Shown here piece by piece: positions 1 through 64,000 of a stretch of 64,000 bases of DNA. The position numbers and the translations under genes are program-made. Source of the DNA: Meandrina meandrites (lineage: Eukaryota; Cnidaria; Anthozoa; Scleractinia; Meandrinidae); the NCBI GenBank assembly GCA_963693305.1, contig OY855905.1, positions 42,041,895 to 42,105,894 on the forward strand. Direction: 5' to 3'. The notes under the pieces are model-generated. The model did not search any database. It worked only from the letters and a program-made list of their open reading frames with translations, and had not been told where the DNA came from. Position 1 is the stretch's first letter, and the number at the start of each line of letters is the position of its first letter.

Positions 1-300
1 CTTTTTTTCGAGCTGTAGTTTTTTGCCTTGAGTTGATTGTGTTGCCTTGACTGTTTTGAAGTAAATCAAAACAAATTTCCTTGTCTTCATCGAGGTCCTT
101 TTTTACACTGATTTGCTCTACGAGGTTTATTAGTGTACAGTAAAAGTTGCAAAAAGTTTTTCTACTAAAATTTGATATGTGCGCCTCCGTGCATTCGTGG
201 GGAACCCAATAAAGTGCAGGGACGTCAACACACTAAATTCAAGCAAAAAAATAATAAATGGGAGCTCCACTTTTAGGCCTGCCTAAATCTATATATTAGA
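1..300 (+). repeat. Dispersed repeat, copy 1 (second copy at about 37650-37962)
   Basis: Shared landmarks in the same order and orientation are GAAGTAAATCAAAACAAATTT, GTGCGCCT, GAACCCAATAAAGTGCA, GGAGCTCC, and TTTAGGCCTGCCTAAATCTA. The copies differ by small indels. No coding capacity is seen; it behaves like an interspersed element within an intron. Confidence 0.7.
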
Positions 301-370
301 TTAAATCTGGGAAAAATCAGTTTTGAACATCTGGTTGTTGTCAACGGAACAGTAGCTTTATAGACCTTAC

Positions 371-537
371 CGGTGAGCCAAAGCTGTGACCAGTCTGATG
401 TGTAAAAACGATTTCAGAGATCTTCTTTACCAATTTCTTGTTATAGTTAATGAACGTAACAACTCCGGTATTCAAGCTTTTCGTTTTACCGTCTCTGAAT
501 GTTGTTGCTTTTTCGCAAATTCCGCCAGCAGCTCCAC
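371..537 (-). CDS. ADAM10: ADAM10-like exon 8: zinc-site exon with Glu-to-Gln change
   Basis: The acceptor is GTTTATCAG. It encodes GGAAGGICEKATTF, DGKTKSLNTGVVTF, then EIVFTHQTGHSFGSP. The codon at the catalytic position is CAG, one base from GAG. Donor GTAAGG follows directly in phase 0. Nothing else in the exon suggests decay: no stop, no frameshift, intact splice sites. Confidence 0.9.
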
Positions 538-3500
538 CTGATAAACACAGAGTTAGAAGATATAGCGCATGTTTTATTTTATTATCAAAATTTTGATTAA
601 TCATTTTCAGCTACAGTCACCAGCCATATTGCAAACAAACTTTTAAGATAAGTAAAACATCGAAAGTGTTTCCTCGATATACGGAAACAATTCGATTTAG
701 CCTCCTTCTTACAATAACCTTTCCTAATAAGCGAGTAACTTTGAATTTTGTTTGCTAATAAGCACGTCTATTCCAATGGCGAAGCGCGCGAGGTTAAAAA
801 TAGAATGCAAATGATTATACCCCATGATGCTCAGACAACATCAGCGTGGTCTGAGAGAAATAGAGGGAATCTAGGCGAAGTTTCAAAAAAGGTGTTTTAA
901 GACCACCTGCTGTTTTAGAAAGTGTTTTAGGAAAATCGTCCGCCATTCTGGTTTGTTTGTCTGAGTCTCGTCTGGGTCATTATGTCAATCGCGCGCTTCG
1001 CTATTGGCGCCACCTATAATAACTTCTATTAGAAATCCCTTAATTTTTTAAGTACATTAAATTGAGATCATCCATGGCCAATTTTCTGTCTCTAACAGCT
1101 TGTTAGCCAGGACACAAGAAATAAAGACGTTTGTTAGTAATCAAAGCAAGTTCCAGATAAGATCTCAATTATTCAGTTAAGTACGTAAAGCGGAAAACTC
1201 TGATAGCACTTCAAGGTGTGCATGTCCAGAGCGTATCAATGCTGCCGTAGGGAGCCTACTATCTATGACTTGTTCCCTGAGCTGAACCAATGGTGATAAA
1301 TTTAAAACTACCTTGTTCACCAACCCAAGCAAGACCAAGCACACCATTAGCAAAATCCCTGTACGTAAAGACGTAAGACAGGCACACATCATCATGGTTT
1401 TCCTCTGAGTTAATCTCAAGAAGTCTCTCCACTCCGATGTCGTTATCTGCATATGGATTGCTGGTGTTATCAGCATCCGAGCTGTCGTTGGCTCTCATTT
1501 TTAAGATTTGAAATCGAATGCCTAGCCAAAAAAATGAAACATCAAATTAAATCGTCCTTACCGTTTGAATTTCCATGCAAGAATGATAAACGACCGTTAT
1601 CCCTACAACGTTGCACCAGGCCAGTGCATTGCGAAGCAGATTGGCAAAAAGTATAAAAATAGCATTAAACTACCAAAGTAAAGGAAAAGTACTGACATTC
1701 TATAGCATGAGAACTGAAAGATACTGAAAAGAGATGTTTATGTTTCACTTGTCGACTGCTGGATATGTTTTCGTATTTACTACGTTCCTTTCCTTGGGTG
1801 CGCTTTGTGAAATCAAACAGCCTGCTTTTGCCATTTCAGATCCTTTACCATGATTTGCGAGGAAAGGGTAGAAAAAAGTTAACATTGGCAACATTTTAGA
1901 ACGTTTCTCAGAGTAAGATTGAAAACGATCCTTTTCGGTTTTGGGTTCCCTAGAAAGCTACTGTTCGTAATGTTTTGTTGCTGTTGCTGTTGCTGTTTCT
2001 GTTGTTGGCGTTGTTGTTGCTGTTGTGTCATTTGGTAGAATAAATGGGTATTTCTGACGCTGGCACAAGCCGTATTGTAACAAAGACTTGTTATATACTA
2101 CCCTGCAAGTAAGAGATCTTCGTCTCCCGAGTTAGTAATATACCTAACCTACCCTCAAATTGGCCATCCCCATCAAAGTCTGTATTTTCATAAATTGCAT
2201 TCGCAGCATTGACGTGGTCTGCCATTAGCAACAAAGCTCTCCGTTTATTACCTCCTGCCATGTTCTCAGTGAACAGATGATCAGCCTACAAAACAAAGAA
2301 AAAGCGGCATGGTATGGAACACGTTCCCCTTGTGACTTGTCTTGTGTGTAACTCTGACCCAGTGGAAGACTAGTAGTGCTAGTCGAAATATTGGCCATTA
2401 AAAATCCTGCCTATCTCCATTTCCGTCGTACTAGCCTTACAATTTAATTTGTTTGTTCTGAATTAACTTGTTAGTTTATTTTACATCAGGGTCCTAAAGC
2501 TTTAAAATGGAAACTGGGATTATTTTCCCCTTAATTCGCACGAGAAAAATTGGGATTTAATACCCTAACACAAGGATTTGAGTGATGGGAATTTAAACGG
2601 GGCATATTATTGTAGCGCCGTTTCTAGGAAAATGTCAAAAAAGTAAGAACTTTCATCGCTTCCTCTCCTCTGTGGTTTAATCAAACTCAATCTCGATCGG
2701 ATGGCGGTGTTTTTGAGGTGAGAATTTTGATGGTTTAGCGTCAGTTCGAACTTGAACTGGATAAGGTCGCTGCCGCCGGCTGTCCAGCTGTCTTCTCTAT
2801 TATCGAGTCTTTATCGGTCGGTACGTGATCTCAAACGGCTCAGGACGGCAAATTTATTGAACCATTCAGAGTAAACTTTGAGTTTTGTTGTAAATCGTTC
2901 GAAGCCGACGTAATAATTATCTATATATCTTCTATACGCTCCATTGATACAGCCAGACACAGGGTGGTCTGCCTGTGCATGGTGTTATGTTCTCGAGATA
3001 TGGTGCTCATCTCTAACCCCGCCCTTTGTCCATGAAGTTTAAAAAAATGCATCTGTATCTTGCTTGCATTCCAAATAAAAAAAAAAACTTGTGACAAGAA
3101 TTGTTTGCACTCGTGTCCCTTTTTAAGATGCGCTGGGAAACTGATTGGTGGGTAACATTTGCGTTTAGAATTAACTGTTCCTACATTAATCTGGAGTTTC
3201 GTTCGTTTCAACTCACCCTCATCTTTAAGGTGCAAGACAATTTTTTTGGATCAATTTCTCCAGCTGCCCTGCGATATCTGTTTATGAATGGCTCAAACTT
3301 GGCATCGCGTTCCTTTTCGATCAGGTTTTCTTTCACCGCTGACCTGAGCGATTTAATTAAGAGCAAGTAATTGAAAAAAAAAACTGATTTAAAGATGATT
3401 ATTTCAAAAGACCCCTCAGTTTCGCCCAAATGCCGCTTTTAGTAGGAATATATCTGTTAGTAACTTAGGTAAACGAGAAAAAAATGGTAATATTTGATCA

Positions 3501-6500
3501 TGGCAGATACAGAAAAGGTAATTGTAAGTTAAAGGAAAAACAAAACGTTTTTATGACAAGCATAGTATTCGCTGAAAACAAAAAAAGGTTTAAGTATATT
3601 TTCACCGACTAGAAGTTGTATGTATGTTTAATTCAGTGTACGTGTGCATGTTTTTTTTAACTGTACGTAAGGACGGAGCAACGAAAATTCTAAAGCAGTA
3701 TAACGTAGTTTAATGTAGTCTATTTGAAATGTAGTGCAAGTTGTGTAAAGTAGTGTAATTTGATTAAGTGAATTATATTGTAATGTAGCGCTATGTGTTT
3801 GAAATAAAGTGTATTCAAAAAAAAATCATGGCAGATCCAGGCCTTCAGCTAAGAAGCGGGCCCGCTTGACTATGAATGTTGAATTTTGCGAAGATAATTC
3901 CGGCATTTCAAAGAAAATGCGCTATTTCCGAAAAAAATAAGCCCGGGCCCCTCTCCTGGATCCGCTACTGATAATAATGTCAGTACAGTATTCATAAATG
4001 CAAATCAAAGCAAAGAGTTAGGCGTGCGAGTGGCAGCTACTCGTGTGTGTATTCCAAACGTGAACCTACTCGCAGACGTCTTCTAATAATTCATCTCTTC
4101 TGCTGAGATATAAGTAAATGTGTACCATTTTAAAGATTATAATGATTTACACTAAAAGGTTCAAATTTCCTTAATTTTGCATACCACTCGGGGTGAAAGG
4201 GACTCCGTTAGGACTATCAGTCTTAAGGCTTGTGGCGTACAATATGCCAAATATGGATGAGTTTCAAAACCATGAAGTTTTGTATAGGGTTTACCTCTTT
4301 ACTTTATCCATCCACCTCTTTGTTTTCTCACGCACGCCAAATTCTGGACCATAAGCACGAGGGTAATGCACGTCTCTGCTCTCGTACATAACGGAGTGAA
4401 AGTCTTTAGGAGCATCTTTGAAATACTCCTTGGCTGACTCAACAAAATACTCATCATTTCCTACATGAATTTTGCCTTCAAATACGCCATCATCAGATAT
4501 AAAACCATGGACCAAAGAATTTTTATGCCCTGGGTATAAACAAATAAAGAACAGTCACCAGCGTTTCTGGATTACCACATACCTCGTCAGGTTTTTTTGA
4601 TCAGTCTCGCGGTCCTTTTGATTGAGTTTTGATTGGATTAATTAGTGACCGCTTCCAAGATACCCATAAATGTTCAAGCAGCCCTTCTTGTCTGCCTTCC
4701 GTACAACGTAGTTCGGCAACGTTGTACGAATCTTTGTATTACAATGATTCGTCCGAAGGTATTAATTTAAGTCGCTGCATAACCAAATTTCTTTTTCGCT
4801 GCAAAATGAATAATAAAACAATTACCTCGCTTTTAATTGCGGATTATCCGGCGATTTTTTTTGGCCAATTCGGTCTATGACCTCGTCTGCTAAGTTTCAT
4901 GTACGGGATATTGCGCGCCATTTCGCACGATGATTTTTAATAAGCCTGATGCATGATAAGTCACTCAGTAACAAGCCTTATGAGTTTGACGCGAATCATT
5001 TTCAACTTTCTGCCACCTTCATGCAGTGTTCACGTGGGTGTTCTCTTCCTCGTTAATGATCTTTGTTTTGGGAATTGATTAAGGATAATATTTGTAAGCC
5101 GAGGCTTGAATAAGTGCTACCTTCTGTAGGCTTTAGAATAGGTACATCAAGGGCTTATTGCAGTCGGGGCAACAAGTGCCAGTTGATGACGCGATGTTCT
5201 CCGAGAAGTGGCTGAGCCCGCGGTTTTCGTCCCAGTAGTTGCTAAGTCATGACATATTTTGTTCGCGCGATTGCCTCCGGGGTACTCGTGCGCGTTGGCG
5301 CTTGTTTTTGATTGGATGAAATAATTCGGAAACTCTTCGAGTGCTTCAACGAAGATTTGCCAAAACTGGCACGTACTCCCTCGACTGATTTGAGAATTTG
5401 GCGATGGTAGCCCATATGTTTTAGATTACTGTACCTTCCACATCCCCTTTTACAATCATGGCAGGGTCAAAATCAGCGTTTTCTGCTGTAAATTCATCAG
5501 TAAAAAGGTCTACATCCCTTCTCAGGCGTATCTTAAAATCCCTACAAACAGAAACAACCAAAGGTGTTGAAATACGGAGAGTCATGATGCAGGGAGTGTC
5601 CACCAACATCTAGCAGGGATCAAATTATAAATGTGTACTCATGACCGAAAATGTAGCAGTTGAAAGGGGAGTCGGGAGTGTCCCGGCTCAGTGATCAATA
5701 TCGTAATAAATATGTATATCGTAATAAGTATTCTGTAAACTTTATTATCTTGCAAAAAACACCAAAGTGGTGAAAGCAAGTTAATATCAACTAAAAAGTA
5801 AAAAAAAAAATATGATTAAAATATTCAAATCCCCAGATGGGCAATAAGTAATTTCAATGTTCCGTAACATCCTGTCACAAATTCAAATTTGATGGACTTA
5901 AATCATTGTAATCCTGTACTCATTCCCTTTAATTGTTCTATTTTGCTCCGTAGAATCGTTTTACCCACATTATTTGTATATTTGGTGTTATTTGGCAATA
6001 CAGTGTGGAAATTTGGAAAGAGTGCTTTCGATAAACAGCCTGAGGACACTGTCCCTTTGCTGCAATCATCATTCATCATTGTCCAAGCTGCTACATTTTT
6101 TGTGTGTGTATGTTGTAATATTGTCCCTGCTATGTGTCGCTGCGACATGTGCTAGATGCAGCAACATGCATATGTTGCCTCCTTTGGAAAAATTCAGTTA
6201 AAGTTCAACTTTTTATCAGACGCAAGCCATCCATACATTTTCTCTAGGCCAGCAAAAATCTATGCCCTGTAGCACACGGAAAATGTATGCGACAGTGGTT
6301 TGTTCATCTTATGAAATGTTTTTTTGCATGTTTTGCATAAATGTTCCTTGAGTGGCTTGGTCATGCAATTACACACGATATCTGAAGTCACGATATCTGC
6401 ATGAAGCGCAATAATTGTCAGGCACAATACAACACGCGCAAATAATTAACCGCGCGGCCATGGGCCGAGCGCGGTTCTTGATTTACACGGGATTTATTAT

Positions 6501-9500
6501 TATTAACCGCGCGGCCATGGGCCGAGCGCGGTTCTTGCTCTGCACGGGATTTAATATTTTTTAACCGCGCGGCCATGGGCCGAGCGCGGTTCTTGTTTTA
6601 CACGGGATTTATTATTTTTTTAACCGCGTGGCCATGGGCCGAGCGCGGTTCTTGTTTTACACGGGATTTATTATTAACCGCGCGGCCATGGGCCGAGCGC
6701 GGTTCTTGCTTTACACGGGATTTATTATTAACCGCGCGGCCATGGGCCGAGCGCGGTTCTTGTTTTACACGGGATTTATTATTAACCGCGCGGCCATGGG
6801 CCGAGCGCGGTTCTTGTTTTACACGGGATTTATTAACCGCCCGGCCATGGGCCGAGCGCGGTTCTTGCTTTACACGGGATTTATTATTTTTTTAACCGCG
6901 CGGCCATGGGCCGAGCGCGGTTCTTGTTTTACACGGGATTTATTTTTTTTTTTTATGTCGGTGACCAGACGCAAACCTCCACTCGGCCAAATCGTGATCG
7001 GGACTGAATCACGCAACCTGTGATGTTTATTCGCCAAAAGCTGTTGAAACATGAATGTACGGAAAATGTTGCGGATATTGTTTTCTTTATTGTGTATAAA
7101 GTATATTTTCTTTTGGTTTTATTGAAGCGTTCGATTCAAAGCGAATGTTGAATACACTGAAAAAGGTATTACGTCAGCCATGGAATGCGCTGATGTTGCA
7201 GGTTTCACTTTCGTTACGCGACAAATAACATAGTGTTTCATTTGCATGTTTATGTCGGCAGAAGCGACGGTCATTAATTTAATTTGTTTCCTCTTCTGCG
7301 AGTATTTCTTGTGGGTTTAGGCAATCGAAGTGAATTCTTTGGCTATTTCCTTGAAGTGAGTTCAAATATTTGAAAGGAAATGAAATATTTGCTTAAGTAA
7401 ACAATCGAGCGTGCCCGAACGTGCAGGGGCTACGTCATTAGAAGGGAAAAATCCACAAGCTAAAGATAGCCGGGCACAACGTAAACCTCGGATTGTGTGA
7501 CTAATGTGACTACTTTGCTAGTCCTTTACTCATAATGCAAACAGATTAAATTTAACCGTGACTTTTGAGAAAGAAAGCTGTTAATTAGCCAAAAATATAA
7601 GCGCGGTTTTAAGTTGCTATAGCAACTTCTTGTTTTATGTCGGTGACCAGACGCAAACCTCCACTCGGCCAAATCGTGATTGGGGCTTTGAAATCACGCA
7701 ACCTATGATGTTTATTCGCCAAAAGCTGTTGAAACATGAATGTACGGAAAATGTTGCGGATATTGTTTTCTTTATTGTGTATAAAGTACATTTTCTTTTG
7801 GTTTTATCGAAGCGTTCGATTCAAAGTGAATGTTGAATACACTGAAAAAAGGTATTACGTCAGCCATGGAATGCGCTGATGTTGCAGGTTTCACTTTCGT
7901 TACGTGACAAATAACATTGTGTTTTATTTGCATGTTTATGTCGGCAGAAGCGACGGTCATTAATTTAATTTGTTTCCTCTTCTGCGAGTATTTCTTGTGG
8001 GTTTAGGCAATCGAAGTGAATTCTTTGGCTATTTCCTTGAAGTGAGTTCAAATATTTGAAAGGAAATGAATTATTTGCTTAGGTAAACAATTGAGCGTGC
8101 CCGAACGTGCAGGGGCTACGTCATTAGAAGGGAAAAACCCCTAAGCTAAAGATAGCCGGGCACAACGTAAACGTGTGACTAACGTGACTACTTTGCTAGT
8201 CCTTTACTCATAATGCAAACAGATTAAATTTAACCGTGACTTTTGAGAAAGAAAGCTCTAAATTAGGCAAAAATATAAGCGCGGTTTTAAGTTGCTATAG
8301 CAACTTCTTGTTTGTATTTTTTTTTTGTCGGTGACCAGACCCAAACCTCAGCTCGGCCAAATCGTGATCGGGACTTTTAATCTCGCAACTTGTGATGTTT
8401 ATTCACCAAAACCTGTTAAAACATTAATTTACGGAAAATGTTATGGATATTGTTTTCTTTATTGTGTATAAAGTATATTTTCTTTTGGTGTTATCGAAGC
8501 GTTGGACTCAAAGCTAACATTAAATACACTAAAAAAAGGTATTACGGCCATGGAATGCGCTGATGTTGCAGGTTCACTTTCGTTACGTGAGAGATAACGT
8601 TTTGTTTTCTTTGCAACTTTATATCGGCAGAAGCGACGGTCATTAATTTATTTGCACTTCTGCAAGTATTTCCTGTGGGGTTAGGCAATTGAAGTGAATT
8701 CTTTGGCTGTTTCATCGAAGCGAGTTCAGAGATTTGAAGGAAAATGAAATATTTGCGAAGGTAAACAATTGAGCGTGCCTGAACGTGCAGGGGTTACGTC
8801 ATTAGTAGGAAAAAACCAACAAGCTTAACACAGCCGGGGATAACGTAAACTTCGGATTGTGTGACTCGCGTGATTACTTTGATAGTCCTTCACTCATAGT
8901 ACAAACAAATTGAAACAAGAATGTATGGAAAATGTTGCGGATATATATTTTTTTATTGTGTGTAAAATTAATAGCGTTCAAATACACACTGAATTCATGC
9001 CCAAACATGTCGCAAGCGAAGTTCCAGCTTAAGACCATTACGTCATCACAAATTTCACAACGGCTATGGGCGTTGGTGCAATATTGGATTGTGTGACTCG
9101 CGTGACTACTTTGCTAGTCCTTTACTCTTAGTACAGAACAAATTTAATTTAACCGTGACTTTTCTGAGTAAGAAACCTGTTGGAGTAAATTTAAAAAAGC
9201 GCGGTTTTAAGATGCTTGCATCTTCTTGTTTTTCGTCGTTTCTTCCAGCACGAATCTGACTTCTTCGAATTTTAATTAAATTTTTGACGTTATAAATTAA
9301 AATCTTTGGGAGGCATTCGGTTCAGGCAACAATCTACTGAGACAGCTAAGGGTAGAAGATGCTGAAAACGGTTACTAAGCAAAACGCAGTGCTAATCAAA
9401 TGGAACCAGGATTTTGATCCATAGTCGAGTAAGCAAGATAATTAACGTAAGACACTGTAACATACTGAATCGAAATATTTTACAAAGGAAACGGTAAATT

Positions 9501-10053
9501 TGATGCAAATCGCTTTCAGGCCAGCGAATGAGAAACAGTGTGATGCAAACGAACAACAACAACAACAAAACTCCAGCGATTCCAGTGATTATATAAGTGT
9601 TAAAACCTAGAAGAAGTAATACATTACTATTTTTATACAACAACAACAACAAAACTGATACCACAAAGGTTTAATAACATTAATCTGTGTAGCAACTAAG
9701 TAATTATTACTGATTCAGTGTATCACGGTCTGAGCGTTAAAACTTACCTCTGATGAGTTTTTAAATTCAATTCAATGCGATGATCGCCGTTGGGACTTGA
9801 ACGTCTCACGCGTCCATGTTGCTTGAGTACTGGAGTTGTGTCATAGTTTAGAGGTTCATAGTGGTTTATAAAATCCCCCAGCGGCCGTCCTGTTAAGCAC
9901 AAACACGAAAATTGTACGCCAATCTTGTACACCGACACGAACGTTCAATGCGGAGGGATTTATAAGCCAGGAACGAACTTTTAACTTACGATATGACAAA
10001 GCAGAACTCCACAGAAGTACGAAAGAAGCAAAACAAACACGTAGTGTTGCCAT
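371..10053 (-). CDS. ADAM10: ADAM10-like metalloprotease-family protein, catalytically altered; 3' part off window
   Basis: Eight minus-strand exons join without a frame break: 9990-10053, 9748-9889, 5435-5541, 4295-4529, 3217-3343, 2153-2285, 1321-1521, 371-537 (1,176 nt, 392 residues). Order: signal peptide (1-20), ADAM10-type prodomain, two proprotein-convertase-like sites (RVRR ending at 51, RYRR at 205-208), then the reprolysin-like domain with ADAM10-typical stretches such as SEENHDD, GVLGLAWVG, GGICEK and KSLNTG. ADAM10 family members are type I membrane sheddases acting on Notch and other surface proteins. Here the zinc motif is HQTGHSFGSP: both histidines and the glycine are present but the catalytic Glu is Gln (residue 384), and the prodomain segment YGPEFGVREK lacks the cysteine-switch Cys. 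The last exon ends at SP with donor GTAAGG; the third zinc His, disintegrin and transmembrane parts must lie to the left. Family assignment is secure; loss of proteolysis is inference. Confidence 0.9.
1321..1521 (-). CDS. ADAM10: ADAM10-like exon 7: metalloprotease domain
   Basis: The acceptor is TTTGGCTAG. It encodes GIRFQILKMRAND, then NIGVE-like DIGVERLLEINSEENHDD, then VFTYRDFANGVLGLAWV. It ends in phase 1 at donor GTGAAC. Confidence 0.9.
1975..2030. repeat. GTT/GCT trinucleotide microsatellite
   Basis: Imperfect run of GTT, GCT and related triplets in an ADAM10-like intron. Confidence 0.8.
2153..2285 (-). CDS. ADAM10: ADAM10-like exon 6: start of metalloprotease domain
   Basis: The acceptor is TTTTGTAG. 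It encodes ADHLFTENM and HVNAANAIYENTDF, the first helix and strand region of the ADAM10 catalytic domain. Donor GTAGGT, phase 1. Confidence 0.85.
3217..3343 (-). CDS. ADAM10: ADAM10-like exon 5: end of prodomain with furin-type site
   Basis: The acceptor is CGCTCAG and the donor GTGAGT (phase 0). The exon carries NRYRRAAGE, fitting the R-X-R-R maturation site, then KKLSCTLKM leading into the protease domain. Phase fits both neighbours exactly, which is the main support for this short exon. Confidence 0.8.
4295..4529 (-). CDS. ADAM10: ADAM10-like exon 4: prodomain including the cysteine-switch region
   Basis: It encodes FEGKIHVGNDEYFVESA and DFHSVMYE, typical ADAM10 prodomain text. The following YGPEFGVREK occupies the place where vertebrate ADAM10 has its switch Cys, and no Cys is present. 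Donor GTAAAC, phase 2. Confidence 0.88.
5435..5541 (-). CDS. ADAM10: ADAM10-like exon 3: prodomain
   Basis: The acceptor is TGTTTGTAG. It encodes DFKIRLRRDVDLFTDEF and ends GDVEG with donor GTACAG, phase 1. The intron to exon 2 is 4.2 kb and holds the tandem repeat block. Confidence 0.85.
6448..6950. repeat. Hairpin minisatellite, nine units of about 54 bp
   Basis: Units start near 6448, 6504, 6562, 6622, 6675, 6729, 6783, 6834 and 6893. Each begins with a near-perfect hairpin: AACCGCGC, GGCC, ATG, GGCC, GA, GCGCGGTT. It is followed by CTTG, a T run, ACACGGGATTTATT and a variable T/A spacer that accounts for most length differences. Units are nearly identical, suggesting recent amplification or homogenisation. 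The array runs directly into the 680-bp tandem block. Confidence 0.92.
6950..9235. repeat. Tandem block of about 680-bp units (three copies plus a truncated fourth)
   Basis: Unit starts TGTCGGTGACCAGAC near 6957, 7638 and 8327; a partial copy is fused within the third from about 8911. Each unit ends with GCGCGGTTTTAAG, a short hairpin, then CTTGTTT. Units 1 and 2 are almost identical; unit 3 is clearly diverged. No long ORF is conserved among the copies. The GCGCGGTT plus CTTGTTTT ending is shared with every minisatellite unit, so the two arrays appear to be one family. Confidence 0.85.
9545..9656. repeat. Two AAC microsatellite runs
   Basis: (AAC)n tracts near 9551-9568 and 9640-9655 in an ADAM10-like intron. 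Confidence 0.7.
9748..9889 (-). CDS. ADAM10: ADAM10-like exon 2: N-terminal prodomain
   Basis: The acceptor is CTTAACAG. It encodes PLGDFINHYEPLNYD and the basic site GRVRRSS, where the ADAM10 prodomain has its upstream convertase site. Donor GTAAGT, phase 2. Confidence 0.85.
9990..10053 (-). CDS. ADAM10: ADAM10-like exon 1: start codon and signal peptide
   Basis: The ATG at 10053 opens MATLRVCFASFVLLWSSALS, a classic hydrophobic leader, followed by TCATATC and donor GTAAGT. It ends in phase 1 and joins exon 2 to make the codon CGA (Arg22). Confidence 0.85.
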
Positions 10054-10165
10054 GCTTTAAAAGCGCAACTCTGTACTCCGAAATTAAATTTTGCTTGTTT
10101 GCTATCACGACTTTGAAACACTGTTGTGGAGAGTTTACCTTGCGATTAAAGAATGCAACGAACCA

Positions 10166-10173
10166 TCACGTGA
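10166..10173. promoter_or_regulatory. Palindromic E-box TCACGTGA upstream of the ADAM10-like start
   Basis: The 8-bp palindrome lies about 115 bp upstream of the start codon at 10053. It matches the core bound by bHLH-zip factors (TFEB, USF, MAX type). A single site can occur by chance. Confidence 0.25.
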
Positions 10174-11905
10174 TCAGGCCGGGCAGACCGCAAAACATGT
10201 CACAAATCATGTGTGCTTGAACTGCTGTAAAATTGAATTTTACTATTCGACCGAGCCTGTGAAATATCTTCATACGTTTTGTAATATTTCTAATTCTTCC
10301 CCCAATCAACGAACTTTTTAAAATGAGAAAACAATGCTGCAAGGCTGACTACGTAAAAAAGTAAACTTTGTGAGACACCAACACGACTAGAAACGATATA
10401 GCAGGATTGCAACCGTGGACAGCTGCTTCGTTCTTATTGGAACTCATCAGCGCGGTGTAGCAAATCTAAATGAAGCCAGCAAAAGAGCCAACGCAAATAG
10501 ATTGCCCGATAACCCGTACACTATATCAAGTTCCGTACTTTGAACTCACTTGTTCCCCGAATCACGCACTGCCACATCACGTGTTTCGGGGGACAAGGAG
10601 ACCAAAGTGTCAAAGAGTCATTATTTTCATGCTGATCAGATCCCTCGTTGGATCCTGCGTTAGTAGCATTTTCGTTCGCGGTCCCTTGCTTATTGCTGAA
10701 CTTTTTAAATTTCACCCCATCTTGTCACGCGACGTCCATGCACCTTACATTATTTATCCAAAAGAGAATGTAAATTTTCCGATCTTTCCAGATCGTTACA
10801 TTCAAAGTTTAATCCATCTAAGTCCTGAGGCCCAAATCGCATTTCACTTACTTTATAAGCTTTACCCTCTCCCTCCTCCCACCAATAGAAACAGACAACA
10901 ACAATTGCGAGTACCTCTCACACGTGATAACGCTGCGATAGCTACGAAACTTCGATTCATATTATCAATCACAGTTTTCTTTCGTTTGGAAATAACAGTA
11001 GACACTACCTCTCTGGAACCTCTATTTTCATTCGCCCGCTGTAAACACCACCTCTATTGTTATTCAGGGCTAGGGGCATTGTTATGACCTGTTATCTATT
11101 GTTTTAAGAACCAATGAAGTAACTCGTTCCGAGAGGTAGTGGGCGACCCGGAAATAACCCAGTTTCATCGTGTTTCAGTACCAGAGAATCAACTGGGATT
11201 CGGTTTACTCACGGTTCAATTCTTGTGATTTGTGAATTTTTAGGGTAGCGTAGACAAGGTTTTGGGGAGGCATCGTATGGTAGGGTAAGGTAGTATACGG
11301 TACGCTTGGCTGGGTTTGGGTATGCAGCTCACAACAGTTTAACAGTTACTGTCAATGGGCTACGTGGGTCCGGGGGCATACTCCCCCGGGAAAATTTGGA
11401 TTTGAATCACTCTCAGATACCGGAAAATGGATTTTGAAATTGACAAAGGAAGTGTTTAGATACAATAAACGTTCAGCGCCCAAAAGGCAATGTCTTTACA
11501 GTACAAGAATAAAAGTTTATCAATCAGAATGGCAATTAACAACGACTTAAATTTCAATGTAAACTAAATTCTTTAAAGATGCCGAGATTTCCATTTCTAG
11601 TATGTTATTAAATCAAAAATTCGTTAGCGATGTTTCTGTTTTTTCTTTATGACAGTTTAATATTGTCAGCCGAGGTTGTTAAATCTTCCTAACGTCATTG
11701 TTGAGCGAAGCCATGTTTTTAGTCTTTGGGCGGTGAAAACTGTACGATCGTTCATCGGATGCACTCGCTACTGGATTTACCAATATAAACTTGCATACTG
11801 TGATTAAATGTTGTTACTGTCATCCTTTACAAACTAAATCAAAAAGACAATTTATCACCAGCTTCTGGAAAGGCGTTCACAAATGAAATATTTTAAGTAA
11901 TTATA

Positions 11906-11915
11906 GCCCACCCCC

Positions 11916-11946
<31 letters not shown>

Positions 11947-12070
11947 ACACACACATTCCACTATTTTACAGTAAAAAAAACATAAGAAGAACGTAAGTTA
12001 ATGAGTACGTAATTACTGTAAAAAAAGCGAGAGTTCGGGGGGGAGGGGGGTGGGCTATAGCCCTCCCAGC
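11906..12070. repeat. Poly-C plus (CA)n tract with inverted G-rich partner
   Basis: TATAGCCCACCCC at 11905 runs into about 27 Cs and then (AC)n to 11954. About 80 bp on, a G-rich stretch ends GGTGGGCTATAGCCC at about 12049-12063. The two outer parts are inverted copies, so this may be a small foldback element whose arm was expanded by slippage. Confidence 0.7.
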
Positions 12071-12790
12071 CCCTCCCTCTGCGTGGTTCTCTAATGTGGC
12101 AGTATTCTCTGTCACTTCAGGGCCCAAAAATACGGCAAATTATATGAAGTCAATTAACTCTTTTAACAAGTGCATTAAGCAAAAATCTCTGTCTTAGCAA
12201 GGCAATGACACTAGTGGCAAGTAATTTTCCAATAAACATTTTTTCAGTCTTTATTGCTTCTTCAATGTATCTATCATAAGATTATTGTTATTGTTATCTT
12301 TCAATTCAAATGTTAAACAAGTTTTTATATCTAAAGTTATATATTGACCGCTGAAGGGGGTTTATTACTTCAAGCATTTCCGCTTTTCTGTAGACTCCTC
12401 ATCGCTTTTGATTTAAAAAAAAAATATTTATGATTCATTTGCATTACGGTAAGTGACGGAAGTAACAATGTTGAAAAGTTAAAATAAAATGAACTTCATT
12501 GCAGGTAAATAAAAACATGCAAAAATATTAACTACGTCCAAAATCACATAAAATGTTCCACGTATATAAAACATATGACCGACCTTAACATCAGTTGACA
12601 AATAAATGTCCCCAGGAAGGGGGCAAAATAGCCTAAAATAAAACAATGTATAAAATAAACAGTGGATTATTAAACGAAAACGTGACCACTGTAAACTAAT
12701 ATCAAAATACAAACAATTCATCATCAGCTTCTTTTGTCAACGTGAACGTCAGCTTACCCCCGCCATATTTATGTCTTCGTGTTTTGTATT

Positions 12791-13212
12791 TAAGACCTAG
12801 TTCAGACGTCGTGCTTCTTCCGTGCCGAACTTGATTGCAATGGGTTCAACTGTAGTACGGCAAAAAAAGGGCTGTGATTCAGACGTCGTGCCACAGTCGT
12901 GACAAATTCAGGATTTATTGAAGTCACGTAACAATTAGTCAGCGGTGATTAAACAAAAATGGCGCCGTTACTACCTCCGTTAAAATATATTTAATATAAT
13001 TTACGAGTTTTGTTTGGCACGACAGAAGCGCGACGTTTGAATCGCTGCCGTGTCAGAGTCGTGTAGCACGGCAGAGCTTGTCGAACTTAATTGCTTTGCC
13101 GAACTTAATTTTTAGTTTGATTCAGACGCCGTACTTCCGCCGTGCCTTTGTCGAACTTAATCCCTGAATTTAGTTCGGCACGGCAGAAGCACGACGTCTG
13201 AACTGGGCCTAA
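12791..13212. mobile_element. MITE-like inverted-repeat element
   Basis: The left end CAGTTCAGACG-type sequence with GTCGTGCTTC and CCGTGCCGAACT is repeated inverted at the right end (13160-13212). Sub-copies of the GTTCAGACGTCGTGC motif occur inside. There is no transposase. Confidence 0.7.
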
Positions 13213-13404
13213 GCTCCGGCGTTCGAGCTCCCTTAACAAGTAGTTCCTGTAAGATATCCTTGGCGCAGTCGTCACAGTAGTCGGTTTCGTTTTTGTTAAT
13301 ATAATTTTGTTCACGGTCATTGGAAAGTATTGCAATGGAAAATTAAAATATCAGTTGTGCCAATTCTGAGACTAATAAACAGTCTGTTGACGCAGATCAG
13401 TATT

Positions 13405-13630
13405 TTGATTATTTTCGCGAAATTTAAGTCCCCGCGAAATATACCCGTTCCATTATCGCGAAATTAAGGGCGTATTTATTTGCAATACACGCGTATAGCC
13501 GTCCTTGGAATTTTTTTTGTTTTCGAGCCAAAAAAAAAAACATAAAAAATTCTAACGGCCAAATGCAACGGCTATGCATGTATGTCGCAAAAAAATAAAT
13601 AAGCCCTAAGTTTCCGCGAAAATAAGTTAC
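13405..13630. mobile_element. Short palindromic MITE
   Basis: GGGCGTATTTATTTGC near 13468 is inverted near 13590-13606, flanked by inverted TTCGCGAAA motifs. Several ORFs in this segment are by-products of the palindrome. Confidence 0.6.
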
Positions 13631-14954
13631 AATAAGGTATTGATTCGAATAATCGTTACCGCGACCTGTGTACATAATAATTACACCCGAGAACAAAGAT
13701 TAGAAGACCTAGAAGACACACTCACTATCCAATACATTCATCTTCGCCGTCGTTAAACCAAATCAGTCATTAAACTTGTTTAACCCTGTTATGCCTGAGA
13801 GAAGGACGGGAAAAGAACAGCGCAACCAAGATAAATGCTATAATTCGTCATTTTACCCAAGCGACTTGATGTTTCCAGGATGACCATATTTTGAGATTAT
13901 CCGACATTTTAAATGAAATTTCTAATTCAAGGATGGTGGATCGAAGAAGGCGGGTTTTTGCGTCATAACTGACGGAAGACCACCAGTAAAATAAACACCT
14001 TTGGACAAGTTTCGTGATATATATGAAGGGGAACACATCTTCTACCCATTTTTACCCTATTAGTCAAGTTTATACTTGCTACGTTTTTCATTTATAACAA
14101 AGAGCCGGATTTAAATAAAATAAAAATATATAATATTAGGATGTTATGACTTAAAGGGGCCTTGTCAAGGATTTTAACCGATTTCTGAACAGCCAAAATA
14201 CACATTCGTGTCGTACGAAACCTTAAAATAATAGTCCATATTTATTAACAATTGGTATATTAAAGCACTGAAACAGTTAACAAGAGTCTTTGGCTGCGGA
14301 TGGCTTGGATGGAAATGGATTACAACTTGAAAAATTAAGGCTAGACTTTTCAAGTTGTTTCCACGTGTCTTCCAAAAATGATATTTATAGCCGTGGTTTG
14401 ATTTCTCTCCGCAAATTAAGGTCATGTCTTCCTTTAGATGTTTAAAGATATTGTTTTTCTTGGGTTAAGTTGCCTACCACTAATTTCAGAACAGTTTAGA
14501 CCAAAAATCTGCAAAATCCCCGTGACAGAGCTCCTTTAAGTTGCCTCTAGGTTGTAGCAGTATAGAAAGAAGGCAATTCAGAGCTATCTTATAACAACTA
14601 GACGCGCCGGATACGTTTTCTTAATCTACATTATAGTCAGAGGCTTAAAAATCCATTATATTTTAAGTTATCTAACGTATTATTACAATTCAGTGACATA
14701 GGTTTGATTTTACTTGACTTTGAATAAAAGATATACCATGATTGCTCGATCGAAGTTTTGCAGCACCAAAGAACAAAAGCGATGTCACGTTGGCTTTTAC
14801 TCTTCCATATCATAGACTGACAATCTTTCTCAAAAACGCTGAATTTTGAACTACATGTTCCACCGTAATGTTTGCTTCCCGCAGGCCAGGTCGGTATAGT
14901 TTTTTTTTCCACAATCTAAACCGACCCCTCCCCTTCCATTAAAATGACATTCTA

Positions 14955-15340
14955 TCAGCGCCATAGCCATCCGTCAAAAAGCAACAACCAAGTAGCTACC
15001 ATTAAAGAAGGGTATCCTAGCAACCAATGAACGTGTAGCACGTGGCCATTCCCGACTGGTGGAATATAACCATCCCTGTTGCAGAAATCCTCTTGGCAGC
15101 ACGTTACATTGCATGACTTTCGTCCTATGGCCTTAACGACGTGTTCTTCGCAATAGTCTGGTTTGCAAACTTTAGGAGGAACGCAATCTCTGGTGAGTTC
15201 TTTGCTACCGTCATGCCTCTCGGTCCTCTGGGTGGAGCAGAATGTTAGATCAGCCGTGCAATTTTGAGTGGCGGGTTTTTGACAAGAGGTTCCGTTGAAC
15301 GTGGTGTCATCGTAGCACGAGTAGCACTGGAGGGCATCAA
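14955..15340 (-). CDS. Ly6-like exon 3: three-finger domain, GPI signal and stop
   Basis: It encodes the whole mature domain in one exon. Ten or more cysteines fit a full three-finger fold. N-glycosylation sequons are visible (NGT, NCT, NVT). The stop TGA is at 14955-14957. Confidence 0.85.
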
Positions 15341-18110
15341 CTAAAAAACGAATGAAATATTAATCAAATTTAAAACATAAAAAAAAAATCTGGAGAGCGT
15401 CAGTGTAGGTACAGTTGAACGCAAGCCAAATTGCCGCCAATTCTTCCGTAGAATTGCTGTAGCAAATTTAGAAATTTGGATATAACCACCCCCCGGGTGG
15501 GACGCTAGTCCAACGCTCAGTTCAACTGCAGCATTTCATGAGGATTGACAAAGTTCGCCAGAGCCACTGTATACACATGGGTGGAGAGAAACAACTTACT
15601 TAATCTTCTCCATCCCCTGTGCGACATAAGGCAACAAATGGAGAGAGAGACAAGGTGAGTGTAAAGAGTCTTGCCCAAGAACACAACACAATAGTCCCGG
15701 CCTGATCTAACCAGGAAGGCACGATCTGAGGCCCAGTGCGTTATGGTGGATGCAAAATAGATCTTTTTAATTTTTCTTCTCGGCACTAATTCCCCCGAAA
15801 ATATCTCTGGTTTCCGGCGACGCTAAGATGACGTATCTTTCTCTCAGTGCCACCGGAAATCAGAAAGCAGAGGGAAAAGAGGTTTACCTCGGTGTAAGAA
15901 CCTGTGATATTTTTCTTTGTTTTGGAGCTATTGTTTTCCTTCTCTATCTTTGTTTTGCCAGCTCTTTGTTGTGTTGTTCGTTCTTTGTTTTACGTCGGTG
16001 AGTTTCACAGGTTCTTCCGAGGATCGGATGAGCCGGGAAAAGGGCAGACGGACTGGACTAAGGTCTATTCAAAACGAGATGTATAAGTCATGTTCATCTC
16101 CCCAACCCCCCCCCCCCCTCCCCCTCCCCACCCACATTAGCCACAATGAAACAACCGAAAACCCAAGATCGCCCAAGGGGGAAGGGAGGTAGGCATTTGA
16201 TCACAACAGTGGAAAGCAAAAGCCGCTCCCTTGAAGTTTCGAGAAATCGGGATTCCATTGTATCTGATATTTGAAGGTTCATTGTATAACACAATATATA
16301 TAATAATATCTCGTGAAGTATTCGCCCGAATTCAAAAGAAAACTATGGAATAACGACTGACTGTTTACCTGAAATATGAAACAAAGCGCCAAATACAAGG
16401 CACGTCCAGCACAACAACGCCATCTTCTCACTTTGAATATAAAGCTCACACCTAAAAAAAAGCAGCCCGTCACAAGATTACATGTAAAAGCAATTCCAGT
16501 TAAAGATGATTGTCTTTTAGATTTGTAAGAAGATTGCATGATGCTTTTTAATGAATTGCCATAAACGTTATCTAAACTGAGCAAGCCGTATCCAGTCAGT
16601 ATTTTAACTGAACATCCTGGAGGCCGGCGAAGGATCGAGCGGTGTCGTTTTCAGTAAATTTTCTTTCTAATACTGGATGAATTTCCGATTCTAATTTTCA
16701 ATACTCAATTTCAGACCTGGCCGTTTGCGTATCGACCGTATTTAAAGAAATAAATCGCGCCAAATGACATTTTTGACTGAAGAATCGCGAGGAGGCATGA
16801 AATTATCACCAGCATATTGAATATTCGTTACACTTCCAAGAGCATTGAGCACCCTCTTCGTGAGGAATGAAAGATTACGTGACGCACCGCGGGCTTCAAT
16901 AAAAAAAAAACAGCAAGCACCAACATGAAAGTGCTACACTCGATACTACACGATGAAAGCGGTTGTGTGAGGGCTAAATACGGCGAAATAGTAAGCTTTC
17001 GGCGGACATCGGCCTACATCAACGGTGAGCCAATTTACATACAAATACATCAAGAAATATTCGTTACTATTACAAGAATAATTAAATGAATGAAATGATC
17101 CTCGCAGTGCGAAATCTGAAAAAAATAATATCGTATTACAAATCCAACATTGAATTTCAACACGCGGTTGCAATTAGAAGACCACCGAACTGACATTTCT
17201 TCAATTTTAATAAAAGACACCATCGGCAACGAGGCGGGAACACCTTTTAAAAGCTTTCATGTATTTAAATTTAAATGTACCTGCACAGACGGCAAATTTG
17301 CATAAATACCTCCTCTTACTTTGGTGGGCATATTAACATTGGCATATGTTCTTCAGTTGATGATGAGGAAATTTCTTGCACAACTTGTACTGTCTTTGTG
17401 TTACTCGACACTGCTCGCCAATAAAACCTCACGCCACTTCGAAATGCCGGCATTTGAGCGGATCTAGAGTTAAAGCCATATTCAACATCGCTTTATGATT
17501 TTTTAGAGCCAATATTCAAAATTCAATTACAGTATTCCGCTTCGACAACTCCGACTTTCGTGATCTATCGATCTTTCGTGATCTCCGTTTATGACAGCTT
17601 CATCTAAATGTCCTTAGCTGCGATTCGCTTCGCTCCAGAAAGCCTTGAAACACATTTAGAAAAGATCCGTAATCAGATGTATAAATATAACTTGTATATC
17701 TGTACAACGAAGAATGAAATCTTACCTTGTTTACAAATAGAAGTTCTGTGCCAAGCATAAATTTAACTTTAAATCCATCTCGATTTTTTGCGTTTAGAAC
17801 CGGAGTGCGTCAATATTCCCAGTAACATCAAATCTGAAGTCTTCTCTTCCGCTAGTTTCAGACGTTATTAAAATCGACAGCTACATGTATTTTGAACACA
17901 TACAGTTAGGCTTGTTTAGTTTGTCACTTTGACCGAAATCGAATGTTTTGAAAGTGAAATTTACTTTGGACAAAATCGTCTATTCTGTTACACGTTAAGG
18001 CCAGAGAGGTAAGAACGATTACCAAACAAATAGCTACATAAATTACTCACCAACATCGAGATTTTCTGCCTTACCGCCTTCGTGCAGCCCGTGATCGAAA
18101 TTCGATATAA
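14955..18110 (-). CDS. Ly6/uPAR three-finger domain protein, probably GPI-anchored
   Basis: Coding exons 16369-16423 and 14955-15340 give 146 residues with an exact phase-1 join (donor GTAAAC, acceptor TTTTTTAG). Residues 1-18 (MALLCWTCLVFGALFHIS) form a signal peptide. The mature part starts VDALQCYSCYDD and ends its domain with CNVTCCQEDFCN, the signature spacing of Ly6/uPAR domains, with Cys residues throughout. The C-terminus is hydrophobic (WLLGYPSLMVATWLLLFDGW) and stops almost at once, as in GPI-anchor signals. Such proteins are cell-surface or secreted ligands and receptor modulators; the ligand here is unknown. A good polypyrimidine acceptor at 16452 suggests the start exon begins at 16451 and that a 5'UTR exon lies upstream, ending at about 18051 with donor GTGAGT. 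Confidence 0.85.
15517..15790 (-). repeat. SINE-like dispersed sequence
   Basis: The minus strand carries TTCTTGGGCAAGACTCTTTACACTC and TCTCTCCACCCATGTGTATAC-type text, resembling retroposon tails widespread in invertebrate genomes. It sits in the Ly6-like intron. Family name not assignable by eye. Confidence 0.4.
16369..16451 (-). CDS. Ly6-like exon 2: short 5'UTR, start codon and signal peptide
   Basis: The acceptor TTTTTTTTAG precedes a 28-nt leader and the ATG at 16423. The exon codes 18 residues plus one base before donor GTAAAC. Confidence 0.8.
17080..17120. repeat. Fragment related to the SINE region at 24140
   Basis: GAATGAAATGATCCTCGCAGTG here resembles GATGATCCTCGCAGTG at about 24148. 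Only a short piece is recognisable. Confidence 0.3.
18051..18110 (-). promoter_or_regulatory. Putative 5'UTR exon and promoter of the Ly6-like gene
   Basis: On the minus strand an ATTTATATC TATA-like motif near 18105 is followed by a possible first exon ending at donor GTTG/GTGAGT (18051). The upper boundary is a guess. It is consistent with the 5'UTR acceptor seen at 16452. Confidence 0.35.
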
Positions 18111-18696
18111 ATTGATCTGACAGTGTGAGACCTGTCCAGCGGTATTTGGCCTTGTCACGCAAGTCTGACGTGACGTTTAGTTCCGTTTTACCCCTTTCTC
18201 CCAATTTCCCACCGTGATCAATCGTGAAAGATTTCCTGTATCTATATTGTTGCGGATAAAGTGTTGCACATCATTTTTACTATGTTGCACAAACCGGAAA
18301 ACATTTATTTTGTTGCGAACACAAAGTTTTTTTGAAAGAAATTAAGAAACATTTTTGTGTCACTTGGACAGAAATAATGTGCCCGCAACATTGTTGCGCG
18401 CGGCCAGACGAGGAAACATTTGTGTGCGCAACATTGTGTCCTCATTTGCCAACACCTTAACAGTTTGCCAGCTTGTAAATATGGTAAATAATCGCATTTA
18501 TTAAAATGAAGAAGGCTTCAGAAAACTGCTTATAACTTAGACAAAAATGTTACATTATTGTATGATTTTTCTGTCAGGGTGTAAAAATTCTAAGAAATCG
18601 CTTAATATTTTCCTGTTCAAAAAAGCGTTTTTGATGGCGAGTTCCGAAATGAAATTCTCTGCAATCTGGATTATAATGTCCTTCTGGTGCATTTAC

Positions 18697-18789
18697 TGAT
18701 ATCAGCAAAACTAGTGTCAGGCTTGCTTTCATGAGCACCAACAGACCGCTCAGGGTAGAATATACTATATTCAGGTCCAAAATAGCCAT
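18697..18789 (-). pseudogene. Possible lone MARVEL-type first exon
   Basis: The ATG at 18789 opens LDLNIVYSTLSGLLVLM followed by a hydrophobic helix (LTLVLLIS), then a possible donor GTAAAT. The spacing resembles the first transmembrane segment of MARVEL-domain proteins. I found no downstream exons, so it is an orphan exon, a decayed copy or chance. Confidence 0.25.
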
Positions 18790-18827
18790 AAAATGTTATT
18801 AGTATAGGTAATCGCATAGGCCAAGTA

Positions 18828-18917
18828 AATTTAAGGATTAATATCACGCGTGTTTTCAGAAGTTGCAGAATTTGCCCGAGTTGCGCAGCAAGTGATATTA
18901 ATCCTTAATTTCACGAG
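18828..18917. mobile_element. Small palindromic element
   Basis: TTAAGGATTAATATCAC and its inverse GTGATATTAATCCTTAA face each other about 50 bp apart. Confidence 0.55.
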
Positions 18918-19818
18918 GAAACATGCGATTCTTGTTTATGACAAAGGGAAATCTTTTCGGAAATTCTTCAGGGTGCAAAGCTAAATTTAGCCGGACATTC
19001 CTTTCTTAAAATATAAATCACATAAGAAAACAACAAGATCGAGCAAACACTTTGGTTTATAACAGGGAAAAGTTGACAGTTCAGTATTTGTAAGCTTGAA
19101 TCTTAATGTTAGTCGTGAAAATAAAAGAAACAACAGGCGTACAATCAACGAGACTAGTACAACGTAATTTTATTCATCTGTTTGCAGGTCTGAAGCTTTC
19201 TGCTGCGAGGTGTTAATATGCCAATCTTCAGGCATCGATATTAAACATCAAACGACGAGTCCAAACTAACTTATAGAGGTGATTTCTCCTGAACTCTTCT
19301 TTTTCTGGGTCGCATGTGATATTAAAGCCGCATTTGACAGAAGTGAAACGAAGAAGTCAGTGCCAAGTGTCAAGCTGATGCAGGTTTTCTAGTTTTCAGT
19401 GGAAATGATCTTCTGTTTCCTGAGATTCAGCTTTCGGCTTTTTGTTTCTCAAGCTATCACCCGGTTTCCATTTCTTTTATTTTGGGAAACTGAAGTCATA
19501 TTCCGAATCAAAATACAAGCGAGCACTGTGTTTGAAAATTCTGCTCACAATCCAGCTGTCGAGAAGCCAAACAAGTGCAACGCCATCAGCCAATTAGAAA
19601 CGAGTATTTTTTTTTCGCTCGTCCAATCAGGATCAGGTAATTTTGCCCCGGGCAATTACTTAAATCAAGGAAAAATGCCCTCTGTCTTAGCCAATCAGGA
19701 TTCAGTAATTTTGCCCACTATGTTATCATGGAAATAACACGAGGCTGATTGCAGATATCTACCTGTATATATTAGAAATACCAAACATTTCTGTTTATTC
19801 TTAAGCTTATTGCCGTAG

Positions 19819-20546
19819 ACCTTTGCTCAAATCCCATTCATCCGCTAAACTGCAGCGACATATTGTATCCCATTTGTTGTTATAACAATGGGCCAACCTG
19901 CTGCCAAAGAGGTGGGAATCATTGTAGTGATGAAACAGAGACCACGAGAGATTACTGCCCAAGATCATCCGACGACTCACGCAAAACAGAGTGCTGCTTT
20001 GTTGATGGAAAGCCATCTTGCTGTACCCAAGGGAAAATAACAATTTTCCTATCTAAACTGATTCTGCACTTGTTGTATGATTATGTGAATTCAATACAGT
20101 CTACCCTTTAGGTTAAACACTACTATTCCATGCTCTCACGTAATTCTTTCCCGTTCTTGAAGAATGTTTTGTCATGAGTCGTCGAAAAAATAGGGAATAA
20201 AAAACAGTAAGCGCATAAAGAACAATTACCTTACACAACGTTTTCTGTTTCTGTTTTTTTGTTGTTGCTGTTGTTGTTGTTTTCGATGGATAATTTTCAT
20301 TTTTATTGCCTAATTCTTGACTTGACAATCTCTATTTTGTCTCTCTGCAGTATTGGTGTAACAGTTGGAATACTTATTGGCGGAGTTTTACTTTTTCTTG
20401 TAATCTGCCTGTGCCCTTGTTTTCGCACAAAGATTTTCAAGTCGTATTATGTCGCTTTTGCTATGTGCCCTGAATGCTGCAATCACAAATCGGGAAATGC
20501 AGAAACTGCCTTGGTGACTGTTGGTACTGTCAACTGTCAACTGTAG
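19819..20546 (+). CDS. Cysteine-rich single-pass membrane protein (CYYR1/shisa-like by layout), 5' part not found
   Basis: Two blocks read as one protein. Exon A (from acceptor GCCGTAG at 19818) encodes a Cys-rich ectodomain containing two similar motifs, CCYNNGPTCCQ and CCFVDGKPSCCTQ. Exon B (20351-20546, acceptor CTCTCTGCAG) encodes IGVTVGILIGGVLLFLVICL, a transmembrane helix, then a short cytoplasmic tail with CPCF and CPECC, stop TAG at 20544. The layout recalls small Cys-rich type I proteins such as CYYR1 or shisa, but I see no decisive family motif. Phase requires exon A to end at CAAGG (20032), where the sequence reads GAAAAT rather than a GT donor. No signal-peptide exon was recognised upstream. 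Confidence 0.55.
20351..20546 (+). CDS. Terminal exon: transmembrane helix and cytoplasmic tail
   Basis: A strong acceptor (polypyrimidine then CTGCAG) opens a frame with a 20-residue hydrophobic helix flanked on the inside by CPCFRTK. Further Cys pairs in the tail may be palmitoylated; that is inference. Confidence 0.6.
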
Positions 20547-20858
20547 GCGGGACTGCACGGTCTTCGTGGCTGTGACTGCCATAATTTAAATTGTGGTGAT
20601 ACAATTTTTTTGTCTTTGTTTCGACAACTGTTGCGATAGTAGCTTTTGTAATGGCGGCTGTGACTGTATTCCATTGGCCATGTTGGACTGTGTCGAGTGC
20701 CCAAGTTACACGCCTCAGTGTGCAAATGATTTGGAATTCCTGTATCAAAATTTTGATTGACTTAGTTTAGTCACCTGCACGCAAAAACAGAAAGGATAGA
20801 AGCAAAAAAGGGGCTCGCTCTTCGTTAAAGCTAGAAAACAGAGAAACCAACCAATAAG

Positions 20859-20952
20859 TAGTCTCCTTCGCAGCCGTTGTTTGTGCTCGTCACGCAACGC
20901 TTGGGGAGGAAGCGTTGCGTGACGAGCACAACCAACGGCTGCGAAGGAGACT
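20859..20952. mobile_element. 94-bp foldback element with 10-bp target-site duplication
   Basis: Arms AGTCTCCTTCGCAGCCGTTG and the inverse pair almost perfectly around a GGGG loop. AACCAATAAG flanks both sides (20849-20858 and 20953-20962), a length typical of Mutator-like transposition. Confidence 0.8.
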
Positions 20953-21306
20953 AACCAATAAGCAAACAACGCTTATTCAGAAAAAAAATGCGCAATTTCA
21001 TTCGGTGTCTTCGCATGAACATAACAGAACTGACCCGGTTTCAGCAGTAAACTATCTGAACATAGCTTTTCACTTCGCTGAATATTAATTTCAGCGAAAC
21101 GAACTCAACCGGAGCGACCCCACGTTTTTGAACCAATCACAATACAAGCTCAGAACAAAAGAATTGGAGTTCGTAAACGAGCAGTTAAATTTGCCCTTTA
21201 CTGTGATTGGTCCGCTGATGAAGGAAGTCCAATTGTTTTGTTGTGAACTTATCTGGTGATTGGCTAAAAAATGTTGGGTGGCCCCTTTTAAGTTCTTTTC
21301 GTTGCA

Positions 21307-21312
21307 TATAAA
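21307..21312 (+). promoter_or_regulatory. TATA box of the CUB-repeat gene
   Basis: TATAAA lies 73 bp upstream of the start codon at 21380, leaving room for a short 5'UTR. Confidence 0.5.
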
Positions 21313-21379
21313 CAAAAAAAAAAGATAGTGGATGCGCACTGTTGATCTAATTTTAGTCAGAGTCGCAGAAACAGATAGG

Positions 21380-21425
21380 ATGGGAACTAAATATGGCTGC
21401 TCGCCAGTTGTTTATCTGGCATTTG
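21380..21425 (+). CDS. CUB gene exon 1: signal peptide start
   Basis: The ATG at 21380 opens MGTKYGCSPVVYLAF with donor GTAGGA in phase 1. It was chosen over the overlapping ATG at 21395 because only this frame joins exon 2 and completes the leader. Confidence 0.65.
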
Positions 21426-22318
21426 GTAGGAACATTTCTTTATTATCAATAATTCTAACTGTAAATTCACACACAGTTCCACTGGGTTTTTGAGGGTATG
21501 GGTTGCACTTGACCGAAATCGGAAAGAAGAAATTTTAGCCAAACTGAGTGGGGTCGCACTTGTGAGAGCTATGGGTTAGTGGTCTGACACATTGAGAACC
21601 GAAGTTGACAAGATACTAGATACTGGAGATCAGAAAATACGTGTTTACTCAGGTTTTTCTGAAGACGTTCAGGACTGATGGAAATCTGGTAAGGCGAAAT
21701 ATAAACATGCTTCCTGTTTATAACACCGAGGTCGATCCATAACGAAAGAGGGCAGAATGAAAACTTCACGCGCTTGTTCGTACTGATCATGTTGTTTTAC
21801 TGACAAGCGTGGACAGTTACCGCTGTGATTGCTACTGCTTAGCTCGAGTTTTCGAAAATCTGCCTGCCCCACCCAAGCACTACGGCGTCTTTGATGTCTT
21901 TGTCGATTTGTAAAGTTTTTGCCAACCAGAAAACCTTGGGTCGCACTAGGCAAAGTGCTCCGATGACAGATTTTTACCGAAAAGTAAACAAATTCTGGCA
22001 AAACTTTCCCAAGTACGATTTGTGGTGAATCAAAAGTACTAGGTATTTAATTACTTGAAGATTCTTCAAACTCTCTCTCTATTTCTCTTACCACTTCAAG
22101 ACGACATTAAATGCGGAACCGAAAAAAAAATTAACACAAAACAAACGAACATGGCGGGCGCTTAAAGCCGTACTTCTATTTAACAATTAGTTTATAAGCT
22201 CGAGTTTTTTAAAGAAGGCGAACTGTAAATAAATCTACTTGATGTTCAATACTAATACAGGCTCTCGTTCTTATTGAATAATGCCCGGGAATAATGATAT
22301 AAATGGGGATATGGATAA

Positions 22319-23532
22319 TGCACTAGTCAATTGAAACCCCCACCCCCCGACCCCCGGGGCAGGGCGGGGAATTTAACATTTATGTAGTGTTAAACTTGGC
22401 CATTTCCCCCGGTCATCGGGGAAACATTCGTTGTTAAAACCCCCGTCACCATGGCCCCGGTATTTTTTGGTCGCTTCACAGTAAAAACACAAAACAGATT
22501 TTGTCCTTTTTTAGATATTTCCCAAGTAGATTTAATATTCTCAAGTAGATTATAAGTCATGCATAGTTTCTTACTGACATTTTTCAATCAACGTCCACTG
22601 TCCAGCAGAGAACTGCGATGTTGTCGCTCTTGCTGTGCTTGAAGAATTATACAAACTTGGACTGCTAGGCTTTTATATGACAAAAGCTGTTGGGATTGCG
22701 ACTCACATATAGGAACAGAAACAATATAAACGTGTATCATTTTTAAATATATAAAACAGGAACATGCACAAAAATAAAAACATACCTGCATCTATTTTTG
22801 TAGGCTCTACTGCCTGCGATTTTGTTTCCTCGCTTGCATCTTCTTTCTTTCCGAGCAAGACAACTTTAATTTTTGCCCTATCTTCGAGCTCTGTTTCATC
22901 GGTTACATCAAGCCACTCACTCCACGACTCGTCGTACCGTTGCAAAACAACAGTTCCTTCCCCTTCAGGAATACTAAAATCTCCCCGGACTACGTGACTT
23001 AACTCAGTCAAAGTTTCATCATTTACATCTTTTACCTTCCGCTGTTCTCTAAACTGAAAAAGAATCTGTAAATATACAAAACAAACATGTATCTCAGAAT
23101 TGGAATTGCTATTGTGTAATTTGCATTATAAAATAGTTCGAAAATCTACGTAATTCAAATAAATTCTCGATTATAGAACATTAAATTCTCACAGAAGAGC
23201 AATATATAGACAGGATGGCCCGTTTTAATTAAAGATTCAGAAGAATGAAGCGTGTAAATACCTTTCTCGCACCGTCCGCCATCTTCTTTCACATGGAGGA
23301 GAGTCGGAGAGACTAGGACCCAGTCCTCAACATGAAGCGACCGAGCTACCCAGACTTCCGGTGCAGCGTTAAATCCCCGCTAAAATGCCCCGCTTAAAAA
23401 CGGCAGGTGTTAAATTCCCCGACTCCCGGTGATTTCACGCTGTTAAATACGCGTTAAATCACCGGTATGGCCGCGTTAATTCCCCGCCCTTCCCCGGGGG
23501 TCGGGGGGTGGGGGTTTCAATTGACTAGTGCA
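22319..23532. mobile_element. 1.2-kb TIR element with TAA target duplication carrying a gene
   Basis: Both ends begin TGCACTAGTCAATTGAAACC and continue near-identically for about 54 bp through a C-rich tract. TAA flanks each end, as in PIF/Harbinger-type insertions. No transposase; the interior holds the PB1-like gene. Confidence 0.85.
22584..23282 (-). CDS. Small PB1/ubiquitin-fold-like protein carried in a TIR element
   Basis: Three exons join in frame: 23262-23282 (MADGARK), 22786-23065, and 22584-22597 (stop TGA), giving 104 residues. Splice sites are canonical (GTATTT/TTTACAG, GTATGT/GGACAG). The middle exon reads FREQRKVKDV, then a helix, then VVLQRYDESWSEWLDV and DRAKIKVVLLG, the pattern of PB1-like adaptor domains, followed by an acidic tail. 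PB1 domains mediate protein pairing in the cytosol. The start codon is 251 bp inside the right end of the element. Function unknown; domain call is by pattern only. Confidence 0.65.
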
Positions 23533-24139
23533 TAATTGATAACTGCCGTGCATTGGCTTCCGGTGTGCACCTTTGCATTTCATTCAAGATTTATTGAAAG
23601 TCTTGAAACCTTCATTTGCTCGAAACTGAAACGAAGAGCCGAGTTTTTTGTTATTAAATGACAATCAAAAGATTGTCAATAAGTAGAAATTTACAAAACA
23701 CCCAACGAATCTCTCGCAAGGAAGAAACTTTGAATTCGTTTTCTTTTTTGGCGATTTTTGCCTTTCCTTATTGATGCATTGTTTTAGCTCATCATTTGAC
23801 CGTCCTTCGATAGAGACGGTAAAAGTCTGTTTGCTTGCGAACCATTCTAAAATTTATTTACAGACTTTCTATACCTTGAAGCACGGAACATGTTTTTTGT
23901 TTCTTAATTAACGACAAAATATGCTGAATATTTGTCTTTGGCATGAAGTCTAAATTCTATTTTTCTTTTTTCGTGACTTAACAAGCTCAACATTAATTCT
24001 ATATAATTCAATGATTCAGCAGTTTACTTCACTCAGAAGTGTGGGTTTTAGACACATCTCACTATCTACTTCAGTGCAGAAATGGGTCTCCAGACGGTAG
24101 TTAATGTCTGATAAATAGTATATGCACTGAAATGAATGA

Positions 24140-24345
24140 GATCATGATGATCCTCGCAGTGTGAAGGCATTTTATATATTCACTATGTCACCTACTCCAT
24201 ATACGGGACATAAGGACCCACAACTGACCTGCTCCCAAGCTATCAAGCCTTCATAGCTCCGTTGGTAGAGCATCGCACCGGTATCGCGGAGGTCATGGTT
24301 TCGAATCCCTTTGTGGCCTTGAATTTTTTTATCAGTCTTTCATAT
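24140..24345 (+). repeat. tRNA-derived SINE
   Basis: TAGCTCCGTTGGTAGAGC (A box) and GGTTTCGAATCC (B box with one extra T) are correctly spaced at 24256-24310 and followed by a T-rich tail. The extra T and mismatched stems argue against a functional tRNA. Confidence 0.75.
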
Positions 24346-24456
24346 ATTCACTCTGAGACCTCAATTTTACACTCAGAATTAATAGCTGCTTGCACACAGT
24401 TTTTTTTTTTATATTGAAGCAGCTTATATCTACGGTTACTGTTTTTCATCTTTCAG

Positions 24457-24849
24457 TTTTAACGTTCTTGTCCTCGGTAAAAGGACAATGCAGTTCAAGT
24501 GGCATCACCCTTACTGGGTCGTCTGGGAATTTTTCAAGTCCAAACTACCCGTCCAACTACCCTGACCGTGAGACGTGTAGGTGGATTATAACTGCTCCAC
24601 AAGGCCACTTAGTGCGGCTGAGTTTTCAGGCATTCGAATTGGAAAGCTGTGTGATCTCGTCACCAACATGCAGCTGTGACCACTTTGAGGTTAGGGATGG
24701 AACAGTAGCTAGCTCTGAACTACTGGGAAGATATGGTGGAAACGAACATCCCGCTGCAGTTCTATCATCTGGGCGAAACATGTGGATAGAGTTTGACACA
24801 GATTTTACAGATAACGAGAGAGGATTTTTTGCAACATACACTGCTATTG
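24457..24849 (+). CDS. CUB gene exon 2: CUB domain 1
   Basis: Acceptor CATCTTTCAG, donor GTATGA. It encodes GNFSSPNYPSNYPDRETCRW, CDHFEVRDG and NMWIEFDTDFTDNERGF, diagnostic of CUB, with conserved Cys residues and acidic calcium-site residues. It is intact. Confidence 0.9.
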
Positions 24850-24930
24850 GTATGAAGTTCCCCAATATCCGTATGGCCAATTTAAGTTTTACATTATAAA
24901 ATATTTTCAGCGTTAAACTGGTTTAAGTCA

Positions 24931-25165
24931 GAGCAGGGGTGGTGCAGTGGTGAGGGCGCTCGCCTTCCACCAATGTGGCCCAGGTTTAATTTCCGGAGTC
25001 GCCGTCATATGTGGGTTGAGTTTATTGTTGTTTCGCATCGTTGCTTCTAGGGTTTTCCTCGGTTTCTCTTGTTTTCCTCACTCCACAAAAACCAACACTT
25101 CCAAATTTCAATTCGATCGGGAATACACGGCCCAACAAGCTTCTAGCTTTAAATATCACCGCGTC
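24931..25165 (+). repeat. tRNA-derived SINE, second family
   Basis: GGTGGTGCAGTGGTGAGGGC and GGTTTAATTTCC are A- and B-box like; the tail (TGTGGGTTGAGTTTATTG, TTTTCCTCACTCC, AATACACGGCCCAACAAGCT) is shared by common coral retroposons. It lies in the CUB gene intron. Confidence 0.7.
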
Positions 25166-25824
25166 TAAACAAACGCAATTCAGTTCTTTTTTTTCTGAAT
25201 CTAGCTCGCAGACTATGCCAATAAAATGTGCAGCTCAGCTGACTCGCTTGCTCGCTTGCTTGCTCGCTTGCGCAAATCCGCACTTTTATCTAAAAGGAAC
25301 AAAACTCACCGGAATTTACTAGCAAATACTCCATGAGTAAAAGCCGCATTTTACAGAAATACAGTTTTAGTTTTAGTGAATCAACACTGTCTGACAATAC
25401 GTTTTATGTAGACTTTCAGTAAAACGAAGTGCAGTTATATCACGCTGCTGCTAACAGTTTTAGCAAACTTCAATAAAGAATTTTTGTTTGATTAATGTTC
25501 CCTACTTCAGTAATTTGTCAGTTGTTGTTTATTTAAGGGCCTTGGTGATATCACCAGAATTTGCTTCTAAATGAGTGATCTTGATTAATAAATGAAGGTG
25601 TCTATTTATCTTGGCCTGGAAGAAATATGTACCAGGGTATCAGTAACAAGTATTTGGGGTGTCTTACAGGGTCACACACTTTTCCTGACAAACACAAACT
25701 TACTCTCTCCAGAATGAAAATAAAGTACGCTCACCATTTCAAAGAGAGATAAATATCATTTTATTATTGCTGTTATCGTTGTTATTGTTTCTTGCCATAA
25801 ACGTTTTCCTCTATTTTTTATCAG

Positions 25825-25848
25825 ATGCAAGTCAAGGTCCAAATAATG
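25825..25848 (+). CDS. Candidate 24-nt micro-exon (linker)
   Basis: Preceded by CTATTTTTTATCAG and followed by GTAAAG. It encodes DASQGPNN in phase 1-1, so inclusion or skipping keeps frame. Confidence 0.45.
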
Positions 25849-26009
25849 GTAAAGTGAGTGGTTAAGAAGACCAGTGAAACGGGTCGGAACGTCGATTTAA
25901 AGCTAATTTTAACCTCGATAAGTAGACAACTTTATATTTTTGGATATTATTTGGTGCGATTTTGTCATGTGATAAACCTTTTGCATTGTTCTTTTCGTTT
26001 TTATTTCAG

Positions 26010-26470
26010 CTGCAAGTGAATGCCCGACAAACGGAATGTTGAGTGGTGCAAAGGGCAGCTTTATCAGTCCCGGATTTCCTTTGACCTACCCAGTCAGTGT
26101 CACGTGCACATGGATAATAGAAGTTCGTGAAGGTCATCTTGTGGAACTAACATTTCCTACTTTTCAACTGGAGACTTCCGCCACTTCATCATTCTGCACG
26201 TGCGACCATGTTGCAGTAAGAGATGGCCAAGATGGAAATTCGCGTGAATTAAAAGAGCTTTGTGGAGATAACGTATCACCCACAGAACGCATACGATCCA
26301 CAGGTCGATATATGTGGGTAGAATTCGTTAGAGAAGGAATATTAGCGAAATAAAAATTGAATAATAATAATATTCCTTCTCAAATGTTTTACAAAACATT
26401 TTGTTATTAGAATTCGTTAGTGACTCCAAAACAGTAGGGAATGGATTCGATGCGTTGTTCAAAGCTGTTC
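26010..26470 (+). pseudogene. CUB domain 2 exon, interrupted by insertion
   Basis: Acceptor TTATTTCAG, donor GTAAGT. Without the 76-bp insert at 26332-26407 plus one 13-bp duplicate the exon is 372 nt and encodes a normal CUB (SPGFPLTYPVSVTCTW, CDHVAVRDG, FKAV). With the insert the frame ends at TAA (26351-26353). Confidence 0.85.
26332..26407. mobile_element. 76-bp double-hairpin insertion inside the CUB2 exon
   Basis: Arms AGAAGGAATATTA and TAATATTCCTTCT form hairpin one; AAATGTTTT/AAAACATTT forms hairpin two. TAGAATTCGTTAG is duplicated at 26319-26331 and 26408-26420. Confidence 0.85.
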
Positions 26471-26702
26471 GTAAGTATTCAGGATGAAAGCCTTCATAAT
26501 GGTTGTTTGTTTTATTTCCTTTGAGTGATTTAGCCTAACAAATTGTGTGCGCGATATTATCCTCAAGTGATTCCAATTGGTGCATTCAAACGTCCTTTTT
26601 ATATTGTCACAACAAAATCTTTCTTTTGTTTGTTTGTTTTTTTATACCATTTCAGCATCAGATATAATTAAGTTGCCTTTTTTGTTTTCTTTTGCTTTTC
26701 AG

Positions 26703-27071
26703 CTGCGAGTGAATGTCCGGCAAATGGTGTATTGCGTGGTACAAATGGCGTATTCACCAGTCCAGGATTTCCTTCCGCCTATCCAAACAGTGTCACGTGC
26801 ACATGGATAATAGAAGTCCCTAAAAATAATCATGTAGAGCTAATGTTTGATACCTTTCTACTGGCCATGGAGAGTTGTGGCTTATGGTGTTCGTGTGATG
26901 ACCATGTGCAAGTGAGAGATGGCCGAAGTGCAAGCTCGAGCAAATTAAAGACGATTTGTGGAGACGACAAACCCCGAGCAATACGATCCTCTGGCCGATA
27001 TCTGTGGGTGGAGTTCGACAGTGCCTCAAGAACAACAAACAGTGGATTTTATGCATCTTTCAAAGCTGTCC
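26703..27071 (+). CDS. CUB gene exon: CUB domain 3
   Basis: 369 nt, phase 1-1, acceptor TTGCTTTTCAG, donor GTGAGT. It encodes SPGFPSAYPNSVTCTWIIEV, CDDHVQVRDG and LWVEFDSASRTTNSGFYASF. It is intact. Confidence 0.88.
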
Positions 27072-27374
27072 GTGAGTAAATCGCAGGTCGACCTGTGATG
27101 AAAATACTTTGCTGGTGTTCATAAAATAATTTTCTTTCTTCTACCTCTTCTTTAAACCTCTTAAGATTAAACTCATAACACTGCCCCGACTCCTCAATAC
27201 AATAACGCATAACGCTCTAGACACAGGTACACGTTGCGGAGCCAGGGAGGGCGAGAATTCAACACAAGGGCGGGCACGCACACGATCTTTTTCTTTTGTT
27301 TTCCTCTCCATGCGTTGTTCATGTGTTATGTTTGTTGCCGCTGTGCGTTTTTTATTTCTTGTTTTTTTCTTCCT

Positions 27375-27406
27375 CCCCCCCTCCTCCCCCCCCCCCCCCC
27401 CCCCCA
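27375..27406. repeat. Poly-C tract
   Basis: Homopolymer C run in the CUB3-CUB4 intron. Confidence 0.9.
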
Positions 27407-27643
27407 AGAAGCTAATAAGTGCTTCCCATTTATTATTTTGCTCAATATTCGTCCATTGCATGCATTATGTTATTAAAACCCGCGTTGCCTGGAGCCCGCG
27501 TTCATTTCGTAACAACGACACCAAATGCTTTCTAGGTAATGTTTTGAAACAATTCAAATAACAAAATTCTCGCACCCCATGCTCTTGACATAGCTGACAA
27601 CTATCTAATCATTATTTCACTAAGTTTCGCATTTGCCGACATT

Positions 27644-28000
27644 TACAGTAAAACCCCGCTTACTCGAACTCGCAAGGGACACGAAAAATAGTTCAAGTTA
27701 GCGGGGTTGGTGTTTAATTTCAAAATCTTTCGTTAATGATTAATAAGATTCTGTATTCATTCAACAATGTTTCATTAAGCTTGGGAATTTTATTTTGTCA
27801 TGTTGCTATCAATGAAGATTTAGATTTACACAGGTGAAAAAGCACTGGACTGGCACTTTGAGGTTTCCCGAGCAACATTTTTTAATTCGAGTTAATTCGA
27901 GTTATCGGGGGTAGATTTGAGCCAAGAGAAAGCTAAATTAGTTCGAGTTAGCGGGGAGTTTGAGTGAACTGAGTTCAAGTTAGCGGGGTTGCATGAGTAA
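27644..28000. mobile_element. Pogo/Tigger-like non-autonomous element
   Basis: It begins TACAGTAAAACCCCGCTTAC with TCGAACTCG, the usual form of Tigger-type ends, and inverted AGTTAGCGGGG motifs recur to about 27990. The right end is degraded. Confidence 0.6.
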
Positions 28001-28639
28001 TCAAATGGTGAAATTAGGAAATAATTTCACGCGCGTTTTGTCAAAATTCTTCAGGCGAGGGAAATTATTAGAATTTTGACAAAACACAAGTTAAATTTTT
28101 TTACTTGCTTGTCGTATCGAAAAATCCAAGCTTTGAAAATATCAATGCATACATTTCGGCTAAAGTTGGCAATTTTCAGAATTTGTCGAATCAAACCGAA
28201 AAAATCGTTCTTGCTGTTTATAAAATGTTTCAAAGTTGAGTATTGTTGAATACTCATTACATTATTGGCTATAATGCGTCATGAATGAACTGAAAACAGC
28301 GACCGTGTGCAAAACGCTAAAAAATCCGGTCGATCCTATTCGTGTAACTGGCTGGCTTCGTGTTTTAAAGGCGTTTTGACGTTTTGAAATGTAAATTATC
28401 GCTCAAAGTTTATTACAGGACCAAAGCAAACTGGCCTGGATGAAATTTAAGCGAAAACGTCCATCTTGACATTGAGACGTGGCAAACGTTGCCATGGCAA
28501 TTTTGTAATTTCACATGTGAAATTATGAATTAACGCTAAAATTTTGCGCCAAAATTAAGGGGTAATTTGTCACCCATGATATTACTAGCGCTGATTGGTT
28601 AAAACGAGCTGTATTTATTTAAAATACTTGCCATATTTG

Positions 28640-28745
28640 GGAGAGAGTAGTATTTCAAGGGTTTGACTTTCCATATTTGGAAGAGAGTAGTATTTCAAGG
28701 GCTTGAAATACTACTGTCTTCCAAATATGGCAAGTGCCAGCAAGA
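28640..28745. mobile_element. Palindrome with internal tandem copy
   Basis: ACTTGCCATATTTGG, GAGAGTAGTATTTCAAG occurs twice in tandem, then inverted (CTTGAAATACTACT, CCAAATATGGCAAGT). Confidence 0.65.
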
Positions 28746-29004
28746 CAAACAAGATGGGGGACAATTCAATCGTTTAGGGGGTGGACATGTGGACATTTCA
28801 ATGGGATTAGCCGTCAAAGTGCACAAAAAAAACTAGGAATATGGAAAGCAAATTACTTTTGTGTGGTGTAACTGAGCTGAAAAGAGGACTTTGTTGCTTA
28901 AACGTTCAAAACGGAAGCTTTAATGACATCTGTTAATGAGCAACGATCGTCGTAAGTTTTAATTACTCGGGTAGGATTAGATATTTGCCTTGTATTATAA
29001 ACAA

Positions 29005-29166
29005 ATAATAGCACGGGTTGTACGTAGTATTTGGAAATAGTACCGGCTTGTAATATTCAAAATTGTCAAAATATCACTCGCCCAAGCGGCTCGTGATATT
29101 TTGGACAATTTTGAAATATTACTCGCCGCATTATTTCCAAATACTACTACAACTCGTGCTATTACC
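29005..29166. mobile_element. Palindromic MITE
   Basis: AATAGCACGGGTTGTACGTA at the left and its inverse at 29145-29163 bracket inverted CAAAATTGTCAAAATATCAC arms. Confidence 0.65.
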
Positions 29167-30299
29167 TAAACTAATTTCATCTTCGCCAAGTTCAGTTACG
29201 CATTGGTCAGCGGAATTACAAACAAAAGTCTATGATCCATTGGCAGCGGAATTACAAACAAAAGTCTATGACCCACTGACTAACCGTGTGAGTGAATTCG
29301 CTTGTCTACTTAACTCCTATTTTGAATTCTGCAAAATTAATAGTCGTAACAATGGCAAAGAAGAATAATTTTGTGCTGCATGCCATCGCCTTTTCCACAT
29401 AATCGACTTCAGCAACAGAAAAGTTTGAACGTTGTCCTGTAATGTAAAAATATCTAACGCAAACCAAAGCACTTTCTTGTCAAAACCTCTTCGAAAACTC
29501 AAGAGTATGTAACTTCATGGCTTGTGAGAACTGTGTTTTAATTATAATTATGCAGTAGTTTTATTTCTCCATTCGTTTATCGAAATAGTAGCAGTAGAAG
29601 TTACAACAATAGCCATCGAGGGTTTATTTTTTATATAATTTAGTGTGACACTTAATTACATGATGCACTATGGGGAGATTAGATTTTTTTACGCCGTAGG
29701 AATTCAACGGAATTATTGTCACCACTAACTATAATGGCGGTGTGCCATGATACAAGATGTTTCCGTCGCAGTTTTGTTTTTCAGTGCCTGTGAGCTTTTA
29801 AAATAAAACACTTGTACTTCCTTACCGTTTGATTGCAAAGCTCTACGATATAAAACTAGGGTCGGTTTACAAAGCTATCGTGCTAATCTGGTATTAGTGT
29901 CGTCTTGCTACCGGTGCTTGTTTGTTTGTTATAATTTAAAAATAAACCTGCTGTTATAACGATTTTTTTACCTTGACGTAAAACGTACTCATGTAAAATT
30001 GTGGAGCAGGAAGACGACCGCAATTTTTTTATTAGTCATTTTCCAGGAACAAGGTCCCTAGATTTAGTTTTCATTAATACTACGAAATCTACGAAACTTC
30101 CTCGAGGTAGCTCCTTGTTTTTGTATGGGGTAATGGTTTTTTCCTTCAATTAATTGATCTGATTATTGAAAAGAATAAAGCGCTACATTGCGCAATAATG
30201 AACGAAAGGCCCCAATGTAGCAGGGTCTTTGACCACGTACACAGTTGTACAGCAAAGAAACTTTTCGCATTTCTTTCATTCTTTTCGTTTGTTTTGCAG

Positions 30300-30628
30300 C
30301 TGCGAGTGAATGCCCGAAAAACGTATCCATTAAACTACCCAAATGACGTCACCTGCACTTGGATAATAGAGGTTCCGGAAAATCACATTGTGGAAGTAAC
30401 ATTTGAAACTTTTGAACTGGAGGAATGTTTCCTTTTGTCGTTGCCAGTGTGCAGGTGTGGCTATGTTGAAGTCAGAGATGGGAAGGATGGAAATTCGAAT
30501 ACGTTAGAGAAGCTTTGTGGAGGCAGCGAACGTTACTCGCTGAAATCTACTCAGCGATATATGTGGGTGAAGTTCGAAAGCGACTCGAATACACCGCGCA
30601 AAGGGTTTAATGCAACGTTCAAAGCTAG
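30300..30628 (+). pseudogene. CUB domain 4 exon with frameshifting deletion
   Basis: The start matches the other CUB exons (acceptor GTTTTGCAG, ASECPKN), then the region corresponding to the first loop up to SPGF is missing and the domain resumes out of frame at YPLNYPNDVTCTW. Length is 329 nt versus 369-372. In the frame inherited from CUB3 a TGA appears within 16 codons. Donor GTAAGT is kept. Confidence 0.8.
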
Positions 30629-32815
30629 TAAGTGAAAAACGCAAACTGTAAAGTGAAGTTAGAGTAAGGTTGTTATTGTGGCAGGATAGAAAAACTGAAG
30701 TTTCTTTTTTTGCCGTTAATGGCTAGCAACAACATGTTTCTACTGTGTCGATGCTACAAAACGGAACATATCGTTAGAATAATTAACGAATTGCGGAAGG
30801 CATGACAGCCTTTTAATTAGTGAGATCCGGAGCAAGAAGTCTGGCCTCGAGTCATGGCTATTGTCGTTATGTTACGCTCTAGGGGCCCCGAACTCTTTCT
30901 ATCTAAGCACAAAAATAATGACAACATAATATCTCTCTTTCTAGTGGCTTCATGCTGGAGTTCGGCGCCGGCACTGATAAGCTAGTCACCTGTCTCCTAA
31001 AATCTACAAGTGGCGAACAAACCCATCATTAACGTATTAATTCAGTAAGGCCTGGCTAAACAAGGAAATTGAACATTGTTCCTTGTCACCAGTTGCCGCC
31101 ATTTCTGATAGCATGTGTTGAACGGCTGAAACTTTGGCCAATCGACAACGAAAAGCAAAACACGCTTGTTCCTCATACAGAGAAGGTCAACACTTTCTCG
31201 TGCGTCTTACTGCATGGAGAAAGGGCTTGAGGCAAGAAAACAACCACAGGCTCAATATTGATGCCAACACAACACTTTATTCTGTAAACATCTGTATGGT
31301 ATAAAGATGGTGCAACAGCTTATGTCAACGCCCGGTCATGTAATAATCTAAATATATTGCACCACCCCTTTTACATACAGTAGGGACACTAAAGATCTCG
31401 TTTTTAAATTTTTCGCTTGTACACACTCACTTTTTTATGAACCAGTTTTACATGAACGTCGTGGCTGAGATTTGCCCCACAATTTAAGAAAATGTATGGG
31501 CTAAAATAATTAGAACATCCTCAGCCTCAGCCAAATTTTAGTTCTTATAAAAAAAAAGAGTCGGTGTAACCCCTTATCCGGCCCTTGGGTCTATTTAAGA
31601 TAACTGAATGGTCCTTTTAAATACATTCATCCCTGCCCTTATGTTTACTCCAGCTCGTGGAATTCCTACATTTTTCAATTTACATACAGCCAGAATAAAG
31701 GTTGCCTTTTCCGGCGTAGCCTCCCTGTCTTTTCCACTATAGGGAGTACCCCCCCCCCCCTTCCCCGGAATCTCCATAACTCTCAAACACTCCTCCACTC
31801 CACCACATCGTCGTTATTATTCCATTTCATATCCTAATTTATCCTTTTATTGCAATAGCGTCCCCAATTAGCAGTAATACCAAAACTAGTTGACACTTAA
31901 ATAAAGTTGTTTTTTTTTTTCACAAAAAGTTTGTTTATTTACACTTAACTTCACTCATACTCGTTTACATTTGGGAGTTCTCAAAACAGCTGTACATGTG
32001 TTCCTATTGGAGGAAGGGGGGAATTGAAGTGAAGCAGTAGAATGAATATTAAATATTTCGTTAAAATCGTAAAGGAATATTGATCTTTCTTCTGGCCTGC
32101 AAAAAATGAACAATGAATATCAAGCCGAAAATAGTAAAATATTCGAACGAATCAAAAGACACTTACAAAAGAAATCAAGGCCAACACATATGATATATAT
32201 GCCTCACAAAGTGAACTTAACAACTTTTCATGCAGACATTTAGGTCTCTTCCGTCTATTTTTGTGTTCGTTAGCTGATTAGCTGTGCAAAGTCACCACCC
32301 GCCCCCTCCCCTCTTTGCCCATTGCTTTGTTTAACCAATAATATAACCCTCGGGTGTTCTGCGCAAAACGGGATGGTCCTGCTTGATATTTAGCCCTCTT
32401 TTACAGTTTTTTATCGTAAGCACCATGCGTTTAGCTAGAAATGTAAATACTAAACTTTGCGTAGATTTAGAACAATCGATCTAGAGGGAATGATTTTCGT
32501 GAGCCATCCTATTCTTTTCTAATTCTAACCATACTTTTATCTTCTTGATTTATCATTACCTGCGGTTGGGGCTTTGCTATTTGTGTCTAATCGTACATTT
32601 TTGGTAATCTTAGCATACACACCAAGCATTTTTAATTTGGTCGAACCATAGTTCGTGTTTTGGACTAGATTTAACGTTGTAGTCGAGCCAAATTAGACTA
32701 GCCTGATATGCCGCCAAAACGTATTAAAACAGAGTTACAATTAAGAATAACTCGTACTCTAATTTGGCCAAAAAATTCTCAGAAAATCAGAACAGTAGGC
32801 AAGGCTTCTGGTTGG
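30629..32815. other. Intergenic region between convergent genes
   Basis: No exon or terminal CUB-gene sequence is recognisable. It holds a poly-C tract near 31750 and unclassified sequence. Confidence 0.5.
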
Positions 32816-32821
32816 TTTATT
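32816..32821 (-). terminator. Polyadenylation signal of the PAN/fibrinogen-like gene
   Basis: AATAAA on the minus strand, about 70 bp after the stop codon at 32890. Confidence 0.65.
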
Positions 32822-32889
32822 GCAAATTTGGGTACGGTTAGACCAAATGTACCGTGATGTAGCCCCTTTTATACTGGGTCAGTATTTTT

Positions 32890-33126
32890 TTACTGAACAA
32901 AAATGTATCCAAACGCTTTCTTTGGCGAAATGTTTCGCATCTCGTTTCCACATGAATTTAATGGATCCATATTATGAAAACTTCCCGTGGTACCAAACCC
33001 GATTCTTGACTGTGCAGTCTCTTCGCAGCTGCGCCCTGGAGTCCCAAGGATCCCAATGCGAGCCTTAGGACTGTTGGATTTTCTAAGGTTATCTTGGCTG
33101 TTAAAACCTTGAAAGTTGCATCCTTC
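32890..33126 (-). CDS. SOMP5-like exon 6: C-terminus and stop
   Basis: Acceptor CCTTTTAG. It encodes EGCNFQGFNS, ARIGILGTPGRSCEE, SRIGFGTTGSF, NSCGNE and GYIFVQ, then TAA at 32890. It lies 5.9 kb from exon 5, but the match to the family C-terminus and the phase make the link strong. Confidence 0.85.
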   Translation of the reverse strand, partial: EGCNFQGFNSQDNLRKSNSPKARIGILGTPGRSCEETAQSRIGFGTTGSFHNMDPLNSCGNEMRNISPKKAFGYIFVQ

Positions 33127-36100
33127 CTAAAAGGAAAGAAATCAAAGTGGCTGTGAGCCACTGAAACTCGGAAAGCCTTTGTTTACTTCATACATGTATA
33201 TAGTAACACAAATAAAGGCTGCATTTTACCCAACCCCCTTCCCGCTTCACAAGACTAATTGATTACTTCAATTTAATATTAGACTCTCTGTCGACCGGCG
33301 TGCAATGCGAGTGTTTGTTATTGTTTTGATTCTGGCGCTGAAGAAAATCGTTCGAAAATCAAAAAGATTTAGGGCATTCGTGGCCTAAAATAAAATATAC
33401 CGGTAGAAACAGGTATAAAATGTTTGCTTTCGAGGTCATCCAGCTAATAAATACTTTATTTTGAAATTATGACCTCGCGTCGTGGGGGCGCCATACCGGC
33501 AGGTACAAAACACAGGTCACAGGTCACAGGTCACAGGTCACAGGTCACAGGTCACAGGTCACAGGTCACAGGTCGCAGGTCACAGGTCACAGGTCGCAGG
33601 TCACAGGTCGCAGGTCGCAGGTCAGTAAAAAGAAAAACTCATAATTACATAATTACTCCTGCATTGCGGCGGAAGTACCGGCATTAACTTTCGACGCATA
33701 TACTTTAGTATTATATTCTTAAATTTCGAGTTACATCTGTCAGGCATGTTAAAGTGCACCAAACATGTTTTCAGCTTTAAATCTCCGTCTTTAAAGGAGC
33801 TACGTCACGATATTTTAATGGCCTAAATAATGGTTAAAATGTTAGGAAACGTAAAAATAATGGTTTGTGAAGGAAGAAAACGCCAAAGGGGTGATTTTAA
33901 AGAACAAGGATGGGAAGAATTGAAAGGGCTTCGAAATGACGATTTTGAAATTTAAAGTTTAGCCAATCTTTTGAAAATACACAAATGATGCCGTAGCTCT
34001 TTAAAAACCAGGGGTCCTCGAAAGAACAGGCTTTTGCGTGGTCGCGGCGTTTGTTTTCATAGTTGTCTTGAATTGGTCGTTTTGTTCAAGAATGCTCGAT
34101 GAGCTGAAACGTCGGTTTTGAATAGCACCCATGTCCTTCTACTCGTTATTATTGTTTTGCAATGACATCTAGTACGTTGCACGAGGAAATTCCTCGTTCC
34201 AAGCTCCTCTCAGAGCCTCTAGTTTTTTCCAGGCCCCAAAGAATGGACTGCGTTCTGTTGCCATATCCACGCAAAAACCAGTTGATATTTAAAGACAAAG
34301 ATTTAAAGCTGAAAACATGTTTGGTGCACTTCAACATACCTGACAGAGGTAAATCGAAATTTAAGAATATAATACTAAAGTTTATGCGTCGAAAGTTAAT
34401 GCCGGTACTTCCGCCGCAATGCAGGAGTAATTATGTAATTATGAGTTTTTCTTTTTACTGATCTGCGACCTGTGACCTGTGACCTGTGACCTGTGACCTG
34501 TGACCTGTGACCTGTGACCTGTGACCTGTGACCTGTGACCTGCGACCTGCGACCTGTGACCTGCGTTTTGTACCTGCCGGGCGCCATACGCGTCACTTGA
34601 AAACAACTCCATAAAATAAATTTCCTTTTTATTTGCTTTTAGAAGCACATATACACAGTATATATACAGTACTTAGTGCTCTTAAAATACTGTTAAGATG
34701 TAGAACTAGAGCAATGAACATTTCGTGGCGATTTTCATACCGCGGTTTGGAATTCCTGCGGAGATTGTTTCGATAAGCGGTCACGTACAGATTCTAAATG
34801 CTTTCAGTTCGATCTTTTTTCAGTCCGAAAGATTGCCATTACTAGCGAGTAGGGGAAAATTGAAGCAAAGAAAGCACTTTTCATCGAAATAAATTTCAAA
34901 TAATCTCAATAAAGCTTACTTGGTACTGGAAGAATCTACTGGCAATGCGAAGGGAAATAATTCTGCAGCGATTCAGTGTCACTCAGCTTACTGCAACAAA
35001 CATGAGCAGTTTTCACTTTGCCTGTATCCGAGGTCATCTTCTTTGTTTCTCCATTGATTCTGGGCAGATTTTCTTGAATAAATCTTTTCGGAAGAGCCTC
35101 TGGTTACAGTCAAGGCCTTACGCAGGCGATTCTTGGCACCCGCCATGCATGGCTAAAAGCATATCGCGTACCGGCCGTTGTTTAGCTTTTCACACATGTA
35201 ACAAACGAACAACTTACGACAAAATATTCACCTCAATGTTAAGAACGATAATCAATCTTTTCATGAAAAGCAATAACTGTTGAAAAATCGCGATGGATGC
35301 CTCGGATTGTAAAGGATTGAAGAGCGAAATGATCGACAAATTGAGGTTTTGTAGGCTACGAAACCTCGGGCGAGGCATTCAATGCATGCCGGTCGACAGA
35401 GAGTCTTTAATTAATTAATTCAATTAAAATGTTTACAGGAATCGAGGGAAGGAGTGAAATCGGCCCCATCACCAGAACTCGAAATTTTCCGAGTTAAAAA
35501 TGTATATGCTTTGAGCAAACACAGTATTCTGTGACAGCTTTAATTTGAATGTATTAGAAGAGACTCGGTCGTGTTTTATTGGAAATCTGCGATTCTGATT
35601 GGTTCTCCCAATGTTTCTATTCAACAATTAGACTATTAGCCTGGCTCATAGAAAACGATGCCGAGTAATCTTATTGTTTTAGCAGAACTCTAAAGAACTG
35701 CAATCCAAAAATTACAATTTTATAGCGGAGCTCCAGCGCGCGAAGCGCGCCAGCGGAGCACCATGGGTAAGGAATTTTGGTAAACCCATGAGGCCAAGAA
35801 AATTTGGTGCGTACGCCCGCACGCCCTCCCGTACAGACTCTCGGGGAGGGGGAGTGGAGTCCCAAGGCGGCCCGACCGGGGTTGGTGGGAGGGGGGGGGG
35901 GAGAATAGACTGAGGGACATGGGGAGCAGATGAATGCCATCTCTACTTATCTATACGTACGTACGTAAACAGAGCTTACAACTTTGACATCCATGTTATG
36001 ATCAATTGACAGCTGTCAAAACAAAGTATCCGCTGAGCAGTATCACGTGACCATATCGCGGGCTCACATGTGGAGCTCATCGAGGTCACGTGTTTTTTGG

Positions 36101-39100
36101 AAGTTGACCGCTGACCAGATGGAGTTTTCTACTTGATCGCGGGCTCAAGTCCTGGTTTTATACAAATTTTTTTGATCATCGCGTAAATTCAGATTTAAAT
36201 AAAGGGCAAAGTTAATAACCGAGGAGCTCAGCTTTTAAGTTTGGCTAAATCTATTCTTAAAAGTTTTTCTCTTGTTAAAAAAAAAATATCTGGACATTTC
36301 ATTTCAACTTAAACGAAGTAATTGTATGAAAAGGCGGCAAATCGTTTGCACGTTGTTCTCTGCTGAATTGAAAGACGGGAAGAAAGCGTGCTGGAGAATA
36401 GATCTTCGTGAATATTTCTGGCTTTATTTACTTGTCTACAGGATGGAAACTTATGCCAAGTGATTTAGGATAACCTCTTAATGGGAAGATCCGAAATATT
36501 TGTCGACCTGAACATGATATATCGGAGTACGAGTTCAAAACAACGAGAGTTGAAGCACTGTTTACGGTTCCTGCTCCTGACCAAGACTGGAAATTAAAAT
36601 GAACTGAGCTAATATAAAAGTGTGCTCAGGGCCGGTCAAGTTGACTGAAGTGACGGATAAAAGAATGTTAAAAGCTACACCGAAAGGAAGAAAGATTGAT
36701 CTTCGCTGATAATTCAGATTATGCATATGTTGGTGGTGTGAGTTTATTACGAACATTGGACGAAACTACCGTTTTCATCGCTTCGTCTCCGATGTTATTT
36801 GGCTGTTTTGAAAGCTTTGCCCTGCAGAATTTACAAGCCTTCTCAAAATATGAGGTAACAAACGTAGATGTACACATTTTGTTGTGAGAATCTGTTTATA
36901 CTTCATTTATGAACGAATTCGATGTTGTGTCGGTTTACAGATCTTCTCGCTTAAATTCCGTTAAAACGGCTGCTTTCAAACCTCTTAGCTTTAATCACTT
37001 CTGCCTATTAAATGTTTCGTTTCAAATTTTGTGTTCATCGTTGGATTTTGAAAAGAATATTAAATTATTGAGCTACACGGATCAAAAACATGATTTCCCG
37101 GGCTGCATTTGCAGAAAAATCCCGCAAACAAATCAAAGCAAAAAACGAGTAAACCTTCGGCAACGATACTTCATACCAACGATTAAACGATTTATTAACC
37201 AACTGCTCTATTTCACTCGCTTGCATTTTTGTCATTTCGGTGAGTGTGTTGAAATCTCGTACGTGTGATAAGTTTTTAGATTGGTAAACGAGTATTTACG
37301 GCAGTTTTTATATTGCGAGTTGCCTGTGCTTGGGTGAGTGAGTTCAGACTTTTCCAAACGCACATTCGCCTACTAGAAACGAAGGAAATTCATTCACTTC
37401 TCTACATAAAATTCTCTAAGGTATTTAGCAATGTGTACGATAAAACATGCAGCGTAGTTAATCATGCAACCAAACCAAGATGGTTCAAAACTACATTTTA
37501 AGCTTAATAGACAGCGAGCACCACTTCCTAAATCACAAACTGTCACAATTCTTACACAGAAAAACTGCTTAAAAATGACTTAAATCGGCTCCCAATGAAT
37601 TTGCTGAGTTAGTTTTGCCGCTGTGATTTTCTTTGTTGTGGTGTTTAGTTCACTTTGTTTTGCCTTGATTTGATCTTTTTGCCCTTACTGCTTTGAAGTA
37701 AATCAAAACAAATTTCTTCGCCTTCATCAAGGTCCTTTTTACATTGAATTACCCTTAGAGTTATGAAAAGTCTTTACACTAAAAATTGATGTGTGCGCCT
37801 AGGAACCCAATAAAGTGCAACGACATGTACCTATATGGGCAACCGTATACACTTAGAAATAGTGTGGCTACTTATTAATTGGGAAACAGTGCAAACTCAA
37901 GCAAAAAAAATAAATAAATTGGAGCTCCGCGTTTAGGCCTGCCTAAATCTATATATTATAACTGTTTTATTAAAGAGCAAAGCGCTCGTGATTGTTTTCT
38001 ATCAGCGATTAGTACAATTTCCAGAGGTGAATATAAGAATCGGACATTCTAATTGGTCGGGAAGCTCGGCTTATATAAACAATAGTCTCCATTTGACGCG
38101 AAAATATGCACGAATATTTGTCCGCGGACATTATCTGTTCCGAGAAGCGAACAGTTTTCCGAGAGCGAAGCTCGAGGAAAACTGTGAGCTTCGAGGAACA
38201 GATAATGTCCAAGGACAAATATCCGTGCATATTTTTGAAGCCAAATGGATACTATTGTGTTTATTATCCTTCAAATATTTTTAAACAAGGCTGCATTTTG
38301 GGAGACCTTTTCTCAAAGCTTTTAAACGTCAAAGAAATTCTGTCAGCGCTCAAAATATTTTTAGTCTGTTCAAAGTGTTTAGTTTTATTCATTTTAACAA
38401 TTTACTCGAGATAAAAGCGAAACGTGGGAACGTAAATCGCAAAGTTCGAAAACTGGGGAATATCACTTGGGGAATATCATCTGATATTCCCCAGTTTTGG
38501 CTGCATCACGTGACGCGTTTAGACCAATCGCGCGCACGAAAAATATTTGATGGATTATAAGACGCTATATTCAGCGCGCTAGGCGTTGAAAATAGCTCGT
38601 TCATTCGAAAGAAATCACTCCAAGTCCGGATATCCAAAGCACTGAGAATTTTGGAATAAGATTTCTTTATGAATATGAATTTGCTTGTACAATACGATAC
38701 GATATGTTCCGAAGGTTATAAAGAGATCACGCAGGCATCACATAGTTAAATATAATTATATACTGAGGAGAGCCCCCTTGCATTGCCCCTGCTTCCCCTA
38801 CACCCCCCCCCCCTCCATCCTAACCCCTCTTCACTGCGCTTGCTCCCTCTTCTTCCAGCAACAAAGAACCGTTCTTCATCTCAACCCCTATCTCTTTTTG
38901 ACAACCTCTGGAGTCGCTGCTGAGTTTCTAAGGAAAATAGGGAGACTCGCAGAGTTTAGCATTTGACTCTTGGTTTTTTAATACCTGAATTTGCGAGTTG
39001 TTCAGCAGCTTCTTCCATTCGGTAACAGTCAAATTTGTTTCCTTAAATGTGCCGTTCCCAATAACGTCCCTCAGCGAAGATCCAACATAATTCAGTGCAA

Positions 39101-42100
39101 TCCAGTTCTTCTCGTTCTGATATTTCATGCCGAGGCAGAGTCGAGTAAATGGTGTGGACCAAAAGCTGCTCAGCTTTGTTTCCGTATCAGCCAGGTTTGT
39201 TCCGCCACCCTCGTTGTAAGCAACAGTGTTATTCCAATATTCCTTATCGTACTTGAATGTTTGCTTCAAAAAAAAAGAGAACAAAGCGGCAGTTCAACTC
39301 ATTGTCGAAGAGAACATATGGGTGCTTTCGTTTGGATTTGCTGAGTTTAACAATGTGTTTTAAACACGCAAGCAACATGGGCTCTTCGACTTTTTTCTGT
39401 GTCTTTTTGTTTGTGTGTTGGTGGGGAGGGGGTGTGTGTGTGTGGGGGGGGGGGGGGGGGGGGGGCACTAGTAAGTAGCAAAACCAAAACGGGCATGCCT
39501 TGACTTTCGCGGGCTTTCCCGCAATTGACGCTGGTACGGTCGATCACGCGTGCTTGCTTTGAGTTCTTGTTAGTTTGTTGTGGTTGGTCAGATGTGATAA
39601 ATTTATTTTTGACTGTAGCGGCTTGGAAGTATGATCATCACGCACAATTTGTAAATTTAGCGTCAATGTCAAAACGAAGTTCAGTTGTCGATGTCTGTCG
39701 GTTTTTCTGTTAATATTTGGGTAATCTACAAGTTGTTGGAAAACACTGGGTCGTTTTCCCCGTCCCTCGGTTGCCTGCACCCCGGCCCATCCAGGAGTAA
39801 AATTAAGACGGCCCACTGGAGTTGTTTCTCACATTTACAGACAACTATCATAAAGACCAACAATTATGGTCAGACTGAGACTTTCAGAGGACCGGAACGT
39901 CGGTAGAAGTACATTTATTTCTACGGGGTCACAGTTTAAGCCCGAAAACACGTGAAAACAGGGATCTTTATGATCCATAGACTACCGTATATGATCCATA
40001 GACTACCGTGTTTAAATACTCCTACTAGAGCCGCCCCTGTTCAGTGCTCAGTATCGTAAATTCTGAACTTATAACCGTCACGTGGTATGGTCTTTTATAA
40101 ATAAAACCCGATTTCGGGCCTGAAATTGAGAACTGGTCTTCTTCTGCCAAATTACAATAAGCTGTATAAAGTTTGCAGAAACTTAGAATCAGAGTGAAAA
40201 TGGTTTTGCGATAAGGTTGCGCCACAATATTAAGTGACCTGCAAACTACAAACTACGGAGCAATACCTTGTTTCCATCAATTTTCATGACCAGTGTCCAT
40301 CCTCCATTCCCACATCCAGGAATTGGCGTCATGTGACAGAATATGTGTGCATAATCGGAAGGTGAGTCTGCCCGAATGTAGAACGGTCTGTCGACTCGGA
40401 TTCTGGAGTTTCAACGAATAAAATGACGAAAACTCAATAACATCACAAGGATGCATCTAGTTTACACGGTCAGACTTTCTCGCAAGCGACAAGCTTACAA
40501 CAGGCCTACGAGGTGGATTAGGACCATTTGCACACGCGCGCGTCTCTCGTAAGGATGTGGTAGGATCGTGTTGTTGTCATGGCGTAAGCGTGCCGAGTGC
40601 GATAAGCGTAGGCAAAATCATAAGCCCTAAGACCTTAAAACAACGGGTAACATTATGAATGATTAACAGGTGAACACTTATCTTCCTCTAGGGCGTCGAA
40701 GTGACGAAAAACTCAAGTCATCTTTTTTTTTATACCTACCTGGAATTCTCCCAGATTTCTTTGCAGGACATAGGAAGTCTATCATAAGAACCTGGAATAC
40801 AAGAAAGGAAATAGTATATTTTATAAATACTTTCCTCTCTGATGGGTCTTAATAACGTCTATATAGGAAGGTAGATGGTGTTAAAATGATGTGAAGCTTG
40901 TCTTATTTGTATCAGTTGGAAAAAGGTCTTTGAAATAGATAGTATTTCTTCCCCGGAAAGTTAACTTTATTATCGAAGCTAGCAACCAATTTACCCGGGC
41001 CAGGCCTGCAGGCGCTCTCTGAGGTGCAAGCACAGTCGCACTGGCTTGATGCCTGAACTGTTCTTTGAAGAAGGATGTCCGACGCTGGCTGAAAAGGAAT
41101 AAGTGAAAAGTGGTATATATAAGAAATACATAATACTTTATAGACTTCTGATGCTATATATATACATACAAGAACGATATCAACATGCGAAAATTAAATT
41201 TATATCTTTATTATCTCTTCAATACGCGAGCGCATAGCAATAAAAGTGCTTCTATGATCTGTTATATTTGGAAGTAAATTTGGGTCTAAAGCTCCGTTGA
41301 GGTAAAAGGATAAATCAAATACGAAACTTTCATTTCTTTCACTCAAGTTTCCATTTCTGCAGTCTGCAGTCTGTTTTTTCACCTGGGTTTAGCAGCATGC
41401 AACGTTCATTTCAAAACAGATCTTGAGGCAATTACACGGGGAGGCTGAAAACTAGCACACATTCCACGGGCGTTCATACAGGAACATTGCATAAAAACCC
41501 AAACTTTTTTATACCAGCCTACGGTGCTTTCAAGAACGCGATCGAAGAGTCCATTTAAACCTACAGGAATATCATTATTATTTTTCTCTCTCCCAACACC
41601 ACAATCCATCGCTATGTATGTTGAATCAAACTGCTTCATTTCAGGAATCAATTTGACAGGAAAAAAATCGAAATTTTGCATATCAATGGCTCAACTTAAG
41701 AGCTGCTGTCAACGGGCAATGCTACAACTTTTAGTAACCATGCAAGACTAGAGAAATGAATAACCCGAGCTTGGTGAAATCACAACGAGTATAATGACAT
41801 GGCTTCAATTAATACATGAAAATAAAAATAAAACTGAAGCTGAAATTTGAGCATTCAATATTATCGATCACCGCAAATTAAAGTCAACTGGAGAATTGGC
41901 AAGAGCAAAACTTATAAAGGGAAATTCCGCTTGTATTATGATTAAAGATACCAGATGCAAGTAATTACGGTGTCGATAATAGTGCTTGTTATTAGAAAAG
42001 GGAAATTAAGCTTTTTTCTTATTACTTTTTCAACGCACATAACATATTATCGTAGTTCAGATCTTGAGCTTCATCAGTTATATTTAGTTTGACGTATTAA

Positions 42101-44802
42101 CTTCTACTTTGAGGTGTTAATTAAGGGGAATTAAATGCGAAAATGTCTCCTGCAGGAAAAATTATCCCACATCAAAATACATACACTTTTTTTGTTTTTG
42201 TTTTTGTTTTTTTTTTTAACTTGACAAGTGTCTTGGGATGTCCACAAAAGTAAAAGTAAGTTTTTAATTAAAATGCAAAATTTTGATATTTCGAATTTGC
42301 AGGCAGATGTTGATATTTCAGTAATGAAAAGATCTGTCTGTGAGTTGATCATTTATTAAAATTGATGTTAACAATGCAGACAGCTAGCCATATTGACTTC
42401 AAGACATCAGCACACATTTAGTGTCAATTTTTTACCACAAACATATTGCTCATGTCAGAAAGCTTTTTTCTTTACGTTAAGTGTTAAAGATAATGCACAC
42501 TTCGTGACTAGAGGCAAATTATATATATCCTGCGACAAACTAATCGAGACTTTTACACAAGAATTTCTTACATCATAATTCCTTTTTAAAAAGTTTCATT
42601 TTCAGTTTGTCCTCACCCAGACGAGTTCTTTGATAACGCAAAACACACACCAAATGCAAAGAGTTTTTTTTTTCTTGAAGGAGGACTTTAATCCAGCTGT
42701 TTGCTGTAACGTTCTCTTGGTAACATGACTTGTTATATGTCGTAAGCAGCTCGAGATGGATGTGCAGTTAATGTTACAATAATGTTTAGCTTTAATCAAT
42801 TGGGTCCCAGTATATTCTTTGACTTTCAATTTGTGGGTTAGGTCAATTATAACAGAGAACAGAACTTGAACCGTACAAAATAAGACAAAATTTGAATTTG
42901 TCAACGAACGCAGTCCCTGATGCCCATTCTTGCTAATGGTGAATGAATTTGCTATCATAGAAGTTCGTCATTCGGCACAACGTCATTATCGCAATCATTA
43001 CGTGCTGGAGTCGAAGATGAAATATTTAATGATGCGGCTATCTGGACGCATATTGGCCGCGCCGCAATGTCAAAGTGAAAAATTGCCAATGAATATAAGC
43101 TGGGATATCACCCAACACTTTAATTACTTTAATTAAAGATAGCGGGGGGATTAAAAGGAAAATGAACGGCTGCCTCACCAAACGGGAAATAGACATCTAT
43201 CAATTATCTTTAAAACTGATCCAAAGTTATCGTACTCGCGCTGATGTCGTACGGTGTACTTGTTATGTAACTTTCGAGTTAGGTTAAAAACGTGCGTGAA
43301 ATACATATCATCTTTATCTTTCATCTGTTATAATTATCCAGTAATGCTTCTTGTTCTACTTTGTTGCGCAAGATACGAAGGAAAACTTAATGACAACGCA
43401 AAATTTTAATCGAACTGAATTGCGCGCATATATTGAAATTAGCTTTTTTTTGGCTATTGGCAGATTCAATATAGTTGGGAAAGAGTAAAGAAAGTTGAAA
43501 GACTATTTGAATGATATTTTCAGGAAAATAGTTTTCACTAGAAACGCAATGAGATCCTGTAGAAAGTAGGTTGATGCCAAATTATGCTCTAAGCCAGTTA
43601 CAAAAAACATCGCGTCATAACGTGTGACGTTTATGTGATTATTAAATGTCAGCCGAGAGATTTTGTCAATCCTAAAAGCAGGTTTTCAAAAAAACCTGTT
43701 AGTACTATTTTTGTGTAGACCGAAAAACAAGAAATAATATTTTCCTTGCTATCTCTCTAGCGCCACACGAGTGATTGCTGATGACCAAGATTTTTTATTT
43801 AGTTTTATTGGAAACTGAGATCTACTGCGATTCTTCAGCGTAGCACGACTCTCGAGTCACGTTCCGTATCTCACAGTGTTTATATAAAGCATTTCTTTAT
43901 TGAAGGGAGGACTCGAAATCCAGCTGTTACGGTTTTTAATAAAAAAAAAATGGGGGCTGCGTTGTTTTGTTTCGTACAGGGAAACTGGTTATTTGCGAAA
44001 TTTGGCTGCGTTGCCTATTCAAGAACTCGGCGTGTCCTAAGCCCTTACAGCGATTGATTTCAGTAGCCATTTCCAATTAGTTAGTATGAAATAACAGAAA
44101 CGTATGGACCGCTGTTTGATCATTTACAGCGCAATCTGTTTTACTTAGAGGTGGGAAAATCCAAAGATAAACGGCCGTTGTTAATATATGCCGCACTGAG
44201 ATTAAATTGAGAACGAAATATTCTTTTACATATAAATATCCATCGAGACCAGTGCTGATGAGAAAAAACGGGCAATTAGAGAAACCTTCAGTGTAATAAA
44301 CTGTCAAAAAGGTGATCCGCTCTCATGTTAAAGAAAGAATCGATAAAAATTTAAATATTTAGGGAATTTTAAGCTCCTGTCGTTTATAGAACTACACTGT
44401 AGTTAGCTAGTTAGTTTTGGAATCAGTATTAAACTTCAGCTAGAGAAACATCCAGAATGTAATAGCGCAAAAAAACTTAACAAGGCTCACCCTTATCTGA
44501 TGGAATATCACTCCTTGCATCTTCACTAATTCGTCCGGTCCACTATATGGCTGCTGTAAGCCCTGCCCGTTTAAATCGCAAGACCCAGTGTACGTGTTAT
44601 AGTTGTACGATATGCAGATGCTGTCTTCTTGACATGCTAATGTGCAGCTCAGCCAGTCTTTGGAGAAAACTGTTTTCATCAGATGGTTAGCCAAGTAACT
44701 GTCCTTTGCTGTGAAGGAAAATGCATTTGCTGATGGGGTCCAAGTGAAAAGTCTCATTAAAACAAGTAAATTGAAGCACAAGAGGGCGCCGAGATGTTCC
44801 AT
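32890..44802 (-). CDS. Secreted PAN plus fibrinogen-like protein, skeletal organic matrix protein 5-like
   Basis: Six exons join exactly: 44491-44802, 40995-41088, 40740-40791, 40267-40402, 38985-39263, 32890-33126 (1,110 nt, 369 residues plus stop). Residues 1-27 form a signal peptide. Next comes a PAN/apple-type domain (WLSCTLACQEDSICISYNYN, GSCDLNGQGL). A short Cys-rich linker (QCDCACTSESACRPGPG) leads to a fibrinogen-like region: SCKEIWENS, FYIRADSPSDYAHIFCHM, CGNGGWTLVMKIDG, TFKYDKEYWNN, LCLGMKY, ARIGILG, SRIGFGT and a terminal GYIFVQ. This layout matches proteins reported from Acropora skeletal matrix and their non-calcifying anthozoan relatives, though I see no EGF repeat between the domains. 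A role in biomineralisation or adhesion is inference. Confidence 0.88.
33486..34592. mobile_element. Foldback element with (AGGTCAC)n in both arms
   Basis: Arms of about 310 bp (33486-33802 and 34287-34592) are inverted copies. Each arm starts near the tip with CGGCAGGTACAAAAC, then 16 (left, 33514-33626) or 14 (right, 34465-34562) copies of a 7-bp AGGTCAC/AGGTCGC unit, then unique sequence shared by both arms. The spacer of about 485 bp has no transposase. It lies in the last intron of the SOMP5-like gene. Confidence 0.88.
35700..35900. repeat. Dispersed GC-rich repeat
   Basis: TAGCGGAGCTCCAGCG and AGCGGAGCACCA flank a GCGCGAAGCGCGC core. A relative lies inverted at about 59385-59455 (GTGGTGCTCTGC, CTGGAGCTCCGCTATA). 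Confidence 0.5.
37650..37962 (+). repeat. Dispersed repeat, copy 2
   Basis: Same orientation and order of landmarks as 1-300. A shorter relative of its end (GAGCTC, TTTAAG, GGCTAAATCTATT) occurs near 36223-36255. Confidence 0.7.
38072..38268. mobile_element. Near-perfect palindromic MITE
   Basis: AATAGTCTCCATTTG, AAATATGCACGAATATTTGT and ACATTATCTGTTCC on the left recur inverted on the right. Both strands encode almost the same short peptide as a consequence. Confidence 0.75.
38428..38515. mobile_element. Short palindrome
   Basis: AAAACTGGGGAATATCA and TGATATTCCCCAGTTTT face each other around a partial repeat. Confidence 0.55.
38985..39263 (-). CDS. SOMP5-like exon 5
   Basis: Acceptor TTTTTTTGAAG. 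It encodes QTFKYDKEYWNN through FWSTPFTRLCLGMKY to WKKLLNNSQIQ; donor GTATTA, phase 0. Confidence 0.88.
39420..39466. repeat. GT-rich and poly-G tract
   Basis: (GT)n followed by a run of about 22 G in an intron, 160 bp upstream (minus strand) of SOMP5-like exon 5. Confidence 0.85.
40267..40402 (-). CDS. SOMP5-like exon 4: fibrinogen-like core
   Basis: Acceptor AAACTCCAG. It encodes PFYIRADSPSDYAHIFCHM and GCGNGGWTLVMKIDGNK; donor GTATTG, phase 0. Confidence 0.88.
40740..40791 (-). CDS. SOMP5-like exon 3: start of fibrinogen-like region
   Basis: 52 nt between TATTCCAG and GTAGGT. It encodes SYDRLPMSCKEIWENS; phase fits both sides. Confidence 0.8.
40995..41088 (-). CDS. SOMP5-like exon 2: Cys-rich linker
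   Basis: Acceptor CCTTTTCAG, donor GTAAAT. It encodes ASDILLQRTVQASSQCDC and ACTSESACRPGP, ending in phase 1. Confidence 0.75.
44491..44802 (-). CDS. SOMP5-like exon 1: signal peptide and PAN domain
   Basis: The ATG at 44802 opens MEHLGALLCFNLLVLM. The whole PAN domain is in this exon, ending GVIFHQIR with donor GTGAGC, phase 0. Confidence 0.88.
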
Positions 44803-47439
44803 ATTGGTTCAGTGTTTGTCTTTTCCCTGAGCTCGTCCAATTCGATAAGATACGAGATTTGACGCACGGCTCTGTCCGTTCTTTTCCCTTCAAGAAAGAG
44901 CTAAGATTTCAAAACCAACATCAAACCTAAAATTAACATTAAGTCAGGTTCGGTTGTCAACTGACAAACTCTGCTTGCATTAATTCAACAATTTCAATGA
45001 AGCTATCACCGAGAAGAAACAACTGTGAATAATTACTGCCAGAAAATGCAAACAATGCTATCAGTTCTATCTTCACGGTGGACATTGAAACTTCTTTCGA
45101 TAATTCTAGCTTGATCTATTCAAAATGGCCATCAACAATTATGAAAGAAAGTCTTACGGCATGCTTACAGCATCAGAGAAATGTCAAGCTTTCATTGGGT
45201 GCAATAGCCTCAATAAGTTTTTCATATTGTCTCGGGGAATACCTCGTACTTATTGCCTTCCTGTTGTATTTAATCAGGTGTTTTTCTTGCATATACCGAA
45301 ATGTCAAAATGAGGCACGGTCAGGTTGTCAGTTTGGCTAATTTGCTTTTTCAACTGACTAAAGAAAACCCACTAAAATTCTGATCAACGAAAAGTAATTT
45401 CCGTAGGAAGATGAATTGATTCTTGGAATAAAATGCAACTCCGTTCCATTTTTCATAAATGGGGCAGGAAAAGGCTAAATATTCCTCTGTCGCGGCATTA
45501 GTGCAAAACGTTCGGAAAATTTTGCGTGATTAAACTCAGTGTCAAAATCCGTCTTTTTAATTGTCACCTGAAATTTAATAAATTTCTATGTTTGCCGGAA
45601 TATGGAGTCGTTTAGCGGACAAACTGTGTTCATTAACGCGGGCTAAGTTATACGCTACAATGCATGTTGAGGGTGCAGTTATTGCCCTAGAAAAATAACA
45701 AATGAAAAAAATGGAATCGTTGTGATGTTTTTAAATCTTCCTCGTTAGAACTTGTGCTATCTCCTATTGAAATGGTGCCCGAGATAAAATGCGATTGGAA
45801 AAACAAGGTTGATGACTTGGAAAATTGCCACTAAGTTGATGGAAAATAATTTATATGTTTGCACAAGGGAGCTAAAACTACAAACACAATTTTAAGAACA
45901 TTTTAAAAGAAAGCCGAATCGAAAATAGTGCTAAAGGACCTTAAGACATTTTTAATTAATATAAGAGTAGATGCAAGCGGTAGTATTGATCGATACTTGG
46001 TCACTCACTGTGGACCTTGCGTGGTAGTTCAGTTTATTAATAGCTGCAAATTGAAGTTTTCAAGATATTATATCATTGTCTTATGGATCTGAGAGTGATA
46101 ATTAATATAATGATATATGTCGGTGAATGTGAGCGAATCCTTTATCAGTTTCGTTTTCTGGCTGTCAGCCAGCCACCCGCACGACATTTAACGAGCATGG
46201 GACAGCCTTGTGATGAAATGCCATTCTTCAGCAGCCGCGTCTCTGAAGAATTTATCAGTGCAACTTTTTAATAATCAATAATTGCTCATTTTGTACTACA
46301 GTATTTTGAATTTTCCCTTTGTTGCATTTTGTGCCTTGAATTTTGTTTGACCTAATAGATTCATACACCGGGCTGTTTTGGTCATGTAGCCTCGGTCACA
46401 GCAAAAAACTTTGGTTGTGAAAAATCGTTTCAGGAAGACGAAGGAGAATCCTAATGGCATTGTACACTTTGACAATGTTTGCACCTTTTAGCTGGAACAC
46501 TTTTTCATAGTGTTCAGTCCAAAAGCCAATATAATAAAATTGTTTATACATCGTAAAATGCATCTAATAAAGCAAACTTTAAATCTGACCCTAAAGATTC
46601 CATGGATTTCCATCAGCCTTTACAATAACCCATATGTAACGAAATGTTTTTCGCCAGACCGAGAACTTACACTAGCTCTGCCCAAGTTAGCCTCAAAAAA
46701 TAAACAAAGAAGCCTCAAAGGGCACGCTGATCATTTTGGTGTTGGCCAAAAGTTGTGTGCGAACCTTCGTCTTCCTTGATATGCTCCGTCTTCGGGTAAG
46801 TTTTCAGCTTCCGTTTCAATTTTGTCCGTTTAAGGTCATTCCCCAGTATTGAACTGCGCATCCTTACTTGCGCACAATTTCACGCGTGATTAGCGAGCGC
46901 GCATTAAATTAAAAATGGCGACTTTTTCTCTCTGGTCCTCGCCAGATAGGTAATTCGCCATTTTCTCGAAAACGAGCGTGGTGACCAATCGTTTTTTTTC
47001 TGTTGTTTTGAATCGAGTAATAATTTTCTTTCTGTAAAATGAATATGGACCAATTTTCAGTGGAGAATAAGAAACAATCGTCGGAAACGTGAATTTAGCC
47101 AGCAATCGTGACTATAATCACGGTAATATTATAAGGATTTATTGGGTAAAAACAAGGTGTTGTTGTTCCTAAACGAGCACGGGGACCCCTCATTTTTATT
47201 TCAAAATGAAGTTCTTACAAGAAAATCTGTCAATAGGCAAAGTTTGACAAAAATCTCAGTGTCGGTTCTATTTCAGTGGAATGACCTTAACTCTGTGAAT
47301 GTGGAAGTTTCGGCGTCGATACTCATCCGCCTCATCGCTGACGCCATAAATAAATCGTTGTCTCTGCAGAAACACTGATTTAACCAAACGAGTTTTATTC
47401 CTCGTTTGTTTGGCCAGGCATACAGTAGGTTAGAATGCT

Positions 47440-48815
47440 TAATCCGACCACAACTCCCGGGGGGGGGGGGGGAGGGGGGTACTCCCATAAATTTCGGATA
47501 GGGGTGTGCCGCGAAGGTTTTAAACCCTGACCCTATTTAAAGATAAAGAAAACAAAAATTAATACCCTTTTTAAGGCCCAAACCCGAAAAATGACACCCT
47601 ATTCAAGGAGAGGAGAAGCGTTTGGTGACGATCCAAATAACGGCTAACCGCACGCGGCAAAACACAAATCTTTACAAAATCGCTTTGCTACTAGTTGATA
47701 GTTTATATAATTATAGTTTAAACAGACCATTTTGTTGTTACATTTAGTTGGGCATTTATTTTAGCTGATAGAATTTAGGTACCCTATCTAAGGATAATAC
47801 CGGGAACACAATGCCAAAAGGAGCAAAAATGATACCCTATTTAAGGACCGAGAACCTCAAAAACCATACCCTATCCCGCGGCACATACCTATATACCGTA
47901 TTTACCCGTGTATAAGTCGACCTTTTTTTACCTCAAAATCGGTCCAAAAAATCGTCCTCGACTTATACATGGGTCAAAATTTTCGACCCAAGCACCAGTT
48001 AAATATATTCTGCACAATTAGCATAACAATTGTTTTTATATGTTATCAAACATCGTGTAAACAACAGTACAGGTTACGATGTCCTTTCGCTTTGCTGTGT
48101 CGTTAAATTGGCAGTTCAAGTTGGAATTCCTTACGATTTGTCCGTTTAATATAAACCTGAATGCTGTAGAGACTCACTGGCACAAGGTTTGAATAAAGGG
48201 CTGACAGTTTCCACTCATAAAGCTGTAAAATCCACTAGAGAAAAACATCTTTTTGCATGATCTTTCTCGCTTCGAACTTCGCTACTTAGTAACCTGGCAT
48301 GATGCAAGCATGTGTAGTTATTAGTTACCAGTACCTCACCAATTTTGTAGCTTGGTTACCAAGTACCCCGAGCAAGCTTGGCTTTATCGAGTCGTTTTCA
48401 AAGGGTTTTGGTGTAACTTGGTGTTTTGCTCGTCTTCTAAAGCTGCTACTATCTCTCCACAATTACAAAGGTTTGTTTCTGATTAGTATGTTTGATTTTT
48501 TAAGCCTGTTTTAAAAATTATGGACAAAATGCCTGATAAACATGTGTTGCAAAAACGCTCACGTAAGCACGATAATAAACTTCACATTGAAACTTGCTGT
48601 GACTTTTTCATTAAGTACCTCTACATGAAAGGAAATTCTAAGAAACACAGGGTTAGTTTTCCAGGAAAATTCTTACCTAGAAACGAAAAAATGTTAGTTT
48701 ATGGCCTCAAAAATAGGGGGTCGACTTATACACGGGATCGACTTATACTCGGGTAAATACGGTAGCCCATATATGGGAGTGCCCCCCCCCCTCCCTCCCG
48801 GGCCGCAACTACAAC
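47440..48815. mobile_element. Outer TIR element interrupted by a second element
   Basis: CCCGGGGGGG with GTACTCCCATA at about 47458-47490 is inverted at 48770-48803 (ATGGGAGTGCC, CTCCCGGG). Internal sequence includes repeated ACCCTATTTAAGGA-type motifs. Confidence 0.7.
47896..48762. mobile_element. Inner TIR element with TA target site
   Basis: Ends CCGTATTTACCCG and CGGGTAAATACGG, with TATAAGTCGAC subterminal motifs at both ends and TA on each flank. The layout is Tc1/mariner-pogo like. No intact transposase is seen. Confidence 0.75.
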
Positions 48816-49292
48816 TACACTATTTAGTTTGCAATTTATTATTGCAACGTTCGAAGTGCTACCGAAAACTTTATTTTCTCTCGCCTGGAAGGTCGCTTTC
48901 AAATTCAGTTGTTCAATTAATATATTATATTTCAACGGTTTTAGCATAACACCAGTAATTTTAATAACTTTTGAAAGTTTTTTTACAGGCTGAAAGAGGT
49001 TTACTGACATCGTCAATGATCAATCAGCTGATTACCCATCGATTACTTATTCAGACTCGATCATTGATATCATAGATGCAATTAATGCCATCGATTAGTT
49101 ACGTCTGGCAGTTTGTGCACCTGGTCGGGGAATACGTTCCCAATTTTTCCCCGCTGGGTTTTTGGTTTTTCGTATCAGGTTTGCTTGCGTGTCCTGAACT
49201 TTATTTTGATTGGGCACTAGACAATCAACATTCCTGAAATATTTCAGGTGTTCACGGTTTTCTGAGTTTGATAGTAAAGAGTGTATTAAATT

Positions 49293-49615
49293 TATGAGTT
49301 CGAGTTAGAAATTTCGAGTTCGAGTTAGAATTAGAATTTCGATTTTGAGTTAAAATTTCGACTCTAGTTAAAAGGAAGGGCCTGAAAAGTTACTGATTTC
49401 GTGATGGAAGACGAAAAAAAAGAAAGAAAACGAAAAGCCCACAACATAGCGTGACATTTTCGCAGTTGGTCACGCATAGTGTCGCCCTTATCAACAAATG
49501 AAAGCTAACCGCAAGCAAACCAGAGTGGAACTAACCGCAAGCAAACCAGAGTGGAGCTAACCGCAAGCAACTCGATATTTTAACTCGAACTCGAAATTTC
49601 TAACTCGAACTCGTG
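49293..49615. mobile_element. Inverted-repeat element just upstream of the GH31 start
   Basis: GAGTTCGAGTTAGAAATTTC at the left is inverted near 49581-49610. The middle holds three tandem CTAACCGCAAGCAAACCAG-type copies. It ends about 220 bp before the start codon. Confidence 0.7.
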
Positions 49616-49833
49616 AAATCGACAGACCCACTTTTGAGTTTGTAAAACTAACTTTAACATGTGAAGTTTCACGCAAATCCGCTTTCAGCTTTCAAGTGGA
49701 GTTGCCCTGGGTACGGGTGATGGTGGTCACGAGACGCATGCAGACCATGCAGACCCGTGACCCGGCCGCGGAATGCAAAAATGCCTCTATTTTATTCTCG
49801 GAGGTAGAAAGGGAAGGTTTGGGGCTGTTCAGT

Positions 49834-63780
<13,947 letters not shown>

Positions 63781-64000
63781 TGAATGATCGGTATTCTTTA
63801 TCTTTAATGTTCTGCTCCTTCGACTCAATAAAACATTAGTTATAAAAATATGCTAACTGAAAATGCGTTCTTCGCGTCTTCGCGTGAGCAGTTTTCCTGT
63901 TCGAGGTTCCAACTAAAAATTTCATACTGGTGCAAGGTTCCAGATAAAGGTGTTAAGAGCGTCACCCAGGATCTTTCGCCTACAACCATGCAGGATAGAA

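What the first reader, a model, noticed from the sequence alone, without database searches (positions are those of the whole stretch)
371..537. ADAM10-like protein with catalytic Glu replaced by Gln
Sequence: the zinc motif reads H-Q-T-G-H-S-F-G-S-P with codon CAG at the catalytic position; all other motif residues visible are kept, splice sites are canonical, and all eight exons are open and in phase. Established: in the HExxHxxGxxH metzincins this Glu polarises the catalytic water, and changing it in ADAM10 (E384) gives an inactive, dominant-negative enzyme. By my exon joining the Gln is also residue 384. Inference: a constitutive inactive ADAM10 paralogue that could bind substrates, tetraspanins or Notch ligands without cutting, regulating an active ADAM10 elsewhere in the genome.
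Basis: partly seen in the sequence, partly recalled or inferred. Interest (0 to 1): 0.85.

Follow-up and report, generated by a model that had tools for sequence, protein, structure and literature searches.

The report
Enzyme-dead, tail-swapped ADAM10 gene copy
A stony coral genome carries, near its normal ADAM10 cell-surface cutting enzyme, a second copy that has lost its cutting residue, its safety latch and its usual membrane tail but is otherwise kept intact, so it probably works by binding rather than cutting.

Summary
Window exon 371-537 (minus strand) reads HQTGHSFGSP with codon CAG. The complete gene (14 exons, 670 aa; the last six exons lie off the left window edge) keeps all three zinc histidines but has Gln for the catalytic Glu (residue 387, not 384). 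An ordinary ADAM10 (HETGHNFGSPHD, switch Cys, TM, tail) lies 74 kb away, divergently oriented. It does not look like a pseudogene: no stops, exons 1-12 equal in length to the active copy, the other conserved ectodomain cysteines kept, dN/dS about 0.3. Oculina patagonica has an HQTGH, switch-less paralogue too, and another switch-less copy with the same GPI-like end (but HELGH). Trees over exons 1-12 group the three (99/99); domain trees are mosaic. Most likely a non-cutting, lipid-anchored binding or decoy paralogue of ADAM10. Inactivity is inferred from published Glu-to-Ala mutants; anchoring and decoy function are inferred and untested; no expression data. Inactive ADAMs are common, but the eight inactive human ones that a review names do not include ADAM10 or ADAM17.

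The parts
9990..10053 (-). exon 1, start codon and signal peptide (MATLRVCFASFVLLWSSALSY)
   Evidence: homology to N-termini of P0001, P0067, P0068; donor GTAAGT
9748..9889 (-). exon 2, prodomain
   Evidence: acceptor ACAG, donor GTAAGT; homology
5435..5541 (-). exon 3, prodomain
4295..4529 (-). exon 4, prodomain; carries the switch position, Cys replaced by Phe (GPEFGV, residue 168)
   Evidence: alignments; gene B has GPGCGV
3217..3343 (-). exon 5, end of prodomain with furin-type RYRR site kept
2153..2285 (-). exon 6, metalloprotease domain
1312..1521 (-). exon 7, metalloprotease domain
371..537 (-). exon 8, metalloprotease domain with HQTGHSFGSP; CAG codon for Gln387 at the catalytic position
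   Evidence: exons 9-14 continue off the window at C3:42034736-42039610

Best explanation
The gene is a duplicate of ADAM10 that has been turned into a non-cutting protein. It should be made with a signal peptide and prodomain, be cut by furin at RYRR, keep a folded, zinc-holding metalloprotease domain with Gln in place of the water-activating Glu, keep disintegrin and Cys-rich domains, and be attached to the outer membrane by a GPI anchor rather than a TM helix. It most likely acts by binding ADAM10 substrates or partners without cutting, as a decoy or competitor of the ADAM10 encoded 74 kb away. Shown: gene structure, residue losses, intact frame, average purifying selection, the neighbour with HE, the HQ state in Oculina. 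Inferred: loss of activity, furin cutting, GPI anchoring, decoy role.
For: HQ motif with the zinc ligands kept. HQTGH also in Oculina P0077. Switch Cys replaced in A (F), P0077 (I) and P0070 (I); in A it is the only conserved ectodomain Cys lost. GPI-like last exon GSGVPRLLPAIWTLGVAILYYIMQ is 48% identical over 23 residues to the end of P0070; a search of the 163.8-kb region found no other clear copy, none at gene B. No stop in 670 codons; exon lengths 1-12 identical to gene B; dN 0.105-0.116, dS 0.34-0.42; 0 of 2000 neutral simulations without a stop at each of the divergences 0.15, 0.20 and 0.25. Clade of A, P0077 and P0070 at 99/99 over exons 1-12 with the two trait columns left out. ADAM10 with HE in the same genome. 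The ADAM10[E384A] transgene in mice is described as catalytically inactive and dominant negative (PMC2647556, passages); murine E385A is inactive (PMC7873107, abstract and passages).
Against: No expression or protein data. GPI anchoring judged by eye and hydropathy only. The published mutants seen are Glu to Ala, not Gln. P0070 shares the switch loss and the GPI-like end but keeps HELGH, and four octocoral-type proteins lack the switch Cys yet keep HE, so these traits do not require inactivity. The P0077 gene model ends without the GPI-like tail; its last 11 aligned residues are nearer the canonical copies (45%) than A (0%). In the protease-domain tree P0070 leaves the clade and joins canonical P0068 (85/90); in the disintegrin/Cys-rich tree P0077 joins gene B and P0068 (86/92). 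A+P0077 alone is only 84/74. A changed 15 of 214 canonical-invariant sites against 2 of 216 for gene B, so constraint is relaxed.
Confidence: 0.6

Rival explanations
1. Decaying pseudogene: the catalytic Glu and switch Cys were lost because the copy no longer does anything.
For: Two key residues lost; more changes at canonical-invariant sites (15 of 214) than gene B (2 of 216) and a longer tree path.
Against: No stops or frameshifts, exon lengths 1-12 equal to B, GT-AG at every intron of the model; dN/dS near 0.3; neutral simulations lose the open frame; the other conserved ectodomain Cys kept; HQ in Oculina too.
Confidence: 0.1
2. Adhesion or recognition protein: the disintegrin/Cys-rich head binds partners unrelated to ADAM10 substrates, as inactive ADAMs do, with no role in controlling the active ADAM10.
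For: Disintegrin and ADAM10 Cys-rich domains found by Pfam; [quoted passage not shown]
Against: The protease domain is kept better than the head: identity to B is 75-84% in exons 6-9 against 59-73% in exons 10-13, which suggests that its surface still matters.
Confidence: 0.25
3. Weak or altered protease: Gln still allows slow hydrolysis, or the copy cuts special substrates.
For: The three zinc His and the following Asp are kept.
Against: Glu to Ala at this site abolishes ADAM10 activity (PMC7873107; PMC2647556; Gln itself not in the passages seen); the switch Cys that would restrain an active enzyme is gone.
Confidence: 0.04
4. Assembly or sequencing error at the Glu codon.
For: Only one assembly seen, no reads.
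Against: CAG differs from the GAA of gene B at two bases; Oculina P0077 has HQ too, and A and P0077 share R240, L375, I379, Q387 and D542 at sites invariant in the canonical set.
Confidence: 0.01

Closest known systems
ADAM10 / Kuzbanian (human ADAM10; structures 6be6, 8esv)
   Same: Prodomain with furin-type site, reprolysin, disintegrin and ADAM10 Cys-rich domains; gene A is 77% identical to its neighbour gene B and 68-77% to the six other canonical coral copies listed for it
   Different: Gln for catalytic Glu, no switch Cys, no TM helix, stalk or cytoplasmic tail, GPI-like end
Oculina patagonica P0077 (ACROYT_G007694) and P0070
   Same: P0077 shares HQTGH and switch loss; P0070 shares switch loss and GPI-like C-terminus
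   Different: P0077 model lacks the GPI-like end; P0070 has HELGH and looks partly exchanged with the canonical Oculina copy (exons 7 and 10 at 90% to P0068)
Inactive ADAMs (ADAM2, 7, 11, 18, 22, 23, 29, 32)
   Same: ADAM proteins predicted to be catalytically inactive, with other functions (PMC8124674, passages)
   Different: Other ADAM lineages; ADAM10 and ADAM17 are listed there as active
Laboratory ADAM10 E384A / murine E385A
   Same: Change at the same catalytic Glu (PMC2647556, PMC7873107)
   Different: Man-made Ala mutants of the TM-anchored protein; the mature inactive murine form is strongly reduced, though some reaches the surface
GPI-anchored MMPs (MT4-MMP, MT6-MMP; recalled)
   Same: Metzincin held by a GPI anchor instead of a TM helix
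   Different: Active enzymes of the MMP family; recalled, no call made

Membership tests
ADAM10 family | Reprolysin + disintegrin + ADAM10-type Cys-rich domains | tested here: met
   Pfam PF13574, PF00200, PF21299 all above cut-off
ADAM10 family | Sequence groups with ADAM10 rather than other ADAMs | tested here: met
   Best solved relatives are ADAM10, then ADAM17 (326-aa part); sits inside coral ADAM10 in trees, which held ADAM10-type proteins only
ADAM10 family (active enzyme) | HExGHxxGxxHD | tested here: not met
   HQTGHSFGSPHD
ADAM10 family (active enzyme) | Cysteine switch in the prodomain | tested here: not met
   C168F; four octocoral-type proteins with HE lack it as well
ADAM10 family | Type I TM helix and cytoplasmic tail | tested here: not met
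   Exon 14 encodes a short hydrophobic end with no tail; gene B has TM and tail
Inactive ADAM (works like) | Open, selected gene with broken catalytic motif | tested here: met
Inactive ADAM (works like) | No proteolysis in assay | not testable with these tools
   Needs purified protein
GPI-anchored protein | Small omega-site region, spacer, hydrophobic C-terminus with no tail | tested here: inconclusive
   GSG + VPRLLPA + IWTLGVAILYYIMQ fits by eye; hydropathy peak; no predictor run

The most novel reading that the evidence does not exclude
Some stony corals evolved a dedicated, lipid-anchored, enzyme-dead ADAM10 that acts as a natural dominant negative: it holds Notch or adhesion-molecule substrates, or ADAM10 partners, at the cell surface and so limits shedding by the neighbouring active ADAM10. 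The GPI anchor would let it escape the removal from the cell that inactive TM-anchored ADAM10 undergoes.
Probability: 0.3. Interest if true: 0.8.

Novelty: new variant of a known kind. Interest (0 to 1): 0.6.

Why it matters
ADAM10 is a central sheddase and Notch protease, and its E384A form is used as a laboratory dominant negative. A naturally kept, inactive ADAM10 with a swapped anchor beside an active copy would be a built-in control on shedding, and gives an evolutionary test of which ADAM10 parts matter without catalysis. The three changes (latch, anchor, catalytic Glu) and the signs of gene exchange between copies make the order of events testable in more corals.

Tried and rejected
Pseudogene: judged unlikely on open frame, equal exon lengths, dN/dS and the HQ state in Oculina. 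Base error: judged very unlikely, two-base codon difference and Oculina HQ. Gene B as an allele of A: rejected, dS about 0.4, opposite strands 74 kb apart on one contig, different C-terminal exons. A third close copy in this genome: whole-genome searches with P0077 and P0070 gave only A and B on C3 as close copies, plus a divergent single copy on C2 (38-40% in its longest match) and an array of eight on C2 (39-46% in the longer protease-domain matches); of these nine, eight were read at the motif and have HE. The invariant-site test does not prove constraint on A: A changes 15 of 214 sites invariant in the canonical set; controls B 2 of 216, P0067 2 of 216, P0068 2 of 216, P0001 11 of 212, P0069 0 of 214.

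Literature: nothing found on an inactive ADAM10 in corals (one unrelated paper), on pseudoprotease ADAM with catalytic glutamate (one cancer review, not read), on cnidarian ADAM10 duplication with Notch (listing of 7, none read), on GPI-anchored ADAM together with ADAM10 (8 of 9,590 listed, none of the 8 holds the phrase, one unrelated paper), or on ADAM10 pseudoprotease paralogues (listing of 7, iRhom and others, none read). Of the 5 papers and the 4, three were read in passages (PMC2647556, PMC4848645, PMC8124674). (Oculina genome papers) was seen as a listing only. The library holds open-licence papers only. A search for the ADAM10 switch Cys by number gave no paper, so which Cys is the switch rests on recall and on its conservation, plus the general statement in PMC4848645 (passages). 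One search stopped on an index error and was repeated.

Full report
What was checked. The exon at window 371-537 on the minus strand reads HQTGHSFGSP with codon CAG and has GT-AG splice sites. Eight exons in the window join in phase into 395 aa, with the Gln at residue 387.

The whole gene. The window is G000:C3:42041895-42105894 of a 551 Mb assembly. Reading the neighbouring stretches gives six more exons off the left edge. Gene A therefore spans C3:42034736-42051947, minus strand, 14 exons, 670 aa, no internal stop. The motif completes as HQTGHSFGSPHDN: three zinc histidines and the following Asp are kept. Pfam finds reprolysin, disintegrin and ADAM10 Cys-rich domains. The exon joins were set by homology and splice signals, not by RNA.

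The active copy. Gene B lies at C3:42126284-42146491 on the plus strand, 74 kb from A and divergently oriented, 774 aa, with HETGHNFGSPHD, the switch Cys (GPGCGV), a TM helix and a cytoplasmic tail. A and B are 77% identical over an alignment of 649 columns. Whole-genome searches with two Oculina proteins found only these two close copies.

Three changes. Relative to canonical coral ADAM10, A has (1) E387Q; (2) C168F at the switch position; (3) a shortened exon 13 and an exon 14 that encodes GSGVPRLLPAIWTLGVAILYYIMQ and then a stop, in place of stalk, TM and tail. Of 39 columns with Cys in at least 9 of 11 canonical sequences, A lacks two: the switch Cys, and one just behind the TM helix. The new end looks like a GPI-attachment signal: small residues, short spacer, hydrophobic stretch to the last residue. 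That is a judgement by eye; no predictor was run.

Relatives. Protein searches returned 66 hits (all listed), 737 hits (120 listed) and 309 hits (120 listed); hits beyond the lists were not seen. Of the 277 distinct proteins held, 265 had a readable motif: 261 HE, 3 HQ, 1 HA; 12 had none. The coral HQ is P0077 of Oculina patagonica (HQTGHNFGAMHD, switch Cys replaced by Ile). The other two HQ proteins are short unnamed environmental predictions: P0048 is 91% identical to P0045, which has HE, and P0054 is 72% identical to a Geodia sponge protein, so they look like separate losses. Oculina P0070 lacks the switch Cys and has the GPI-like end (48% over 23 residues with A exon 14) but keeps HELGH. 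Oculina P0068 is canonical. P0068, P0070, P0076 and P0077 share one reported contig length; the locus numbers G007694 (P0077) and G007702 (P0076) suggest neighbourhood, which is inference.

Trees. With the two trait columns left out, A, P0077 and P0070 form one group at 99/99 over exons 1-12, 88/97 on the window part alone, and 99/97 in the prodomain. A and P0077 pair at 84/74 overall. Single domains disagree: in the protease domain A pairs with P0077 (94/94) while P0070 pairs with canonical P0068 (85/90); in the disintegrin/Cys-rich part A pairs with P0070 (96/95) while P0077 joins gene B and P0068 (86/92); in the prodomain P0070 and P0077 pair (91/59). P0070 is 90% identical to P0068 in exons 7 and 10 but 70-71% to A there. 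The simplest reading is that the ancestor had all three changes, as A still does, and that Oculina copies exchanged pieces with their canonical neighbour. Mixed gene models in Oculina, or repeated independent losses, are not excluded. In the window genome too, exons 1, 2 and 4 are closer between A and B (dS 0.13-0.14) than the rest (dS 0.45-0.53), and intron 1 still aligns, which points to gene conversion.

Selection. Over 567 codons of exons 1-12, A against B has dN 0.105-0.116 and dS 0.34-0.42 by four methods. All twelve exon lengths are equal. Starting from B, 0 of 2000 neutral simulations lacked a stop at each of divergences 0.15, 0.20 and 0.25; 6 of 2000 at 0.10; 91 of 2000 at 0.05. Splitting dN of the non-converted exons (0.140) by tree paths (A 0.24, B 0.09) and halving dS gives a rough dN/dS of 0.4 on A and 0.15 on B; this is hand arithmetic without an outgroup at DNA level. 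A changed 15 of 214 sites invariant in the canonical set; controls changed 2 of 216 (B, P0067, P0068), 11 of 212 (P0001) and 0 of 214 (P0069). So A is constrained, though less than B.

Structure. A model of P0077 (mean pLDDT 73.5, pTM 0.59, 30 sequences) finds human ADAM10 first in the PDB (6be6, 45-46% identity, E 5e-48; also 8esv). Query TM-scores against the ADAM10 entries ranked 1-5 are low to moderate (0.36-0.48) and rmsd is high (6.8-14), so domain positions differ. The spliced window protein itself was not modelled, and such a model cannot tell Gln from Glu in function.

Mechanism. Published work supports loss of activity when this Glu is changed: transgenic ADAM10[E384A] is called catalytically inactive and dominant negative, and lowered the Notch target Hes5 by about 50% in 15-day mice, though at 5 months the authors found no regulation of Notch-1 and Hes5 was only slightly changed (PMC2647556, passages). 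Murine E385A is inactive, and the mature inactive form is strongly reduced in cells, although some inactive protein reaches the surface (PMC7873107, abstract and passages). That was seen with TM-anchored protein, so a changed anchor might let an inactive copy persist; this is my inference. Loss of the latch fits a protein with no activity to restrain, but P0070 and four octocoral-type proteins show that the latch can go while HE stays. One review lists eight inactive human ADAMs and places ADAM10 and ADAM17 among the active ones (PMC8124674, passages); [quoted passage not shown]

Verdict. A real, selected, very probably enzyme-dead paralogue of ADAM10 with a swapped C-terminal end. Its identity is near certain; inactivity is very likely; the GPI anchor is likely; the decoy role is a hypothesis.

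Noticed in passing
L002-L008; G000:C2:38.70-39.34 Mb: An array of eight more distant ADAM10-like copies (39-46% to P0077 in the longer protease-domain matches); the seven read at the motif are near-identical there and have HEFGHSFG.
   Followed up: partly
L001/L019; G000:C2:12947338-12952228: A divergent single ADAM10-like copy with a 430-aa open frame and HELGHGFG, 38-40% identical in its longest match.
   Followed up: partly
P0048, P0054, P0030 (unnamed environmental proteins): HQ in two and HA in one distant ADAM10 relative; P0045 (91% to P0048) and P0023 (75% to P0030) have HE, so the catalytic Glu seems to be lost repeatedly.
   Followed up: partly
P0082, P0084, P0086, P0088 (Dendronephthya and three unnamed proteins that group with it): Switch Cys missing although HE is kept, so the latch was lost in another cnidarian line too.
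   Followed up: no
window 9748-10053, 4295-4529: Exons 1 and 2 (with intron 1) and exon 4 are much more similar to gene B than the rest: likely gene conversion.
   Followed up: partly
window 6441-9135 (intron 2): A tandem array of a GC-rich palindromic unit (spacing mostly 54-59 bases) followed by blocks repeated at about 685-base spacing, up to 97% alike.
   Followed up: partly
window 14955-15359 (-): Ly6/uPAR-type three-finger domain (Pfam) with a hydrophobic C-terminal end, perhaps itself GPI-anchored.
   Followed up: partly
window 24357-30635 (+): CUB domains in two frames scanned (24357-24899, 26672-27079); a third similar frame at 30111-30635 was not scanned.
   Followed up: partly
window 49561-50262 (+): Trefoil domain (Pfam); looks like the start of an alpha-glucosidase-type protein (recalled resemblance).
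   Followed up: partly
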